Of a stretch of DNA of 64,000 bases, positions 1 through 64,000 are shown one piece after another. Source of the DNA: Thermodesulfovibrionia bacterium (GTDB lineage: Bacteria; Nitrospirota; Thermodesulfovibrionia; UBA6902). A model generated the notes under the pieces. The model searched no databases. It was given only the letters and a program-made list of their open reading frames with translations, and had not been told where the DNA came from. The first letter of the stretch is position 1; every line of letters starts with the position of its first letter. The stretch is taken from assembly GCA_020053105.1 (NCBI GenBank), contig JAGVNU010000084.1, positions 1 through 64,000 of the forward strand, in the 5' to 3' direction. A program made the position numbers and the translations under genes.

Positions 1-68
1 CTCCCTTGCAAATTGCAAAGGAAGTTATACATCATCTCCTCTCAAAAATGGCGGGGTTTGATTCGCCC

Positions 69-500
69 CTAAGTGGCGGGGTTTAAGCGGCCGCTAACAA
101 TCAGTTCCCCCACTGTGTCGAAGATCGAGCTATACATGACGCCATAGCCCGTCTTTGCTGCCTGATGTCCCAGCGCCTGAGCCAGGTGCGATTTGCCTAC
201 GCCGGGAGCGAAGGACATGAGGACGGTGTCTTTTGCCTCCCTCAATAACCCATGCCCCGGAGCCGAAGTCCACTTGCGCTTCCTGCCCCGGCTCACATTC
301 CATTCTCTGGAAGGGCAGCGGTGAGATCGCGCCAAGCTTGCGGACGAAACGCTTCACCGAAGTGTACGAGCCGGTAAAACCGCTTTCGCTCCTCAGATCC
401 TGCCAGATTCGCTGGGCTGATAGACCGTCATCGAGCTTCTTCCTGAAAATGGATCACAGAGGCTGGGTCTTCCCGGCGGACGTCCTGCTGCTTCGATGAA
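69..500 (-). pseudogene. Degenerate IS21-family istA/istB remnant (chimeric, internally deleted)
   Basis: Minus-strand fragments: IstA-like 'FQRMECEPGQEAQVDFGSGAWV' then IstB-like 'PGVGKSHLAQALGHQAAKTGYGVMYSSIFDTV' in different frames; most of istA and istB missing. Confidence 0.8.
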
Positions 501-539
501 AACCACTAACAAAAAATGTTTGTGATGGGTCAAAACCCA

Positions 540-2177
540 CTATAGCCTCTTAGGGATGGTTATGCAATATCGCTGTGGTTTGGTGATTGAACTATTAAGA
601 TTACTTAAATAATCAAATTTTGTCATATCAATAGCTAATATGTTTTCTCCCTCTGGAATGGGCTCATCTGAGGCTCCTTCGGTATGCTTTATTCTGAATC
701 TTAGTTCTTTTAGTATTCCTAACTCGTGAAGAGCCTTTCTTATTACAGTTGGTGGCCCATATGAGGGAAATCCAGTGGTAGGAAGACGGAACTCATCATA
801 AAGGAAGCCACTTTCTACAATTTTATTTCTATCAGGCCTTCTGACGTATATTTCTGAAATCCCTGATAATTTAGAATTCTCGTATTCTGACGATATGGCG
901 TTTTTTACATATTCAAACTCATTTGCATGAAGCATCGCAAAGGCTTTAACATTATTATGAGCATAGTAAGCTGTGACCAGTGCAAATGTTATCATAGCTA
1001 TAGTGATGGTTTTATCTTTCAACTCCGGAGAATATCCCGGTATAAATTTTAATAATTCTAAAGCATTAACTACTCCAAAAAAGAATAAGAAGCATATAGC
1101 AGTTGTAAGAGAGGCAAGAGTTCGTGTTGAAGGGACATTATCCGTAATCACAAGATGTGGAAGGTAACATAGAAATAAAATACCTGTGATGAAAAATAGC
1201 CTTAGGCAATGATTCCATAGCAAATTTATTTCCTTTTTTTTCTTTAGAACTTGTAAAAATTGCGATAAAAAGAACCATATAATAATCATACCAACGATAC
1301 CAGCCAATGAATATGTAGGGAAGGAATTCCAAAGATTAAGAGCATAGTTAATCGGACAGAAAAAAAACCACTTTAGTTTTAATGGAATAGCTTCTAATTG
1401 CAAAAGGTTGCCTCTCCCGACAAATCCAATGTTCAAAAAAAAGTGTAATATCTTTATGGATAAGAAATATGACGCCGCTGATATGAGCCCTATAATAATA
1501 TGTATAACAAACGGTATATGCCATTTTTTTGTAAAATCCTCGTTTTTTAATAACGAAAGAGGAATTATGCTTGCAGCCCAGTAAAACATCGCAGATGGTT
1601 GATATATATGCATTGCAATCACCAGTAAAGAAATAATGAAAAGCAATGCCTGAATAGATCTTCCTGTAATTTTTTTGGATATAACTTTTAACGATAACAG
1701 GCAGGCGATAACTGACAGTATCGCAGAAGGAATATTGGGAGCAGTCGACAACCAGGCAATAATAATCTGAAAGGAAGGCAAGGTACAGACCAGTACACCT
1801 ATAAGAAATGCGTGTTCTGATTTAATCCGGTACTTTTTCAGAATTGTATATATCAAATATGCCAACAACCCTAAACCTATAATGCTAAATAAACGGACAG
1901 AAATTGCAGAGTTGGCATAAGCTTGTACTGCATATGTAAATATTCCATATCCTATTAACCCGGATCCTGACCAATTTACAATCTCACCAAGAAGGGAATA
2001 GTTTCTATATGAATTGATAAAATCGTAATCCTCCATGTACTCATAATCGATCTGGATGGCTGGGGAATATATCAACATAAGTATGACAATGAAAGAAATA
2101 AGAATGCCTAAATTTAATAAATAGTTTGAGGAATTCTTGTGGCCGTGGTCTTTAAGATACTTTAAGTCTTTTTGCAT
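540..2177 (-). CDS. Polytopic membrane protein, glycosyltransferase-like
   Basis: 545-aa ORF with many hydrophobic segments; context of polysaccharide genes. Confidence 0.6.
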   Translation of the reverse strand: MQKDLKYLKDHGHKNSSNYLLNLGILISFIVILMLIYSPAIQIDYEYMEDYDFINSYRNYSLLGEIVNWSGSGLIGYGIFTYAVQAYANSAISVRLFSIIGLGLLAYLIYTILKKYRIKSEHAFLIGVLVCTLPSFQIIIAWLSTAPNIPSAILSVIACLLSLKVISKKITGRSIQALLFIISLLVIAMHIYQPSAMFYWAASIIPLSLLKNEDFTKKWHIPFVIHIIIGLISAASYFLSIKILHFFLNIGFVGRGNLLQLEAIPLKLKWFFFCPINYALNLWNSFPTYSLAGIVGMIIIWFFLSQFLQVLKKKKEINLLWNHCLRLFFITGILFLCYLPHLVITDNVPSTRTLASLTTAICFLFFFGVVNALELLKFIPGYSPELKDKTITIAMITFALVTAYYAHNNVKAFAMLHANEFEYVKNAISSEYENSKLSGISEIYVRRPDRNKIVESGFLYDEFRLPTTGFPSYGPPTVIRKALHELGILKELRFRIKHTEGASDEPIPEGENILAIDMTKFDYLSNLNSSITKPQRYCITIPKRL

Positions 2178-2206
2178 TTGAGAAGATGGAAAAACTTGAC
2201 CTTAAT

Positions 2207-4468
2207 TTAATTCTGGGGTGCATATGTTTTAAATCTTTCACCGATGTAATACTCGGCAACAGGTTTCCAGTCATGGTTTACAGGATATGGTGTCAATTGT
2301 TTTTTTAAGTATTCCGAATCGTTATCGGCGTATTTTAAGTCTAATAAAGCCATCTGTAAAACCGCTTCCTTTTCTATTGGTGACAATTTGTCAAAAAAAT
2401 AAACTCTCTGATCTTCATGTAATTTCAGCGGCGTGTTTGATGCTAACAGAAAACGGTTATATACTTTAACGTAGTTTATAGATGAAATAAGTGTCTTGTT
2501 AAGGATTGGATTCGCATGAGTATATGCCACGAAAATACTATCTTCTCTGAGATGTTCTTTTACCAGATTGAAAAATTCAAGTGAATATACGTTATTGCTA
2601 TATCCCGACTCTGGCCTGACAAGATCCAAAAATACTAAATCAAACTTATCATCTGACATTAATAAAAACCTTCTGCAATCGTCAATAATTAAGTTTACGC
2701 GGTCGTCAGATAACATATCTTTAACTACCGACATTTTTTTAAGATTCCTGATTAATTCTTTATTCAATTCTACAACGGTTACTTTTTTTACCGCCTCCAT
2801 TTTCAAAACTGCTTCCGTAACATTGCCTGCTCCGTAACCAAGAATTAATACCTTTTCAAATCTTGGGGCATATTTTGCTGCTTCATTTACCCAATGATAG
2901 TTTTGATAGTCCGGACGTCCCCCATGACTTTGCCCATTGATAAAATTCATCATTTCATCATCATGTTTAAGTGTCATGACTATGCCGTCTCTGCCTTCTT
3001 GAAAGTATTTTTCATATTTTATACGTGGACCATGTATTATTCCGTACAGTTGTCCTTTCTCAGGAAAAAACAGCACTAATACAATCATCAAGGCCAAAAC
3101 AACAGCAATTCTTTTATAAAGGTGTAGTTCTTTGCCACCCAGCCTTTTAACAAAAAAAATAAATAATATACCAATTAATGAAAATCCTACTAGTGTAATT
3201 TCGGTCCCAAAATATTGCAACAACAAAAAGCCTGTAATGATTCCACCCAAGACATTGCCTGTGATATTGTAAAAATAAACAGTTCCGATGGTTTTCCCTT
3301 CTTTATCCTTACGAGTTAGAGCTAACAATGAGATAAGAGGGAATGTCGCGCCCATTAAGATCGTAGGAATAAATACAAATACGAAAGGCCATAAAAACAC
3401 ATCGGTTAATAGGTAGATATCACGAAAAAAAGCCGTAAGCGAATCTGTAGAAGGTAACATAAACAGTGGATGAATATTCATCGCAAACGATGTGCGAGTA
3501 AATATTTTTAAAGGGGTAAATTTTGTAAGATAATAATATCCGATAATAATCCCTATTACTGTAAAACCAATTAAAAATTGCAGTAAGAAAAATAAGCTTT
3601 TCTTGTCAATAGACTTGTTTTTTTTCAAATAGTTGTTCATCCCGAAACTGCCCAATGCAATTCCTGATAAATAGACAAATAACACACTTGAAAAAGCATA
3701 TGGGGAGCTCTTTACCAGAACATCTATGATGCGGAACCATACAATCTCATATCCAATCGCCAGAAAACCTGTAATAAAGACCAGCAGATAAGCAGTTCTT
3801 CCAAGAAGAGCTTCATTCTCTTCCTGCTGAACAGATGTGGAAGTCTTCTCCTGTACGGCAGGAAAGAATTCAGCGGATATAATCAATAATGCCAATATAA
3901 AATTAATTGCAACAGCACAAAAAACAGCGCTATCAAGTCCCCAAAAAGATATAACCACATAACTGGCAAAGACAGCGCCAGCTGCAGCGCCTATGGTGTT
4001 GATGAAATAAAGGAAGCTGACAGTATCAAGAAAGTTCCGGACTACACTATTGAAAATTTTTGTAAGTAATGGAAGGGTAATGCCCATTAAGAATGTTGGT
4101 ATACTTAAAAAAATAAACATGTAAAAGAACGAAAGCACATAGCTGCTGCCTGCAGTATATTTGCCTAAGAAATCAAGGAATGGAAGACTTATTAAACCAA
4201 AACAGCCAATTAGCAATTCGACAATAAAATAGAGAATGATTTTGTTCTTACTTCGTTCTGCCAAAAAGCCACCGAATAAAGCTCCCAAACCCAAGCCAAA
4301 CATATATACGCTGACAATTAGTGTTATTGAAATTGAGCCTACCCCATAATACACAGTTAATAGACGCTGCCACGCTACTTGATACATCAAGGCGGCAAAT
4401 CCAGAAAAGAAGAAAATAAAAGACAACAAGGAAGTTAATTTTATAGGTATCTTTTTTGCTATTGACAT
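2207..4468 (-). CDS. Fused MFS-like membrane domain / spermidine synthase-like protein
   Basis: 753 aa; N-terminal multi-TM region, C-terminal 'VLILGYGAGNVTEAVLKMEAVKKVTVVELNKELI...DDCRRFL...FDLVFLDLVRP' typical of spermidine synthase fold. Confidence 0.8.
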   Translation of the reverse strand: MSIAKKIPIKLTSLLSFIFFFSGFAALMYQVAWQRLLTVYYGVGSISITLIVSVYMFGLGLGALFGGFLAERSKNKIILYFIVELLIGCFGLISLPFLDFLGKYTAGSSYVLSFFYMFIFLSIPTFLMGITLPLLTKIFNSVVRNFLDTVSFLYFINTIGAAAGAVFASYVVISFWGLDSAVFCAVAINFILALLIISAEFFPAVQEKTSTSVQQEENEALLGRTAYLLVFITGFLAIGYEIVWFRIIDVLVKSSPYAFSSVLFVYLSGIALGSFGMNNYLKKNKSIDKKSLFFLLQFLIGFTVIGIIIGYYYLTKFTPLKIFTRTSFAMNIHPLFMLPSTDSLTAFFRDIYLLTDVFLWPFVFVFIPTILMGATFPLISLLALTRKDKEGKTIGTVYFYNITGNVLGGIITGFLLLQYFGTEITLVGFSLIGILFIFFVKRLGGKELHLYKRIAVVLALMIVLVLFFPEKGQLYGIIHGPRIKYEKYFQEGRDGIVMTLKHDDEMMNFINGQSHGGRPDYQNYHWVNEAAKYAPRFEKVLILGYGAGNVTEAVLKMEAVKKVTVVELNKELIRNLKKMSVVKDMLSDDRVNLIIDDCRRFLLMSDDKFDLVFLDLVRPESGYSNNVYSLEFFNLVKEHLREDSIFVAYTHANPILNKTLISSINYVKVYNRFLLASNTPLKLHEDQRVYFFDKLSPIEKEAVLQMALLDLKYADNDSEYLKKQLTPYPVNHDWKPVAEYYIGERFKTYAPQN

Positions 4469-4628
4469 ATTAAAGATAAGAATTTTGTTGTTGAAGTAAT
4501 AAACGAAGTTTCTGGTTATTATTGTAACAAACGCTTTTTATTTTAAGCAACGTAACTTAGATTTTTTGTATCATTTTCAAAAGAGTTGGTACGCTCTCAA
4601 GAATTCAAGGTTAGGAAGCGGTTAAGAA

Positions 4629-7232
4629 TTAGATAGGTTCTGGTCCATATACTTCAAGTTCATCAATCACCACTGCGGAGCACTTTGCCTGTACTTTAAT
4701 AAAACGTGCACTCGTGGGGCTTTCAAATATAATTCGCAAAGGAGCGGACTTGTTGTGCTCTGAAATATCAAAAGTTAGCCTTTGCCATTGCAAGTTATCT
4801 TGTGACAGAGATATTTCTGATTCTTTTTTAACCTCCCCATACAATACGATCCTTCTTATCTTCTGAATCTGATTTAAATCGACTATTAAAGCTTCGTCCT
4901 GAGTAAAGGGTACGCCGGAACCAGGCGTAGTATTCCCGTCCACAGCGTAACCACTATAATGACGCAGCATGGAACTATTATGAAAATAATTGCTAGGGGT
5001 CTTTTTCCCATAGGCGAGATTTGGTGATTTTGAGGGTGGAGCATACTCCCAGAGATATTGCGCTTCTAGATTATCACCACTATGCAGGCTATCATACCAG
5101 AGCATAAATCCACATACACTTATAATCGGAATGATAATTATCCCAACCAACCTTGGCGAACCCTTCAATCCGCGAAAACATACAAAAAGCCCTATTAATG
5201 CAAATGACGTGCAACTGATAAGCATACCCCATAAGAAAACATCACTCCGATATCTAAATTCAATAGAACTTTCACCTTTTGGTATTTCAACAGCGTGCGC
5301 TGCGCCATTAGCCCGATAAACATTGACTTTGTTTCCATTTACCCATGCATTCCAATGACCGGTATACGGATAAGACAATCCAAAGATTGCAGTTGACTGG
5401 GAATTAACTTTAAACTGTAACCGGTTAAATGAAAAATATATTAACTCCACTTTGCCTTCTGTCATGCCTATAGCCGCTTCAGTTATTTCTCTTGCTTTAT
5501 CATTATCGTATCCCTCAACAAAGACATACTGTGGAAGACGGTTTTGTTCCATCTTTCTATAGGCGTGGTCCTGGCTATCAACAGGTAGAACCTGCGTAAA
5601 TATCTTACCTAAAAAGGGGTCGACAAAAGAATTTCTGATATGGTTCAAAACCACAGAGTGAAACATGGATGGACTTGGATAAAAATTAAAGATCAGTTTT
5701 TCCTTCATATCATTCTTCATTTGTTCAAAAGTTGGCTTATCGTATTTTTTCTCAATGAATGTTCCATACTTCAAGAGGGTTCCGGTATGCAATAATACAA
5801 TCAGACATAATAAAATTCCGAGCTGACTTGCTAAACGTGGATACTTTCCATAGAGGACAAGCGCTGCAAGTGAAACCATTCCAAAGATAACTGACACAAA
5901 TTCAATCCAGAATGGAAGCTTTCTAATAAAATGGGGAGTAAAATAACCAAGTGACGGTTTAAATAAAAAAACAGGCAGTAAATACAATGGAATTAATATT
6001 AACGCAATTAATGCAAGCAATGCGTAAGGAGTCAACATTATAGATAACGTCTTGAAACGAACCTGAAACGATTCAGCATTTACTATCCAGGCCAACAACA
6101 GCATCATTAGGGAAGGAATTATTATAGAAATTCTTCCTACCCCTCCAGCAGATGAGACAAATGGTAGATACTCCCATGCCAATCTGAACACAGGGGTTTC
6201 CGGGCCGAGAATGTACAAATAAGCTAATAGCAATATCCCCCAAATAGCCCAAACAGCAGCAGGTATCCTCACTTTGAAACATCGCAGTAACGGTAATAGC
6301 AAAGACATCATAATTAATGATGATCCACCAAATGTACTAAGCGTATCTGCAGCTAATGGCATAAAAAAATTATTTAAAACTCCCGTAATGGTATCCTGCC
6401 CCATGTTAGGTTGAAGCCCGAAATTTGTATATTCAATATTTTTGGTAACAAACTCAAAATAAAAAGGTAAAATGTAAGCAGAGGAAAGCAATATTCCCCC
6501 AATAACATAAAAAATCACTTTTATCCAGAACCGTAGAGCAATTTTAAAATTTATATCCTTGTCAGGCAACATAGTTGCCAGGAAAAAAGGTACAACAAGC
6601 GTAAATATCCCTGCTCCAACTAGGCCAAAAAACATCATTGGAGGGTGGCCGCTGCAGATGAGCAGATAGGTAGCTCCAGTGATGCAGAGCGGACCAAACC
6701 ACCTTGAAGGGCTAATGAAATACCAACCTATCAGTGTGCAAAGCCAAAGATTTCCAGTATATGCTTCAAGTGATGCACCGTAACGAAATGCCTCTAACAT
6801 GCGCAGGTTATAAACTGTAATAAGAGAAAGAAGAAAAGAAAAAAGCGTATTGACCTTTATTTTTTTCAAAAAAACAAACAGCATCAAATGAGTAAGTCCC
6901 AGAGTCAATAAACGCAGGAATGTGTTCCATTCAAGTGCTTTTCCGTTCCAGTACCCAGGAAGAAGAGATGCAATATGAGATATGGGATGGTATACCTGGC
7001 CTAATGTTAGTGCGCTTGAAGAGTGACCGAAATTAAAACCAGACACATAAAGAGGAAATGAACCAGTCTTGATGGAAAATAAAAGCGATAGCTGATCATT
7101 GATTGAAAAGAGGGGATAGTCTGCCCCAAGTGATAAATCGGACAAGAAGGGCATCATCCAGTAGAGCAGAATAAAAGGTAAAATAATAATGAGGCATACT
7201 AAATGAAGTGGGTGGTTACCTCTTTGTTGCAT
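4629..7232 (-). CDS. YfhO-like large membrane protein with C-terminal F5/8 type C (discoidin)-like domain
   Basis: 867 aa, multi-TM; C-term 'NLAYGKKTPSN...AVDGNTTPGSG...LIVDLNQIQKIRRIVLYGE...RFIKVQA...IDELEVYG'. Confidence 0.65.
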   Translation of the reverse strand: MQQRGNHPLHLVCLIIILPFILLYWMMPFLSDLSLGADYPLFSINDQLSLLFSIKTGSFPLYVSGFNFGHSSSALTLGQVYHPISHIASLLPGYWNGKALEWNTFLRLLTLGLTHLMLFVFLKKIKVNTLFSFLLSLITVYNLRMLEAFRYGASLEAYTGNLWLCTLIGWYFISPSRWFGPLCITGATYLLICSGHPPMMFFGLVGAGIFTLVVPFFLATMLPDKDINFKIALRFWIKVIFYVIGGILLSSAYILPFYFEFVTKNIEYTNFGLQPNMGQDTITGVLNNFFMPLAADTLSTFGGSSLIMMSLLLPLLRCFKVRIPAAVWAIWGILLLAYLYILGPETPVFRLAWEYLPFVSSAGGVGRISIIIPSLMMLLLAWIVNAESFQVRFKTLSIMLTPYALLALIALILIPLYLLPVFLFKPSLGYFTPHFIRKLPFWIEFVSVIFGMVSLAALVLYGKYPRLASQLGILLCLIVLLHTGTLLKYGTFIEKKYDKPTFEQMKNDMKEKLIFNFYPSPSMFHSVVLNHIRNSFVDPFLGKIFTQVLPVDSQDHAYRKMEQNRLPQYVFVEGYDNDKAREITEAAIGMTEGKVELIYFSFNRLQFKVNSQSTAIFGLSYPYTGHWNAWVNGNKVNVYRANGAAHAVEIPKGESSIEFRYRSDVFLWGMLISCTSFALIGLFVCFRGLKGSPRLVGIIIIPIISVCGFMLWYDSLHSGDNLEAQYLWEYAPPSKSPNLAYGKKTPSNYFHNSSMLRHYSGYAVDGNTTPGSGVPFTQDEALIVDLNQIQKIRRIVLYGEVKKESEISLSQDNLQWQRLTFDISEHNKSAPLRIIFESPTSARFIKVQAKCSAVVIDELEVYGPEPI

Positions 7233-8118
7233 AGAGAGTTATTAAACCGCTTCTATTTAGTACAGATGAGATTATATCGACAGGCAAAAAAAGTGTTTTA
7301 GTGAATATATTGCTTATATTAATTTCAATATTCTTACCTCTAAGATAATGTTTAAAAGAATTAATAAAACCAAAAGTGATTGGATCATGTCTTACCTTTA
7401 ATATCTTAAACCCAGCTTTTACGGCCATCATCCTAAGTGTTTTTTCAGTAAACTGCGAGTAATGTTCAGGTACACACAAATGATGCCAATATCTTCCAAA
7501 AAGCTTCGCTTCAAATGAATCGCTATTACTTGTAAAAATAACTATTATGCCCCCCTTTTTTAATAATTTTGAGCATTTTTCCAAAGACCTCAATGGATCT
7601 CTCATATGCTCAAGAGATGCCCATAAAGTAATTACATCAAAAAAACTATCTCTAATATTTAAGTTATAAACTTCATCTGAGTAGATCATTATATCTTTCT
7701 TCAAATATTCCGGAACATCGCTCAAGTCCTGCCCATGAACTTCCCAGCCCCTTTTTTTCATAAAGTAAAGGAATTTACCATTTCCACAACCAATATCAAG
7801 CAAGGTCCCTTTTTCTTTTGTAGGAATTGATCTAAATAAGCTGTAATAAAATATTTCCAACAGATTTATCTTCTCAGGAACGAGTGAATAATAATTATCA
7901 GGATAGTAGTATTTCATGCTGGTTAAAGTGGGAGGATAAGCTGTATACCTAAATCCACAATCCGTGCATTCTGCCACATCAAAAAACCTTTTTGTGTTTC
8001 TTCTGAGATTGTCTGTAGTTAAGTAAGTTTTTTTTCTTTTTGAATTACACAATAAACAATCTATTTCAGTTGTTTTTATTGTTGATTCATTTATATTTAA
8101 TTTATCTGTTTTATCCAT
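7216..8118 (-). CDS. Class I SAM-dependent methyltransferase with N-terminal Cys motif
   Basis: 'LLDIGCGNGKFLYFMKKRGWEVHGQDLS'; N-term CxxC...CxxC. Confidence 0.85.
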   Translation of the reverse strand: MDKTDKLNINESTIKTTEIDCLLCNSKRKKTYLTTDNLRRNTKRFFDVAECTDCGFRYTAYPPTLTSMKYYYPDNYYSLVPEKINLLEIFYYSLFRSIPTKEKGTLLDIGCGNGKFLYFMKKRGWEVHGQDLSDVPEYLKKDIMIYSDEVYNLNIRDSFFDVITLWASLEHMRDPLRSLEKCSKLLKKGGIIVIFTSNSDSFEAKLFGRYWHHLCVPEHYSQFTEKTLRMMAVKAGFKILKVRHDPITFGFINSFKHYLRGKNIEINISNIFTKTLFLPVDIISSVLNRSGLITLYATKR

Positions 8119-8418
8119 AAAAGGTTAATCTTCTAAATACATATTTATGCAAATTAATAATATTTCTTATTCCACTAAACGTGTTATGTCCAGCCCTATA
8201 ATTTCAATAGGTTACTGTGAAATACAATTATTCGGGTTGTATGATGTATATTTATAATATTCAATATTCAGTTATTAATCTATTAGCCTTCTAATATAGA
8301 GGACTATTCATGAGATATGATTTAGCAATGATTTTCCTATTTTTATTCAAATAATATGAACACATATGTGACTGACAACTCACGATATTGAAATCAGCCA
8401 ACTCTATAATATAAATTT

Positions 8419-8605
8419 AAAAAGACGCTGCCACGCGCTACTTGACACATCAAGGTGGCAAATCCAAAAACAAAAAAAGGTTAAATTTATAGGCGTTGTT
8501 TTTACTGTCGGCATTAAATAGGTATTTTCTAGCTTTTGAAATGAAAAAAATATAGGTCAACAATTATTATTTTAACAAATGCTTTCATTCTAAAGCAACG
8601 TTTGC
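8419..8605 (-). pseudogene. Decayed duplicate of the 5' end and upstream region of the 2207..4468 gene
   Basis: 'agacgctgccacgcgctacttgacacatcaaggtggcaaatcc' vs 'agacgctgccacgctacttgatacatcaaggcggcaaatcc' at ~4366; similarity continues into 'taacaaatgctttcattctaaagcaacg' vs 'taacaaacgctttttattttaagcaacg'. Confidence 0.75.
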
Positions 8606-8763
8606 GCCGAACCGTGTGAACCCCGCCTGAGATAAACTGAATAATCTTTTTAATGATCACCTTGGAATTGGCCGGCATCTCCGCGCTCTGATTCAGGAGA
8701 ATCTTAATAATGCTAATGAACGGAGTGGAATGGAGAGCACACTTGAAGAAAGATAGCTTTCTA

Positions 8764-10011
8764 TCAGTGAGCAATAGTTTTGTTAATACTCTTTATGCCA
8801 GAATACGGCCGACGCAAGTAATCGCGAAACCAATCGGGAAGTGACGAGATAACTAGATAAAATAGGCCTGCCAAGATAATCCAGTTACAAAATTCTTCAA
8901 TTACAAATGTTATTTTGCGTCCTAAAAAATGCATAATAAAGGCATTCCACATCGAAAGCACTATTGAAACTAGCGTTATGAGCGGAACGAATAAAACGCC
9001 TCTTTCTTTATCCCGCAGCCATGCTACAAGCTGGGGAACCGTAAAGATCAGGAAGATCAATCTGTAATCGTGGGTGTTCATTAAAAGAAAACAGGCTATA
9101 AAGATACCTGCTCCTACTCTGAAGGCATCAATGTGTTCTCCTGGTATGTAATTTTTCTGATACGGCTCCCGCATGCCGTAAAACCAAGTTAATCCCACTA
9201 TCAGAATGGAAAGAATATAAGAAAAGACCGTGAAAAAAGTCACTGCACTTTCGGACAGCGGGATAGCAAAGATCCGTCCGTTTCTCAGCCCCATCCACCA
9301 CACATGTATCCCGAAGGAACTGTTAACGAGTTTGGGAGTTGTTTCAAAAACCTGTTTAAAATCTCCAAATGAAATTATTCCATAAATAATAAAGCCACCA
9401 ATTGCCGATAAAAACAGTCTCCAAAATCTCTTTTTGTTTTCTTTTAAAAGATAAATAAACCCAAACACAGGATACAGCTTAAGTACGGAAGCGAACATAA
9501 ATATAAGGAGCGCTGGGATGGAGTAGTAATAATTTACCAGGATTGCAAGAGCTAAAATAGAAAAGAGTATCAACTCGATATTTGATCTTTCGACCCCAAG
9601 CATCACGGCCGGAGAAAGAAAGACAATGAACAGGATTAAATAAGTGAGGTTGTTAAATTTTTTTGAAAACCAGAATATTCCAATGCCAAATAAAAATAAA
9701 ACTACAATTATAGTTCCTATGATATTTGTGTGACTCTCATTAATGCCTAGATGAAAAAAGATATGCCATATTCTTGGATAATTAAGCTGATGCCCTCTGG
9801 GATTGACAGGATTTTCTATTAAAGGATCATATCCCATCGCATATGCTTCAGATGCCCAAGCGAACTGGCGGGAATCAAGAAAACCTGGAGGATCAATGGG
9901 GATATTCCACTTTCTCAGCAACCAAACATTTTGAAAAAAAACGAATGAGAAAATTGATACTGCCAATATTAGGATCGTGACTACAAACAATAACGGCCTG
10001 ATTTTAGTCAT
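8764..10011 (-). CDS. Multi-TM glycosyltransferase (GT87/DUF2029-like)
   Basis: 415-aa polytopic ORF; 'LYPVFGFIYLLKENKKRFW' resembles GT87 family. Confidence 0.65.
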   Translation of the reverse strand: MTKIRPLLFVVTILILAVSIFSFVFFQNVWLLRKWNIPIDPPGFLDSRQFAWASEAYAMGYDPLIENPVNPRGHQLNYPRIWHIFFHLGINESHTNIIGTIIVVLFLFGIGIFWFSKKFNNLTYLILFIVFLSPAVMLGVERSNIELILFSILALAILVNYYYSIPALLIFMFASVLKLYPVFGFIYLLKENKKRFWRLFLSAIGGFIIYGIISFGDFKQVFETTPKLVNSSFGIHVWWMGLRNGRIFAIPLSESAVTFFTVFSYILSILIVGLTWFYGMREPYQKNYIPGEHIDAFRVGAGIFIACFLLMNTHDYRLIFLIFTVPQLVAWLRDKERGVLFVPLITLVSIVLSMWNAFIMHFLGRKITFVIEEFCNWIILAGLFYLVISSLPDWFRDYLRRPYSGIKSINKTIAH

Positions 10012-10196
10012 TTTAGTTTATTAGTGGTCTGAGATAATTAAAAGAAGCATCGGTTGTTAATATAACTAACGTTTAGTATATCTTTTATTCATAACATTGT
10101 ATATCAAGGTACTAAGAAAATATAGTGAATCAAGTGAATTATCTCAATAGTGTTTCCATATTTAATAATGAATAAAAATAATTTTACTGTTATTTT

Positions 10197-11786
10197 TCAA
10201 TATGAAGTAATAACCAATATTTTTTTCATCCATATTTCATAAAAACCATAGGTCCCTTTTAGTTCATAGTTAGAAGAAATATAATTATCAAGTATATCTA
10301 TTTTTGTATCAATACTGCTTAAATTTGCCTCACTTTGGAACCGTGTCAATAATAGAGCCAAACGGGGTGGCCTGTTTTTGAATTCATTAACCATTTCCTC
10401 CTGTACTATTGATGTAGTATGAAAGCCTGGATTAAGCACATGGTACCTTGAGGCGCAATCTCTCTCCGAAAGGAAGTAAATTATGGGTTCGTTCCAATTA
10501 AACCTATCATGATTTTTTACACCAACATAAATGTAGTCATTTTTTGAGGTATTTTTCTTTATGTATGCTACAGCATCCCTTATATCCTCTCTAACATTTA
10601 AGTGATTAACCCGCTCAAGGTCAGGGTTGACGTTTTTCAAGACATAACCATTTGTAGTTGACAGTAGTTGCTTTATAACTACCAGCGGTTTAGTTAATGT
10701 AATACAAAAAAAGAGAATAAACAGCACATAAGCAATACGAGAAGACCATATATTCAGCGAGAATCTTTTTATTAATGTATCGAGTAAAACCGGAGCCAGT
10801 AAAATGCCGGTCAGGGCAACCGGGATAATATGTGCCATATCTGATCGCCATCTTGCTTGATTAAAGAAAAATATACCAATGAGGGAGATAAGAAGTATGC
10901 CACAAGCTACTACATCATCTTTTTTGCGCACTATCAGCAATACTGAGGAAATGGCACCGGTAAGCACAACTGCCGGAAAAACATAAAATGGCAGATTCCA
11001 TCTTGTGATTGAGGGATAAGGGAGCCCCATATATTTAGTCATGATCAAAGGTAGTAGTATTAAGTCATTATATAAATAACCTAAAGCAGAATTCATGATA
11101 AAGTAGATAATTACAGGTAAGCTTGCAATGATTCCACTCGCAATAAATATCACGAGAGGTGTCCATGATTGCACTCCCATTATTCTTCTGAATATCAGAA
11201 CACTAGTTACAGCAATAGCCGCATATCCACCCATGTCATGACGGAAAAAAATAGCTAGTACTATGAAGATAGCGCTTAGAATGACATAACTATTTTTCTG
11301 TTTCTTTATATGGAATAGCATGAAATAGATGCTAATAAATATAAACATCACGGATGGATATACAGGATATGCAGGATAACTGCTGTGCTGTAACCAGATA
11401 AGAGACATTACCCAGCCGATTAACGCGGTTCCGGTAGAAGTAAAAAATCTGATAATCATAAAAATTAAAAGAGATAGAAGGGAATTTATTGCCAAGTCAT
11501 AAACTCTTTCAGTCATGACTGACACGCCGAAAACCTTAAATAAAGCGGCAAGCACGCCAATCTGTCCAAGGGGATATTCTGAAGAAAAATTTTTGTGCGG
11601 TATTTGCCCATCAAGGACCTTTTCAGCCCCAACAAGTATAACCGCTTCATCATATGGAGATAATGGTAAGTTGATTATTGGTAGATAATATATTGCAGTA
11701 ATGATAAGCAGGATAATTAAAAACAGGCTTTTCTTGTTCATATTTTTATCCCGCTTTTCTTGCGACACAAAACACTGACAAACCAA
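10197..11786 (-). CDS. Membrane glycosyltransferase (GT39/ArnT-like)
   Basis: 529 aa, multi-TM, 'LSPYDEAVILVGAEKVLDGQIPHKNFSSEYPLGQ'. Confidence 0.7.
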   Translation of the reverse strand: MVCQCFVSQEKRDKNMNKKSLFLIILLIITAIYYLPIINLPLSPYDEAVILVGAEKVLDGQIPHKNFSSEYPLGQIGVLAALFKVFGVSVMTERVYDLAINSLLSLLIFMIIRFFTSTGTALIGWVMSLIWLQHSSYPAYPVYPSVMFIFISIYFMLFHIKKQKNSYVILSAIFIVLAIFFRHDMGGYAAIAVTSVLIFRRIMGVQSWTPLVIFIASGIIASLPVIIYFIMNSALGYLYNDLILLPLIMTKYMGLPYPSITRWNLPFYVFPAVVLTGAISSVLLIVRKKDDVVACGILLISLIGIFFFNQARWRSDMAHIIPVALTGILLAPVLLDTLIKRFSLNIWSSRIAYVLFILFFCITLTKPLVVIKQLLSTTNGYVLKNVNPDLERVNHLNVREDIRDAVAYIKKNTSKNDYIYVGVKNHDRFNWNEPIIYFLSERDCASRYHVLNPGFHTTSIVQEEMVNEFKNRPPRLALLLTRFQSEANLSSIDTKIDILDNYISSNYELKGTYGFYEIWMKKILVITSY

Positions 11787-12492
11787 AGGGGAAATTTATC
11801 CCTGATGTAATTAATTTATTTTCTAACAACAGTAAAAGTGTAAATATTTTATTAAGCCAGTATGGTAAAGGCTTTAAGTCTGATCTTGCATTCTCTGAGT
11901 CAATTGGGGAAAATTTTTCCATAATTCTTTTTGTAACAGCAATAGGGAACAAAATGGTGTTTCGATATGTGATCCTCTCAATTTCAAATCCCGATTCTTC
12001 TAACTTTATTTTTAAATCCTTGATGGTATATCTACGCTTTGTATGAACGGCTTCGTCATGCCTGCCTCGCAGAAAATTATAAGCCGGTAAATTTAATACT
12101 AATATTCCGTCTTTGTTCGTCACACGAGATAGCTCCTTCAGAGCTTTCACATCATCTTCGATGTTCTTGTGATATAAGACATCAAGAGAGATAACAACAT
12201 CAAATGATCCTTTCTTGACCGGGACTTGGCAAATTGTACCCCTTACCAATTTATCCAGGCCTCTTAGCTTACAATACGTTATTGCTTCTTCTGAAAAGTC
12301 CATTCCATAACTTTTATAAGCCCTGCAGTCATCCAGCGTTTTCCCCGTGCCACAACCAGCATCCAGTATTATTAAATTATCTCTTTTCTCTTTAATCCCA
12401 TCAATAAAAGAGAGGACCAATTGCCGTAATCCAACATACCACCAGTAATTTTCTTCTATATTAAATAGAACTTCATATTCCTCTTTTTTCAT
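11746..12492 (-). CDS. Class I SAM-dependent methyltransferase
   Basis: 'LIILDAGCGTGKTLDDCRAYKSYGMDFSEEAI'. Confidence 0.85.
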   Translation of the reverse strand: MKKEEYEVLFNIEENYWWYVGLRQLVLSFIDGIKEKRDNLIILDAGCGTGKTLDDCRAYKSYGMDFSEEAITYCKLRGLDKLVRGTICQVPVKKGSFDVVISLDVLYHKNIEDDVKALKELSRVTNKDGILVLNLPAYNFLRGRHDEAVHTKRRYTIKDLKIKLEESGFEIERITYRNTILFPIAVTKRIMEKFSPIDSENARSDLKPLPYWLNKIFTLLLLLENKLITSGINFPFGLSVFCVARKAG

Positions 12493-12539
12493 TTTGATCT
12501 TATTTATCTTGCAGCCTGTCTACAAGCAGACGAATATGC

Positions 12540-13649
12540 TCAATCTATGTCCTCTAAAATTTCACATAACTCGGCAATGACTATTTTTTGTTCATCATCA
12601 GTTAATGAAGGATACATCGGTAAATTAAAGATTTCATTAGCAGCTTTTTCTGTATGCGGCAAATCCCCTTCTCGATAACCTAAATATGTATATCCCCTCA
12701 TTGTATGAATGGGCCATGGATAGTTTATGTTGACGAAAATATTATTTATTTGAAGCCGAGAGATAATCTCATCTCTTTCAGGATGTCGACAAACATACAA
12801 ATGATAAACATGCTCATTCCCCGGTATCGTTTTTGGTAAGGTCAGACTTGTTGTTACTAAAAGTCTGTTATATTGCCCGGCAAGTTCTTTTCTGCGTGCA
12901 ATATATTCATCTATGTGAGAAAGCTTGCGCAAAAGGATTTCGGCTTGAAGTTCATCAAGTCTTGAATTATAACCAGGTTCTTCTGAATAGTACGTTTTTT
13001 CCATACCATAAAAGCGAAGTCGCCGCAGCTTTGCATAAAGATTTTCGGCGCTTGTTATTATCATTCCGCCATCGCCAAATCCACCAAGCACTTTGGTAGG
13101 GTAGAATGAAAAAGCGGCAAGATCGGACATGGAACCGGCTTTCTGTCCGTTAAACAACGCTCCATGACTCTGGGCACAATCTTCAATAACTTTTAAATTG
13201 TTGGCACTTGCTATATCATTTACACTTTTCATGTCAACACACTGGCCATAAAGGTGGACCGGCAGAATGCATTTTGTATTCTCTGTAATGACACTATCTA
13301 TAAGAGAAGTATCCATCAGGTATGTTGAAGGGTTGATGTCAACAAAAACAGGCCTGGCGCCGGTTGCAACAATAGCGGAAACAGTCGGGACCGCGGTATT
13401 GGCTACAGTAATGACTTCATCTCCAGCACCTACTCCTAAAGCCTTAAGACCAAGAAAAAGGGCATCTGTACCGCTGTTAACTCCTACCCCAAACTTTACG
13501 CCGCAATAGCCGGCAAATGCTTCCTCGAAATTTTTTACACTCTCTCCCAGTATTAAGCGCCCTGAACTCAACACTTTCTCAATCGCAGAATGAATCTCTT
13601 TCTTTTCTTTCTCATACTCCCTAAGATAATCCCACACTCTTATTTCCAT
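12540..13649 (-). CDS. DegT/DnrJ/EryC1/StrS family sugar aminotransferase
   Basis: 'GVNSGTDALFLGLKALGVGAGDEVITVANTAVPTVSAI', 'VIEDCAQSHGA', 'FSFYPTKVLGGFGDGGMI'. Confidence 0.93.
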   Translation of the reverse strand: MEIRVWDYLREYEKEKKEIHSAIEKVLSSGRLILGESVKNFEEAFAGYCGVKFGVGVNSGTDALFLGLKALGVGAGDEVITVANTAVPTVSAIVATGARPVFVDINPSTYLMDTSLIDSVITENTKCILPVHLYGQCVDMKSVNDIASANNLKVIEDCAQSHGALFNGQKAGSMSDLAAFSFYPTKVLGGFGDGGMIITSAENLYAKLRRLRFYGMEKTYYSEEPGYNSRLDELQAEILLRKLSHIDEYIARRKELAGQYNRLLVTTSLTLPKTIPGNEHVYHLYVCRHPERDEIISRLQINNIFVNINYPWPIHTMRGYTYLGYREGDLPHTEKAANEIFNLPMYPSLTDDEQKIVIAELCEILEDID

Positions 13650-13756
13650 TTTATCCTTATATGAAGCTATTATCAGCTCAAGTTGTGTCTGTAATGTTAG
13701 AATACGTCTTGTCTATCTGATAGAAGTACTATTTTGAAGCACTGTTTGCAGTAGTG

Positions 13757-14764
13757 TCAATTTTCCCAGTAATGATTTCTGTACTTCTGGAAATATTCTA
13801 ATGACAGTGTGATTCCCTCTTCAAGCGAAGTTTTAGGTTCCCATCCTAATTTTGTATTGATTTTCTTATAATCTCCGTAATAGTCTCCGATATCTATCTG
13901 TTTCCGTTCAGGTGGAAAAGGAACAAGGGAATATGATCCCGTCTTATTGATTTTTATTAATAGATTAGCCAAATCCTTGAGGTTGATTGGATCGTTACTT
14001 CCAAGGTTGAAAACCTGACCATAAGCTTCTTCATTGGTTGCCGATATCAAAAGAGCATCAACTACATCTTCAACATAGTTGAAGTCTCGTAATTGTGTTC
14101 CATCGCCAAATACTTTGATTACTTCACCATTAATAAGTTGTTTTATCCAAATGCCCAGAAAAGTCTGGCGAGCGTCTTTAACTCGCATCCGGGGGCCATA
14201 GGTATTAGTTAATCGCAATGAACATGACCGGATTCCGTACACATTATTATAAAGGATATGATACCATTCACCTGCCATTTTGTTTATTCCATTAACATCT
14301 GTAGGATGTAGTAAGTGGCGTTCATCAACAGGCAGATAATCGGGCACCCCATATATCTGACGAGTGCTGGCAAAAACAATTTTTATAGAGGGATTGCAGT
14401 TACGACAGGTTTCCAGAATGGATAGCTGTGCTCGACAATTGATCTCAAGATCAGTATATGGATCTTTCATTGAATCGGCATGAGCTGTCTGTCCCGCTAA
14501 ATTAAATAAATAATCTTTCCCCTGAACCAGATATTGCATGCTATAAATATCCCGAACATCGGCAATATTGACACGAATCTCTTTTTCAATATCATTAATA
14601 TTGAATAAATTGCCTCCGTATTCCGGAATAAGTGAATCAACCAATAAAACCTTTGCACCATAGTCAACCAGACGGCGTGCCAAGTTTGAGCCTATAAATC
14701 CCAAGCCGCCTGTAATGATCACTTTTTTGTCTCGGAATTTCCCAGGATCAATCAATGTATTCAT
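13757..14764 (-). CDS. NAD-dependent epimerase/dehydratase
   Basis: 'KVIITGGLGFIGSNLARRLVDYGAKVLLVDS'; SDR fold. Confidence 0.92.
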   Translation of the reverse strand: MNTLIDPGKFRDKKVIITGGLGFIGSNLARRLVDYGAKVLLVDSLIPEYGGNLFNINDIEKEIRVNIADVRDIYSMQYLVQGKDYLFNLAGQTAHADSMKDPYTDLEINCRAQLSILETCRNCNPSIKIVFASTRQIYGVPDYLPVDERHLLHPTDVNGINKMAGEWYHILYNNVYGIRSCSLRLTNTYGPRMRVKDARQTFLGIWIKQLINGEVIKVFGDGTQLRDFNYVEDVVDALLISATNEEAYGQVFNLGSNDPINLKDLANLLIKINKTGSYSLVPFPPERKQIDIGDYYGDYKKINTKLGWEPKTSLEEGITLSLEYFQKYRNHYWEN

Positions 14765-14843
14765 AACTAGTTTTATTAATTCATTTTACTAAAAACCCGA
14801 TTAAACGACCATACAAAATACAATGTTGCCTCGTTGTTTATTA

Positions 14844-15806
14844 TCACTTATCTTCACCATAATATTCACATTTTTTTCTGACCGTATATTGAGGCTTTTT
14901 ATTTAGAGAGATAAAAATTCTTCCTATATATTCGCCAACCATACCGAGCATTATTAATTGTATGCCGCCAAAAATCGAAATTGCTACAAAAATGCTTGCA
15001 AAGCCCACTGGCATGGCGGGATTTAAATACTTTTCAAAAACAGAATAAGCACCTAACACGAATCCAGATGATGCGAATATCAGACCTAGAATAATTGATA
15101 CTCTCAACGGTAGAATGGAAAAATTAGTAAACATATTCAGCCATAATGAAATTAACTTCCTTGCTGTATAACCGGACCTGCCTTCTAGGCGTTCGGTATG
15201 CTCTACCTTAACTTTTCCGATCCTGTCCGTGATTTGTAAAATCAATCCATCAATGTATGGAAAAGGAGATTTATACTTCACGATTTCGTTTACCAGGAAT
15301 TTATTTAAAACTTTAAAACTCGAGAGATATAGATCTCTTGGCTTCTTTAGCATAATATTTGCCATCTTATCATTAAACCAGCTCCCCCAATTTCTAAATA
15401 AAGAATGCTTTTTATTATCGTAAAACGAGTAGACCACATCATATGCATCGCCTAAAGCTGCATTGACAAGCTTAACAACCGCGCTTATGGGATTTTGGAA
15501 ATCGTCATCCATAATCACTGTGTAATCACCGGTCACGTGGTTTAATCCAGCCATTACGGCACTATGCTCACCAACATTCTTTGATAAAGAATAAAATTTT
15601 ATGTTTTCTTTATATTTTTCAAATAAAGAAATGCAAATTTCTTCGGAGCGGTCAATTGAATGATCATTCACAAGTACAATTTCAAGTTTAAAAAGAGAGC
15701 CTAAACTATCGATAAGCTCTTCAACCAATCTACCGATAGTCTTTTCAGAATTGTACACTGGAATTAAAATTGATAATTGAGGCAAGGAGTCATTATTGTT
15801 CATCAT
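14844..15806 (-). CDS. GT2 glycosyltransferase (DPM/GtrB-like) with C-terminal TM segments
   Basis: 'LSILIPVYNSEKTIGRLVEEL...VIMDDDFQNPI'. Confidence 0.9.
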   Translation of the reverse strand: MMNNNDSLPQLSILIPVYNSEKTIGRLVEELIDSLGSLFKLEIVLVNDHSIDRSEEICISLFEKYKENIKFYSLSKNVGEHSAVMAGLNHVTGDYTVIMDDDFQNPISAVVKLVNAALGDAYDVVYSFYDNKKHSLFRNWGSWFNDKMANIMLKKPRDLYLSSFKVLNKFLVNEIVKYKSPFPYIDGLILQITDRIGKVKVEHTERLEGRSGYTARKLISLWLNMFTNFSILPLRVSIILGLIFASSGFVLGAYSVFEKYLNPAMPVGFASIFVAISIFGGIQLIMLGMVGEYIGRIFISLNKKPQYTVRKKCEYYGEDK

Positions 15807-16087
15807 TCTGTCTTCCCGAAATAGAATTAACTCTTTAGGATTACCTCATCATTAATATGAATATCGTCTAATTATAATACTATATTTGAATTAGTGTAGC
15901 CTGAAGACATTGCAGTAATTGTAATTTATACTGTTATGTGGAAAACAAGATTATGTTGTATAATAACACAATATGATTGACCTTATCCCTCCAATCCTCG
16001 ATCTCAGCACGAGGTATATCATTGAATAAGTATTGACTTGTATGTGTTGCACGAAGCTTTTTTAAATAATACGGGGTCATTATTACT

Positions 16088-16756
16088 ATGAAACATATTA
16101 GTGAAAAGCAGTCTAAAATGTATAAATATATATTCCCTGAAGAGGAATTAGCTGCTAAGGAAACGCTGTGGAAAATATTAATTAGTGAAATACTTCAGAA
16201 ATACATTAAAGATAATGACACGGTTCTAGATATCGGGGGCGGTCAATGCTTGTTCATCAATAATATAAAATGTGGGAAAAAGTATGCTAATGATTTAAAC
16301 CCGGACATAGTAAAATATGCTAACAATGATGTCATAACAATCCAAGAAAAAGCAGACAACCTGTCAATGATACCGGATAAAAGCATAGATGTTGTTTTTG
16401 CAAGCAATTTTTTTGAACATATGAAGGATAAAGATGAATTGGAGAAGGTAGTGGAGGAAATACAAAGAATTCTCTCTGTAAATGGTTTGCTCCTTGTTAT
16501 CCAGCCTAATATTCGATACGCATATAAAGAATACTGGGACGTTATCGACCATTATATTCCAATCAGTGACAGCAGTCTTAAGGATTTACTGATTATTAAT
16601 AACTTTAAGATTATAAAATGTTACCCCAAGTTTATGCCGTGGTCTGCTAAACACAAATTGAGCAAGTTAACATTTCTTTTGAAAGTCTATCTTCGCGTTC
16701 CGCTTTTATGGAAAATTTTTGGCAAACAACTGTTTTTGGCAGCACAAAAATTATAG
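16088..16756 (+). CDS. Class I SAM-dependent methyltransferase
   Basis: 'DTVLDIGGGQCLFINNIKCGKKYANDLNPDI'. Confidence 0.8.
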   Translation: MKHISEKQSKMYKYIFPEEELAAKETLWKILISEILQKYIKDNDTVLDIGGGQCLFINNIKCGKKYANDLNPDIVKYANNDVITIQEKADNLSMIPDKSIDVVFASNFFEHMKDKDELEKVVEEIQRILSVNGLLLVIQPNIRYAYKEYWDVIDHYIPISDSSLKDLLIINNFKIIKCYPKFMPWSAKHKLSKLTFLLKVYLRVPLLWKIFGKQLFLAAQKL

Positions 16757-17480
16757 CCTACAACATATTATGAATAAACCGTCTATAGCATTATTTTTCC
16801 CTGTTTATGGTGATGAGGGAACGGTTGAGACCGTTGCAATGAAGTCGCTCAAGGTATTATCGGACATTGCTTCACAATATAAAATAATTATTGTTGATGA
16901 TGGAAGTCCTGATAAGTCAGGAGAGATTGCAGATAAATTAGCTGAAAAATACCCTGAGATCATATCTATACATCATGAGACAAATCGTGGATACGGCGCT
17001 GCACTTCAAACAGGTTTTAATTATTCACTCGATTATGAATGGATTTGTTTCACAGACGGTGACAATCAATATGACGTAAACGAATTGTACCATCTATCAA
17101 AATTATTTCATCACTATGACCTGATTGTAACGTTTCGTTATTCCAAAATATATGGAACATTAAGAACATTCATTTCTTTTGTATATAATTTCATAATCAG
17201 ATTTTTGTTTAAATCACGGTTACGTGATCATAATTGCGGACTAAAAGTTATTCGTTCTGAAGTCGTGAAGGATATGAAGCTAATCTCTAATAGCGCATTT
17301 ATCGGTGCTGAAATTATCATCCATGCGATGGTAAAAGGATATCCAATCGGCGAAGCAGGAATTAGCACTTATCCCAGGACATTCGGAGCGTCAAGCGTTA
17401 TGTCAATAAGACACATTACAAATAGTATAAAGGATATGTTTAGAGTATATAATAAGATTTTTAGACAGAAAGGGAGATGA
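16749..17480 (+). CDS. GT2 family glycosyltransferase
   Basis: 'ALFFPVYGDEGTVETVAMKSLKVL...IIIVDDGSPDKSGEIADKLAEKYP...FTDGDNQYD'; real start probably downstream of 16719 (ORF track) near 16770. Confidence 0.85.
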   Translation, partial: NYSLQHIMNKPSIALFFPVYGDEGTVETVAMKSLKVLSDIASQYKIIIVDDGSPDKSGEIADKLAEKYPEIISIHHETNRGYGAALQTGFNYSLDYEWICFTDGDNQYDVNELYHLSKLFHHYDLIVTFRYSKIYGTLRTFISFVYNFIIRFLFKSRLRDHNCGLKVIRSEVVKDMKLISNSAFIGAEIIIHAMVKGYPIGEAGISTYPRTFGASSVMSIRHITNSIKDMFRVYNKIFRQKGR

Positions 17481-17640
17481 TATAAACAAACGTAAAAAAC
17501 TGACCCTGAGACGGATTTTTTAAATCCAAAAGCGGGGAATGTTGTCATCAGGGGCCAGCCTGAATATTTTGACGCTGCAGGAAAATATAATTAAGGTATA
17601 ATTTATACATGAAAAATATATTATGCATGCGGCGCGGGAC

Positions 17641-18387
17641 ATGAAACTGATTGTATTGGGAAGCGGGACCTGCGTGCCTTCACTGAAGAGAAACGCCCCC
17701 GGCTATTATCTGGAAGCAGAGGGTTTCCGGATACTTGTTGATTGCGGGAGCGGAACACTTCTTCAGCTGGAGAAGGCAGGCAAAAGTTACAGGGACATCG
17801 ATTCTGTATTTATCACTCATAAGCATCCGGACCATTTTGCAGACCTCATGCCTCTGGTCCATGCCCTGATTGCCACTCCAAAATTAAACAGGAACAGGGA
17901 CCTTTATATTTTCTGCCCCAAAGGGTTCGTGGAATATTATGAAGCATCTGTTGTATCGGTGCTTGGACATCCGAATGGATTCTCCGTAAGGACCATAGAA
18001 ACTCCGGACAAGCTTGATTTTGGACCATTTAACATTATTACTGCAAAGACGATACATTCAAAAGACAGTATTGCGTACAGGTTTGAATGCGGGGGTAAAG
18101 CAATCGTCTTTACGGGAGATGCTGATTATGACCAGGGGGTAATAGCTCTCGCCCGGAATGCGGACCTGTTAATCGCAGACTGCTCATTCCCTGATTCCAT
18201 GAAGGCCAGGGGGCATTTAAGCGCGAAAGAGTGCGGGATGGTTGCGGCAAAGGCAGGAGTAAAAAAACTGGCGCTGTCTCATCTTTATCCTGCAGATCCT
18301 CCTGATACCGACAGGATCAGGGAAAGCGGAGAAAACTTTGACGGTGAGATCGTCCTGGCAGAAGACCTGATGACAATCAATATATAA
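17641..18387 (+). CDS. MBL-fold metallo-hydrolase (RNase Z-like)
   Basis: 'MKLIVLGSGTCVPS...DSVFITHKHPDHFADL'; ATG at 17641 preferred over 17623. Confidence 0.88.
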   Translation: MKLIVLGSGTCVPSLKRNAPGYYLEAEGFRILVDCGSGTLLQLEKAGKSYRDIDSVFITHKHPDHFADLMPLVHALIATPKLNRNRDLYIFCPKGFVEYYEASVVSVLGHPNGFSVRTIETPDKLDFGPFNIITAKTIHSKDSIAYRFECGGKAIVFTGDADYDQGVIALARNADLLIADCSFPDSMKARGHLSAKECGMVAAKAGVKKLALSHLYPADPPDTDRIRESGENFDGEIVLAEDLMTINI

Positions 18388-18404
18388 CAAGGATAACGCA
18401 TGCG

Positions 18405-19262
18405 ATGAAAATATTTTACTCGCCTGAATGTCTTGAGTACTCACAACCCGGGCATCCGGAGTCGCCCTCACGGGTTGAAGCCACCGCTCATTTCCTCAGG
18501 GGAAAGGGTTTTAATTTTACCGGACCTCATCCGTGCAGGGATGAAGATATTCTTTTGGCCCACTCACAAAAATTGATTGACAGCGTAAAAAAGGGGAGTT
18601 TCTTTGATATGGACACACCCTCCTTTTCCGGCATATTTGAAATTGCCATACTGTCTGCCGGCGCTGCCGTTGATGCTGCCATGCATTGTTTGAATCATAA
18701 AGAGACGGCATTTTCACTCATGAGATCCCCGGGACATCACGCGACAAAAAGCGTGCTAGGGGGCTTTTGTTATTTCAACAATATTGCAATAGCATGTTTA
18801 AAGGCCAGGAAGGAAATCGCTGATATCGGGAAAGTAGCGATTATGGATTTTGACTGCCATCATGGAAACGGGACAGAAGATATTGTGCTTGGCAAACAGG
18901 ATTTTCTTTACCTGTCCCTCCACCAAAGCCCGCTCTATCCCGGCACCGGACTAAAGAGCAGAGACAACTGTATGAATTTCCCTCTCCCCTCCGGCGCTGG
19001 TCCTGACCGATATCTATCAGTGCTCGGAGAAGGATTAAAGGCAGTGGAAAAGTTCAATCCTGACCTTCTCGCAATCTCCGCAGGATTTGATTCTTACAAG
19101 CTGGACCCGATTGCCGGGCTTTCCCTTGAGCAGGAAACATATGCGGAAATAGGCAGAATGCTTTCCGGTTTAAATAAACCGACCTTTGCTGTCCTCGAAG
19201 GCGGTTACAGCAGTGACCTCCCGGAGTGTGTGTATCAATTTCTGACGGGGCTCGAAGGGTAG
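18405..19262 (+). CDS. Histone deacetylase-like family protein
   Basis: 'RSPGHHATKSVLGGFCYFNNIAIA', 'IMDFDCHHGNGTEDI', 'ISAGFDSYKLDPI'. Confidence 0.93.
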   Translation: MKIFYSPECLEYSQPGHPESPSRVEATAHFLRGKGFNFTGPHPCRDEDILLAHSQKLIDSVKKGSFFDMDTPSFSGIFEIAILSAGAAVDAAMHCLNHKETAFSLMRSPGHHATKSVLGGFCYFNNIAIACLKARKEIADIGKVAIMDFDCHHGNGTEDIVLGKQDFLYLSLHQSPLYPGTGLKSRDNCMNFPLPSGAGPDRYLSVLGEGLKAVEKFNPDLLAISAGFDSYKLDPIAGLSLEQETYAEIGRMLSGLNKPTFAVLEGGYSSDLPECVYQFLTGLEG

Positions 19263-19331
19263 ACCTGATGCTTCATCGATCTTGCGTTCTTTATGCTAAT
19301 CAAATAATGCCTGTGTTATAATTCCGGGCAG

Positions 19332-20372
19332 GTGGATATAAATAAACTCATAAAACCCAATATACGATCACTTCGCGCATATCAGGCGGAAGAAATTCCC
19401 TGCAGGATAAAACTGGATGCGAATGAAAGTCCCTATTCAGCGATCAGCGGACAGCTTTCAGCTTTAAGCAGGGAAAATTTACAGGCGCTGAACCGCTATC
19501 CCGATCCACATGCAACATCCCTCAGATATCTCATGGCAAAGGCTTTAAAAGTAAAGCCGCAAAACATACTGCACGGTAACGGCTCGGATGAGCTGATTTA
19601 CAATCTCATAATGGCATTCGGCGGGCCGGTATTATACCCTGTTCCCACTTTTTCAATGTACGGGGTCATCTCTCAGGCGCTTGGGGAAAGAAAGATTGAA
19701 GTCCCTCTTGATAATCAATTTGATCTCGATACCGATGCCTTCATGAAGACCATAAAGACGAGGGACCCTAAACTCATATTCCTGAGTTCTCCCAATAACC
19801 CTACCGGCAACTGTTTTTCAGAAGACAGGATATTGAAAATAATCAGACAGTCAAAAGGGCTGGTCGTAGTGGATGAAGCGTACCAGCAGTTTTCGGATAA
19901 AAGGTCTTTCATCCCGCTGATAAAAAAGTATGAAAATCTTGTTGTCCTGAGGACGTTAAGCAAAATAGGCCTTGCAGGCCTGCGGCTCGGTTTTATGATA
20001 TCAGGCCCTGAAATAGTTAACGAAGTAAACAAGGTGAGACTTCCCTTTAATGTTAATTCCCTTTCGCAGAAGGTTGCCGAGGCGGCATTACAAGACAAGA
20101 GGCAAATGAGATCGGATATCCGCCTTGTCATCTCCGAGAGGAAGCGGCTCTTTAAGGAGATGGTAAAATTGGACGGCGTAAAGCCCTATCCCTCGGATGC
20201 GAATTTTATATTCTTTAAAGTGGATAACGGGGACAGTATACACTCAGGCCTTATACGAAAAGGGGTCCTTATCAGGAACATGAAGGGAGCTGCGGACGGC
20301 GGGCTGAGGGTGACTGTCGGGGCTCCTGCGGAGAACGCAGCTTTCTTGAAAGCGCTTAAACAAATTTTGTGA
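19332..20372 (+). CDS. hisC: Histidinol-phosphate aminotransferase (GTG start)
   Basis: 'IKLDANESPYS', 'LHGNGSDELIYNLIMAFG', 'SSPNNPTGN', 'RTLSKIGLAGLRLGF'; adjacent to hisB. Confidence 0.93.
   Translation: MDINKLIKPNIRSLRAYQAEEIPCRIKLDANESPYSAISGQLSALSRENLQALNRYPDPHATSLRYLMAKALKVKPQNILHGNGSDELIYNLIMAFGGPVLYPVPTFSMYGVISQALGERKIEVPLDNQFDLDTDAFMKTIKTRDPKLIFLSSPNNPTGNCFSEDRILKIIRQSKGLVVVDEAYQQFSDKRSFIPLIKKYENLVVLRTLSKIGLAGLRLGFMISGPEIVNEVNKVRLPFNVNSLSQKVAEAALQDKRQMRSDIRLVISERKRLFKEMVKLDGVKPYPSDANFIFFKVDNGDSIHSGLIRKGVLIRNMKGAADGGLRVTVGAPAENAAFLKALKQIL
19434..19466. repeat. 7-bp-period repeat (family B), in frame in hisC
   Basis: tattcag cgatcag cggacag ctttcag, encoding YSAISGQLSAL. Confidence 0.75.
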
Positions 20373-20410
20373 TATTATGATTAACAAAATAACGTCTTAA
20401 GGAGGATTGA

Positions 20411-21004
20411 ATGCCGAGAAAAGCCGCAGTATCAAGGAAGACCAAAGAGACCGATATAAAGATAAATATAAATCTTGACGGCAAGGGGGATTACAAGATA
20501 AATACTTCCATCCCTTTCTTTGACCATATGCTCAGTCTTATGTCGAAACACGGGCACCTCGACGTTGTTGTTCAGGCAAAAGGGGACATCGAAGTTGATT
20601 ATCATCACCTTATGGAAGACGTGGGCATTGTCCTGGGAGAAGCGATCAACAAGGCGCTCGGTAAAAAATTACAGATACGCCGCTACGGCGAGACAGTGAC
20701 GCCGATGGATGAGAGTCTAGCGCAGGTGGTGATAGACCTGAGCGGCAGACCGTATTTGGTGTATAAGGTCAGGACACCAAGGGGCAGCACCCAGATTCAG
20801 AGCCTCGGTGTCTCTCTCTTTGAGGACTTCTTCCGCGCCCTGACAAACAATGCGGGAATGAACCTTCATATAAACCTGCACTACGGACGTGACCCGCACC
20901 ATATCTTTGAGGCCATTTTTAAAGGGTTCGGAAGGGCGCTGCGTTCGGCAGTGGAAATCCATCCGGGGGTAAAGGGAGTGCTGTCGACGAAAGGGACGCT
21001 TTAA
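20411..21004 (+). CDS. hisB: Imidazoleglycerol-phosphate dehydratase
   Basis: 'INTSIPFFDHMLSLMSKHGHLD', 'HHLMEDVGIVLGEA', 'HIFEAIFKGFGRAL'. Confidence 0.97.
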   Translation: MPRKAAVSRKTKETDIKININLDGKGDYKINTSIPFFDHMLSLMSKHGHLDVVVQAKGDIEVDYHHLMEDVGIVLGEAINKALGKKLQIRRYGETVTPMDESLAQVVIDLSGRPYLVYKVRTPRGSTQIQSLGVSLFEDFFRALTNNAGMNLHINLHYGRDPHHIFEAIFKGFGRALRSAVEIHPGVKGVLSTKGTL

Positions 21005-21010
21005 GGAAGT

Positions 21011-22273
21011 CTAAATCTTCGTGATCTTTATCTTCTCAATCTTCTTGCCGTCCATCTCGAGGATAAGAAATCTGAGACCGTGGAACCTCATCTGCTCGCC
21101 TGTCTTGGGGAGGTGTCCGAAGAGCCCAAACAGGAAGCCCCCGATGGTATGAAACTCTTCGCTTTCAAGCTCTGTCCCGACCAGTTCGTTAATCTCATCC
21201 ATCCCGGTTGTGCCTGATACCACAAAGGTCCTCTCGTCAAGGACCTCGACCTCTTTTTCAGCTTCGATGGCCTCAAATTCATCCTGAAGTCCTCCAACGA
21301 TCTCTTCCATGATATCTTCAAGGGTTATAAGGCCGGCAGTGCCGCCGTGTTCATCGACAATAACGGCGATCTGGAATTTGTTCTTCTGCATGTCATCAAG
21401 CAGCGCTGTCACCATTTTGCTTTCAGGGATATAATAGGTGTCCCTCACAAAGTCCCTGATTACGGTTTCAGGGGAAATATTTTCAACTGCCATCTTTCTC
21501 AGGATGTCCTTGACATATAAGACCCCTGTTATATTGTCTACAGTCTCTTTTATGACCGGATAACGTGAGTAGCCTTTCTCCGACACAAGGACCAGCACAT
21601 CTTTAATAACAGCCTCTTCATCGATTGCCACTATCTCGGTCCTCGGCACCATCGCTTCTGTCACCCTCTTGTCTCCGAAGGCAAATATATTATGGAGCAT
21701 TTCTTTTTCCTCTTTTTCGATGGCGCCTTCTTCTTCACCCAGTTTTATCATTGACTTCATCTCTTCTTCAGTCAACAGATGCGGGGCAGGTTTTATCTCG
21801 CCGCCCAGGAGCACGATCAGCCCGTTTGAAAGCTTGTTAAAGATCCACACCAGTGGTGAAATGGCCTTGATATATAATTCAATCGGTCTTGCCATGGCAA
21901 GAGATATTCCCTCTGCATGGGTGACTGCAAACGTTTTTGGGGCAAGCTCACCGAAGATCACGGTAAGAATGGTCATGACTATTGTGGCGACAATTATGCC
22001 GACATCGTCTCCGAGAAGCGTTATAGACAATGCCGTGCCCACGGATGTTGCAAGGACGGTGAACAGGTTGCCCGACAGGATTACGGCGCTGAACAGGCGG
22101 TCGTGTTCATCGCGGATCTTCTGTGCGATCGCGGCCTTTTTGTTTCCTTTTTCAACAAGGTACCGGAGCTTTATCCTGTTAAGGGAAATAAACGCTACTT
22201 CAGAGCTGGAAAGCACGGCTATGAAGAATATACAAATTATTATTATCAGAAAACTTAAAGGGTCGGGGTCCAT
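21011..22273 (-). CDS. CNNM/CorC (hemolysin C-like) transporter with CBS domains
   Basis: 'VTEAMVPRTEIVAI', 'VIVDEHGGTAGLITLEDIMEEIVGGLQDEF'. Confidence 0.93.
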   Translation of the reverse strand: MDPDPLSFLIIIICIFFIAVLSSSEVAFISLNRIKLRYLVEKGNKKAAIAQKIRDEHDRLFSAVILSGNLFTVLATSVGTALSITLLGDDVGIIVATIVMTILTVIFGELAPKTFAVTHAEGISLAMARPIELYIKAISPLVWIFNKLSNGLIVLLGGEIKPAPHLLTEEEMKSMIKLGEEEGAIEKEEKEMLHNIFAFGDKRVTEAMVPRTEIVAIDEEAVIKDVLVLVSEKGYSRYPVIKETVDNITGVLYVKDILRKMAVENISPETVIRDFVRDTYYIPESKMVTALLDDMQKNKFQIAVIVDEHGGTAGLITLEDIMEEIVGGLQDEFEAIEAEKEVEVLDERTFVVSGTTGMDEINELVGTELESEEFHTIGGFLFGLFGHLPKTGEQMRFHGLRFLILEMDGKKIEKIKITKI

Positions 22274-22276
22274 TGA

Positions 22277-23356
22277 TTATATAGCCATTTTTGCGATGAT
22301 AGCATCAGCTACACCGGATGTTGTTGCAGATGTGGGGTCATCAGGGGCAGGTTTCATATCATATGTGACATCCTTGCCTTCTTTTATTATGGAAGCAACT
22401 GCCTTGTCGAGCATCTCCGCAGCTTTCATTTCACCGAGATGCCTTAACATCATAACTCCGCTGAGTATCATGGCAAGGGGATTTACCTTGTTCAGTCCTT
22501 TATACTTTGGTGCGCTTCCATGGGTCGCCTCAAACACTGCATATCCTTCGCCGATATTTGCGCCCGGCGCAAGTCCGAGCCCGCCTATTAATCCTGCGGC
22601 GAGGTCCGAAATAATGTCCCCGTACAGGTTCGGCAAAACAAGTATGTCATAAAGCTCAGGTTTCTGCACAAGCTGCATGCACATATTATCGATGATTTTG
22701 TCCTCGAATTCAATATCCGGATAGTTCTTCGCGACTTCCCTCGACACCTCAAGGAACAGGCCGTCTGAATACTTCATTATGTTTGCCTTGTGAACAGAGG
22801 TGACCTTGCGCCTCTTATTTTTCCGCGCATACTCAAAGGCCGCGCGGACAATGCGCTCTGTACAGAAGACGGAAATAGGTTTTATGCTGATGCCGGAATC
22901 CTGCCGGATAGACCTTCCCGAAAGCTTTGCAACCAGATCGATCATGGCCTTTGCGCCATCAGAGTCCTTTTGATACTCTATCCCGGCGTAAAGGTCTTCA
23001 GTATTTTCCCTGAATATTACAAGATCAATATTATCATATCTCGTCTTCGCGCCCTTATAGGTCTTGCAGGGTCGGACGCAACTGTAGAGGTCCAGTATCT
23101 GTCTCAGTGTAACATTTACACTTCTGAACCCGGTGCCGACAGGAGTTGTAACCGGCCCCTTAATGGCTATTTTGTTTCGCCTGATGGATTCAATGACCCT
23201 GTCAGGCAGAGGCGTGCCCTCTTTGTGATATACCTCTTCACCCGCATTCTGGATGTCCCATTCAAACGGAACGCCAGTTGCTTCAAGGACCCTTTTTGTT
23301 GCCTCTGTTATCTCCGGTCCGGTGCCGTCTCCCGGGATAAGCGTTATTTTATACAT
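22277..23356 (-). CDS. Isocitrate/isopropylmalate dehydrogenase family (NAD-dependent)
   Basis: 'TLIPGDGTGPEITEA', 'RENTEDLYAGIEY', 'ATHGSAPKYKG'. Confidence 0.92.
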   Translation of the reverse strand: MYKITLIPGDGTGPEITEATKRVLEATGVPFEWDIQNAGEEVYHKEGTPLPDRVIESIRRNKIAIKGPVTTPVGTGFRSVNVTLRQILDLYSCVRPCKTYKGAKTRYDNIDLVIFRENTEDLYAGIEYQKDSDGAKAMIDLVAKLSGRSIRQDSGISIKPISVFCTERIVRAAFEYARKNKRRKVTSVHKANIMKYSDGLFLEVSREVAKNYPDIEFEDKIIDNMCMQLVQKPELYDILVLPNLYGDIISDLAAGLIGGLGLAPGANIGEGYAVFEATHGSAPKYKGLNKVNPLAMILSGVMMLRHLGEMKAAEMLDKAVASIIKEGKDVTYDMKPAPDDPTSATTSGVADAIIAKMAI

Positions 23357-23595
23357 TGCCTGTACCCGGAACCGACGCTGTTATCTTTGCTGCGTCAGCC
23401 TGTTTTCGTTCTTCTATTATGTCTGGATATTTCATCGGAAAATTATTAAACCATACTTTAAACTTTATTTACAACCTGTTGCCCGCGAATCAACCCGGGC
23501 TTGCCAAGGGCAATGAATATGGTATTATTATTGATGTGTCGCATGTGACAAGTCTTGTTTCAGGATTAAATGTCATATTCAGTCTCAGGGATGAA

Positions 23596-23694
23596 ATGAA
23601 AATACTCATTGCCGATGACAGTGCAGCCTCAAGGATAGTCCTCATGAAAATCCTCGCATATGCCGACCATGAAATCAGGGGCAACAATGGATAA
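23596..23694 (+). pseudogene. Truncated response-regulator receiver fragment
   Basis: 32-codon ORF '[32 protein letters not shown]' overlapping the kinase start in another frame. Confidence 0.6.
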
Positions 23695-26044
23695 CGACAG
23701 TCTTTCAGGAATGCTGGAGTCCAAGACCAGGGAACTTGATGAATTAAAGGAGAAGCTGTCTTCTGTTGAAAGACATTACAAAAACCTCTTCGGCAGCATG
23801 AGGGACGTTGTTATTATTGCCGATTTAAACCGCAACATCCTGGATGTCAATCAGCCCGCGCTGAGAAACCTTTTCGGGTATGAACTGGAAGAAGTGGCCG
23901 GCAGGAAGGGAAGAATTTTATATGCCGATGATGAAGGATATGAACTGGCAGGCAGAGAGGTTTTTGATACGAGGGAATTCGTCGAAGGCAGGGTAATCGA
24001 AGTGTCCTTCAGAAGAAAAAACGGCGAGATATTCATTGGGGAGTTGCAGGCCCTGAAACTCGTAAATGACCAGGGCCATCCATCAGGCAATATCGGGATG
24101 ATCAGGGACATTACAAACCGAAAGCTTATGGAGGACAGGCTGAGAAACAGCGAAGAACGGTACCGGCGGATCACCGAGGCCATTACCGATTATATCTATA
24201 CGGTCCGGGTAGAAAACGGGGGGGCCGTGGAGACAAGGCACAGCGAGGCCTGTTTTGCCGTGACAGGCTACACGAGCAGGGAATTTGCAGAGGACACTTA
24301 TTTGTGGATCCGTATGGTGCTTGAAGAAGACCAGGACCTTGTGCGGAAACAGGCTGAGCTGGTCCTTTCAGGGCAGGCGCCTCAATCAATTGAGCACCGC
24401 ATAGTAAGAAAAGACGGGGTTGTGCGCTGGGTGGAAAGTATTATTGTTCCATATAAAGACGCAAGCGGGGCGCTGATTTCGTACGACGGGATCGTCCGTG
24501 ATATTACGGAGCGCAGGAAGGCTGAAGAGGCCCTCCTGGAAAGTGAAGAACGTTTACGCGCTATCTTTGACAACTCTCCGGTCGGAATAAGCGTCGCCAG
24601 TCCCGAAGGCAAATTGATCCGGACCAATCCGGCTTTCCAGAAAATGCTTGGATATACTGAAGATGAACTGGTCAGGGATTTTGCGGATATTACACATCGG
24701 AATGATGTGGGAAAAAACATGCGGCTGTTTAAGGAAATGGTTGACGGGAAGAGAAACCAATACTGGCTGGAAAAAAGATATATCAGGAAAGACGGCAGCA
24801 TATTATGGGCAAATGTGACAGTAACGGCCATAAGAGACAATCAGGGAGCATTTAAATACAATTTTGCAATCATAGAAGACAGGACTGAGCGCAAAAAACT
24901 CGAGGACCAGCTTCGCCACGCGCAAAAGATGGAGGCCATCGGTCAGCTTGCCGGGGGAGTTGCCCATGATTTCAATAATATGCTTACTGCGATTATAGGA
25001 TATGGGCACCTGCTGAAATTGAAGCTGAAAGATAATCCAACACAGCTTCATAATGTCGAACAGATCCTCGCTCTAACAGAACGCGGGGCCACGCTTACGA
25101 AGGACCTGCTGGCATTCAGCAGAAAACAGGCTGTTGACCTGAAGCCGATCAGACTCAATGATCTGATTGACAGGATAGGGAAACTGATACCTAAATTCAT
25201 AGGGGAGGACATTGAGCTTAGAATGAAGCTTACCGATTACCCGCTGATTGTCCTGGCAGACAGCAGTCAGATAGAGCACATTTTGATAAATCTTGCGACT
25301 AATGCAAGGGACGCCATGCCTGAAGGAGGCACTTTGTCTATTGAAACAGAGCTGGTGAGTCTGGACCATAGAAACATCAAACAATCCGAGTACGGAACTC
25401 TGGGTGATTATGCCCTTATCTCAGTGTCCGATACGGGTTCCGGCATGGACAAGGAAACTTTACGGAAAATATACGATCCTTTCTTTACGACCAAGGAGGT
25501 CGGGAAAGGCACCGGGCTCGGGCTCGCAATGACGTACGGTATTATCAAACAGCATAACGGGTATATTAACGCTTATAGCGAACCGGGACGCGGCGCGATG
25601 TTCAAGATCCACCTGCCGCTTATAAAGGATGATGTCGTGGAGCGAAAACCGGAAGGCCCCACTGCCCCGGTCAAAGGCTCAGAGACAATACTTTTGGCAG
25701 AAGATGAAGCAGAGGTAAGGAACGCCATCAAGAATAATCTCCAGGAGTTCGGTTATACGGTCATAGATGCGGTAGACGGCGCAGATGCAGTAGACAGGTT
25801 TATCATGCATCAGGGGAAAATTCAGCTTCTCATATTCGATGTGGTAATGCCGAAAAAGAGCGGACGGGAGGCATATGAAGAAATAAAAAAAATGCGTCCC
25901 GAAATAAAGATAATTTTTCTGAGCGGCTATACAAGGGACATTATTGATGCCAAGGGCCCGCTGGAAGAGGCATGGAATTTTCTCTTAAAGCCTGTCCTGC
26001 CGCAAAAGCTGTTAAATAAGATAAGAGAAGTAATGACTGGTTGA
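23660..26044 (+). CDS. Multi-PAS hybrid sensor histidine kinase with C-terminal receiver
   Basis: Repeated PAS/PAC, '[14 protein letters not shown]', 'STGSGMD...[12 protein letters not shown]', C-term receiver '[12 protein letters not shown]'. Start may be 23687. Confidence 0.93.
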
Positions 26045-27096
26045 TATACGTGAATAACAAAAGACCAATAGTAATTGTTGACGACGATCCTTACGTTCTT
26101 GAATCGGTCTCCAGATTACTCATCGCATCCGGGCATCATGCCATTTCGTGCAGAGACGGGGAAGAGGCCGTGGCGCAGGCGCTCAGAAACGATGTGGCCC
26201 TGATAATAACGGACATTAAGATGCCGGGTATTTCAGGCATCGAACTTCTCGATAAAATACATGCAATTTATCCGAATATGCCGGTAATCCTGATGACGGG
26301 CTATGCGGAATTAGATATAGCAATAGATGCAATTAAAAGGGGGGCCTTTGATTTCATTATCAAGCCCTATAACCCTGATTATCTTTTACATACTATTGGT
26401 AAGGCTGCAAGGCATGTAGAACTCCTCCAGGTGGAGGAGGAATACAAGCACAGGCTTGAAGAGACTGTCAAGCAGCAGACGCAGGAGATATTTAATCTCA
26501 GCAGAGAGGTAATAAGGCGTTTGACTTCAGTCGCCGAATTCAGGGATGCTGAGACAGGCGCGCATATTTCCAGAATAGGCCTGTATGCAAACAAGATGGC
26601 CGAAGCGCTGGATATGCCGATGTACTTTATCGACGCGATAACATATTCAAGCTCACTCCACGATATCGGCAAGATCGGGATTCCGGACAATATCCTCCTG
26701 AAACCGGGGAATTTTACATATGATGAATTTGAAATTATGAAGGCGCATACCACGATAGGCGCGAACATACTTGCAGACTCTTCTCATTCCATGATTCAGC
26801 TTGGATCATCAATTGCTTTAAACCATCATGAAAGATGGGACGGCTCCGGATATCCCCGCGGCTTAAGTGGAAAGGACATTCCAATAGAAGGCAGGATAAC
26901 CATCGTTTGCGATCAGTATGACGCATTAATGAGCAAAAGGCCTTACAAGCCCCCCCTGGAGCATAAAGAAGCAGTCAGGATCATAACGGAAGGGGACGGA
27001 AGGACAAGCCCTGAGCATTTCGACCCGCAGGTCCTGAAGGCTTTTAAGATACTTGCCCCTACATTCAAAGAGATATTCGGGACTCATCAGGATTAA
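26041..27096 (+). CDS. Response regulator with HD-GYP phosphodiesterase domain (RpfG-like)
   Basis: N-term receiver 'IITDIKMPGISGIELL'; 'SSLHDIGKIGIPDNILLKPG', 'NHHERWDGSGYPRGLSGKDIP'. Confidence 0.95.
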   Translation: MIYVNNKRPIVIVDDDPYVLESVSRLLIASGHHAISCRDGEEAVAQALRNDVALIITDIKMPGISGIELLDKIHAIYPNMPVILMTGYAELDIAIDAIKRGAFDFIIKPYNPDYLLHTIGKAARHVELLQVEEEYKHRLEETVKQQTQEIFNLSREVIRRLTSVAEFRDAETGAHISRIGLYANKMAEALDMPMYFIDAITYSSSLHDIGKIGIPDNILLKPGNFTYDEFEIMKAHTTIGANILADSSHSMIQLGSSIALNHHERWDGSGYPRGLSGKDIPIEGRITIVCDQYDALMSKRPYKPPLEHKEAVRIITEGDGRTSPEHFDPQVLKAFKILAPTFKEIFGTHQD

Positions 27097-27165
27097 AGAT
27101 AAAAGGTGCGGCCACAAGAAGTTGAGAAGATGAAAAAAGGCCTGCAACCTCCCGGTTTCTGTCCG

Positions 27166-27759
27166 TCAAGCCCACCGCTTAAACAGATTATGCTCAAGGC
27201 CCGCGCTGTCAAGGAGCTTTCCGATGACAAAATCCACTATGTCATTCAGGTCTTTCGGCTTTTGATAAAACGCCGGGACCGGCGGCGCGATCCTTACGCC
27301 CATTCTGGAGAGCTTAAGCATGTTTTCAAGATGTATGGTACTGAAGGGCATCTCCCGGGGGGAAATAATAAGCCCCCGGCCCTCTTTTAATGCCACATCC
27401 GCAGCCCGTGCAATTAAGTTGCTTGCGTAACCGTTGGCAATAGCTGAAAGGGTTTTCATTGAGCAGGGAACAATAAACATGCCGTCTGTGATAAAAGAGC
27501 CGCTCGCGATGGGGGCCGCCAGACTTGCTTCGCTGTAGTATCTTATTTTTTTCGAAGCATAGTGTGCCCGGATCTTCTTCTCTGTTTCCAGCTCGGATTT
27601 CCCAAGCAAGTCAATGCCGGTTTCGGTCCTGATAATGGAAAATGCCGTGCCGGATATACAAAGGTGTACGGTATCCACTGCCTTCAGAAGCTCCTCTACC
27701 AGCCTGATGCCGTAGATTGCCCCGCTTGCGCCTGAGATAGCAACGATAAAGGACTTCAT
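27166..27759 (-). CDS. ubiX: UbiX-family flavin prenyltransferase
   Basis: 'IVAISGASGAIYGIRLVEEL', 'VPCSMKTLSAIANGYASNLIARAADVALKEGRGLIISPREMPFSTIHLENML'. Confidence 0.95.
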   Translation of the reverse strand: MKSFIVAISGASGAIYGIRLVEELLKAVDTVHLCISGTAFSIIRTETGIDLLGKSELETEKKIRAHYASKKIRYYSEASLAAPIASGSFITDGMFIVPCSMKTLSAIANGYASNLIARAADVALKEGRGLIISPREMPFSTIHLENMLKLSRMGVRIAPPVPAFYQKPKDLNDIVDFVIGKLLDSAGLEHNLFKRWA

Positions 27760-28451
27760 GGTTTCATTTTACAGGAAAGAACAATCAAATTTCTCCGGAC
27801 ATCCGCAACAGGCAGGCGCACTGTCATGACTTCAACTGCCGGGACCATTTCGCGATGGGCCTGTTCCAGCTCTTTTAATTCCTCAGAAAACCTCGGCCCT
27901 TTATTTAATATAAGCCTGCCGTTCTCTTTTACATAGGGACGGGCCATTTTGAGAAAATCGACTGTGCTGAATGTGGCCCTGCTGACTATCACGTCAAAGC
28001 TATGCTCATATCCTTTTCCCAGACTTTCTAATCGCTGCTCCAGCACATCTGTTTCATCAAGCTTGAGCAGTCTTGATATATGCCTCAAAAAGGCCGCCTT
28101 CTTCCCGGATGACTCAATGAGGGTCAAAGCTATTTCCGGCCGCACAATCTTCAGAGGTATTCCCGGGAATCCGGCGCCAGCGCCTGCATCAGCCAGTTTT
28201 AACGGGCCGGACGGAATGGCCTTGAGACAGAGCAGGGAATCGAGAAAGTGCTTGACGACTATGTCTTCATCCGTCTTTAAGGCGGTGAGGTTGTAGGCCC
28301 TGTTCCACTTCTTGAGCTCCGAAAGGCAGGTCATGAAAGCGCTTACCTGTTCCTCTGAACACGCAAGACCCAGCTCTCTTAAACCATTTTTTAGAAGCGT
28401 TATGGTCTGCATGCAACAAACCTGTTCACTGCGCGGTACCGACGTATACAA
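27756..28451 (-). CDS. rsmG: 16S rRNA (guanine-N7) methyltransferase
   Basis: 'VVKHFLDSLLCL...LADAGAGAGFPGIPLKIVRPEIALTLIESSGKKAAFL'. Confidence 0.93.
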   Translation of the reverse strand: MYTSVPRSEQVCCMQTITLLKNGLRELGLACSEEQVSAFMTCLSELKKWNRAYNLTALKTDEDIVVKHFLDSLLCLKAIPSGPLKLADAGAGAGFPGIPLKIVRPEIALTLIESSGKKAAFLRHISRLLKLDETDVLEQRLESLGKGYEHSFDVIVSRATFSTVDFLKMARPYVKENGRLILNKGPRFSEELKELEQAHREMVPAVEVMTVRLPVADVRRNLIVLSCKMKP

Positions 28452-29139
28452 CCGCCGCTCCGAATGTCAGTTTATAGTATCTGACATCCTTCAGCCCGGC
28501 CTCTTCCATCAGGCGCGAGAACTCTTCCGGGGCCGGGAAGTTGAGCATTGAGTCCGGCAGGTACTTGTACGCCCCCTTTTTGCCGGAGACAATCTCCCCG
28601 ATAAAGGGGAGTACTTTGCTGATATAGAAATGGAAGACAGGCTGAAATAAACGGCTCTGTGAGCTTGTGAATTCCAGGATAATGACCTTGCCGCCGTTCT
28701 TAACGACCCTGCCCATCTCGCTGATTCCCTTTTTGGTGTCCTGGACATTGCGTATCCCGAAGGCGATAATGGAGGCATCGAAAACGTGGTCATCAAAGGG
28801 GAGGGCTGTCACATCAGCAGGACGTAATTCAATGCGGCCCTGCAGACCCGCGTTTATGACTTTCTCTGCCCCGAGCTTAAGCATTCCTTCACTGAAATCC
28901 ACTCCGGTCACTTTTGAATCAGGAGGGCATTGACGGACTATTTCCAATGCTACGTCACATGTGCCTGTTGCAACATCAAGATAGCGGGCGTGTTCTGCCC
29001 TTGGCAGCTGCTTAACTGCAAATTTGCGCCATGATTTATCAATCCCTAAACTCAAGACCCTGTTGAGCAGGTCATAGCTGTGCGCTATGGTTGAAAACAT
29101 AGTCTGGATTTTGACCGGGTCTTTTGCTGATCTGTCCAT
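28426..29139 (-). CDS. ubiE: Demethylmenaquinone/ubiquinone methyltransferase
   Basis: 'MFSTIAHSYDLLNRVLSLGIDKSWRKFAV', 'DVATGTCDVALEI', 'IIAFGIRNVQDTKKGISEM'. Confidence 0.95.
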   Translation of the reverse strand: MDRSAKDPVKIQTMFSTIAHSYDLLNRVLSLGIDKSWRKFAVKQLPRAEHARYLDVATGTCDVALEIVRQCPPDSKVTGVDFSEGMLKLGAEKVINAGLQGRIELRPADVTALPFDDHVFDASIIAFGIRNVQDTKKGISEMGRVVKNGGKVIILEFTSSQSRLFQPVFHFYISKVLPFIGEIVSGKKGAYKYLPDSMLNFPAPEEFSRLMEEAGLKDVRYYKLTFGAAVVYVGTAQ

Positions 29140-29187
29140 GAATAGAAATTATAAACTAAAGACGCACGAAATAGCAGACACACGTTC

Positions 29188-29214
29188 GCAGAGCGCGGCG
29201 CGCCGTGCCCCTGC
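29188..29214. repeat. Palindromic repeat, family A (degenerate, intergenic)
   Basis: gcagagcgcggcgcgccgtgcccctgc; cf. gtaggggcacggcgcgccgtgcccctac. Confidence 0.6.
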
Positions 29215-29233
29215 ATGATGGTATAATCAATTT

Positions 29234-31078
29234 ATGGATTTGCCCGGAAAATTGCAGCAGGCCCCCTCGTCCCCCGGCATTTATATCATGAAAGGGGCCA
29301 AAGAAAAGATTATTTATGTGGGAAAGGCCAAGAACCTGCGAAACAGGCTCAGGTCATATTTCCAGAAATCCGCTTCGCTTGACGAGCGTAAGTCAAAGAT
29401 GGTCGTGGAGATCAGGGACTTTGAATATATTGTGGCAAATAATGAGCTTGAGGCCCTGGTCCTTGAGGCCAATTTTATAAAGAGGGTGAGGCCGAAATAC
29501 AACATCATTCTCAGGGACGATAAAAACTATCCTTATCTTAAATTGACTGTTAATGAACAATGGCCAAGGCTTGAAGTTGTGAGGAGGATTGTTAAAGACG
29601 GCGCACTCTACTTCGGCCCTTATGTTCCAGCCGGGTCCATGTGGGAAATGCTGAAATTCATCCGCCGTAATTTCCCGATGCGTCTGTGCAGATATAACCT
29701 TGAAAAACCCTTTCGGCCCTGCGTGCAGTATCAGATGGGGAGGTGTCTTGCTCCATGCGCGGAGTCCCTGCGGACGGAAGTTGACAGGGAGAAATACCTG
29801 GACATAATCGATCAGGTGAGGTCCTTTATATCGGGAGACAGAAAGGAACTGCTGGCAAGTCTTCATTCCCGGATGCAGAGACATTCGGAGAACCAGCAGT
29901 ATGAAGAGGCAGCCGCGATCAGGGACAGATTAAGCGCCCTTGAAAAGGCATGGGAGTCCCAGCGCGCTATTACTCCCGAGCTTGGAGATATGGATGTCAT
30001 CGGGCTATACAGGGAAAACGGAGAGGCATCGATATTTATGCTGTTCATAAGAAACGGCACAATCATCGGCCAGAAAGATTTCTTTCTGAAGGACCTCGGG
30101 GATATGGACATTACAGAATTGATGGCCGGTTTCATAGAACAGTTTTATTCAAAGGACATGCTGCTGCCGCCGAAGATAATCATTCCCGTTGCTGCGCGGC
30201 TGACAACGCAGGGGGAATGGTTGAGCCAAAGGCGGGGGGGCGCAGTCAGGTTTGTTCACGGCAAAGGCGGACCCGGGAGTAAAGTGCTCAAGATGGCGGA
30301 TGAAAACGCATTTTATTCATTTAATAAACACAAGGAAACCAGGGCGGATGAGACCCTCCTGAGGATAAAAACCCTGCTGGGTCTGAGCAGAATTCCGCAC
30401 AAGGTAGGGGCGGTTGATATTTCCAATATTTCAGGTTCAGAAGCTGTGGGGGCATTCATTTTATATGAGGACGGCAGATTCATGAAGGACGGCTATCGGC
30501 TGTTTAAGATAAAGACCGTTAAAGGGATAGATGATTTTGCCATGATCGGAGAAGTCGTGGGCAGGTATTTGAAGAACATACAGGACAGCGATGACGGGCT
30601 GCCGGACCTGATCCTCATTGACGGAGGAAAGGGACAGTTGATGGCCGCTTTAAATGCAATGAAGCAGTTTGACCTGCCTGTTGAAATGGCGGCAATAGCA
30701 AAGGCCAGGGACGAAGTCCCCCGCAGGAAATCCGTAATCCGAAGGGAATTCGAGAGGGTTTACCTTCCCGGCAAAAAAGAGCCGGTTTACCTGGAGCCGC
30801 TTCAGCCGTCAACACACCTGCTGCAGAAGATCCGCGATGAGGTCCACCGGGCTGCCATAACTTATCACAGGAAGCTTCGCTCAAAAAGGACTCTCGAGTC
30901 TCCGCTTGAAAAGGTAAAAGGGATTGGAAAGACCAGGAGGCTTCTGCTTTTAAAACACTTCGGCAGTATTGATGGGATCAGGAAGGCGCCGGTCGATGAG
31001 ATTGCCTCTTTGAAAGGCATGAATAAAAAGGTTGCGGGGGATTTAAAAAAGTCTATTGGGCCTGGGACTGCGGCATAA
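29234..31078 (+). CDS. uvrC: Excinuclease ABC subunit C
   Basis: 'PSSPGIYIMKGAKEKIIYVGKAKNLRNRLRSYF', 'DLILIDGGKGQL'. Confidence 0.98.
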   Translation: MDLPGKLQQAPSSPGIYIMKGAKEKIIYVGKAKNLRNRLRSYFQKSASLDERKSKMVVEIRDFEYIVANNELEALVLEANFIKRVRPKYNIILRDDKNYPYLKLTVNEQWPRLEVVRRIVKDGALYFGPYVPAGSMWEMLKFIRRNFPMRLCRYNLEKPFRPCVQYQMGRCLAPCAESLRTEVDREKYLDIIDQVRSFISGDRKELLASLHSRMQRHSENQQYEEAAAIRDRLSALEKAWESQRAITPELGDMDVIGLYRENGEASIFMLFIRNGTIIGQKDFFLKDLGDMDITELMAGFIEQFYSKDMLLPPKIIIPVAARLTTQGEWLSQRRGGAVRFVHGKGGPGSKVLKMADENAFYSFNKHKETRADETLLRIKTLLGLSRIPHKVGAVDISNISGSEAVGAFILYEDGRFMKDGYRLFKIKTVKGIDDFAMIGEVVGRYLKNIQDSDDGLPDLILIDGGKGQLMAALNAMKQFDLPVEMAAIAKARDEVPRRKSVIRREFERVYLPGKKEPVYLEPLQPSTHLLQKIRDEVHRAAITYHRKLRSKRTLESPLEKVKGIGKTRRLLLLKHFGSIDGIRKAPVDEIASLKGMNKKVAGDLKKSIGPGTAA

Positions 31079-31090
31079 AGGCACAGATTA

Positions 31091-32179
31091 ATGATTAATG
31101 AAAAGAGCATAAAAGAATACATTAAAACCCTCTTCGGCGAAGAGGCCCTCAATGTAACAATAGAAAAACTCGGGGAGGGTGTTCAGGGCGCCGGCTTTCT
31201 CATTGAAATAAAAACGCATGAAGGTGATAAGCATTATGTCATAAAAGGTCTGTTCCCCGAAGGCCTGGAGCATGACTACCCTGCAGACAGGGCAGGTGTT
31301 TTCCTCCTTGACCTTGATGAGTTCAAGAACCTTCCCAAACACGTGAAGGCAATCGATGTGCTTTCAGAAATGGATGACGGATCAATTAAATCAATCGGCG
31401 GCGGCAAGGAATATTATCTGCTTATGGAACGTGCGGAAGGGAAAGATTACTTCAATGACCTGGCTGCGTTTGCCGGGAGAGACAAGCTTGATACTGGGGA
31501 TATAGAAAAGATCCATGCAATGGTGTCATATCTTGCAAAGATCCACTCCGCAAGAAAAGATTCAAAGCAGTTGTACTGGAGAAAGGTAAGGGACACTATC
31601 GGACACGGCGAATGCTTAATGGGGGTCTTTGATACATATCCTGAAGGCACAATCAGCAGTAGTGAAATGACGGCTATTGAAAAGAAATGCGTGGACTGGA
31701 GGGCAAGGTTAAAACCAAAATTTAAACGTCTCTGCCAGATTCATGGGGATTTCCATCCGGGGAATATCTGGTTTAAAAAAAAGGGCGAGAAAACCTCGCC
31801 ACTACATGCTCCGGTTGACTTCATACTCCTGGATCGCAGCAGAGGCCCGTGGGGTGACGCTGCAGATGACATTACTGCATTAACCATAAACTATATCTTT
31901 TTTTCAATAAATCATTTCGGCAAACTTCAGGGACCTTACCTTGAAGCAATCAATTTGTTTTATGATCAGTATATTAATGAGACCGGAGATGCTGAACTCT
32001 TTGAAGTGCTGGCGCCGTTTTACGCGTTCAGGGGAGTTGTAGTTGCAAACCCTGTGTTTTATCCTGAAGTAACCCCGGAGAACAGGCGCAGGATTTTTAA
32101 CTTTGTGAATGGTGTATTGGATGACGAATCATTTAAAATTGAGAAGGTGAATGAATATATACACAAGGGATCGGGATAA
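31091..32179 (+). CDS. Aminoglycoside phosphotransferase-like kinase
   Basis: 'RLCQIHGDFHPGNIWF...FILLDRSRGPWGDAADDITAL'. Confidence 0.85.
   Translation: MINEKSIKEYIKTLFGEEALNVTIEKLGEGVQGAGFLIEIKTHEGDKHYVIKGLFPEGLEHDYPADRAGVFLLDLDEFKNLPKHVKAIDVLSEMDDGSIKSIGGGKEYYLLMERAEGKDYFNDLAAFAGRDKLDTGDIEKIHAMVSYLAKIHSARKDSKQLYWRKVRDTIGHGECLMGVFDTYPEGTISSSEMTAIEKKCVDWRARLKPKFKRLCQIHGDFHPGNIWFKKKGEKTSPLHAPVDFILLDRSRGPWGDAADDITALTINYIFFSINHFGKLQGPYLEAINLFYDQYINETGDAELFEVLAPFYAFRGVVVANPVFYPEVTPENRRRIFNFVNGVLDDESFKIEKVNEYIHKGSG
31780..31805. repeat. Palindromic repeat, family A, in frame in CDS 31091..32179
   Basis: aaagggcgagaaaacctcgccactac encoding KGEKTSPL. Confidence 0.5.
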
Positions 32180-32202
32180 AGGGTCAGGGGGCTGCTAAGT
32201 AA

Positions 32203-33009
32203 ATGGACATTAACGATATCAGGAAAATCGGTTCACGGCTTAAAAAAGAAATCTCATCTCAGATGGATGTTCTGCACAATCATGCATCACTCGGCAAGGG
32301 TGCAAGCGGTGATACTACTCATCCAATTGACAAGTTGGCAGAGGACATTGTTTATGAAGAGCTTGAAAAACTTAATGGGCCTGTTACTCTTGTTTCAGAA
32401 GAGTGCGGGACAAGAGAAATAAAAGGCGGCGGACCACGGCTTTTAGTAGATCCGATTGACGGCAGCAGAAATGCTGTCAGCGGCATTCCGCTATTTTCCA
32501 CATCCATTGCCCTTGTGGACGGAGACACTGTCGGTAAAACAAAAATCGGCTATGTTATAAATCTTATTAGCGGGGATGAATTCTGGGCCATAAAAGGGGA
32601 AGGGAGTTTTTTAAACGGTTCACCCATAACGACTCAGCAGGATGAAGTCTTCAGAGTAATAGCTTACGAGGCGCAGACCCCTAAAACCGATATCCCGGTA
32701 ATCATGCCCCTGATTTCCGTATTTCACAGGGCGCGGTGTTTTGGTTCAACGGCCCTGGATATGGCATTTCTCGCACAAGGCGCTGTCAGTGTGTTCGTGG
32801 TCCCTTCCCCGTCCAGGAGCTTTGATTTTGCAGCGGGGTATCTATTGATAAAAGAAGCCGGCGGCAGGGTGACGGACCTTGATGGTAAAGAGATAGATGG
32901 AGTTGAAGTGAGCGTTAACAGATCGACCCCTCTTCTTGCTTCAGCAAATGAAAAGCTGCATGGAAATGCAGTTAAAATTCTAATGCGGAGGGGAATAAAC
33001 GCGGGCTGA
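32203..33009 (+). CDS. Inositol monophosphatase family protein
   Basis: 'VSEECGT', 'LLVDPIDGSRNAVSGIPLFSTSIAL'. Confidence 0.92.
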   Translation: MDINDIRKIGSRLKKEISSQMDVLHNHASLGKGASGDTTHPIDKLAEDIVYEELEKLNGPVTLVSEECGTREIKGGGPRLLVDPIDGSRNAVSGIPLFSTSIALVDGDTVGKTKIGYVINLISGDEFWAIKGEGSFLNGSPITTQQDEVFRVIAYEAQTPKTDIPVIMPLISVFHRARCFGSTALDMAFLAQGAVSVFVVPSPSRSFDFAAGYLLIKEAGGRVTDLDGKEIDGVEVSVNRSTPLLASANEKLHGNAVKILMRRGINAG

Positions 33010-33030
33010 CTCCCGCGTTTACGAGTATTC

Positions 33031-33183
33031 ATGCCCGAAAAAACAAAGGACAAAAAGCACCCCTGTCCTGACTGCACTTATTGCCAGTGGTGCGCTGATG
33101 ACAAGTGTCGAAAATGCCGGCCTTCATGCAAGAATCTATGCGAAAAAAAGCCCCCGCAAGTTTCTATTAATCGGAAAAAATAG
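33031..33183 (+). CDS. Small Cys-rich protein (50 aa, 8 Cys)
   Basis: ORF MPEKTKDKKHPCPDCTYCQWCADDKCRKCRPSCKNLCEKKPPQVSINRKK*; not in the supplied ORF track. Confidence 0.55.
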   Translation: MPEKTKDKKHPCPDCTYCQWCADDKCRKCRPSCKNLCEKKPPQVSINRKK

Positions 33184-33296
33184 ATGCTGTAAGCCCCCTG
33201 ATCATATAATTTTTTTTTAATAAATTAAAGTTCCCCCTGTAAATGCCGACTACATAACTGTAAAGACATTTAACAATTTAAGAAGGGGGGAGACTG

Positions 33297-33650
33297 ATGA
33301 TTAATGAAATTTCTAACGCAAATGACCAGCTGGGCCAAGTAAATAAACCAGGTGGCCGCAATAAAAACATCCAGGCTGCCGGTATGCAAACAGGCAAATC
33401 AGGCGAATTTGATATACGTGATGTAGTAGAAATTTCCCAGCTGAAACCTGTACAGCCTGTAACTGAAGATAAAAATGAGATCAATTTCTCATCAGATGCA
33501 AAGAACGCTGAAAAAAATATTTATGGATCGGGGATACCGGAAGGTGCTGCCAAGACTGCGCCAGGCAATGAACCGAAACAAAATGACACGCCTTCCGTTT
33601 ATGGCGAAAGAGAATCCGGCCTTGGTAAGTTCATAGATACAGAAGCATAA
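33297..33650 (+). CDS. Hypothetical protein
   Basis: 117-aa ORF with RBS 'aagaagggggga' upstream. Confidence 0.55.
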   Translation: MINEISNANDQLGQVNKPGGRNKNIQAAGMQTGKSGEFDIRDVVEISQLKPVQPVTEDKNEINFSSDAKNAEKNIYGSGIPEGAAKTAPGNEPKQNDTPSVYGERESGLGKFIDTEA

Positions 33651-33663
33651 GAACGATTTCACA

Positions 33664-34026
33664 TTACGGCATAGCTACAGAAATCTCATAACTTCCAACC
33701 GAGGCCCTATCCGCAAGCCCCTTTTTCCACAGGAGATCGATGATTTTCGCTTTTGACGCCTTCGGGATCATTAATATAAGCTTTGCACCGAGACCTGAAA
33801 GCGTCTTCCAGTGATCTGCCTTTTCCTGGGTGATGCTGCCTTCGGTCTCAACTTCCATAATCGCAAGTATCATTCCATGATTTGTGAGTATAAGGTCGGG
33901 ATAATGTCCCTTAAATTCATTATTCTTCTCGTCCCCCATATTTATCCTGATATCATCGTAATCTCTTGAGAGTCTGTCTTTTAGATATGAGACCATCCAG
34001 TCGTGAATCAAATTTTCATTTTTCAT
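33664..34026 (-). CDS. Hypothetical protein, possible PD-(D/E)XK-like fold
   Basis: 120 aa; 'HYPDLILTNHGMILAIMEVETEGSI'. Confidence 0.55.
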   Translation of the reverse strand: MKNENLIHDWMVSYLKDRLSRDYDDIRINMGDEKNNEFKGHYPDLILTNHGMILAIMEVETEGSITQEKADHWKTLSGLGAKLILMIPKASKAKIIDLLWKKGLADRASVGSYEISVAMP

Positions 34027-34037
34027 GTTTTCGTCTC

Positions 34038-35006
34038 TTACAATAAATGTTTATAAGTGAAGTTAATTATAAAGTCAGGTGAACCGCTTGTATTGAGGTC
34101 CTCTGTCAGTGAAAGTTCATAATTGCGGCCGTTTGAATAATACCTGCCGCCGAAAGCGATAAAGAAAGCCCTGCCGTCTACAGCTGATATCTCCGTATCC
34201 GGATATATATCTGATTGCCCGTGAAGCTGGATAACCAGGTCCAGATTTTTACTCAGCTCGGTTTCCAATGCAACCCCGCCGTTAATATAATTTCTTAGAT
34301 CCAGATTTTCATGTCCTTTTACATCTCCCGGGAAAACCGCGCCCAGATTCCAGTAAGTCATAGTGCTGCCGGAGATGCTTTTGTCAAACAGCAGGGATAT
34401 CCCAGCATCTATACTGCCGTTGCTGTATCCTTTTTTTGCGCTGCTGACCGGGAGTTCGAGATCTCCCTTTATACTTAATTTATAGTCAGCTGCTGACATC
34501 AAAGGTTTTTTAACAGCAAGTCTGATGTCGCCAAGCCGCGTGCCGGATTGCCCCCTGATTATTAACTTACCGTCTCTACGCACTTCATAAAGAAAATCAT
34601 TGTTCGGCCTGTCCTTTCTCCCGTAATCCGGGAAGCCAAAAGCATCGTGATAATCTTCAAGGAACCCGTCCATAAAGCCTTCGCTGAAAACAAGCACCGG
34701 CACGTCCAGGTCAAATTCAATTAAATTTTTTATTATCCGCTTATATCTGAAACTAAGCTCCGTAATTTCCATATCGAGGCTGATGACCCAATCCCTGGAT
34801 TCTTCTACCGTATATGTGCTTGAATGTGAAAGACTGAAGGACATGGAATTTTCCATATCAGCTTTTTCAAGATACGGCTGATCTGCATGCAGAAATATGG
34901 GATATAAATTATTTATCTGAAGAGGGCCGTCAAATGAGAAGGCTGCGGATGAAAGGCACGTTAAGAAAAAAACAATAGAGATAAGATACTTGTATGCATG
35001 AATCAC
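34038..35006 (-). CDS. DUF3187-like outer membrane protein
   Basis: Signal peptide, 'GPLQINNLYPIFLHADQPYLEKADMENSMSFSLSHSSTYTVE', alternating beta pattern. Confidence 0.7.
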   Translation of the reverse strand: MIHAYKYLISIVFFLTCLSSAAFSFDGPLQINNLYPIFLHADQPYLEKADMENSMSFSLSHSSTYTVEESRDWVISLDMEITELSFRYKRIIKNLIEFDLDVPVLVFSEGFMDGFLEDYHDAFGFPDYGRKDRPNNDFLYEVRRDGKLIIRGQSGTRLGDIRLAVKKPLMSAADYKLSIKGDLELPVSSAKKGYSNGSIDAGISLLFDKSISGSTMTYWNLGAVFPGDVKGHENLDLRNYINGGVALETELSKNLDLVIQLHGQSDIYPDTEISAVDGRAFFIAFGGRYYSNGRNYELSLTEDLNTSGSPDFIINFTYKHLL

Positions 35007-36343
35007 AATATGCTTTTCCCCGAACTCTCCTTGTTCTCCATTAGGGCGTGAATGGGTTTCAGGCCATATGGACTACCCTGCTCTATCGCAGTCAGGACGG
35101 TACCGCCGCCGGTAAAGAAGTAGTACCGGTTACTGTCGAGGATAGAAAGGTAGAGCCCCGGGCACAGATTTTTGAATTCCTGAAGCGTGTCTCCGCCGCC
35201 GTACATTTTTAATGCGAGGGTGTTTTTATCTATTGTCATATCAAGGGCCTTGGACCCTTCGGTAAAATGAGGAGTGAAACCCATAACAGCATTAACGAAA
35301 ATGGTGCTCGCATTCAGCAGGACTTCAGTGACTTTTTTATCCGAAAAGGATTTAGGATCAATGTCCAGTATATAGCCATATTGATCGCCTGACTTAAAGT
35401 CTTTAATTGACAAGGTCCTGTACCTGCCTTCTATCCTGCCTTCCATAGTGTCTGATTCAACAATATAAGGAAGTTCTATGATCTTTTGTTGTGTCTTGTC
35501 CGTATTGACCAGTTCCTGCGCGGCGCCGATGTCTTCTTCTGAGATACCTTTAATTGAAATACCGTATTTTGCGCAGAGGTAAGCATTATACAGGACCCCT
35601 CCCAGAATCAATTGGTCGGCCTTGTTATATATTGCATATAACGGACCTATCTTCGTGTCGTATTTAGAGCCTGCTATCACGGCAAGAAAGGGCCTGTCAG
35701 GATTTATCACGTTATTGAGATTCTCGATTTCCTGCTGCATGAGAAATCCCGCATAGGAGGGAATGAACTTGGTAATATCGTATGTTGAAACGTGCGGCTG
35801 CCACGAGCCGAAGGCGTCATTCACATATACATCTGCGATATCGGACAGGAGCACGGCAAAATTGTCCCTGAAAAACCCCTCTCCTTCTTCCCCTCGAAAC
35901 CATCGTGTATTGGGAAGGTAGATGCCGCCGATTTTTCGGTCCTTCAGATCTCCTATGGCGCGATACACGGAATTAGATAATCCCGATATCCCCAGGTCAG
36001 GATCGATCTCACACTCGGGGACATAAAATTCTACATTAAGCTTCCGCCGGAGATATTCCACGATAGGTTCAACGGAATTCTCCTGGTTGCAGGTGATCTT
36101 CCCGGTTTTCTTGTCTTTCGGTCTCCCGACGTGGGTCATCAGGACCGGTCTGCCCCCCCGGTCAACAATATAATAAAGAGTTCCCAGCGTCTTGTCGATC
36201 CTGAAGGGGTCTTTTATAACGCCTTTTTTTACGACATTATGATCAAATCGAACGAGGACTATTTTCCCATTGAGGTCGGCTTCCTGTATAAGCGGGAGCC
36301 TTTTGCTCATATCTCCATTGATTTCCATAGCACATTCTACCAA
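35003..36343 (-). CDS. pgk: Phosphoglycerate kinase (divergent)
   Basis: 'GKIVLVRFDHNVVKKGVIKDPFRIDKTLGTLYYIVDRGGRPVLMTHVGRPK', 'VYVNDAFGSWQPHVS'. Confidence 0.85.
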   Translation of the reverse strand: MVECAMEINGDMSKRLPLIQEADLNGKIVLVRFDHNVVKKGVIKDPFRIDKTLGTLYYIVDRGGRPVLMTHVGRPKDKKTGKITCNQENSVEPIVEYLRRKLNVEFYVPECEIDPDLGISGLSNSVYRAIGDLKDRKIGGIYLPNTRWFRGEEGEGFFRDNFAVLLSDIADVYVNDAFGSWQPHVSTYDITKFIPSYAGFLMQQEIENLNNVINPDRPFLAVIAGSKYDTKIGPLYAIYNKADQLILGGVLYNAYLCAKYGISIKGISEEDIGAAQELVNTDKTQQKIIELPYIVESDTMEGRIEGRYRTLSIKDFKSGDQYGYILDIDPKSFSDKKVTEVLLNASTIFVNAVMGFTPHFTEGSKALDMTIDKNTLALKMYGGGDTLQEFKNLCPGLYLSILDSNRYYFFTGGGTVLTAIEQGSPYGLKPIHALMENKESSGKSIL

Positions 36344-36420
36344 AAGAGAGTAAAATTGAAAAGCCTTTTTTACTTAATCTACACCATTTAATCATATAAA
36401 ACTTGCAGTATAATTATTAC

Positions 36421-36942
36421 ATGCCATGGGTATTGTGGATTACAGGTTTGCCGGGGTGCGGGAAAAGCACGGTCGCGCTCAAAGTGAGGGAACTGATTCC
36501 TGACACCGTGGTCCTTCGGATGGATGATCTGAGAAAAATAGTCACTCCTGCCCCTACCTATTCAGATGAGGAAAGGGAGCACGTATACAGGGCGCTGGTG
36601 TATACAGCTAAAACTCTTTATGAAGCTGGACAGAATGTCATCATAGACGCCACAGGGAATAAGCGCTCCTGGAGACAGCTTGCAAGGGAACTGATACCTG
36701 CTTATATGGAGGTATATCTTGAATGTCCGGTTGAACTTTGTATAGAGAGAGAAAAAACAAGGACCGACACCCATGCAGCGCCGAAGAACATATACGAAAA
36801 AGGGAAAGCGGGATGGCCGGTGCCTGGAATAAATGTTCCCTATGAAAAGCCGGACAATCCTGACTTGACCATTTATACTGAAAAAGAACCGCCGGAGGAG
36901 GCAGCGAAAAAGATCGTAAAATTGATTCAATCAAGAATATAG
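36421..36942 (+). CDS. Adenylyl-sulfate kinase-like P-loop kinase
   Basis: '[25 protein letters not shown]...[10 protein letters not shown]'; ATG at 36421. Confidence 0.8.
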
Positions 36943-36961
36943 ATTTCTTTATGGAGGGCAT

Positions 36962-37381
36962 ATGAAATCGTATCGGAAAGAACTATGGTTTAATGTCCCG
37001 GCCAGGCGTGCATTCATAAACATTACACACCAGGTTGAGGAATGTTTGAAGGAGAGTAAAATCAGGGAAGGCCTTTGCCTGGTCAATGCGATGCATATAA
37101 CCGCGTCTGTCTTTATCAATGACGACGAGTCTGGCCTTCATCACGATTATGAAGTCTGGCTTGAGAAACTTGCGCCCCACGAACCTGTAACGCAATACCG
37201 CCATAACGCGACCGGAGAGGACAATGGGGACGCGCATCTAAAACGGCAGATCATGGGACGCGAGGTCGTTGTTGCTGTGACGGACGGGAAACTCGACTTC
37301 GGCACGTGGGAGCGTATTTTCTACGGAGAGTTTGACGGGAGACGGAGAAAAAGGGCGCTCGTGAAGATAATCGGTGAGTGA
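36962..37381 (+). CDS. YjbQ/UPF0047 family (secondary thiamine-phosphate synthase-like)
   Basis: '[17 protein letters not shown]...[25 protein letters not shown]'. Confidence 0.9.
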
Positions 37382-37458
37382 CGGGCTTCATGTGATAACG
37401 ATTCCGTCATCGATCCTTGACTAATCATCAAGCCCATAAGTTATAATTCTACTCATAT

Positions 37459-37636
37459 TGTTCAGGCGCCTGTAAAGGCTTAAAGGGGAATCCCGTGAAA
37501 TACGGGAGCGGACCCGCCGCTGTAATCCCGATTTCCGCTATTTTGGAATTCACAGTCTCTACTAGCAGAACGCCACTTGTTTAACTGACAGGGAAGGCAG
37601 ATAGAGATCGGGAGAGCCAGAAGACCTGCCTGGACA
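37459..37636 (+). promoter_or_regulatory. Cobalamin (adenosylcobalamin) riboswitch 1
   Basis: P1 'tgttcaggc'/'gcctggaca'; 'aaaggggaatcccgtgaaatacgggagcggacccgccgctgtaa', 'gccacttg', 'gggaaggcag', 'gagccagaagacctgcc'. Confidence 0.95.
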
Positions 37637-37699
37637 TAGCCTCACAAAATAGCCTTCGAGGGAAGGGGCTGTGAGGGTAAAGGTTATTTGGCTTTTATC

Positions 37700-37739
37700 C
37701 CCCGGCTTTCTTTAGAGAAGGCCGGGGTTTTTATTTTTT
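37700..37739 (+). terminator. Rho-independent terminator (riboswitch expression platform)
   Basis: ccccggctttctttagagaaggccgggg followed by a T-rich run, immediately before the cobU ATG. Confidence 0.85.
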
Positions 37740-38273
37740 ATGAAGATCACATTTGTCATAGGCGGCGCAAGGAGCGGGAAAAGCTCATTCGCCCTCAATC
37801 AGGCCTCTAAAGTTGAAGGTCCCAAGGTTTATATAGCCACCGCAGAAGCCCTAGACGAAGAGATGAAGGCCCGCATTGAAAAGCACAGGGTTGAAAGAGG
37901 GAGCGAGTGGGACACATATGAAGAACCGATAAGGCTTCCAGATGTTCTGAAAAACCTGACCGGCAGGTACAGCGTTGCCGTACTTGACTGTCTAACGATC
38001 TGGCTTTCAAATTTACTTGTCCGGTCTCAGATAGCGTCTCCTGACAGGCAGGCAGTCAACGAGGCAGTTATGGATCTTATCGATGTATTGAAGGGGGACG
38101 GCAAGTTGAATCTCTTTATCGTCTCCAATGAAGTCGGCATGGGGATTGTGCCGGAAAACAGTCTGGCCCGGCTTTTCAGAGATCTTGCCGGAGACCTGAA
38201 TCAGAAGGTCGCCTCGGTTGCTGACGAAGTGTATCTTGTAACGGCCGGGATACCAATAAGAATTAAAGGATGA
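37740..38273 (+). CDS. cobU: Adenosylcobinamide kinase/guanylyltransferase
   Basis: 'ITFVIGGARSGKSSFAL', 'LDCLTIWLSNLL', 'VSNEVGMGIVPENSLARLFRDLAGDLNQKVA'. Confidence 0.96.
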   Translation: MKITFVIGGARSGKSSFALNQASKVEGPKVYIATAEALDEEMKARIEKHRVERGSEWDTYEEPIRLPDVLKNLTGRYSVAVLDCLTIWLSNLLVRSQIASPDRQAVNEAVMDLIDVLKGDGKLNLFIVSNEVGMGIVPENSLARLFRDLAGDLNQKVASVADEVYLVTAGIPIRIKG

Positions 38274-38289
38274 TAAATAGAAACCAAGC

Positions 38290-38321
38290 AAGCGGCATTC
38301 CCACTTTTGCGGGAATGACAA
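38290..38321. repeat. ATTCCC-type dispersed repeat fragment
   Basis: cggcattcccacttttgcgggaatgac; inverted ATTCCC/GGGAAT arms. Confidence 0.6.
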
Positions 38322-38336
38322 TAAAAGGAGAACATT

Positions 38337-39404
38337 ATGGAATTAAATACTATCTTGTCTGCAATCAAAAATACGAACGGTAAATTTGCAGATGAAGCGC
38401 AAAGTCGCCTGGACAATCTGACAAAACCTCAGGGCAGCCTGGGCAGGCTTGAAGAATTTGCAAAGCAGCTCGTTGCTATCACTGAAACCCGGATGCCTTC
38501 CCTTGATAAGAAGGTCGTTTTCACCTTTGCCGGAGACCATGGGGTTGCCGAAGAAGGGGTGTCCGCGTTCCCTAAAGAGGTGACCCCGCAGATGGTGATG
38601 AATTTCATTAACGGAGGGGCCGGTATAAATGTCCTCGCAAGACATGCCGGTGCAGAAGTTGTTGTGGTGGATATCGGCGTTGATTATGATTTTGTCGGGG
38701 CAGGTCTGAAACCCTCCTCAACTTTCGTGTCCTCCAAAATTATTTCAGGAACTAAAAACATGCGCAAAGGTCCTGCCATGACGAGAGATGAAGCCGTGAA
38801 ATGCATACTGGTTGGCATAGAGTTGGCGAATCAATATGCAAAGAGAGGTTATCAAATTTTCGGCACCGGTGAAATGGGCATTGCCAACACAACGCCGTCA
38901 AGCGCTATAACAGCTGCTTTGACAGGTAAATCAGTCGAAGATATTACAGGAAGAGGCACCGGGATCAATTATGATGCCTGGAAGAACAAGGTCCAGGTGA
39001 TTAAGGATTCAATTGCAGTTAACAAACCTGATCAGAATGATCCGGTCGATGTTCTTGCAAAAATCGGCGGGGCGGAGATTGCCGGCATAGCAGGACTGAT
39101 AATCGGCGCGTCATCAAATAATGTCCCGGTTGTCATTGACGGGTTCATTTCAACAACAGGCGCATTGATAGCGTATTTAATTGAACCGAAAACCAAAGAC
39201 TACATGTTCGCGGCGCACATGTCGCAGGAGATAGGCCACAAGGCAATACTGGAGAAGATCGGTCTCAGGCCGATACTTGACCTTGACATGAGGCTTGGCG
39301 AAGGCACGGGAGCAGCGCTTGCAATGCTGGTCATTGAAGGGGGCCTCAAGATATACAAAGAGATGGCCACTTTTGCAGAGGCGGCTGTAGCAGGTAAAAA
39401 GTAG
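38337..39404 (+). CDS. cobT: Nicotinate-nucleotide-dimethylbenzimidazole phosphoribosyltransferase
   Basis: '[21 protein letters not shown]', '[23 protein letters not shown]', '[15 protein letters not shown]'. Confidence 0.97.
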
Positions 39405-39426
39405 GGGCAATTCATGATGCCCCTAC
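39401..39426. repeat. Palindromic repeat, family A; contains the cobT stop codon
   Basis: gtaggggcaattcatgatgcccctac. Confidence 0.85.
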
Positions 39427-39449
39427 AGCCCATACAAATTTAGGTTAAT

Positions 39450-40235
39450 ATGAGAAAACTTTTATTAGCGTTCCAGTTCCTTACGATCATTCCCATGCAG
39501 GACATGGGAGATGTTTCCGACGAGGAGATGGGCAAGACAACAGTGGTCTTCCCCCTTGTGGGATTTGCCGAAGGGGTTTTGCTCGCCTTTTTGGCGGCGC
39601 TTTTTTTGAAGGTATTTCCTGCTGAACTCACCAATGCCATGCTGGTCCTTATTATGGTAATAATGAACGGCGGCTTTCACCTTGACGGCCTGTCAGACAC
39701 CTTTGACGCTGTCGCATCAAGGGGGGACCGGGGGAAAAAGCTTGAGATAATGAAAGACAGCACGGTCGGCCCGATGGGGGTCATAGCCATAGTAATGACG
39801 CTCCTGCTCAAGTACGTTTTATTGAATACAGTGTCATTTGAATCAACCTCAGCCGCCTATTTAGTGACCGTTCTTTCAATGCCGGTCCTGTCCAGATGGT
39901 CTATGGTCACCGCTGCCTTTTACAGCAACCCTGCAAGAAAGGACGGACTGGGAAGGCTGTTCATTGAGCATACCGGGGCCAGGCAGCTTATAGCAGCTAC
40001 AGCGGCCACGATTATTCTTATGGCGCTGGTCTGCACAATGGTTTCACAGTTATCACTTCTGATGTTTTATGTAATGTTCGCTATGCCGGTGCTGTACGGG
40101 TCCAGTTTCGGCGCTGTATGGTTTTTCAGGAAGATGTTCGGCGGAATGACCGGTGATTCATTCGGCGCGGTAAATGAGCTTGCGGTCCTGATTTTTTTAC
40201 TTAGCGCAGTCATCAATAATGCCAGACTGGCCTGA
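39450..40235 (+). CDS. cobS: Adenosylcobinamide-GDP ribazoletransferase
   Basis: 'LLLAFQFLTIIPM', 'GGFHLDGLSDTFDAVAS'. Confidence 0.95.
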   Translation: MRKLLLAFQFLTIIPMQDMGDVSDEEMGKTTVVFPLVGFAEGVLLAFLAALFLKVFPAELTNAMLVLIMVIMNGGFHLDGLSDTFDAVASRGDRGKKLEIMKDSTVGPMGVIAIVMTLLLKYVLLNTVSFESTSAAYLVTVLSMPVLSRWSMVTAAFYSNPARKDGLGRLFIEHTGARQLIAATAATIILMALVCTMVSQLSLLMFYVMFAMPVLYGSSFGAVWFFRKMFGGMTGDSFGAVNELAVLIFLLSAVINNARLA

Positions 40236-40243
40236 ACAGAATT

Positions 40244-40846
40244 ATGACAAGGATTTTTTTAATAAGACACGGAGAGACAGAGGGAGCGGAGTCCCGGCGG
40301 TACAAGGGGCATATGGATGTGCCCCTGTCTGAGAATGGGATTGAGCAGATCAAGAGGGTGGCGGATTATATTGCGGACAATCTGTTAACCGTGGTCTATT
40401 GTTCCGATCTGAGCAGGGCATTAAAAAGCGCGGAGATTATTGCTGAGCCTCATGGCATTAAGCCCGTTATCGTTGAAGCACTTAAAGAGCGCAGCTTCGG
40501 GGTGTGGGAAGGGATGTCTTTTGATGAGATAAAAGGGAAATGGCCCGATGCCTTTAATGCATGGGCAGAGAATCCGCTGAAGTTCAGCCCGATGGGCGGG
40601 GAGAGTACAATCGATGTAAGAAACCGGGTGATAAAGGCCTTTGAAGAAATTATGAAAAATCATAACGGACAGAATATAGCGATAGTTTCTCACGGGGGTG
40701 TAATCCGGGTCCTGTTATGCGAGATACTCGGTATGCCGCTTGAGAATATCTTCAGGATAGAGCAGAGTTTTGCGGCGCTGAATGTTATCGAGATGTGGGA
40801 TTATCCTGTAGTAAAACTGATTAATGGAGACGTAGTGGCGAGGTGA
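40244..40846 (+). CDS. cobC: Alpha-ribazole phosphatase/histidine phosphatase
   Basis: 'IFLIRHGETEG', 'ERSFGVWEGMSFDEI', 'VSHGGVIRVLLCEILG'. Confidence 0.9.
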   Translation: MTRIFLIRHGETEGAESRRYKGHMDVPLSENGIEQIKRVADYIADNLLTVVYCSDLSRALKSAEIIAEPHGIKPVIVEALKERSFGVWEGMSFDEIKGKWPDAFNAWAENPLKFSPMGGESTIDVRNRVIKAFEEIMKNHNGQNIAIVSHGGVIRVLLCEILGMPLENIFRIEQSFAALNVIEMWDYPVVKLINGDVVAR

Positions 40847-40858
40847 CCTCGCCCTTAC
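40832..40858. repeat. Palindromic repeat, family A, spanning the cobC stop codon
   Basis: gtagtggcgaggtgacctcgcccttac. Confidence 0.8.
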
Positions 40859-40872
40859 ATTTAAATCAATTT

Positions 40873-42492
40873 ATGGCAAAAGCAATAATGATACAGGGAA
40901 CAGGTTCCGGCGCAGGCAAGAGCGCTATCGTTGCCGGCCTCTGCAGGATATTCAGAGACATGGGCATCAAGGTCGCTCCTTTTAAATCGCAGAACATGGC
41001 GTTGAATTCATTCATTACAAAAGAAGGCGGCGAGATAGGACGGGCACAGGCATTTCAGGCCGAGGCAGCGGGACTGGAGCCATGCAATGACATGAACCCT
41101 GTATTGCTTAAAGCAACAGGAGAGGCCGGATGCCAGGTCATCCTTAACGGAAAGGTCCATGCGACGATGAAGGCGCATGAATATTACGCGATAAAGGACA
41201 AGGTCTGGCAGGAAATAACCGCGGCCTATGACAGGCTTTCAAAAGAATATGACCTGATCGTAATCGAAGGGGCGGGAAGCCCTGCGGAGATCAATCTTCA
41301 GGAGGAAGAGGTCGTTAATATGCGCGTTGCCCGCTATGCGGATGCGCCGGTCATTCTCGTTGGCGACATTGACAGGGGCGGGGTGTTTGCACAGTTTTAC
41401 GGTACCGTGGAATTATTGAAAGATAGCGTAGCGGCGTGGCACGACATGTCCGTACAATCCGACGCTGACTATATCAAGGCATTCATCGTGAATAAGTTCC
41501 GGGGTGACATAAACATTCTCAGGCCGGGTTTGAGAATGATAGAAGATAAGACAGGAAAGCCGGTCATCGGCACTCTTTACTATCAGAACCATATGGGGCT
41601 TGATGAAGAGGACGGGCTGTCAATCGAGAAGTTCTCAAGATTTGGCCAGTCAGGTCATAAGGACCTGAAAATAGTCGTCCTGAGACTGAAATATATTTCA
41701 AACTTCACTGACTTTGCCCCGTTCATATATGAGCCGGATGTTGAGATCAGGTACTCTTTATGGGAGGAAGATATCAGCAGCGCTGATCTTATTATTATCC
41801 CCGGTTCAAAAAACACTGTCAGCGACCTGCTGTTATTAAGGGAAAGCGGGATTGAGGATTGCGTGAAGGCGGCTGTCAGGAAAGGGACCGCCCTGATCGG
41901 CGTCTGTGGCGGTTATCAGATGATCGGGAACAAAATCTTTGATCCTGATAGCGTTGAAAGCAGCATGAGGGAAGTGGAGGGCATGGGTTTTCTTGATACT
42001 GTTACAACGTTTGACAGGACAAAGACCACATGCCAAGTGGAAGCAGAATCAGTTCAGAGTTTAGAGTCAGGAGTTAAGGGGGATAAAAACATTCTGAAGG
42101 GGTACGAAATTCATATGGGAAATACGACCGGGGATATTGGGATGTTCAGGATGAGAAGATACTCTTCTAACGGAGAAATCTGCAAGGGCAAGATGACCTC
42201 GCCCCTACGGACCACCAATATCATACCGGACGGTTCCGCAAATGATAATGTCTGGGGCACATACATCCACGGAATATTCGACAATGATGAATTCAGGACC
42301 TTGGTTATCAACTCCCTGAGAGAAAAGAAAGGCCTTCCGCCTCGCGATGTGGAAGTCAATTATCAGGCAACACGGGAAGAGGCAATAAACAGGTGGGCAG
42401 ATATATTAAAGAACAGCGTGGATATCTGTTTTATTTTAAGGCAGGTAGAAATGGAATACTGTATGAAACGGCCGTCCCCCCCAGGAGATTAA
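40873..42492 (+). CDS. cbiP: Cobyric acid synthase
   Basis: 'MIQGTGSGAGKSAIVAGLCRIF', 'SQNMALNSFITKEGGEIGRAQAFQAEAAG'; ATG at 40873 preferred over the track start 40843, which lies inside the palindrome. Confidence 0.95.
   Translation: MAKAIMIQGTGSGAGKSAIVAGLCRIFRDMGIKVAPFKSQNMALNSFITKEGGEIGRAQAFQAEAAGLEPCNDMNPVLLKATGEAGCQVILNGKVHATMKAHEYYAIKDKVWQEITAAYDRLSKEYDLIVIEGAGSPAEINLQEEEVVNMRVARYADAPVILVGDIDRGGVFAQFYGTVELLKDSVAAWHDMSVQSDADYIKAFIVNKFRGDINILRPGLRMIEDKTGKPVIGTLYYQNHMGLDEEDGLSIEKFSRFGQSGHKDLKIVVLRLKYISNFTDFAPFIYEPDVEIRYSLWEEDISSADLIIIPGSKNTVSDLLLLRESGIEDCVKAAVRKGTALIGVCGGYQMIGNKIFDPDSVESSMREVEGMGFLDTVTTFDRTKTTCQVEAESVQSLESGVKGDKNILKGYEIHMGNTTGDIGMFRMRRYSSNGEICKGKMTSPLRTTNIIPDGSANDNVWGTYIHGIFDNDEFRTLVINSLREKKGLPPRDVEVNYQATREEAINRWADILKNSVDICFILRQVEMEYCMKRPSPPGD
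42049..42078. repeat. Degenerate 7-bp-period repeat (family B), in frame in cbiP
   Basis: tcagttc agagttt agagtca ggagtta. Confidence 0.65.
42182..42208. repeat. Palindromic repeat, family A, in frame in cbiP
   Basis: gcaagggcaagatgacctcgcccctac encoding KGKMTSPL. Confidence 0.8.
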
Positions 42493-42494
42493 AT

Positions 42495-43529
42495 ATGACG
42501 GAAGCAATTACATTGACAGCAGCTTATTTACTGGATATGGCTATCGGTGACCCGAAATGGCTTCCTCATCCTGTATGCGGGATCGGATGGGCGATTGAGA
42601 AAATGGAGAGGGTGTTGAGAGAGATGATGCGTATGACAGAATCGAGCAGGGACAAGGCGCGCCGTGCCCCTACTGTTGAAAAACTTGCGGGACTTGGTCT
42701 TGTCATCATTATCGTCAGCATGACATGCGGCATTTTCTATTTTATTAATCAGCTCCTCCTTACTTCCAACTTCTCACATTTCACTTCTTACTTAGCTATT
42801 ATCATCCTCGCCGTTCTGATCGCTACGACCATCGCGACACGCGAGCTGATTAAATCCGCACAGGCGGTGATTAACGAACTCAAGACCGGAGATTTGGAGA
42901 GGGCGCGGGGCAAGCTGGGAATCATCGTGGGAAGGGACACGCATTCTCTGGACCAGAAGGGAATACTGAAGGCAACTATAGAGACCCTTGCTGAAAATGC
43001 CTCGGACGGAATCATCGCGCCGCTCTTTTATTTTGCACTTGGAGGACTACCTCTTGCCATGGCTTATAAAGCGATAAACACGCTTGATTCAATGGTCGGT
43101 TATAAAAATGAAAAGTACAGAAACTTCGGCTGGGCCGCGGCCAGGCTTGATGACATCGCTAATTACATTCCCGCGAGGATAACAGGGATATTGATTGTTA
43201 TCGCGACTTTTTTATTAGGTATCAGTGGAAAACCAACTCCTGCCCCCACATCATCATTAAAGATAATGATGAGAGACGGCAGAAAGCATTCCAGTCCCAA
43301 CAGCGGGGTCCCGGAGGCGGCAATGGCAGGCGCATTGGGTGTGAGACTCGGCGGGCCATCTGTATATGGCGGAATAACAGTTGAGAAACCGTTTATCGGA
43401 GAGGAGCGGTCAGGAGTTGGAGATGAATATCTTAATGCCTCGGAAAACGCCCTATCTATTGTTAAAGTGACTTCCCTGCTTGGTTTGGAGCTTGCGCTGA
43501 TACTTCAATATTTGAGGACTGCCATATGA
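42495..43529 (+). CDS. cbiB: Adenosylcobinamide-phosphate synthase
   Basis: 'YLLDMAIGDPKWLPHPVCGIGWAI', 'NASDGIIAPLFYFALGGLPLAMAYKAINTLDSMVGYKNEKYRNFGWAAARLDDIANYIPAR'. Confidence 0.96.
   Translation: MTEAITLTAAYLLDMAIGDPKWLPHPVCGIGWAIEKMERVLREMMRMTESSRDKARRAPTVEKLAGLGLVIIIVSMTCGIFYFINQLLLTSNFSHFTSYLAIIILAVLIATTIATRELIKSAQAVINELKTGDLERARGKLGIIVGRDTHSLDQKGILKATIETLAENASDGIIAPLFYFALGGLPLAMAYKAINTLDSMVGYKNEKYRNFGWAAARLDDIANYIPARITGILIVIATFLLGISGKPTPAPTSSLKIMMRDGRKHSSPNSGVPEAAMAGALGVRLGGPSVYGGITVEKPFIGEERSGVGDEYLNASENALSIVKVTSLLGLELALILQYLRTAI
42646..42673. repeat. Palindromic repeat, family A, in frame in cbiB
   Basis: gcagggacaaggcgcgccgtgcccctac encoding SRDKARRAPT. Confidence 0.8.
42771..42798. 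repeat. Degenerate 7-bp-period repeat (family B), in frame in cbiB
   Basis: tacttcc aacttct cacattt cacttct. Confidence 0.55.
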
Positions 43530-44644
43530 TTAATGAAAAGTCGGCAGCAGTGAGTAGAGGCGTATTGCAATACGCCACTACAGAGCATGGCGGCAATATC
43601 TATAAAATAGCCGGGGAGCTTGGATTGCCTGAAGAGAAGATGATTGATTTCAGCGCGTCCATAAACCCTCTCGGTCTATCAAAGAAGGTGAAGGAGACAA
43701 TCAGAAAGGGTATGGATGGTTTGGGTAACTACCCTGATCCGGACACATCAATGCTGAGACAAAAGATAGCTGAACACATTGATATTGACCCCGCAACAAT
43801 ACTCTGCGGCAATGGAAGCACAGAACTCATCTATCTCATTCCAAGGGCGCTCAAACCGGAACAGGCCCTGGTCCCCGCTCCCACGTTTTCGGAATATGAG
43901 AGGGCATGCAAATTGTGCAGGGGCGAGGTGACCTCGCCTGTGACGCGTTATGAATTAAAAGAACAAAACAATTTCCAATTTCATATTGATTCATTTATCA
44001 GCGCCATGCAGGGATGTGAAATGGCGTTTTTGTGTAACCCGAACAATCCCACGGGAGCTATCCTGAAGAGGGAAGAGATATTGGAAATTGCTGAAGCAGC
44101 AGGAAGGCAGCGGTGTTACCTTGTTGTTGATGAAGCTTTTATTGATTTCACTCCCGAAGAGTCGGTCATACATGACGTCCGGGACAATCCACATCTTATA
44201 GTCCTGAGGTCAATGACAAAATTCCATGCATTGACAGGCCTCAGGATCGGATACGCGGTTTTTCATAAGGACCTTATAGGGCGAGTGCTGGAATTCAAGG
44301 AGCCGTGGACGGTCAATAACCTGGCCCAAGAGGCAGCGGTCACAGCGCTTGATGACAGGGAATATATTGAAAGGACATACAGGTTGATTGCCCGTGAAAA
44401 AAAGTATGTTGAGAAAAGCCTTGAGAAATGCGGGATCAGTTTCTTCCCGTCCGCAGCCAATTACTATCTGTTAAAGGTTGCGGATGCGGGTGGACAGGTG
44501 GTCCTGTTAAGGAACAAGGGCATACTCGTCAGGGACTGTTCAAACTTCAGGGGACTGAATAACTCATATATCAGGATTGCGGTGAAGTCACGCAAACATA
44601 ATAAGATACTGATGAAGGAGCTTTCGGAATTATGCGCGGTATAG
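43526..44644 (+). CDS. cobD: L-threonine-O-3-phosphate decarboxylase
   Basis: 'MIDFSASINPLGLSKKV', 'LCGNGSTELIYLIPRAL', 'CNPNNPTGAI'. Confidence 0.93.
   Translation: MINEKSAAVSRGVLQYATTEHGGNIYKIAGELGLPEEKMIDFSASINPLGLSKKVKETIRKGMDGLGNYPDPDTSMLRQKIAEHIDIDPATILCGNGSTELIYLIPRALKPEQALVPAPTFSEYERACKLCRGEVTSPVTRYELKEQNNFQFHIDSFISAMQGCEMAFLCNPNNPTGAILKREEILEIAEAAGRQRCYLVVDEAFIDFTPEESVIHDVRDNPHLIVLRSMTKFHALTGLRIGYAVFHKDLIGRVLEFKEPWTVNNLAQEAAVTALDDREYIERTYRLIAREKKYVEKSLEKCGISFFPSAANYYLLKVADAGGQVVLLRNKGILVRDCSNFRGLNNSYIRIAVKSRKHNKILMKELSELCAV
43554..43581. repeat. Palindromic repeat, family A, in frame in cobD
   Basis: gtagaggcgtattgcaatacgccactac encoding SRGVLQYATT. Confidence 0.9.
43917..43943. 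repeat. Palindromic repeat, family A, in frame in cobD
   Basis: gcaggggcgaggtgacctcgcctgtga encoding RGEVTSPV. Confidence 0.85.
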
Positions 44645-46026
44645 TCATTGCAGGCACACACAGCGGCTGCGGGAAGACAACGGTTACCCTCGGGATCCTT
44701 GCCGCGTTGAGAAAAAAGGGATATAAGGTGCAGCCGTTCAAGGCCGGCCCTGACTTTATCGACACAGGCCTTCACAAACTCATTACCGGCATGACATCAA
44801 GGAACCTCGATCTATGGATGTGCGGAAGGGATTATGTCACTGACTGTTTTTCACGGCATTCAGCAGATGCAGATATATCGGTAGTAGAAGGCGTCATGGG
44901 AATGTATGACGGCAATATCAGTACCGCTGATCTTGCAGCTTCGCTCGGTTTGCCGGTCATACTTGTGGTCGATGCGTATGGTATGGCGGAGAGCGCAGGG
45001 GCGGTGGTGAAAGGTTTTGTGGAATATGGAGAACGGAATATGGATGTCCTCCCTACCGTTGCCGGTGTCATCTTCAACCGAATTGCCTCTGACAGACATT
45101 ACCAGAGAGTCAAAGACAGTGTGCAGGACGTCCCTGTGATCGGGTATTTGCCGAGGGATATGGATTTTAATATTCCCCACAGACATCTCGGCCTAGTCGT
45201 AGCAGAGGAAAGCCCGATACAAGCGGAAGAGATCGATAAACTGGCTGACGCGGTTTTGAGACATATTGATATGGATTCGATAGTGCAAAAAAGTGGAAGT
45301 GCGCTAACTGCAGGGGCGAGGTTATCTCGCCCCTACGTGACATCCAGCATACGTATCGCTGTTGCCTATGACAAGGCGTTCTGCTTTTACTACGAAGACA
45401 ATCTTGATCTGTTAAGACAGGCAGGCGCTGAGATACTGACCTTCAGTCCTATTTCGGACAACTCGGTCCCGGCTGACGCTGACGCTCTTTATATCGGCGG
45501 AGGTTATCCGGAACTGCATGCGGAGAAGCTGTCCGCCAACAAACCGATGCTGGAGTCCATAAGAAAATTCTCAGATGCAGGCAAGCCGGGATATGCGGAA
45601 TGCGGGGGTTTTATGTACATGACTGAGGGCATATATGATTTTGACAATGTGCTCCATCCTATGGCCGGGGTGTTCCCTTTTAAGACCAGGATGAAAAATG
45701 GAAGGTCAAGCCTGGGATACAGGGAAGCGGCTCTAAAAGAGCGGTCAATCCTCGGGATTAAAGGGACTGCGGTCAGAGGCCATGAGTTCCATTATTCAGA
45801 AGTATTGGAGAGTAGGGGCGAGGTCATCCCGCCCTCGCATTGCCCCACGATCTATTCCGTTAAAGACGGTTCCGGGCTGGCCCTTGCGGATGAAGGATAT
45901 AGAATCAAAAACACGCTTGGCAGTTATATTCACATCCATTTCGGAAGTAATTTATCCATAGCAGACAGCATCATTGATTTCATAAAGGAGTGTCATGGAA
46001 AAGATCATTATTGCGGGACACGGTAG
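44632..46026 (+). CDS. cbiA: Cobyrinate a,c-diamide synthase
   Basis: 'GIVIAGTHSGCGKTTVTLGIL', 'VVEGVMGMYDG', 'ALYIGGGYPELHAEKLS'. Confidence 0.96.
   Translation: MRGIVIAGTHSGCGKTTVTLGILAALRKKGYKVQPFKAGPDFIDTGLHKLITGMTSRNLDLWMCGRDYVTDCFSRHSADADISVVEGVMGMYDGNISTADLAASLGLPVILVVDAYGMAESAGAVVKGFVEYGERNMDVLPTVAGVIFNRIASDRHYQRVKDSVQDVPVIGYLPRDMDFNIPHRHLGLVVAEESPIQAEEIDKLADAVLRHIDMDSIVQKSGSALTAGARLSRPYVTSSIRIAVAYDKAFCFYYEDNLDLLRQAGAEILTFSPISDNSVPADADALYIGGGYPELHAEKLSANKPMLESIRKFSDAGKPGYAECGGFMYMTEGIYDFDNVLHPMAGVFPFKTRMKNGRSSLGYREAALKERSILGIKGTAVRGHEFHYSEVLESRGEVIPPSHCPTIYSVKDGSGLALADEGYRIKNTLGSYIHIHFGSNLSIADSIIDFIKECHGKDHYCGTR
45310..45336. repeat. Palindromic repeat, family A, in frame in cbiA
   Basis: gcaggggcgaggttatctcgcccctac encoding AGARLSRPY. 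Confidence 0.88.
45812..45838. repeat. Palindromic repeat, family A, in frame in cbiA
   Basis: gtaggggcgaggtcatcccgccctcgc encoding SRGEVIPPS. Confidence 0.8.
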
Positions 46027-47011
46027 TCCCAAAAAAGAGGCCAATAACATTGAACAGGTGGCCGGGCTGCTGCATGGTAAGATCCATCCCGGATGCAGCG
46101 GTGACTGTGTAAGGGTCGCATACCTGCAGTTTGCCGAGCCGGACATAATGCAGGCTATTACTGACTGTGTGAAGGATGGCGCTGAAAAGATAATCATCCA
46201 TCCCTATTTTCTCAGCAGCGGAATGCATGTCACGACAGACATCCCGGGGATAATCGAAGAAGCGCGGGGGAAATATAACGACGTTGAATTTGTTTATACA
46301 GAGCCGCTCGGTATCCATAACAAGATGGCGGAGGTTGTCCTTGAAAGGATAAGCGCTTCCACCGGTCTTAAGCCCGAGGAAATTGAGAAGAGGAGTTTTG
46401 AGATTATTTCGGAAGAGGTTGACCTCAGCGATGTCCCGGAAGAAAGGCAGCCGATCGTGAAACGAGTCATACATACCACGGCTGATTTTGAATTTAAGGG
46501 CAGCCTTGCATTCCACCCCGACGCAGTGAGAGCCGGCATTGCTGCAATTAAATCAGGCAAAGACATTCTCGCCGATGTTGAAATGGTAAGGACAGGCATC
46601 AACAAAAAGCTCCTGGAGAAATGGGGAGGGAAGGTTCTTTGTAACATACAGGCCTCAGGAGTCAGAAGTCAGGGGTCAGAAGAAAAAACAAGGTCTGAAC
46701 TTGGTATAGAATCCGCATTAAAAGAAAACAATAACATCGGAATCATCGCAATCGGCAATGCGCCAACGGCGCTGTTGAAGACGATTGAGATTTTAAGTAA
46801 GGGCGTATTGCAATACGCCCCTACAGACACACCACCCCTTGTCATTGGAGTTCCTGTCGGTTTCGTAAAAGCACTGGAATCAAAGGCGCTGCTTGCTTCA
46901 CAGCCGTTCCCTTTTATCACAAATCTCAGCAGAAAGGGCGGCTCAACGGTTGCAGTGGCAATTGTGAATGCATTGCTGAAAATGGCGGAGGGAGGTGATG
47001 ATCAGAAGTAG
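45995..47011 (+). CDS. Fusion: sirohydrochlorin cobaltochelatase (CbiX) - precorrin-8X methylmutase (CbiC)
   Basis: N-term 'KIIIAGHGSPKKEANN...YFLSSGMHVTTDIPGIIEEA'; C-term 'RSFEIISEEVD...VKRVIHTTADFEF...DVEMVRTGINKK...NAPTALL...GVPVGFVKALESKALL'. Confidence 0.92.
   Translation: MEKIIIAGHGSPKKEANNIEQVAGLLHGKIHPGCSGDCVRVAYLQFAEPDIMQAITDCVKDGAEKIIIHPYFLSSGMHVTTDIPGIIEEARGKYNDVEFVYTEPLGIHNKMAEVVLERISASTGLKPEEIEKRSFEIISEEVDLSDVPEERQPIVKRVIHTTADFEFKGSLAFHPDAVRAGIAAIKSGKDILADVEMVRTGINKKLLEKWGGKVLCNIQASGVRSQGSEEKTRSELGIESALKENNNIGIIAIGNAPTALLKTIEILSKGVLQYAPTDTPPLVIGVPVGFVKALESKALLASQPFPFITNLSRKGGSTVAVAIVNALLKMAEGGDDQK
46653..46682. repeat. Degenerate 7-bp-period repeat (family B), in frame in cbiX-cbiC
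   Basis: cctcagg agtcaga agtcagg ggtcaga. Confidence 0.75.
46797..46824. repeat. Palindromic repeat, family A, in frame in cbiX-cbiC
   Basis: gtaagggcgtattgcaatacgcccctac encoding SKGVLQYAPT. Confidence 0.92.
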
Positions 47012-47027
47012 GAAGTGAGTAGTAAAG
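47004..47027. repeat. 7-bp-period repeat (family B) overlapping the cbiX-cbiC stop
   Basis: agaagta ggaagtg agtagta. Confidence 0.55.
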
Positions 47028-47041
47028 CAATTACAATTTAC

Positions 47042-47184
47042 GGAATGATGAAGTGGAAAGGGGTGTGAATCCCCTGCTGTCACGCAGCCGTAAAGGGAAC
47101 GAAAACCCGGAAAGCCACTGTGCCGAAGCGTTGGCATGGGAAGGCGGGTGAGTAGGCTGCCCTGAGCCGGAAGACCTCTCATTC
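47042..47184 (+). promoter_or_regulatory. Cobalamin riboswitch 2
   Basis: P1 'ggaatga'/'tcattcc'; 'aaaggggtgtgaatcccctgctgtcacgcagccgtaa', 'agccactg', 'gggaaggcgggtgagtagg', 'gagccggaagacct'. Confidence 0.95.
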
Positions 47185-47216
47185 CCAAAACCTCGATGAA
47201 AAGGAGAGAGAAGAAA

Positions 47217-47990
47217 ATGATTAAGAAAATCTTTACAATTATTGTAGTCGTATTATGGTATGGAGCGGCATTCGCTGCACATCCGCTTATAACAGATGAC
47301 ACAGGGACTCAGGGCGCCGGAAAGTTTCAGATTGAAATCAATGGGGAATATGGACATGAGGAAGAAGACGAACTCACAGAAGAGGTTACTGAACTGGCAA
47401 CGATATTCTCGTATGGAATAAACAATGACATAGATATCGTTCTCGGCATCCCGTATCAGTATATAAGGATAGAAGATTCGGAAGAGACGGTCGATGAGGA
47501 CGGACTTTCGGACATGTCCATTGAAACGAAATGGCGTTTTTATGAAAAGGACGGGTTGGGCTTTGCATTGAAGCCCGGTGTCGCGCTGCCCGCTGGTGAT
47601 GAAGGGAAAGGTCTCGGCAGCGGTAGGGCGTCTTACGGCCTTGTACTTATAACGACAAAAGAAGCAGCTCCTCTCACTTTTCATTTTAATCTCGGATATA
47701 CACGCAATGAATACAAACTTGAGGAAGACGATGAAGCGAATAGAAAAGACATCTGGCATCTGTCGCTTGCTTCCGAAATACAGGTTGTTGAAAATCTTAC
47801 GGCAGTTGCAAATATCGGGACGGAGAGGAATTCCGACAAAGAATGGAATACAAACCCAACCTTTGTCCTCGGCGGATTGATTTATTATGTCTCGGAGAAC
47901 TTTGACATTAACATTGGCGTCAAAGGCGGACTGAATAAACCCGAAACTGACTATACAATCCTTGCCGGAATGACGGGGAGGTTTAAATGA
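47217..47990 (+). CDS. Outer-membrane beta-barrel-like protein (Phenol_MetA_deg/transporter-like)
   Basis: Signal peptide 'MIKKIFTIIVVVLWYGAAFA|AHPLITDDTGTQGAGKFQIEINGEYG' with alternating beta pattern; between riboswitch and cbiM. Start 47217 rather than 47196. Confidence 0.7.
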   Translation: MIKKIFTIIVVVLWYGAAFAAHPLITDDTGTQGAGKFQIEINGEYGHEEEDELTEEVTELATIFSYGINNDIDIVLGIPYQYIRIEDSEETVDEDGLSDMSIETKWRFYEKDGLGFALKPGVALPAGDEGKGLGSGRASYGLVLITTKEAAPLTFHFNLGYTRNEYKLEEDDEANRKDIWHLSLASEIQVVENLTAVANIGTERNSDKEWNTNPTFVLGGLIYYVSENFDINIGVKGGLNKPETDYTILAGMTGRFK

Positions 47991-48754
47991 AAATTCAAAA
48001 TCCAAAATTCAAATTTATTGTTTTAACGCTGTTCACTGTTCACTGTTCACTATTCACCGCATCTGACGCGCATGCCATGCACATCTCGGAAGGCATATTG
48101 CCATTCAACTGGGCGGCGCTGTGGTTTCTTGTCGCTTTACCATTTGTTGCATACGGATTAAGGAGGCTCAAAATCCTTTCAAAGACCGATCTGTCGATCA
48201 AGCCTCTGGTAGGGTTAATGGCTGCGATAGTGTTTGTAATTTCCTGCATGCCCATACCTGTGCCGACTGCGGGAACATGCTCTCATCCTGCAGGAACAGG
48301 AATATCAGGGATACTTGTCGGACCGACGATAAGCATACTTGTTACAGCAGTAGCGTTGCTCATTCAGGCGCTCTTTCTTGCACACGGCGGATTAAGTACA
48401 TGGGGGGCGGATATAGTATCAATGGGTGTGGCAGGATCGTTTGCAGGATACCTGACATTCCGGGCGTTGCGCTCGGTAAAGGTAAACATGACAGTAGCTG
48501 CTTTCATGGCAGGTGTCCTCGCAGACTGGGCAACATATCTGACAACCTCCGTTGAACTTGCATCGGGGATAAGAGGCGATTCGCCGTTTCTTCCGCTTTT
48601 CTATAAGATACTCATTGCCTTTATTCCAACGCAGCTTCCATTAGGGCTACTGGAAGGAGCAATGACCTCGGGCATGGTTGTCCTGCTTTACAAAAAGAGA
48701 CCTGATTTGCTTGTGAAGATGCGTGTGTTAAAGGCAGAGGAGGCAATATCATGA
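47987..48754 (+). CDS. cbiM: Cobalt ECF transporter substrate-specific component CbiM
   Basis: 'HAMHISEGILPFNWAALWFLVALPFVAYG...PTAGTCSHPAGTGISGILVGPTISILVTAVALLIQALFLAHGGLSTWGADIVSMGVAGSF'. Confidence 0.96.
   Translation: MKIQNPKFKFIVLTLFTVHCSLFTASDAHAMHISEGILPFNWAALWFLVALPFVAYGLRRLKILSKTDLSIKPLVGLMAAIVFVISCMPIPVPTAGTCSHPAGTGISGILVGPTISILVTAVALLIQALFLAHGGLSTWGADIVSMGVAGSFAGYLTFRALRSVKVNMTVAAFMAGVLADWATYLTTSVELASGIRGDSPFLPLFYKILIAFIPTQLPLGLLEGAMTSGMVVLLYKKRPDLLVKMRVLKAEEAIS
47990..48016. repeat. 7-bp-period repeat (family B) at the cbiM start
   Basis: aaaattc aaaatcc aaaattc aaattt. Confidence 0.8.
48031..48058. repeat. 7-bp tandem repeat (family B) in the cbiM signal peptide
   Basis: gttcact gttcact gttcact attcacc. 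Confidence 0.92.
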
Positions 48755-49080
48755 AAGATCAAAAATCAGAAATCAAAAATCAATATTATGGAATGATTTT
48801 TTTAATCATATTATTACTCTCTACCTGCTGCCCTCTACTCGCCGCTGCTTCGGAGAAGTGGGGTGGTGTTGACGAATCAGTCGTGGAGAAATATGCGAAA
48901 GAACAGGGCAGAGAGGCAAGGGAACCATTAATCAACACAGACCAGGGAGACCTGCTTCTCTTTGTTTTCCTTCTTGCAGGCGCTGTTGGAGGGTTTATCG
49001 GAGGATACTACTGGAGAACTCTGACTGAAAGCAGAGCAGGGAATCCCGGAGAGTCCGGACACAGAGCACATACAGAATGA
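48751..49080 (+). CDS. CbiN-like small membrane protein
   Basis: N-terminal hydrophobic segment, 'LLLFVFLLAGAVGGFIGGYYW'; located between cbiM and cbiQ. Confidence 0.7.
   Translation: MKDQKSEIKNQYYGMIFLIILLLSTCCPLLAAASEKWGGVDESVVEKYAKEQGREAREPLINTDQGDLLLFVFLLAGAVGGFIGGYYWRTLTESRAGNPGESGHRAHTE
48754..48781. repeat. 7-bp-period repeat (family B) at the N-terminus of the CbiN-like protein
   Basis: aaagatc aaaaatc agaaatc aaaaatc. Confidence 0.8.
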
Positions 49081-49094
49081 GTTAAGAAAAGTAA

Positions 49095-49140
49095 AATCCC
49101 CCCAAATCCCTCGTTACCAATGGGGGACTTGGGGGGGATT
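49095..49140. repeat. Imperfect inverted repeat (CCCCCC/GGGGGG arms)
   Basis: aatccccccaaatccctcgttaccaatgggggacttgggggggatt between the CbiN-like gene and cbiQ. Confidence 0.8.
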
Positions 49141-49155
49141 AAAAGGCTTAAGATT

Positions 49156-49908
49156 ATGGAAGTATTTTCGGAACATTTTAAAACAGGACATTTCCTTTCT
49201 AAAGTAGATGCAAGGGCAAAACTGATTGTCACCCTTGCGCTCCTGGGAATGGTTTTAAGTTATAAAGGGACAATGTTTCCATTGGTTATAGCCGCTATAT
49301 CCATTGTCCTTTGCCTGAAGATGCACATACCTGTGCGAATCCTGGCTCTGAGATTAGCGCAGCCTGTTCTTATGGCATTTGCGGTCCTGTTATTGAAGCT
49401 TTTCTTTTCAGGAGAGGACATCCTGTTTTCATTTAATCTCTTCGGGATGGAATTGGACGGGCATAAAGACGGACTTATTGAAGGCCTGCTGATAGCCTCC
49501 AGGATATTAGGAGGAGTTTCTCTTTTAGTGGCAGTTGGGTTTGCAACACCTTTTATTGAATTTATGGCAGCGCTTTCGTGGCTGAGGATCCCTAAGTCCT
49601 TTATCGAAATAACGATGTTTGCATACAGATATCTCTTTATGTTTCTTGAGGACGCAACTACTATTTACAGCGCCCAGAAAAACCGTCTCGGTTATTCGGG
49701 AATTAGAAAAGGATTAAGTTCTTTCGGTGTTCTGACAGGGTCGCTTGTCTTGCGCGGTTTTGAGCAGAGTCAGAAGACGGCTGACGCGATGATTCAAAGG
49801 GGCTACACGGGAGACCTGCCTTTGCTTAAGGGGAAGCCCTTGAGGACCATAGAACTTGCTGTTGCATTTTTAATAGTGGCCTTTGGAGGCGCTGTATGGA
49901 TGATCTGA
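49156..49908 (+). CDS. cbiQ: Cobalt ECF transporter T component CbiQ
   Basis: 'LSKVDARAKLIVTLALLGMVLSY...FAYRYLFMFLEDATTIYSAQKNRLGYSG...GSLVLRGFEQSQKTADAMIQRGY'; ATG 49156 avoids starting inside the inverted repeat. Confidence 0.95.
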   Translation: MEVFSEHFKTGHFLSKVDARAKLIVTLALLGMVLSYKGTMFPLVIAAISIVLCLKMHIPVRILALRLAQPVLMAFAVLLLKLFFSGEDILFSFNLFGMELDGHKDGLIEGLLIASRILGGVSLLVAVGFATPFIEFMAALSWLRIPKSFIEITMFAYRYLFMFLEDATTIYSAQKNRLGYSGIRKGLSSFGVLTGSLVLRGFEQSQKTADAMIQRGYTGDLPLLKGKPLRTIELAVAFLIVAFGGAVWMI

Positions 49909-50750
49909 TGTACAGCGTCAGACATGTTTCATATAAATACCCTGATGGCACGCATGCCCTGTCTGATATAAACCTTGAGGTCAAGAAAGGCGAATTCATC
50001 GGCCTGCTGGGGGCCAACGGGTCAGGCAAGACTACCCTGCTCAGGGCCATGGACAAGCTCCTTAAAGGTGTTGAAGGCAGCGTGCATCTGGACGGCGTCG
50101 ATATCAGGACACTCTCACCAAAGGAGATATATAAAAAAGTCGGGCTGGTGTTTCAGAACCCGGATGACCAGTTGTTTGCGCCGACACTTTTTGAAGACGT
50201 TGCCTTTGGGCCGACGAATATGGGATTTGCAGCAAATGAAGTTGAAAAAAGGGTCATGAGCGCACTTAATGAGGTTGAGCTGGCAGGCCTTGAAAAAAAA
50301 TCCGTCCACAACCTGAGCTTCGGCCAGAGGAAAAGGGCCTGCATTGCCGGACTCCTGGCTATGGGACATGAAATGCTTCTGCTTGACGAACCAACCGCAG
50401 GTCTTGACCCTATGGGCGAATACAAAATGATGGGCCTGCTTCAGAAGCTCAACAGGGAGAAGCAGGTGACGATTGTCATGGCTACCCACAGCGTTGACCT
50501 GGTGCCTGTATTTCTTGACCGTCTTTATATCCTGAGCAGGGGAAAGATTACAAGGGGCGGGGCCCCGGAAGAGGTCTTTAACGCGCCTGAAGATATGGCC
50601 CATATCAAGCTCCGGCTTCCCCATATAGCTGAATTGATTTACAGGCTTAAACATGAAGACAAGGTGGACTTTGAACGAATACCGCTCACCATTGGTGAGG
50701 CAAGACGGGAGATACTGAGGTCTCTCGAAACTTCATTAAAGAGGAGGTGA
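49896..50750 (+). CDS. cbiO: Cobalt ECF transporter ATPase CbiO
   Basis: 'GLLGANGSGKTTLLRAMDKLLKG', 'LSFGQRKRACIAGLLAMGHEMLLLDEPTAGLDPMG'. Confidence 0.97.
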   Translation: MDDLMYSVRHVSYKYPDGTHALSDINLEVKKGEFIGLLGANGSGKTTLLRAMDKLLKGVEGSVHLDGVDIRTLSPKEIYKKVGLVFQNPDDQLFAPTLFEDVAFGPTNMGFAANEVEKRVMSALNEVELAGLEKKSVHNLSFGQRKRACIAGLLAMGHEMLLLDEPTAGLDPMGEYKMMGLLQKLNREKQVTIVMATHSVDLVPVFLDRLYILSRGKITRGGAPEEVFNAPEDMAHIKLRLPHIAELIYRLKHEDKVDFERIPLTIGEARREILRSLETSLKRR

Positions 50751-50754
50751 ACTC

Positions 50755-50892
50755 TTGAAAAAGGCAACAAAGGCTGAGAAGAAAAATACGAAAACGGCTA
50801 TTTCCTATCACATGAAATGCGCAACGACAGCTAACGGGCTTACACATTTTGTGATGTATGGTGATATTCCGAAAAAGAAGATGCCTCTGTAA
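50755..50892 (+). CDS. Putative RiPP-type precursor peptide (CbpA-like) for the adjacent radical SAM enzyme
   Basis: SD 'gaggaggtga' then TTG at 50755: MKKATKAEKKNTKTAISYHMKCATTANGLTHFVMYGDIPKKKMPL*; Lys-rich leader, core with one Cys; 5 nt after the cbiO stop; not in the ORF track. Confidence 0.75.
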   Translation: MKKATKAEKKNTKTAISYHMKCATTANGLTHFVMYGDIPKKKMPL

Positions 50893-50902
50893 AATATTTA
50901 TT

Positions 50903-50930
50903 GTAGGGGCGTATCGCAATACGCCCCTAC
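50903..50930. repeat. Palindromic repeat, family A (intergenic)
   Basis: gtaggggcgtatcgcaatacgcccctac. Confidence 0.93.
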
Positions 50931-50996
50931 GTCATTCCCGTGCAAACGGGAATCCAGAAATAAAAACTGGATTCCTGCTTTCGCAGGAAAGACAAA
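50931..50996. repeat. ATTCCC-type dispersed repeat (dRS3-like arms), abutting the palindrome
   Basis: gtcattcccgtgcaaacgggaatccag...ctggattcctgctttcgcaggaaagac. Confidence 0.85.
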
Positions 50997-51041
50997 GAGA
51001 GCAGCAATAATCATATTTACGCAAAAAGGAGATTGATAATC

Positions 51042-52403
51042 ATGAGCAAAGGATGCAAATGCGGTTGTTCACAAGGAGCTGTTGAAAGGGGCCTTTCCTT
51101 TTCCAATGTCGATGACAACTGGAAACTGGCGCTGGATGCCGACAATATATTCTGGAGTATTTTGCCGAGGCAAAACGGCGGCTTCATGCTCCCCCAGGAC
51201 ATGATCGACCTTTACAAAAAAGAAATGAAGCACCTTGATGATGAGATGCATAATTTCAGGTTCAATGAACCGTTGAACTGTGTCTACATTGATCCGACGG
51301 ACCGGTGCAATGCCAACTGCCCTTACTGCTACATCCCTTCAATGATAAGGCAGCAGGGGACCCAGATGACCGCTGAACAGCTTGATATCGTGCTAGGAAA
51401 AATCGTGGACCATTTCAAAGGTATGAAAAAGAAACCAGTGATCGTATTCCACGCTGCCGAGCCGCTGCTTGTAAAGGACATTCTCTTTGGGGCCATTAAG
51501 AAGTATCACAAAAAGATGCTCTTCGGTATCCAGACAAATGCCCTTTTACTTGAAAAGGAGGACGTTGATTTCATAAAGAAGTACAGCGTGGGTATCGGCA
51601 TTTCACTTGATGCCTCAACTGCGGCAGTCAATAATCTTTCACGTGTATCGAGAAAGGGCGAGGGGAATTTCAAGAAGGCTGTGCAGGCACTGGACTGGTT
51701 TGCGGGGTATGAGGGACTGAATGTGATCTGTACTGTTAATAAATACAACGTGGACAAACTCTCGGAACTTGTTACATTCCTTCATTCAAAGAAGGTGCCG
51801 ATGGTCCTGCTCAATCCTGTCCGTCTTACACAGAAACGTTCTGAACAGGTGAAACCCGATGATAAGGTATATGCTCAAAACCTGATAAAGGCCGTTGACA
51901 CTGCAATGGCGCTCACAAAGAAGACCGAACGCCAGATAGTGGTCGGCAACTTCGCCAACGTATTGCTGGCGATCATATCACCGACAGCAAGGCGCATGAT
52001 GTGCGACATCTCTCCATGCGGAGGCGGCAGGACATTCCTCACCGTCACAGCCGACGGCGCAATGGTGCCGTGCGGGGAATTCATCGGCTTTAAGGAATTC
52101 TCAGGCGGAAACATATTCAAAACATCTATCGCAAAGGCAATGGAGTCAAAGCCCTTTAAGGCGATCAGGGCGAGGATGGTAGAGAATATCGATGAATGCA
52201 ATACCTGTGACTTCAGGCACATATGCGGCTCGCCGTGCCCGGCAGAGATGCATGCACGCGGCAATATAAACAAGAAGGCCGTGTTCTGCGATTTCTATAA
52301 GGAGATCATTGTGCATGCCTTTAAGATGATAGCTGAGGATAACGTCAAGTACCTTCTGCGGGATGACTCGCTCGATCAGATGCAGATGGAATATAAATAT
52401 TAA
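51042..52403 (+). CDS. Radical SAM/SPASM peptide-modifying enzyme (CbpB-like)
   Basis: CX3CX2C 'DRCNANCPYCYIP'; C-terminal SPASM-like 'MMCDISPCGGGRTFLTVTADGAMVPCGEF...CNTCDFRHICGSPCPAEM...VFCDFY'; N-term 'MSKGCKCGC'. Confidence 0.92.
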   Translation: MSKGCKCGCSQGAVERGLSFSNVDDNWKLALDADNIFWSILPRQNGGFMLPQDMIDLYKKEMKHLDDEMHNFRFNEPLNCVYIDPTDRCNANCPYCYIPSMIRQQGTQMTAEQLDIVLGKIVDHFKGMKKKPVIVFHAAEPLLVKDILFGAIKKYHKKMLFGIQTNALLLEKEDVDFIKKYSVGIGISLDASTAAVNNLSRVSRKGEGNFKKAVQALDWFAGYEGLNVICTVNKYNVDKLSELVTFLHSKKVPMVLLNPVRLTQKRSEQVKPDDKVYAQNLIKAVDTAMALTKKTERQIVVGNFANVLLAIISPTARRMMCDISPCGGGRTFLTVTADGAMVPCGEFIGFKEFSGGNIFKTSIAKAMESKPFKAIRARMVENIDECNTCDFRHICGSPCPAEMHARGNINKKAVFCDFYKEIIVHAFKMIAEDNVKYLLRDDSLDQMQMEYKY

Positions 52404-52406
52404 TCT

Positions 52407-52432
52407 GTAGGGGCGAGGTCATCTCGACCTAC
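52407..52432. repeat. Palindromic repeat, family A (intergenic)
   Basis: gtaggggcgaggtcatctcgacctac. Confidence 0.85.
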
Positions 52433-52446
52433 ATTTAACATATACC

Positions 52447-53634
52447 ATGAAAAGGCATTTAAGGTCAGGATATACAACAGGAGCATGTGCGGCTGCAGCT
52501 GCAAAGGCGGCGGTGTTGATGCTGCTTGATGAAGTATGTCGGCAATCAAATGCAGGGGCAATTTACCCTGAAGGGCACAGGCATGAATTGCCCCTACAGG
52601 TCGAATATGTTGAGGTCCCGTTTCCGGACGGCAGCAGGGTGAAATTTAAAATTCATAAGTCGGAACTCATAACGCTTAACTCTCAACTTACTGCACGTGC
52701 ATCTGTTGTCAAGGATGCAGGAGACGATCCTGATGTTACGAATAGGGCGGAGATTGTGGCAGAAGCAAAGATGGTGCAGGCAACAGATGTAGGGTCAATT
52801 CATGAATTGCCCCTACGGATAGACATCAAAGGCGGCACGGGCGTCGGCACAGTTACCAAGCCCGGCCTTCCCGTTCCAATCGGTGAGCCTGCGATTAATC
52901 CCGTGCCGAGGAAGATGATTAAAGAAGCTGTATTGGAAGTCGTAGGGGCGAGGTCATCTCGCCCTGACATCAGCACAATTGAAATCACCATCTCCGTCCC
53001 AAACGGAGAGGAGCTTGCTAAAAAAACATTGAACTACCGACTCGGCATCATCGGAGGGATTTCAATTCTCGGCACCACAGGCATTGTCAAACCCGTTTCA
53101 ACAGAGGCGTGGACAGCGACCATTGCTTCATCCATGGACGTTGCAAAGGCGATGGGACATAAAGAGATAGCAGTATCTGCAGGACGTTCGTCGGAAAAAG
53201 CGCATATGAAGAAATTCAACTTGCCCGAAGAAGTATACGTTCTCATGGGAGATTACCTTGAATATTCTCTGAAAGAGGCAAAGAGGCACGGCTTTAAGAA
53301 GATCCACCTTTGTGCTCAGTGGGCCAAGATGGTTAAAATAGCAATGGCAACGCCGCAGACGCATGTAAGGTTCGGGGCGATTGATATAAAGAAGGCGGTG
53401 GACTTCTTAATAGAATTAAATCCGGAACTGCGGAATTCGGAATTCGGAATTCGGAATTTCAATACGGCAAGAGAAATATTTGAACTCGTTAAATCCGCAA
53501 TCCGCAATCCGCAATCCGCATTTTCGGATGTCTGTAATTCTGCTAAGACATATGCTGAAGGAATAGCCGAAGGCATTCCCGTTACCACATATCTTGTATC
53601 ATATGAAGGGGAGATAATTGCATCAAGTGAATAA
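52447..53634 (+). CDS. cbiD: Cobalt-precorrin-5B C1-methyltransferase
   Basis: 'LRSGYTTGACAAAAAKAAV', 'GGTGVGTVTKPGLPVPIGEPAINPVPRKMI', 'GTTGIVKPVSTEAW'. Confidence 0.97.
   Translation: MKRHLRSGYTTGACAAAAAKAAVLMLLDEVCRQSNAGAIYPEGHRHELPLQVEYVEVPFPDGSRVKFKIHKSELITLNSQLTARASVVKDAGDDPDVTNRAEIVAEAKMVQATDVGSIHELPLRIDIKGGTGVGTVTKPGLPVPIGEPAINPVPRKMIKEAVLEVVGARSSRPDISTIEITISVPNGEELAKKTLNYRLGIIGGISILGTTGIVKPVSTEAWTATIASSMDVAKAMGHKEIAVSAGRSSEKAHMKKFNLPEEVYVLMGDYLEYSLKEAKRHGFKKIHLCAQWAKMVKIAMATPQTHVRFGAIDIKKAVDFLIELNPELRNSEFGIRNFNTAREIFELVKSAIRNPQSAFSDVCNSAKTYAEGIAEGIPVTTYLVSYEGEIIASSE
52552..52597. repeat. Expanded family A palindrome (extra central sequence), in frame in cbiD
   Basis: gcaggggcaattt-accctgaagggcacaggcatg-aattgcccctac encoding AGAIYPEGHRHELPL. 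Confidence 0.8.
52662..52696. repeat. Weak 7-bp-period repeat (family B), in frame in cbiD
   Basis: ggaactc ataacgc ttaactc tcaactt. Confidence 0.45.
52789..52816. repeat. Palindromic repeat, family A, in frame in cbiD
   Basis: gtagggtcaattcatgaattgcccctac encoding VGSIHELPL. Confidence 0.92.
52942..52968. repeat. Palindromic repeat, family A, in frame in cbiD
   Basis: gtaggggcgaggtcatctcgccctgac encoding VGARSSRPD. Confidence 0.92.
53424..53460. repeat. 7-bp tandem repeat (family B), in frame in cbiD
   Basis: ggaattc x3 with flanking partial copies, encoding RNSEFGIRNF. Confidence 0.9.
53492..53520. repeat. 7-bp tandem repeat (family B), in frame in cbiD
   Basis: aatccgc x4 encoding SAIRNPQSAF. 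Confidence 0.92.
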
Positions 53635-54877
53635 GGTCCAAATTATAGGAATAGGCTTCAGGCCTCTCGACATGAGGGCCGGCAGGGCGCTTCTGAATTC
53701 AGATGTTGTCCTTGTAAATGACCGTCTTCTCGATGTCTTTAAAAATTATGCGGAATACGGTGAGGTGAAGGACCGGATCATTGCCCACGGCAGTGTCTAT
53801 GAAATGCTCGATTATATTGCGGATAATTATCAGACTAAGAACATAGCGCTCCTGGCTGCCGGAGACCCGATGTTCTTCGGCATAGGCAGACTGGTCATAG
53901 AGAGACTTGGAAAAGACGCAGCAGAAATATACCCGGACCTTTCAAGCATCCAGGTCGCCTTCTCCAGAATAAGAGAGACCTCCAATAATGCGCTCCTGAT
54001 AAGCCTGCACGGAGGCCCTGATCCTGAAAAGAGGAGAAAGCTTGAGTATGAACTTACGGACTTGCCGGGGCTTCTAATGCGGCATAGCAAAATTGCTATT
54101 CTTACCGACAAGGTCAACAGTCCTGAGGCGATTGCGCACATGCTATGCAAGGGCGAGATGACCTCGCCCCTGCGGATGTATGTTTGTGAGAAGCTTGGGT
54201 ATGATGACGAGAAGGTCACTGAAGGGACGCCAGAAGAGATTTCAAAAATGTCATTCGGGCATCCGAATGTTGTGATTATCGTAGGGGCAATTCATGAATT
54301 GCCCCTACACGTCGTATTCGGGCTTAAAGAAGACGAGATTCAGCATTCAAGAGGTTTGATCACAAAAGACGAAGTCCGGGCTGTTACTATCCATAAATTA
54401 AGATTGCCGAAGACGGGAGTGCTCTGGGACATCGGTGCAGGGTCTGGTTCGGTGTCAATTGAAGCCGCGATCATCTGCCCTGATTTGAAAATATATGCAA
54501 TTGAAAAAGATGAAGACCAGATGCTCAATATCAGGGAGAATAAAAGCAGGTATAAGACAGGGAATATCAAAATTGTCAGCGGTCATGCCCCTGACGCACT
54601 CATACAACTGCCTGCGCCGGACAGGGTCTTCATTGGCGGCAGCAGCGGCAGGTTAAATGATATCGCGGATTATATTAATGACCGGATGCCTTCAGGAATT
54701 GTAGTTATAAACGCAGCGACAATCGAGACATTGAATGAAGCGGTCCAGTCTCTTGAGAGAAATGGTTTCAGGGTTGATGTCTCAGAGATCTCAGTTTCAA
54801 GATCGAAGACAATTGGCGGTAAAAGGCATATGAGCGCACTGAACCCGATATTTATCGTTACAGGAGAAAAGGTGTAA
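53627..54877 (+). CDS. Cobalt-precorrin-7 C5-/C15-methyltransferase fusion (CbiE-CbiT/CobL)
   Basis: N-term 'VQIIGIGFRPLDMRAGRALLNSDVVLVNDRLL'; C-term 'TKDEVRAVTIHKLRLPKTGVLWDIGAGSGSVSIEAAI'. Confidence 0.95.
   Translation: MNKVQIIGIGFRPLDMRAGRALLNSDVVLVNDRLLDVFKNYAEYGEVKDRIIAHGSVYEMLDYIADNYQTKNIALLAAGDPMFFGIGRLVIERLGKDAAEIYPDLSSIQVAFSRIRETSNNALLISLHGGPDPEKRRKLEYELTDLPGLLMRHSKIAILTDKVNSPEAIAHMLCKGEMTSPLRMYVCEKLGYDDEKVTEGTPEEISKMSFGHPNVVIIVGAIHELPLHVVFGLKEDEIQHSRGLITKDEVRAVTIHKLRLPKTGVLWDIGAGSGSVSIEAAIICPDLKIYAIEKDEDQMLNIRENKSRYKTGNIKIVSGHAPDALIQLPAPDRVFIGGSSGRLNDIADYINDRMPSGIVVINAATIETLNEAVQSLERNGFRVDVSEISVSRSKTIGGKRHMSALNPIFIVTGEKV
54147..54173. repeat. Palindromic repeat, family A, in frame in cbiE-T
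   Basis: gcaagggcgagatgacctcgcccctgc encoding KGEMTSPL. Confidence 0.85.
54281..54308. repeat. Perfect 28-bp palindrome, family A, in frame in cbiE-T
   Basis: gtaggggcaattcatgaattgcccctac encoding VGAIHELPL. Confidence 0.97.
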
Positions 54878-55602
54878 TGACAGGCAGACTGAGCGTCATC
54901 GGTATCGGCCCCGGGGACCCGGAGTTGTTGACCCTGAAGGCCGTGAGGGTCATTAAAGAATCCTCTGTGCTTTGTGTCCCCAAAGGCCGTGAGGAAGGGA
55001 GCAGCCTTGCCTTGTCGATAGTTGAAAAGGCGGTGGATCTTGACGGGAAGGAGATTATCGAGGCGCATTTTCCGATGAGAAAAACTATGGGGCAAGGAGC
55101 AGATCATACAGATTTGAGTCTCGATGATAAATGGAATCAAATAGCTGAAACAATCCTGACTCAGCTTAAGAAAGGGAAGGACGTTGCCTTTCTCACCCTC
55201 GGCGACCCGACTATCTACAGCACGTTTTTTTATCTATACGATAAACTGCTTGAACTCCGGCCTGACCTGAGCATCCAGATAATCCCCGGGGTTTCTTCCA
55301 TAAATGCATCAGCTGCCAGGGCGAATATTTCCCTGGGGCTGGGGAATGAGAGGATCGCCATTCTCCCGGCAAATTACCTGGACAACCTGAAGACGACTCT
55401 GGAGATGTTTGATACTGTGGTGCTCATGAAGGTGAACAAGGTGCTGGATGAAATAATAAAGCTGCTTGGGGAAATGGACCTTATCGGCAGCGCTGTCTGC
55501 GTTTCAAGGGCCGGGATGGAGGATGAAATAATATACCGGGACATCACAAAGATAAAACAGGAAGGCTTAAATTATTTTTCAGTGGTGATTGTCAGAAAAT
55601 GA
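54877..55602 (+). CDS. cbiL: Precorrin-2/cobalt-factor II C20-methyltransferase
   Basis: 'SVIGIGPGDPELLTLKAVRVIKES', 'TLGDPTIYSTFFYLYDKL'. Confidence 0.95.
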   Translation: MTGRLSVIGIGPGDPELLTLKAVRVIKESSVLCVPKGREEGSSLALSIVEKAVDLDGKEIIEAHFPMRKTMGQGADHTDLSLDDKWNQIAETILTQLKKGKDVAFLTLGDPTIYSTFFYLYDKLLELRPDLSIQIIPGVSSINASAARANISLGLGNERIAILPANYLDNLKTTLEMFDTVVLMKVNKVLDEIIKLLGEMDLIGSAVCVSRAGMEDEIIYRDITKIKQEGLNYFSVVIVRK

Positions 55603-56396
55603 CTCAGGATGACCTCATATATTTAAAGAGCTGGTTTGCGGATTACACCAAGGCTTATTATTCCGCTGATGCCGAAGACCAGAAGAACATACTGCTGAAG
55701 GTCGAGCATACTGATAATGTTTGCAGAAATATCGTTGCGATAGCCGAAGGCTCGTCCCTTGCCGGTAATCAGATAAAGCTGGCTGAGGCGGTGGCGCTTT
55801 TCCATGATGTCGGGAGGTTCCGGCAATACACCAGGTACAAAACATTCAGGGACGCTATTTCGCTCAATCACGGGCTGCTGGGATCAAAGATACTGATTGA
55901 GGAAAAGGTCCTTCAGCGGCTTCCCGTTGATGAACAGCAATTGATAATTCAGTCCGTAAAGTTTCACAATGCATTTGCAATACCGGCCACACTGGACAGC
56001 GATGTGGTTTTATTATTGAAATTAATCCGTGACGCGGACAAGGTGGATATATTCCGCGTCTTCATCGAGTATTATGAAAGCCCTGTAGAAAAAAGGGCGT
56101 CCGCAACCGCTTTCAGGATGCCTGATACCCCTGAATATTCAGAGGTCATGCTTTCATGTATTATGAATAAACATGTTGCTTCATATTCAAATATCAGGAC
56201 CGAAAATGATTTTAAATTGATGAAACTTTCCTGGGTGTATGACATGCATTTTAAAGAATCTGTCAGGCTTGTCCAGGAACGAAATTATTTAGACAGCATC
56301 ATTAACAAGCTTCCTCAAACTGAAGATATTCTGGCTGCAGCGGAAGTCTTGAGGGAATACATATCTCAGAGGTTAAACAGTGACGAAAAAAAATAA
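55599..56396 (+). CDS. HD-domain phosphohydrolase-like protein
   Basis: 'KVEHTDNVCRNIVAIAEG...LAEAVALFHDVGRFRQYTRY...NHGLLGSKIL...LLLKLIRDADKVDIFRV'. Confidence 0.85.
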   Translation: MTQDDLIYLKSWFADYTKAYYSADAEDQKNILLKVEHTDNVCRNIVAIAEGSSLAGNQIKLAEAVALFHDVGRFRQYTRYKTFRDAISLNHGLLGSKILIEEKVLQRLPVDEQQLIIQSVKFHNAFAIPATLDSDVVLLLKLIRDADKVDIFRVFIEYYESPVEKRASATAFRMPDTPEYSEVMLSCIMNKHVASYSNIRTENDFKLMKLSWVYDMHFKESVRLVQERNYLDSIINKLPQTEDILAAAEVLREYISQRLNSDEKK

Positions 56397-57144
56397 ATTA
56401 TATTTTGTAGGCGCAGGCGCGGGTGATCCTGAGTTGATTACGGTCAAAGGCAGGAAACTGCTTGATGCCGCGGATGTTGTGATTTATGCCGGGAGCCTGG
56501 TGAACCCTGCCCTGCTTGCAGGAACCAGGGCCGAGATATATGATTCTGCAGGCATGACGCTGGATGAGACAATCAAAGTGATTCAAAATAATTTCAAACA
56601 GGGGAAACTCATTGTAAGGCTGCACACTGGAGATCCGTCATTTTACAGCGCGATCTCAGAGCAGATAGAAAGACTCCGTGAAATGGATATCCCTTACGAG
56701 GTTGTCCCCGGGGTCTCGTCCGCTATGGCAGGGGCTGCGCTTCTGGGGCAGGAGCTTACAATTCCTGAAATAAGCCAGACAGTCATCTTTACGCGGATTG
56801 AGGGAAGAACTCCCGTGCCGGACAGAGAGAAGTTGTCTGCGCTGGCAAAGCACAGGGCATCGATGGTGATTTTTTTAAGCGCGGGCATGATTGAAAAAGT
56901 CAGAGATGAACTGCTTGAAGGTTATCCTGAAGATACCCCTGTTGTTGTAATTGAGAGGGTATCATGGCCGGAGGAGCGGATTGTCCGGGGAACATTAAAG
57001 GACATTTCAGACAAGGTCAAAGAAGCCGGGATCAAAAAGACCGCGTTGATTTATGTCGGCGAAGCATTAAGGGCATCTGAAGAAAAGCTGGGCAAGGAAT
57101 CGAAGCTTTATCATAAGGACTTTAAACATGAGTACAGAAAGTAA
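56380..57144 (+). CDS. cbiF: Cobalt-precorrin-4 C11-methyltransferase
   Basis: 'YFVGAGAGDPELITVKGRKLLDAADVVIYAGSLVNPALL', 'RLHTGDPSFYSAISEQI'. Confidence 0.96.
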   Translation: MTKKNKLYFVGAGAGDPELITVKGRKLLDAADVVIYAGSLVNPALLAGTRAEIYDSAGMTLDETIKVIQNNFKQGKLIVRLHTGDPSFYSAISEQIERLREMDIPYEVVPGVSSAMAGAALLGQELTIPEISQTVIFTRIEGRTPVPDREKLSALAKHRASMVIFLSAGMIEKVRDELLEGYPEDTPVVVIERVSWPEERIVRGTLKDISDKVKEAGIKKTALIYVGEALRASEEKLGKESKLYHKDFKHEYRK

Positions 57145-58165
57145 GTCGAAAGTTAAAAAAGGCGGGAAGACGACTATCTTCTATATCACAGGCAACGCCT
57201 TCAAACTTGCTCAGAAACTGAAAGGACTTCATCCTGATGCGCAGATTGTTAAATTCACGTCCGCAGGGGCAATTCATGAATTCCCCCTGCAATGGCGGGA
57301 ATCCAGAAACATCATCTTTATCATGGCAACAGGAATTGTCGTGAGGACAATCGCGCCGCTGCTTAAAGATAAAAGGACAGATCCTGCGGTAGTCGTCCTT
57401 GATGAAAAGGGACGGCATGCCATCAGTCTGCTGAGCGGACATCTAGGAGGGGCGAACAAGCTGGCCGCAGAAATAGCTGACTTCCTGGGTGCACAGGCAG
57501 TGATCACAACTGCTTCGGACGTGCAGGGCAGGACAGCGCTGGATATCTGGGCGGATGAGAGAGGTCTTTATGTAGAAGATTATGAGAGGCTGAAACGTCT
57601 GAGCGCAAAGATCGTAAACGGTAAACGCGTAAAGGTGTATACAGGCAATTCCATTGTCCTGCCGGGAGTGCCCGACGAATTTAACATCGTTGAATCATCA
57701 AATATAGCTGAAATAGTTATTTCTGAAGCGCTGTATAAAAGAAAGACCCTTTACATGAGACCCCGGAACCTTTTTGCGGGGATAGGCTGCAACAGAGGCA
57801 CGACAAGAGATGAAATCCAGAATGAATTCACATCACTCCTCAAAGAAAACAGGCTGTCCGCTCATTCCATAGCAGGCATTGCCTCCATTGATCTTAAAAA
57901 AGATGAAGAGGGGCTGCTTGAGTTCGCTGATGATAATGGTTTGCCAATCCGGTTTTTCCCCGGAGACGCGCTTAATGCAGTGGCGGATGAGCTGGGCATC
58001 AAACAATCAAAACAGGTCATGGCCGCGACCGGTGCAGTTGCCGTATCCGAGCCAGCTGCAGTATTGGCAGCAAGACAGGCGTCTGACAGGGTCGATATAA
58101 TTATTCCAAAAGTAAAAAGGGGGAATGTAACATTATCAATCGCAAAGGCAAAGTTAACGTTGTAG
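57128..58165 (+). CDS. cbiG: Cobalt-precorrin-5A hydrolase
   Basis: 'IIFIMATGIVVRTIAPLLKDKRTDPAVVVLDEKGRHAISLLSGHLGGANKLA', 'FAGIGCNRGTTRDEI'. Confidence 0.96.
   Translation: MSTESKSKVKKGGKTTIFYITGNAFKLAQKLKGLHPDAQIVKFTSAGAIHEFPLQWRESRNIIFIMATGIVVRTIAPLLKDKRTDPAVVVLDEKGRHAISLLSGHLGGANKLAAEIADFLGAQAVITTASDVQGRTALDIWADERGLYVEDYERLKRLSAKIVNGKRVKVYTGNSIVLPGVPDEFNIVESSNIAEIVISEALYKRKTLYMRPRNLFAGIGCNRGTTRDEIQNEFTSLLKENRLSAHSIAGIASIDLKKDEEGLLEFADDNGLPIRFFPGDALNAVADELGIKQSKQVMAATGAVAVSEPAAVLAARQASDRVDIIIPKVKRGNVTLSIAKAKLTL
57263..57290. repeat. Palindromic repeat, family A, in frame in cbiG
   Basis: gcaggggcaattcatgaattccccctgc encoding AGAIHEFPL, followed by an ATTCCC-type half 'ggcgggaatccagaaa'. 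Confidence 0.9.
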
Positions 58166-58899
58166 GGATAGGACCCGGCAGTCCGGACCATATTACTCCT
58201 GCTGCAAAAAAGGCAATCGAAGACGCTGATATTATAGTCGGCTATAAAACATATCTCGATCTGATACGGGACCTGATCAGGGACAAAGAGGTAATGTCTT
58301 CAGGCATGCGGCAGGAAGTGGACAGGTGTGCGAAGGCTGTGGAACTTGCGCGGGATGGGAAAACAGTCGCTGTTATCTGCAGCGGCGATCCCGGGATTTA
58401 TGCAATGGCGGGACTGGTGTTTGAGGTATTAAGCCGTCAGCAATCAGCGGTCAGCGGTCAGCCGGATGTTGAAATCATCCCCGGCATCCCGGCGCTTTCC
58501 GCATGCGCGGCCAGGCTTGGGGCTCCGCTTATGCATGATTTTGCCGCAGTCAGCCTGAGCGACCTGCTTACCCCATGGGGATTAATTGAGAAGCGGCTTG
58601 AAGCAGCTGCCTCCGCTGACTTTGTAATAGTCATTTATAACCCCAAGAGTAAGGGCAGGCAGGACCATATTAAAAAGGCGAGGGACATTATTTTAAATCA
58701 CAGGAGTCCGGATACGCCTGTCGGGATTGTAAAAGGCGCTACAAGAGAGAATGAAACAGTGGCCATAACCGATCTGCAAAACATGCTCGATAATGAAATA
58801 GACATGCAGAGCACGGTCATCATCGGCAACTCGAACACGTTCACGTGGGAAGGCCGGATGGTGACGCCAAGGGGATACTCGAAGAAGTATAAAATTTAA
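58132..58899 (+). CDS. cbiH: Cobalt-precorrin-3B C17-methyltransferase (apparent ATT/ATC start)
   Basis: 'INRKGKVNVVGIGPGSPDHITPAAKKAIEDADIIVGYKTY...SGDPGIYAMAGLVFEV'; no ATG/GTG/TTG between the in-frame stop at 58084 and the SAM-binding motif. Confidence 0.9.
   Translation: MINRKGKVNVVGIGPGSPDHITPAAKKAIEDADIIVGYKTYLDLIRDLIRDKEVMSSGMRQEVDRCAKAVELARDGKTVAVICSGDPGIYAMAGLVFEVLSRQQSAVSGQPDVEIIPGIPALSACAARLGAPLMHDFAAVSLSDLLTPWGLIEKRLEAAASADFVIVIYNPKSKGRQDHIKKARDIILNHRSPDTPVGIVKGATRENETVAITDLQNMLDNEIDMQSTVIIGNSNTFTWEGRMVTPRGYSKKYKI
58433..58463. repeat. 7-bp tandem repeat (family B), in frame in cbiH
   Basis: ccgtcag caatcag cggtcag cggtcag. Confidence 0.9.
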
Positions 58900-59020
58900 A
58901 TAAGCATTGACATCCTTTAAAATAAACTGTTATAAAACGGCTTACGTGGGCAGGCGTTCTAACTTCTGATATAATTAAAGTATAAAATCTTATCACCGAT
59001 AGATATTGTAGGACACTAAT

Positions 59021-59590
59021 ATGATAGAGACATCCACCATAATTGAGGCGATACACTATCTTCTTAAGAAACTGGAAAAAGCCGATAAAATCAAACTAGT
59101 CAAGTTAATATATCTTGCCGATAAGTATCATCTTATCCGCTACGGACGAACTATCACTAATGATGATTATTATGCTATGGAGCATGGGCCGGTTGGGGCA
59201 ACGGTTAAGGATGTCCTCAGCTTTGACCATTTTAATATTCCTTCCAAAACATTTAAATATCTCTCTACGTTAATTAATAAGGATGATAAGAACGGTTTCA
59301 GAATAAATCAAGATGTAAAGATAACCTACGATATGTTATCTGATACTGACAAAGAGGCCCTGGATTTTGTTATTGAGAAATTCGGTAAAATGGGACCGTG
59401 GAAGTTACGCGATTATACACATCAATATCCTGAATGGTATCAATACAAAGACTTGTTTGAAAATAAGTTGACGCGAAGAGAACGTATCGAGACTAAAGAG
59501 CTTTTATCTACATTAAGAGATGACCCCCTATCTATGCCTCGTAAACATGTCAAAGAGTCGGAAAAAATTCTGACAGGCAAATTTGACTGA
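59021..59590 (+). CDS. Panacea (DUF4065)-type putative antitoxin
   Basis: 'IIEAIHYLLKKLEKADKIKLVKLIYLADKYHLIRYGRTITNDDYYAMEHGPVGATVKDVL'. Confidence 0.8.
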   Translation: MIETSTIIEAIHYLLKKLEKADKIKLVKLIYLADKYHLIRYGRTITNDDYYAMEHGPVGATVKDVLSFDHFNIPSKTFKYLSTLINKDDKNGFRINQDVKITYDMLSDTDKEALDFVIEKFGKMGPWKLRDYTHQYPEWYQYKDLFENKLTRRERIETKELLSTLRDDPLSMPRKHVKESEKILTGKFD

Positions 59591-59592
59591 TT

Positions 59593-60039
59593 GTGGACAT
59601 ACCGCCTGATTTCGTTGCTAAAACCTTGGCAGGATTCTGTGTATGCTACTTCAAAAATACTACTCATGACCCGGACGCACCACCTCATTATCATATAACC
59701 GTACCCATTAGTGACGATTCGAGTCTGCTGTTATGTATTATCACTTCTCAGATTGAAAACAAAGCCTGGTATTACCATAAAACCAAAGAGGCTGCGGCAT
59801 CGAGTCTTGTTCTGGTGGATAAAAGTGATTTACCTTTTCTGAAAAAGGCTAGTGTTATTGACTGCAATCAACCGATGCTCATATACAAAAACAAGTTTGG
59901 CAAAATAATTGATCCAGACAATAAGTTTGAAGTTGTATCACGAAATATTCCCGAAGAAATTAAGGAGAAAATTGTTCAAGCTATAAAAGTCAGTCCGGTT
60001 GTGAAGCCGTTTATCAAGAAGCTCTTACGTTATCCTTAA
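59593..60039 (+). CDS. Putative partner toxin of the Panacea protein (hypothetical)
   Basis: 148 aa, GTG start 2 nt after the Panacea stop; 'PHYHITVPISDDSSLLLCIITSQIENKAWYYHKTKEAAASSLVLVDKSDLPFLKKASVIDCNQ'. Confidence 0.6.
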   Translation: MDIPPDFVAKTLAGFCVCYFKNTTHDPDAPPHYHITVPISDDSSLLLCIITSQIENKAWYYHKTKEAAASSLVLVDKSDLPFLKKASVIDCNQPMLIYKNKFGKIIDPDNKFEVVSRNIPEEIKEKIVQAIKVSPVVKPFIKKLLRYP

Positions 60040-60292
60040 AGAAGAGATTATTTTCTAAACTTCACAACTTCATATTTGCTATAATCTTAAGAAGTTAATA
60101 TTTCTTCACGCTGAGGTATTATCAAAAGGGCCAATATTGGTTTAACTTTGCCTCGTTTGTTTCTGAAGATAAGAGAGCAACAAATGAAAAATATCTGGAC
60201 TTTTCCAGAACATCTAATTTAACGAATTAAAAGTATGTGTGATAACTTGAAGTTGATTAGCTACACCAAGACCGCATGGGAAGATTATCGCA

Positions 60293-60466
60293 TTACCCGT
60301 AATCCCTCCCCTTGAAATCCAAAATCAAATTATCGCGCTGATTGAAGAAGAACAGAAGCTTTTGGAGGCGAACAGGAAGCTGATTGAGATTTTCGAGGGG
60401 AAGATAAAGACAAAGATCGCAGAGTGTGGGGTGAGTAGATTAGAATGTCATGTTGATATAGAATAA
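60293..60466 (+). pseudogene. Type I restriction specificity subunit (hsdS) C-terminal remnant
   Basis: 'LPVIPPLEIQNQIIALIEEEQKLLEANRKLIEIFEGKIKTKIAECGV...*' with no upstream gene. Confidence 0.75.
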
Positions 60467-60498
60467 ATAAAAAGGCCTGTAAGTAAAGGAGGTGCGTG

Positions 60499-60687
60499 AT
60501 GGGTGTTGCCGCAACAAAGAAAATCAATCCTGAAGATTACATTCTTTCAGTCCTTTCTCCCGAAGAACGGCTAAATGCTGCCTTTAAAGTAGCGGAAGAA
60601 GCATTTAAAGGCACGAAGCTTACCATGAAGGATGTTGACTCTGCTGTAAAAAAAGTCAGGAGGAAGGCTTACGCAAAAAAGAAATAA
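60499..60687 (+). CDS. Small putative antitoxin
   Basis: 62 aa immediately upstream of, and overlapping, a PIN-type ORF. Confidence 0.55.
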   Translation: MGVAATKKINPEDYILSVLSPEERLNAAFKVAEEAFKGTKLTMKDVDSAVKKVRRKAYAKKK

Positions 60688-61093
60688 GATAGTCGTAGAT
60701 ACGGGAGTGCTTATTTCCGCCTTTGCTTTTGATGGTGTCCCTGAACGCACTGTCAAGAAAGCGTTTGCGGAAGGGGAAATTTATGTATCACCTGCCCTTC
60801 TAGGAGAATATAGGGCAGTGCCGTTAGCACTTGAATCAGAGGGGAAAATTACCCGCCTGCAGGTAAAGGCCTTAATTACAGGCATTGCCGCATTTGTGTC
60901 TGCTGCAAAAATTGTTTTGCCACGCAAACGTTTGAAGCTCTGCCGGGATCTAAAAGATAATATGGTTCTTGAATGCTGCTATGAAGCAAAAGCTGCTTTC
61001 TTGATAACAGGAGACAGGGACCTTCTCGATTTAACAGTTATTCCATTTGATTTGAAGATACTGACGCCCAAAGAATATTTGGAACATGATTAA
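60680..61093 (+). CDS. PIN-domain putative toxin (start codon unclear)
   Basis: Open frame 'RNKIVVDTGVLISAFAFDGVPERTVKKAF...ITGDRDLL'; ORF track starts at GTG 60707, which would remove the conserved first Asp. Confidence 0.75.
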   Translation, partial: RNKIVVDTGVLISAFAFDGVPERTVKKAFAEGEIYVSPALLGEYRAVPLALESEGKITRLQVKALITGIAAFVSAAKIVLPRKRLKLCRDLKDNMVLECCYEAKAAFLITGDRDLLDLTVIPFDLKILTPKEYLEHD

Positions 61094-62339
61094 TAGAGAA
61101 GCCTTCGCCGAAGATTTAATCAAACAATCTAAAACCGCCTTTCTCTGGGATGAATCATTCCTCTGGGGCCTCATGGCGTACAAGGCACTGAAAGGTCTTG
61201 GCCTTCCTTTCGATCTCATTAAAGCTGAAGACATAAAGACCGGGGCATTAAATAATTATAAAATGCTTTTTGTCCCCGGCGGCTGGGCGTCCAATAAAAT
61301 CAAGGCGCTCGGTGAAACCGGCACAATGGCCATCCGGAATTTCGTCTCTGACGGCGGCAGTTACCTTGGTTTCTGCGGGGGCGCCGGGCTGGCGACTACA
61401 GGCAAAGACGGCATTGGTTTATTGAATATAAAGCGAAGACCGACAAAGGAACGGGTGCCGAGTTTCAGCGGCAGGATTGAATTAAATGTTAATGAACATC
61501 CGATATGGGGAGGGGGCAAGGCATGCCTTACCCCTGCAATATTCCATGCATGGTGGCCTTCGCAATTTATCGTTGAAGATGAAAACATGAGGATACTCGC
61601 AACGTATGGGGATCCGCTTCCTGATGCCTTCAGTTCTGATTTGAATGTCGGTGATGTTGAGTCTGACAGCCGATGGGAAGAGCTTGAAAAAGTTTATCAG
61701 ATAAACCTTAATCCCAATAGACTAAAAAATGAACCAGCTGTCATTGAAGGTACATACGGCAAAGGGAAGGTCATTTTATCCCTTGTGCATTTTGACACGC
61801 CGGATGATCACAATGGTCAGCAGGTTTTATTGAATCTATGGGAGTATCTTGCTGGAGAAAAGACGGATATCACAAACGATCCCGTTAAGAACAGCGTTAA
61901 TCCTGGCGTAGGGGCACGGCGCGCCGTGCCCCTACAAATTTGCGCTGACTTGATCTCTGTCGGTGAGCGGAACTTTCTCTGGTTCTGGAGGAATTCCATG
62001 CTGCTGCAGTGGAGGCGTGGCGTTCGAGGGCTTGAGTACAACACGTTATATATAATGATGAAAGAGATTACGGAATTAAAAAGTAGGGGCGTATTGCAAT
62101 ACACACCTACCGCTGGTCGATTACAAGATTTGCTCGTGCCCTTTATTGAAAAGGCAAAGCGCCTTTTACTTTTAGAGCGTTATGCTCTGCAGAAGGGCCA
62201 CATCACATACGAGCGCTGTGATGATCCTGAAATTCAAGAATTAAGAGTAGAATTATTCTCTGAATCAAAAAGCCACGGCGGAAAGTTCAAGGAGTTGATT
62301 GATGAGGTTGACAGGCTTTTATTTTTATTGCTGACTTAA
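61086..62339 (+). CDS. BPL_N-domain (class I GATase-like) protein
   Basis: 'KTAFLWDESFLWGLMAYKALKGLGLPFDLIKAEDI...MLFVPGGWASNKI...FVSDGGSYLGFCGGAGLA'. Confidence 0.8.
   Translation: MINREAFAEDLIKQSKTAFLWDESFLWGLMAYKALKGLGLPFDLIKAEDIKTGALNNYKMLFVPGGWASNKIKALGETGTMAIRNFVSDGGSYLGFCGGAGLATTGKDGIGLLNIKRRPTKERVPSFSGRIELNVNEHPIWGGGKACLTPAIFHAWWPSQFIVEDENMRILATYGDPLPDAFSSDLNVGDVESDSRWEELEKVYQINLNPNRLKNEPAVIEGTYGKGKVILSLVHFDTPDDHNGQQVLLNLWEYLAGEKTDITNDPVKNSVNPGVGARRAVPLQICADLISVGERNFLWFWRNSMLLQWRRGVRGLEYNTLYIMMKEITELKSRGVLQYTPTAGRLQDLLVPFIEKAKRLLLLERYALQKGHITYERCDDPEIQELRVELFSESKSHGGKFKELIDEVDRLLFLLLT
61908..61935. repeat. Perfect 28-bp palindrome, family A, in frame in CDS 61086..62339
   Basis: gtaggggcacggcgcgccgtgcccctac encoding VGARRAVPL. 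Confidence 0.97.
62083..62110. repeat. Palindromic repeat, family A, in frame in CDS 61086..62339
   Basis: gtaggggcgtattgcaatacacacctac encoding SRGVLQYTPT. Confidence 0.92.
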
Positions 62340-63823
62340 AGGACCTCGAGCGTCTTTATCAGTGCCTCTGCCTTTTTCAGCGTCTCATAATACTCCCTTT
62401 CCGGGTCTGAATCAGCCACAATGCCCGCGCCTGCCTGGACATAGGCGACATTATCTTTTATCACAAACGTCCTGATGATGATGTTCAGGTCCATATCGCC
62501 GGTGAAGCTTATATACCCGATGGAGCCTGTGTAGGGACCCCGAACAACCGGCTCAAGCTCGTCAATGATTTCCATGCACCTTACTTTTGGCACCCCTGTT
62601 ATTGTGCCTCCGGGGAATGTCGCCCTTATGGCATCAAAGCAGTCCCTGCCTTTGGCCAGGGTCCCTCTGATGTTTGAAACGATATGGATGACGTGGGAAT
62701 ACTCCTCTGTAATCATAAGCTCATCGACCTCCACTGTGCTGTAATCCGAAATCTTGCCGAGGTCGTTTCTCTCAAGGTCAATCAGCATGAGGTGTTCCGC
62801 CCTTTCTTTTTCATTCAGCAGGAGGTCGGTCTTCATCTTGATGTCACCTTCCGCGTTCTTTCCCCTCGGTCTTGTCCCTGCAATCGGTCTTGTTTCTACA
62901 ATATTTCCGGCGACCCTTACAAGCCTCTCAGGAGAAGAGCTTGCGATGCAGTAATCTCCCATATTTATATACCCTGCAAACGGGGACGGATTTATGCCGC
63001 TTAAGACTTTGTATATCTGCCAGGGCTTAACATCTCCAATGTGCGCTGAAACCCTCTGCGACAGGTTTGCCTGGAATATGTCCCCGGCCTTTATATATTC
63101 CTTTGCCCGTTTGACTATGTCCATGTAATTTTTTTTCCCCATCTCGTGCCGGACTGAAATCGATGTTTTCAGTTTGCCTCCGGCCCCCATCCCCTTCGGC
63201 GTTTCTAATGAAATCTTTTTGCGCAGGCTGCTGATTTTTTCACAGGCCTTATCATAATAAAGACCCCAGTCATCTATATTTGATACGGCCTCAGTGACTA
63301 TTTCCCCGACTGCGGGGCAGGACAGAATATATGTCTTACGAAGTTTATGGTCAAAGGCAATTACAGTATCAAACATCATAAAGTGAGCGTCAGGGATATT
63401 CAGGTCATCCATGGCGGTCTTCGGCAGTTTTTCAAAATAGTGAACAAAATCATAACTGATCATCCCGGCTGCTCCCCCGGCAAAGGGTGGAAGGTCTTTG
63501 GGCGCATTAATCCTGTAGCGGTCCATCAACTCTTTCAGTTTTTTAAGTGGGTGTGTTGAAAATACAGTTTCTTTGCCCCTGCAGCTTACTTCAATCTTCC
63601 CATTTTTTACCATGAATACAAGAAAAGGTTCTGTCCCGATAAAAGAATATCTGGCAATATTCTCAGGACCTTTTATGCTCTCAAGGAGGACACTGAATGG
63701 GGCGTCTAAATGTTCGTAAATCTGCTGAGGGGGTGAAAACGGCAATTCTGTATAGAGAGGAGAAATATTGCCGGCGTTCGCGTCTTCTATAAATATATTT
63801 TTGGAGGGAAAGATATTGAGCAT
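62336..63823 (-). CDS. trpE: Anthranilate/aminodeoxychorismate synthase component I
   Basis: 'FQANLSQRVSAHIGD', 'ASSSPERLVRV', 'ETRPIAGTRPRG', 'ATFPGGTITGVPKVRCMEIIDELE'. TrpE vs PabB not resolved. Confidence 0.88.
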   Translation of the reverse strand: MLNIFPSKNIFIEDANAGNISPLYTELPFSPPQQIYEHLDAPFSVLLESIKGPENIARYSFIGTEPFLVFMVKNGKIEVSCRGKETVFSTHPLKKLKELMDRYRINAPKDLPPFAGGAAGMISYDFVHYFEKLPKTAMDDLNIPDAHFMMFDTVIAFDHKLRKTYILSCPAVGEIVTEAVSNIDDWGLYYDKACEKISSLRKKISLETPKGMGAGGKLKTSISVRHEMGKKNYMDIVKRAKEYIKAGDIFQANLSQRVSAHIGDVKPWQIYKVLSGINPSPFAGYINMGDYCIASSSPERLVRVAGNIVETRPIAGTRPRGKNAEGDIKMKTDLLLNEKERAEHLMLIDLERNDLGKISDYSTVEVDELMITEEYSHVIHIVSNIRGTLAKGRDCFDAIRATFPGGTITGVPKVRCMEIIDELEPVVRGPYTGSIGYISFTGDMDLNIIIRTFVIKDNVAYVQAGAGIVADSDPEREYYETLKKAEALIKTLEVL

Positions 63824-63869
63824 CGATTATGAAGGTACGACTAAATAATGTTAGTTGTTCGCCGGTTTA

Positions 63870-64000
63870 TTATAAGTCTGATATTTCATCCTCAATTCTT
63901 TTCAAAGCGCCGATTGGATCAGGCTGCGAGGTCACAGCCCTTCCAATTACAAGGTAATCCGCCCCCATCTGCACGGCCTTTCTTGGTGTCATTGCCCTCT
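63870..64000 (-). CDS. pyrF: Orotidine 5'-phosphate decarboxylase, C-terminal part (runs off the window)
   Basis: 'RAMTPRKAVQMGADYLVIGRAVTSQPDPIGALKRIEDEISDL*'. Confidence 0.88.
   Translation of the reverse strand, partial: RAMTPRKAVQMGADYLVIGRAVTSQPDPIGALKRIEDEISDL

Follow-up and report, generated by a model that had tools for sequence, protein, structure and literature searches.

The short open reading frame between cbiO and a radical SAM gene in the analyzed window (the whole stretch of 64,000 nucleotides) is a real gene, conserved far beyond chance and under strong purifying selection on its core. The encoded peptide is almost certainly the partner of CbpB, the radical SAM/SPASM enzyme encoded downstream. 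As judged from sequence comparisons, it represents a divergent CbpA branch that is overlooked by the current CbpA model and is common to Nitrospirota, Nitrospinota, and Omnitrophota. A role of the pair in corrinoid metabolism is likely. With somewhat less assurance, we favor the view that divergent CbpA is modified by CbpB, remains intracellular, and functions at a step that de novo corrinoid synthesis and salvage have in common, not in cobalt uptake. The coordinates of the features are collected in the table below.

Table. Features of the cbpAB locus and its surroundings in the window.
Feature	Coordinates	Strand	Evidence or remark
cobU, cobT, cobS, cobC, cobQ, cbiB, cobD, cbiA, cbiX-cbiC	37740..47011	+	rest of the corrinoid cluster
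Cobalamin riboswitch heading the porin-CbiMNQO-cbpA-cbpB run	47029..47197	+	RF00174, 76 bits
PF13557 outer-membrane protein, cbiM, cbiN-like, cbiQ, cbiO (cobalt ECF transporter)	47196..50750	+	upstream of cbpA
Shine-Dalgarno (SD) sequence AGGAGG of cbpA, directly before the cbiO stop	50742..50747	+	direct reading; 43/54 loci match over 6 nt or more
cbpA, divergent "TANGL" type, precursor peptide	50755..50892	+	45 aa; kept in 54/59 loci, pN/pS 0.09
Conserved core SYHMKCATTANGLTHFVMYGDIPKKKMPL, residues 17–45 of CbpA	50803..50889	+	alignment
cbpA-cbpB spacer	50893..51041	+	strong stem-loop at 50903–50930
cbpB, radical SAM/SPASM enzyme	51042..52403	+	TIGR04163 502.7 bits, alignment, AlphaFold2 model
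cbiD, cbiET, cbiL, HD-domain protein, cbiF, cbiG, cbiH	52447..58899	+	some by homology and position only

A preliminary description of this DNA had proposed the frame, and its coordinates, TTG start codon, sequence, and overlap of the SD sequence with the cbiO stop were all borne out exactly. The AGGAGG lies 7 nt 5′ of the TTG and is followed directly by the TGA of cbiO (50748–50750). A scan of one-per-species genomes with the radical SAM protein encoded next to the frame yielded 61 loci, and in 59 loci, the window included, the same strand just upstream of the radical SAM gene was searched for peptides matching C-x5-GL[TS]H[FY]. The precursor reading had been made to depend on the conservation of the ISYxxxC...GLTHFVMY core, and this conservation was clear, since a core-bearing peptide precedes the radical SAM gene in 54 of the 59 loci, mostly at a spacing of 80–430 bp. 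Among the five exceptions, L008, L033, and L050 have less than 300 bp of upstream contig and L047 contains an N gap; L012 is the sole one lacking such an explanation. Comparison of 49 core sequences gave a mean pS of 0.81 and a mean pN of 0.075, with variation of 0.08, 0.03, and 0.39 at the first, second, and third codon positions. Thus, the retention of the core, the pN/pS ratio, and the codon-position pattern indicated a translated, constrained peptide. When a script picked the start with the best SD match in each of the 54 loci, the start codons were TTG (30), ATG (22), and GTG (2). Residues C22, T25, N27, G28, L29, H31, F32, V33, Y35, G36, and D37 are invariant in an alignment of 17 sequences. 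The N-terminal part is variable and Lys-rich, whereas the core, with its Cys, His, and aromatic residues, is near-invariant across Nitrospirota, Nitrospinota, and Omnitrophota, which suits a conserved physiological role.

The proposed pairing of the peptide with a radical SAM enzyme also held: the CbpB protein of the window passes the cut-off of NCBIfam TIGR04163 (375 bits), the Pfam Radical_SAM and SPASM matches are above their cut-offs, and the peptide, homologous to CbpA, is the predicted partner of this CbpB-type SPASM enzyme. In 46 homologues, the cysteines of the CxxxCxxC motif (C89, C93, and C96), the seven SPASM cysteines (C326, C344, C386, C389, C395, C399, and C416), and an extra cysteine, C321, are invariant. 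The AlphaFold2 model (pLDDT 87.7, pTM 0.88) has three strands (19–22, 27–32, and 37–42) and a helix (52–75) at its N-terminus, and its best structural matches were CteB (5why/5wgg), anSME (4k36–4k39), ChlB (9gm3), and TigE (8vpo).

The identification of the peptide as CbpA was confirmed in part. The search with the CbpA model TIGR04164 (cut-off 35 bits), suggested as a check in the preliminary description, gave no match to the window peptide at E ≤ 10; a scan of the whole genome returned only chance-level matches, none of them at cbpA, and neither NCBIfam nor Pfam gave the peptide a match above chance. True CbpA peptides of Planctomycetota and other Nitrospirota score 46–49 bits on this model and archaeal ones 28–32 bits, compared with at most about 15 bits (top 14.8) for window-type relatives from Omnitrophota or Magnetobacteriaceae. 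Homology was nevertheless supported by profile comparison, in which hhalign aligned the window type with canonical and archaeal CbpA over 28 columns (probability 95.9%, E 5.6e-9). In addition, the tree of 46 CbpB proteins, rooted by midpoint only, comprised three groups matching the three CbpA types (window, canonical, and archaeal), and the window-type group formed a separate branch with support of 89/91. Thus, the peptide is a divergent CbpA rather than a textbook member. It is likewise encoded upstream of cbpB and has the C-x5-G-L-[STA]-H-[FY] pattern of true CbpA; however, it carries TANGLTHFVMYGD and a conserved tail ending in MPL, where true CbpA has GTGLSHYILMDKK. CbpA and CbpB exist as database models (NCBIfam), and the present comparison reveals a large branch missed by the CbpA model. 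No paper naming TIGR04163 or TIGR04164 and no study of the pair was found in the open-access literature, and no biochemical evidence on the pair was found in the searchable literature.

The 90 bases 3′ of the cbpA stop were strongly structured (z below −2) in 87% of the 54 loci, with a mean z of −4.9, compared with 30% and a mean z of −1.3 for 54 control spacers from the same loci (Mann-Whitney p 3e-11). The hairpin differs in sequence between genomes. Its position between cbpA and cbpB suggests that it may raise the precursor over the enzyme. In the window, this hairpin belongs to a dispersed palindromic repeat (arms GTAGGGGC) that is present in 21 copies against 1 expected by chance (e.g., at 30404, 36550, 42201, 42666, 45329, 45812, 46817, 52590, 52809, 52942, 54281, and 61908). 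Many copies lie within reading frames, encoding, e.g., GAIHELPL or GARSSRP in corrinoid enzymes, and recall the in-gene palindromic elements of other genomes.

In the window, cbpAB is embedded in a corrinoid cluster, and the cobalamin riboswitch ahead of its operon, which also precedes the operon in seven relatives (L006, L016, L018, L025, L029, L034, and L035), points to probable expression of the pair under B12 shortage. A second cobalamin riboswitch (37447–37647, 92.6 bits) heads the cobU-cobT-cobS run. The gene for the PF13557 protein (47196–47990), which may form a channel for cobalt or corrinoids in the outer membrane, begins right at the end of the first riboswitch and precedes CbiMNQO; it was also observed in about ten relatives. 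The cbiN position (48751–49080) gave a weak CbiN match (E 0.014), and a frame between cbiM and cbiQ is kept in relatives. The HD-domain protein (55599–56396) was rejected as a specific third component, as it occurs in 32 of 37 genomes of the family, some of them without CbpB.

The surroundings were compared across 43 distinct loci, each with 3 kb or more of sequence on either side, after four duplicate records had been removed by hand; genes other than those of the scanned proteins were named by tblastn comparison with the proteins of the window. Corrinoid genes surrounded cbpAB in 39 of these loci. A cobalt transporter was nearby in 26, and in 13 the corrinoid genes occurred without one. The transporter is therefore not a constant companion, and 10 of the 38 CbpB genomes had no CbiM match. 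These results indicate that cbpAB is associated with the corrinoid locus in its entirety. No link of cbpAB to corrinoid genes was seen in archaea or in part of the Planctomycetota and Nitrospirota; among such genomes, the three checked for cbiD (one planctomycetal and two archaeal) all contained it. Neither a maturation protease nor an exporter was recognized among the named neighbors, which do not include every neighboring frame. Several unusual arrangements were also observed. In the reduced cluster of G380, cbpB is directly followed by what appears to be a single 373-aa frame for both a CbiX-like chelatase and a CbiE-like methylase (L090:8064–9185), with the HD protein next. In a genome nearly without corrin-ring genes, cbiX-like, cbpA, cbpB, cbiE, and HD-domain genes stand in a row (L087:5763–9297), and G264 has two CbpB copies (L088 and L089), each ending a cbiL-cbiF-cbiG-cbiH run.

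Four CbpB genomes that are 96–100% complete appear to be salvage-only for B12 precursors, without corrin-ring synthesis. Neither CbiD nor CbiM was found in G332, G164, and G213, and G248 had no CbiD and a weak CbiM match (85 bits). The four contain 1–2 tetrapyrrole methylases, compared with 5–9 matches in G000, G142, G252, and G264. Beside their cbpAB lie late corrinoid genes, either several of cobT, cobS, cobC, cobQ, cbiB, and cobD (G332, G164, and G248) or cobD and cobU (G213). Genomes of this salvage type include both window-type and canonical CbpA.

At the phylum level, CbpB was detected in 38 of 396 genomes, and both cbiD (27/38 vs. 115/358 of the others) and CbiM (28/38 vs. 88/358, Fisher p 3e-9) were more frequent in the genomes with CbpB, the counts not being corrected for phylogeny. 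CbpB was absent from 115 of the 142 cbiD-bearing genomes; thus, B12 synthesis does not generally require it. It was present in 3 of 249 genomes of a Planctomycetota-centred phylum sample and in 1 of 250 of an archaeal-centred one. Since most of the genomes are metagenome assemblies, absences are not firm.

In 13 distinct loci (L027, L029–L038, L048, and L061), the gene for the corrinoid adenosyltransferase, cobA, starts within the last codons of cbpB with an 8-nt overlap (ATGCGTAA or similar); the L048 copy is broken and that of L027 is cut by the contig end. Those of these loci that were placed on the tree fall largely in one clade, so that the overlap may reflect one event. In the planctomycetal locus L098, canonical cbpAB lies in a full B12 cluster, preceded by cobA and followed by CbiMNQO. 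The possibility that CbpAB stands in for a missing adenosyltransferase was rejected, as 15 of the 16 tested genomes with CbpB have CobA (PF02572). A PduO-type adenosyltransferase was found in none of these 16, and CobA gave no match in the window genome (83% complete).

We infer that the CbpA precursor would be made in excess over CbpB, which would modify its Cys/aromatic core, perhaps by a cross-link; the modified peptide would remain inside the cell and act at a late corrinoid step common to de novo synthesis and salvage. Instead of cobalt uptake, the most plausible step would be the handling, reduction, or adenosylation of the corrinoid, and adenosylation with the preceding cobalt reduction, or corrinoid carrying, would fit best. 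In a more specific and still doubtful form of this proposal, modified CbpA would be a ribosomal peptide cofactor or carrier for corrinoids, acting, e.g., in cob(II)/cob(I) reduction or in holding the corrinoid for CobA. If true, this would add a novel type of component to the B12 pathway, one retained even in anaerobes restricted to salvage. The likely role of the pair lies in the assembly or salvage of corrinoids instead of cobalt transport, and a nameless pair becomes a testable component of the B12 pathway in Nitrospirota, Nitrospinota, Omnitrophota, Planctomycetota, and archaea.

The cobalt-transport or metallophore role offered in the preliminary description was not supported as stated, because cbpAB accompanies corrinoid genes where CbiMNQO is absent and overlaps cobA in one clade. 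In its fuller form, modified CbpA would bind Co(II) via Cys22 and His31 and feed CbiMNQO or the cobaltochelatase CbiX. The conservation of both residues, the adjoining CbiMNQO genes in the 26 loci, the phylogenetically uncorrected correlation of CbpB with CbiM, and the CbiX-like chelatase genes adjoining cbpAB in L086 and L087 are consistent with such a chaperone. However, a metallophore serving CbiMNQO accounts for the window and fails for the salvage genomes: 13 loci keep the pair with corrinoid genes and no transporter, and the CbpB genomes without a CbiM match include G164, G213, and G332, which apparently lack ring synthesis. We therefore consider this role unlikely. The riboswitch heading the operon in the window and several relatives, together with the almost invariant core, would also agree with a status peptide that monitors or signals the supply of corrinoid or cobalt and regulates the enzymes of the cluster. 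This is less probable still, as the riboswitch already senses B12 and no gene beside cbpAB was recognized as a dedicated receptor or regulator.

A precursor with a radical SAM/SPASM maturase generally resembles sactipeptide and ranthipeptide systems, which brings to mind a secreted antimicrobial or quorum-type RiPP. The almost invariant core across three phyla, the metabolic operon setting, and the failure to recognize an exporter, protease, or immunity gene make this very improbable. It is just as hard to credit that CbpA works unmodified as a small protein while CbpB acts on another substrate. Modification of CbpA is a prediction, but the close pairing of cbpA and cbpB across phyla, the matching CbpA and CbpB tree groups, and a SPASM architecture of the kind usual in peptide maturases all argue against this.

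Among known systems, PQQ and mycofactocin are peptide-derived cofactors that likewise combine a short conserved precursor, a radical SAM/SPASM enzyme, and a metabolic locus, whereas no protease or further maturation enzyme was recognized at CbpAB. The fold of CbpB is close to that of anSME (4k36–4k39, TM 0.82–0.84 by target), whose protein substrate is modified at a Cys or Ser; however, no sulfatase was recognized in the CbpAB locus, and inspection of CbpA by eye revealed no sulfatase motif. The closest match in the PDB in both sequence and fold was CteB (5wgg/5why), the enzyme that makes thioethers on peptide Cys in the SCIFF system of ranthipeptide/sactipeptide type. Both systems combine a Cys in the peptide core with a SPASM enzyme, and the invariant Cys22 is suggestive of a putative thioether of this type in CbpA. 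In contrast to SCIFF-type peptides with their many Cys, CbpA has one in its core; a complete RRE, the domain for leader binding, is not clearly discernible in the three strands and one helix at the N-terminus of the CbpB model, and CbpAB, unlike SCIFF/CteB, is linked to corrinoid genes.

Follow-up and report, generated by a model that had tools for sequence, protein, structure and literature searches.

In a 64,000-nucleotide stretch of DNA from a Thermodesulfovibrionia bacterium (hereafter, the window), a gene for a 45-residue precursor peptide, cbpA (50755..50892, +), precedes one for a predicted peptide-modifying radical SAM/SPASM enzyme, cbpB (51042..52403, +). In at least three bacterial phyla this pair lies in the B12 regulon, including operons directly behind a B12 riboswitch. 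The reading that we favor, at a probability of roughly one half, is that CbpB matures the C-terminal part of CbpA, that the pair is repressed by B12, and that the product serves in corrinoid acquisition or late assembly, likely as an intracellular ligand. The enzyme family, the pairing with the peptide, and the linkage to B12 genes all support the accessory peptide-modification function tied to B12 status that the original prediction had suggested for cbpB.

The CbpB enzyme and its partner peptide

The ATG-initiated cbpB frame encodes 453 residues (456 from an alternative TTG three codons earlier) and lies between cbiO and cbiD exactly where it had been placed. Pfam searches detected Radical_SAM (PF04055, 55.7 bits) and SPASM (PF13186, 37.1 bits) domains. 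The CX3CX2C motif, C89-NAN-C93-PY-C96, is encoded by the CNANCPYC stretch (51306..51329, +), and its three cysteines are the predicted ligands of the radical SAM cluster. The SPASM region in the C-terminal half (52002..52289, +) contributes eight further cysteines (321, 326, 344, 386, 389, 395, 399, and 416) and E346. All 11 cysteines, as well as E346, were invariant in an alignment of 61 homologues. The CX3CX2C motif and the Cys-rich C-terminus, both read from the sequence beforehand, are thus borne out, and with this combination CbpB belongs to the SPASM-domain radical SAM enzymes. Classification among the known subfamilies, which the original prediction had proposed as a check, gave 502.7 bits against NCBIfam TIGR04163 (CbpB, rSAM_cobopep), an equivalog model with a curated cut-off of 375 bits, over profile positions 10-425 of 428. 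Among the other peptide-maturase models listed, anSME included, CbpB scored far under each cut-off.

AlphaFold2 gave a confident model of CbpB (pLDDT 87.9, pTM 0.88). Its N-terminus does carry the GCKCGC motif that had been singled out as unusual, in a segment modeled as disordered (residues 1-15, pLDDT < 50). The motif is kept only in the closest relatives and absent from most homologues, which rules it out as a metal or cluster motif. An RRE-type winged helix-turn-helix, with three strands and three helices, was not found at the N-terminus of the model; three strands do precede the barrel, but with a single long helix (residues 19-74).

The upstream peptide, MKKATKAEKKNTKTAISYHMKCATTANGLTHFVMYGDIPKKKMPL, starts with TTG preceded by an AGGAGG ribosome-binding site. 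Its dN/dS of about 0.04 (21 core codons, 53 loci) indicates strong purifying selection, and the 45-residue ORF is therefore a real gene; a chance ORF is ruled out by this ratio together with the co-occurrence with CbpB. Upstream DNA of 600 nt or more was available for 65 distinct loci, and in 63 of them a CbpA homologue was encoded directly 5' of CbpB. One of the two exceptions has a run of N upstream (L053); for the species of the other (L019; genome G207), the peptide is encoded on a different contig. In a survey of 231 genomes of the class, with one peptide profile, CbpB was found in 50 and CbpA in 51: 49 had both, one only CbpB, two only CbpA, and 179 neither (Fisher p ~1e-46, with related genomes counted as independent). 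In both CbpA-only genomes the contig ends at the peptide or shortly past it, and in the CbpB-only genome (G004) the match is N-terminally incomplete. One genome (G136) carries two complete cbpA-cbpB pairs, on contigs C6 and C35. The adjacent peptide, put forward earlier as a candidate substrate, is accordingly well supported as the cognate partner. The survey covered the groups reachable from the fetched genomes, namely Nitrospirota, Omnitrophota, Planctomycetota, and one archaeal phylum; the pair was rare in Planctomycetota (5 of 343 genomes) and in the archaeal survey (1 of 300).

Two types of CbpA and CbpB

The midpoint-rooted tree of CbpB resolved two supported clades. Clade 1 comprises the enzymes that match the NCBIfam models best (about 660-720 bits); their peptides end in ...GTGLSHYILMDKK. 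In clade 2, which includes the window, full-length enzymes score about 460-525 bits and bacterial peptides read ...TANGLTHFVMYGDVPKKKMPL or variants thereof; the archaeal L059 and L060 branch at its base. An alignment of 30 peptides showed that only C22, G28, L29, and H31 (window numbering) are invariant across both types, with F or Y at position 32. The shared pattern, in the C-terminal part of the peptide, is C-x5-G-L-x-H-(F/Y), represented in the window by CATTANGLTHF. In the window's clade, conservation reaches the C-terminus of the peptide.

The NCBIfam model of the peptide, TIGR04164 (CbpA, cobo_pep; curated cut-off 35 bits), did not match the window peptide even at an E-value of 10. Applied to relatives, it gave no match for L035, 12-28 bits for L051, L058, and L059, and 47.5 bits for L063, which passes; those relatives of the window's type that were tried had no match or scores below the cut-off. 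The window peptide aligns with TIGR04164-passing peptides and occupies the same genetic position, and one profile finds both types, indicating that they are homologous. Judged by alignment, the window CbpA is thus a divergent second type, homologous to the NCBIfam CbpA and missed by TIGR04164; the current model misses one major precursor type.

Association of cbpAB with the B12 regulon

The gene order in the window is cbiA, cbiX-cbiC, a gene for an outer-membrane-like protein, cbiM, a small cbiN-like gene, cbiQ, cbiO, cbpA, cbpB, cbiD, cbiE-cbiT, cbiL, an HD-domain gene, cbiF, and cbiG, where the labels cbiA, cbiE-cbiT, cbiL, cbiF, and cbiG were read off sequence and gene order with no model behind them. 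Immediately 5' of the pair is the gene for a CbiO-like ECF transporter ATPase (49896..50750, +), and immediately 3' is cbiD (52447..53634, +; TIGR00312, 342.8 bits). A riboswitch had been predicted upstream of cbpB, and a search with Rfam RF00174 duly found a cobalamin riboswitch (47029..47197, +; 76 bits) ahead of the run from the outer-membrane-like gene through cbpB, about 3.6 kb upstream of cbpA on the same strand; another lies at 37447-37647. No terminator-like site was found on the plus strand in the gaps around cbpA. The sequence suggests that the window cbpAB shares a transcription unit with the riboswitch at 47029-47197 and belongs to an RF00174 regulon.

Several other features of the island were recorded. 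The 109-residue ORF between cbiM and cbiQ (48751-49080) has no Pfam or NCBIfam match; its position and sequence are kept across relatives, and it is probably a divergent CbiN-type subunit. Directly behind the riboswitch, a putative outer-membrane protein (47196-47990; Pfam Phenol_MetA_deg) is possibly a corrinoid or cobalt porin, since it recurs in related B12 islands. The HD-domain protein (265 residues, 55599-56396) stays beside cbpAB in several relatives (L014/L123, L018, and L095), even with most cbi genes absent, and is a candidate functional partner. The window also contains two dispersed repeats. A 26-base palindrome, TAGGGGCAATTCATGAATTGCCCCTA, occurs within the cbiD, cbiE-cbiT, and cbiG frames (52790-52815, 54282-54307, and 57264-57289) and is translated in frame as approximately AIHELPL/AIHEFPL; none of the three copies is expected by chance, and they resemble the in-frame palindromic elements known from Rickettsia. 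The other repeat, GTAGGGGCGAGGTCATCTCGCC, has 11 matches where chance predicts none, some being both strands of one palindrome; the copies are at 31784-31805, 40832-40858, 42187-42208, 43917-43938, 45310-45336, 45812-45833, 52407-52428, 52942-52963, and 54152-54173, and several of them lie inside cbi genes.

We examined the neighborhoods of the relatives, labeling genes by BLAST searches of a small reference set, with Pfam anchoring some of the labels. With cobalamin genes within 6 kb or an upstream cobalamin riboswitch as the measure, 69 of the 75 distinct loci that have 5 kb or more of flank were B12-linked, a count that, like those of co-occurrence, is taken over related genomes. It is composed of 49 loci linked by gene and four by riboswitch (L058, L067, L114, and L120) out of 57, together with 17 of 19 from the Omnitrophota set, L061 and L167 being one contig counted once. 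The six unlinked loci are archaeal (L059 and L060), planctomycete (L119), truncated (L064), or L158 and L162; apart from the truncated one, these had no B12 gene or riboswitch nearby. No B12 link was seen at seven paralogue loci of the same genome, which have shorter flanks.

The settings of the pair vary. The pair comes right after cbiO, within a de novo cobalamin island, in most loci from Thermodesulfovibrionia. Elsewhere it lies between CobT and CobS (L125), beside CobT (L056), near CbiB (L018 and L061, Omnitrophota), or beside CbiZ or BtuF (L113 and L118). It is also found in salvage islands, with a TonB receptor, CobU, CobT, CobS, and CobC in L123 and with CobU/T/S and BtuF-type transporters in L153, L156, and L169-L171. 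In L123, the gene adjoining cbpAB (10064-11185) encodes CbiX fused to a CbiE-like tetrapyrrole methylase, and no CbiD was found in that genome, whose organism seems to be a B12 salvager. In L113, the genes 3' of CbpB (2876-5138) encode a diphthamide-synthase-like ATP pyrophosphatase, CbiZ, and a second radical SAM protein, and look like a corrinoid remodeling cluster.

The position behind cbiO in most loci of the class, and the family names rSAM_cobopep and cobo_pep, would fit a modified CbpA specific for cobalt, acting as an intracellular chaperone or as a regulator or small subunit of the CbiMQO transporter. Against this stand the salvage-type islands L123, L125, L153, L156, and L169-L171, which keep the pair among BtuBCDF/CobUTSC-type genes with CbiMQO absent from the fetched stretch, and the lack of cbiD in 14 of the 50 CbpB genomes of the class and in 18 of the 35 CbpAB genomes tested from other groups, many of these being incomplete assemblies. 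We therefore regard a cobalt-specific role as unlikely. Since salvage islands carry the pair, cbpAB is not confined to cobalt uptake, and the specific link to cobalt uptake drawn in the original prediction was not supported: many relatives of the pair are found in islands for corrinoid salvage, or stand alone behind a B12 riboswitch. CobS was present in 28 of the 31 CbpB genomes tested. A requirement of CbpB for corrin synthesis is ruled out as well, as CbpB is missing from 76 of the 112 genomes of the class with CbiD, and CbiD from many genomes with CbpB; because most B12-making relatives do without the pair, cbpAB is accessory. From gene context we conclude that what the cbpAB loci have in common is probably the B12 regulon, and not cobalt transport.

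Ten loci of Nitrospirota, Planctomycetota, and Omnitrophota (L058, L114, L117, L118, L120, L126, L154, L157, L159, and L161) have a cobalamin riboswitch directly 5' of cbpA. Four of them have B12 neighbors (L118, L154, L157, and L159), whereas the other six have no other recognized B12 gene nearby, some of their flanks being cut short by contig ends. At these six loci and at L118, the gap between aptamer and cbpA folds as a long hairpin followed by a T-run, the form expected for a terminator that B12 would trigger. The riboswitch and terminator-type hairpin directly upstream show that cbpAB can itself be a unit of predicted B12 regulation. B12-independent isozymes occur under the same riboswitch class, and such stand-alone operons could accordingly be taken for a B12-sparing system whose product, at times of B12 shortage, stands in for a B12-dependent function or protects it. 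The neighbors of cbpAB are genes for B12 synthesis, salvage, and uptake, and not for B12-dependent or B12-independent enzymes, which makes this reading improbable.

Proposed role and comparison with known systems

On the favored reading, scarcity of B12 would let the riboswitch permit transcription of cbpAB. As family, pairing, and conservation suggest, CbpB would then bind CbpA and, by means of a 5'-deoxyadenosyl radical, modify its C-terminal segment, the one with the invariant C-x5-G-L-x-H-(F/Y). Going by gene context, the modified peptide may act on corrinoid uptake, remodeling, or delivery. No protease or exporter recurred among the annotated neighbors of cbpAB, so that an intracellular product is the simpler reading: the modified peptide would most likely be a small corrinoid- or cobalt-handling ligand that acts through the invariant Cys and His, either as such or modified. 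Because these two residues could ligand cobalt, the most specific testable version is a corrinoid-binding peptide. In that version, which we offer tentatively and with the odds against it, modified CbpA would be a genetically encoded corrinoid ligand that binds the cobalt of cobalamin or its precursors through Cys/His or a crosslink, carries them in the cell, and is made only under B12 limitation. To our knowledge, no ribosomal modified peptide dedicated to vitamin B12 was known earlier, and CbpA would be the first if this is true.

PQQ and mycofactocin are cofactors trimmed from precursor peptides, and CbpA might likewise yield a small cofactor, for example a redox cofactor that reduces corrinoid cobalt, or a peptide-derived small ligand. 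A short peptide with a single maturase of the SPASM type is what such a pathway would look like, and B12-linked regulation would fit a need common to de novo synthesis and salvage. The lack of a recurrent protease among the annotated neighbors tells against trimming, as does the conservation of the window-clade peptide to its C-terminus, beyond what a two-residue cofactor would need; we consider this origin rather unlikely.

By profile and fold, the solved structures nearest CbpB are those of the SCIFF maturase CteB, anSMEcpe, and ChlB. The best Foldseek match was CteB (PDB 5WGG and 5WHY; E 2.8e-20, TM 0.67-0.69 by query length), which forms thioethers. Unlike CbpB, CteB has no Cys aligned to C321, and SCIFF is a six-Cys peptide, whereas CbpA has one invariant Cys. 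With anSMEcpe (PDB 4K36-4K39; TM 0.81-0.84 by target length), CbpB has the eight-Cys SPASM pattern in common, and in the sequence alignment E346 is close to the anSME base position. That CbpB is an anSME or a close functional equivalent, with the peptide incidental, is nevertheless very improbable, and anSME identity itself is ruled out by the score of 114.7 bits against the anSME model TIGR03942, far under its cut-off of 349.45. The substrate of anSMEcpe is another one, the C/S-x-P-x-R target motif is absent from the 30 aligned CbpA peptides, and CbpA and CbpB co-occur tightly. The outcome that the original prediction had named as fatal to it, assignment to anSME with peptide and enzyme not found together, is the opposite of what was observed.

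The PapB ranthipeptide maturase model (NF047865) gave the third-best NCBIfam score for CbpB (122.8 bits against a cut-off of 340). PapB crosslinks Cys to Asp or Glu (PMC9413430). No ranthipeptide-type Asp or Glu near C22 is conserved among the aligned CbpA peptides, and this missing motif disfavors CX3D/E thioether chemistry. Oxidation of Ser or Thr at position 30 is also disfavored: this position is Ala in L113 (GLAHY), so that Ser or Thr is not essential there. Fully ligated clusters in anSME and SuiB are thought to act as electron sinks (PMC8326336). The eight SPASM cysteines of CbpB match the fully ligated anSME pattern and not that of CteB, and, if ligated in that way, they would argue against the open-site auxiliary cluster of ranthipeptide and sactipeptide synthases. 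As a lead only, an electron-sink cluster would suit an oxidation or the formation of a C-C bond no less than that of a thioether. Modeling of peptide and enzyme as one fused chain, taken from an in-frame readthrough that occurs naturally in L009, did not position the peptide in the enzyme (pLDDT 34-43).

CbpA and CbpB were already known as named NCBIfam families; no functional study of either was found in the literature searched. The window pair resembles these families in an enzyme that scores above the cut-off, in the order of peptide then enzyme, and in the C-x5-G-L-x-H-(F/Y) pattern. It differs in a longer conserved C-terminus of the peptide, FVMYGD-x-P-KKKMPL, in the missing TIGR04164 match, and in an enzyme clade that stands apart from the seed-like one. 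New here are the second CbpA type, which the model misses, its almost exceptionless pairing with the enzyme, the occurrence of the pair in de novo islands, in salvage islands, and in stand-alone operons behind riboswitches, and the B12 regulon as the probable common denominator. If CbpA is modified and acts on corrinoids, it would be a new kind of player in B12 acquisition by anaerobic and subsurface bacteria.
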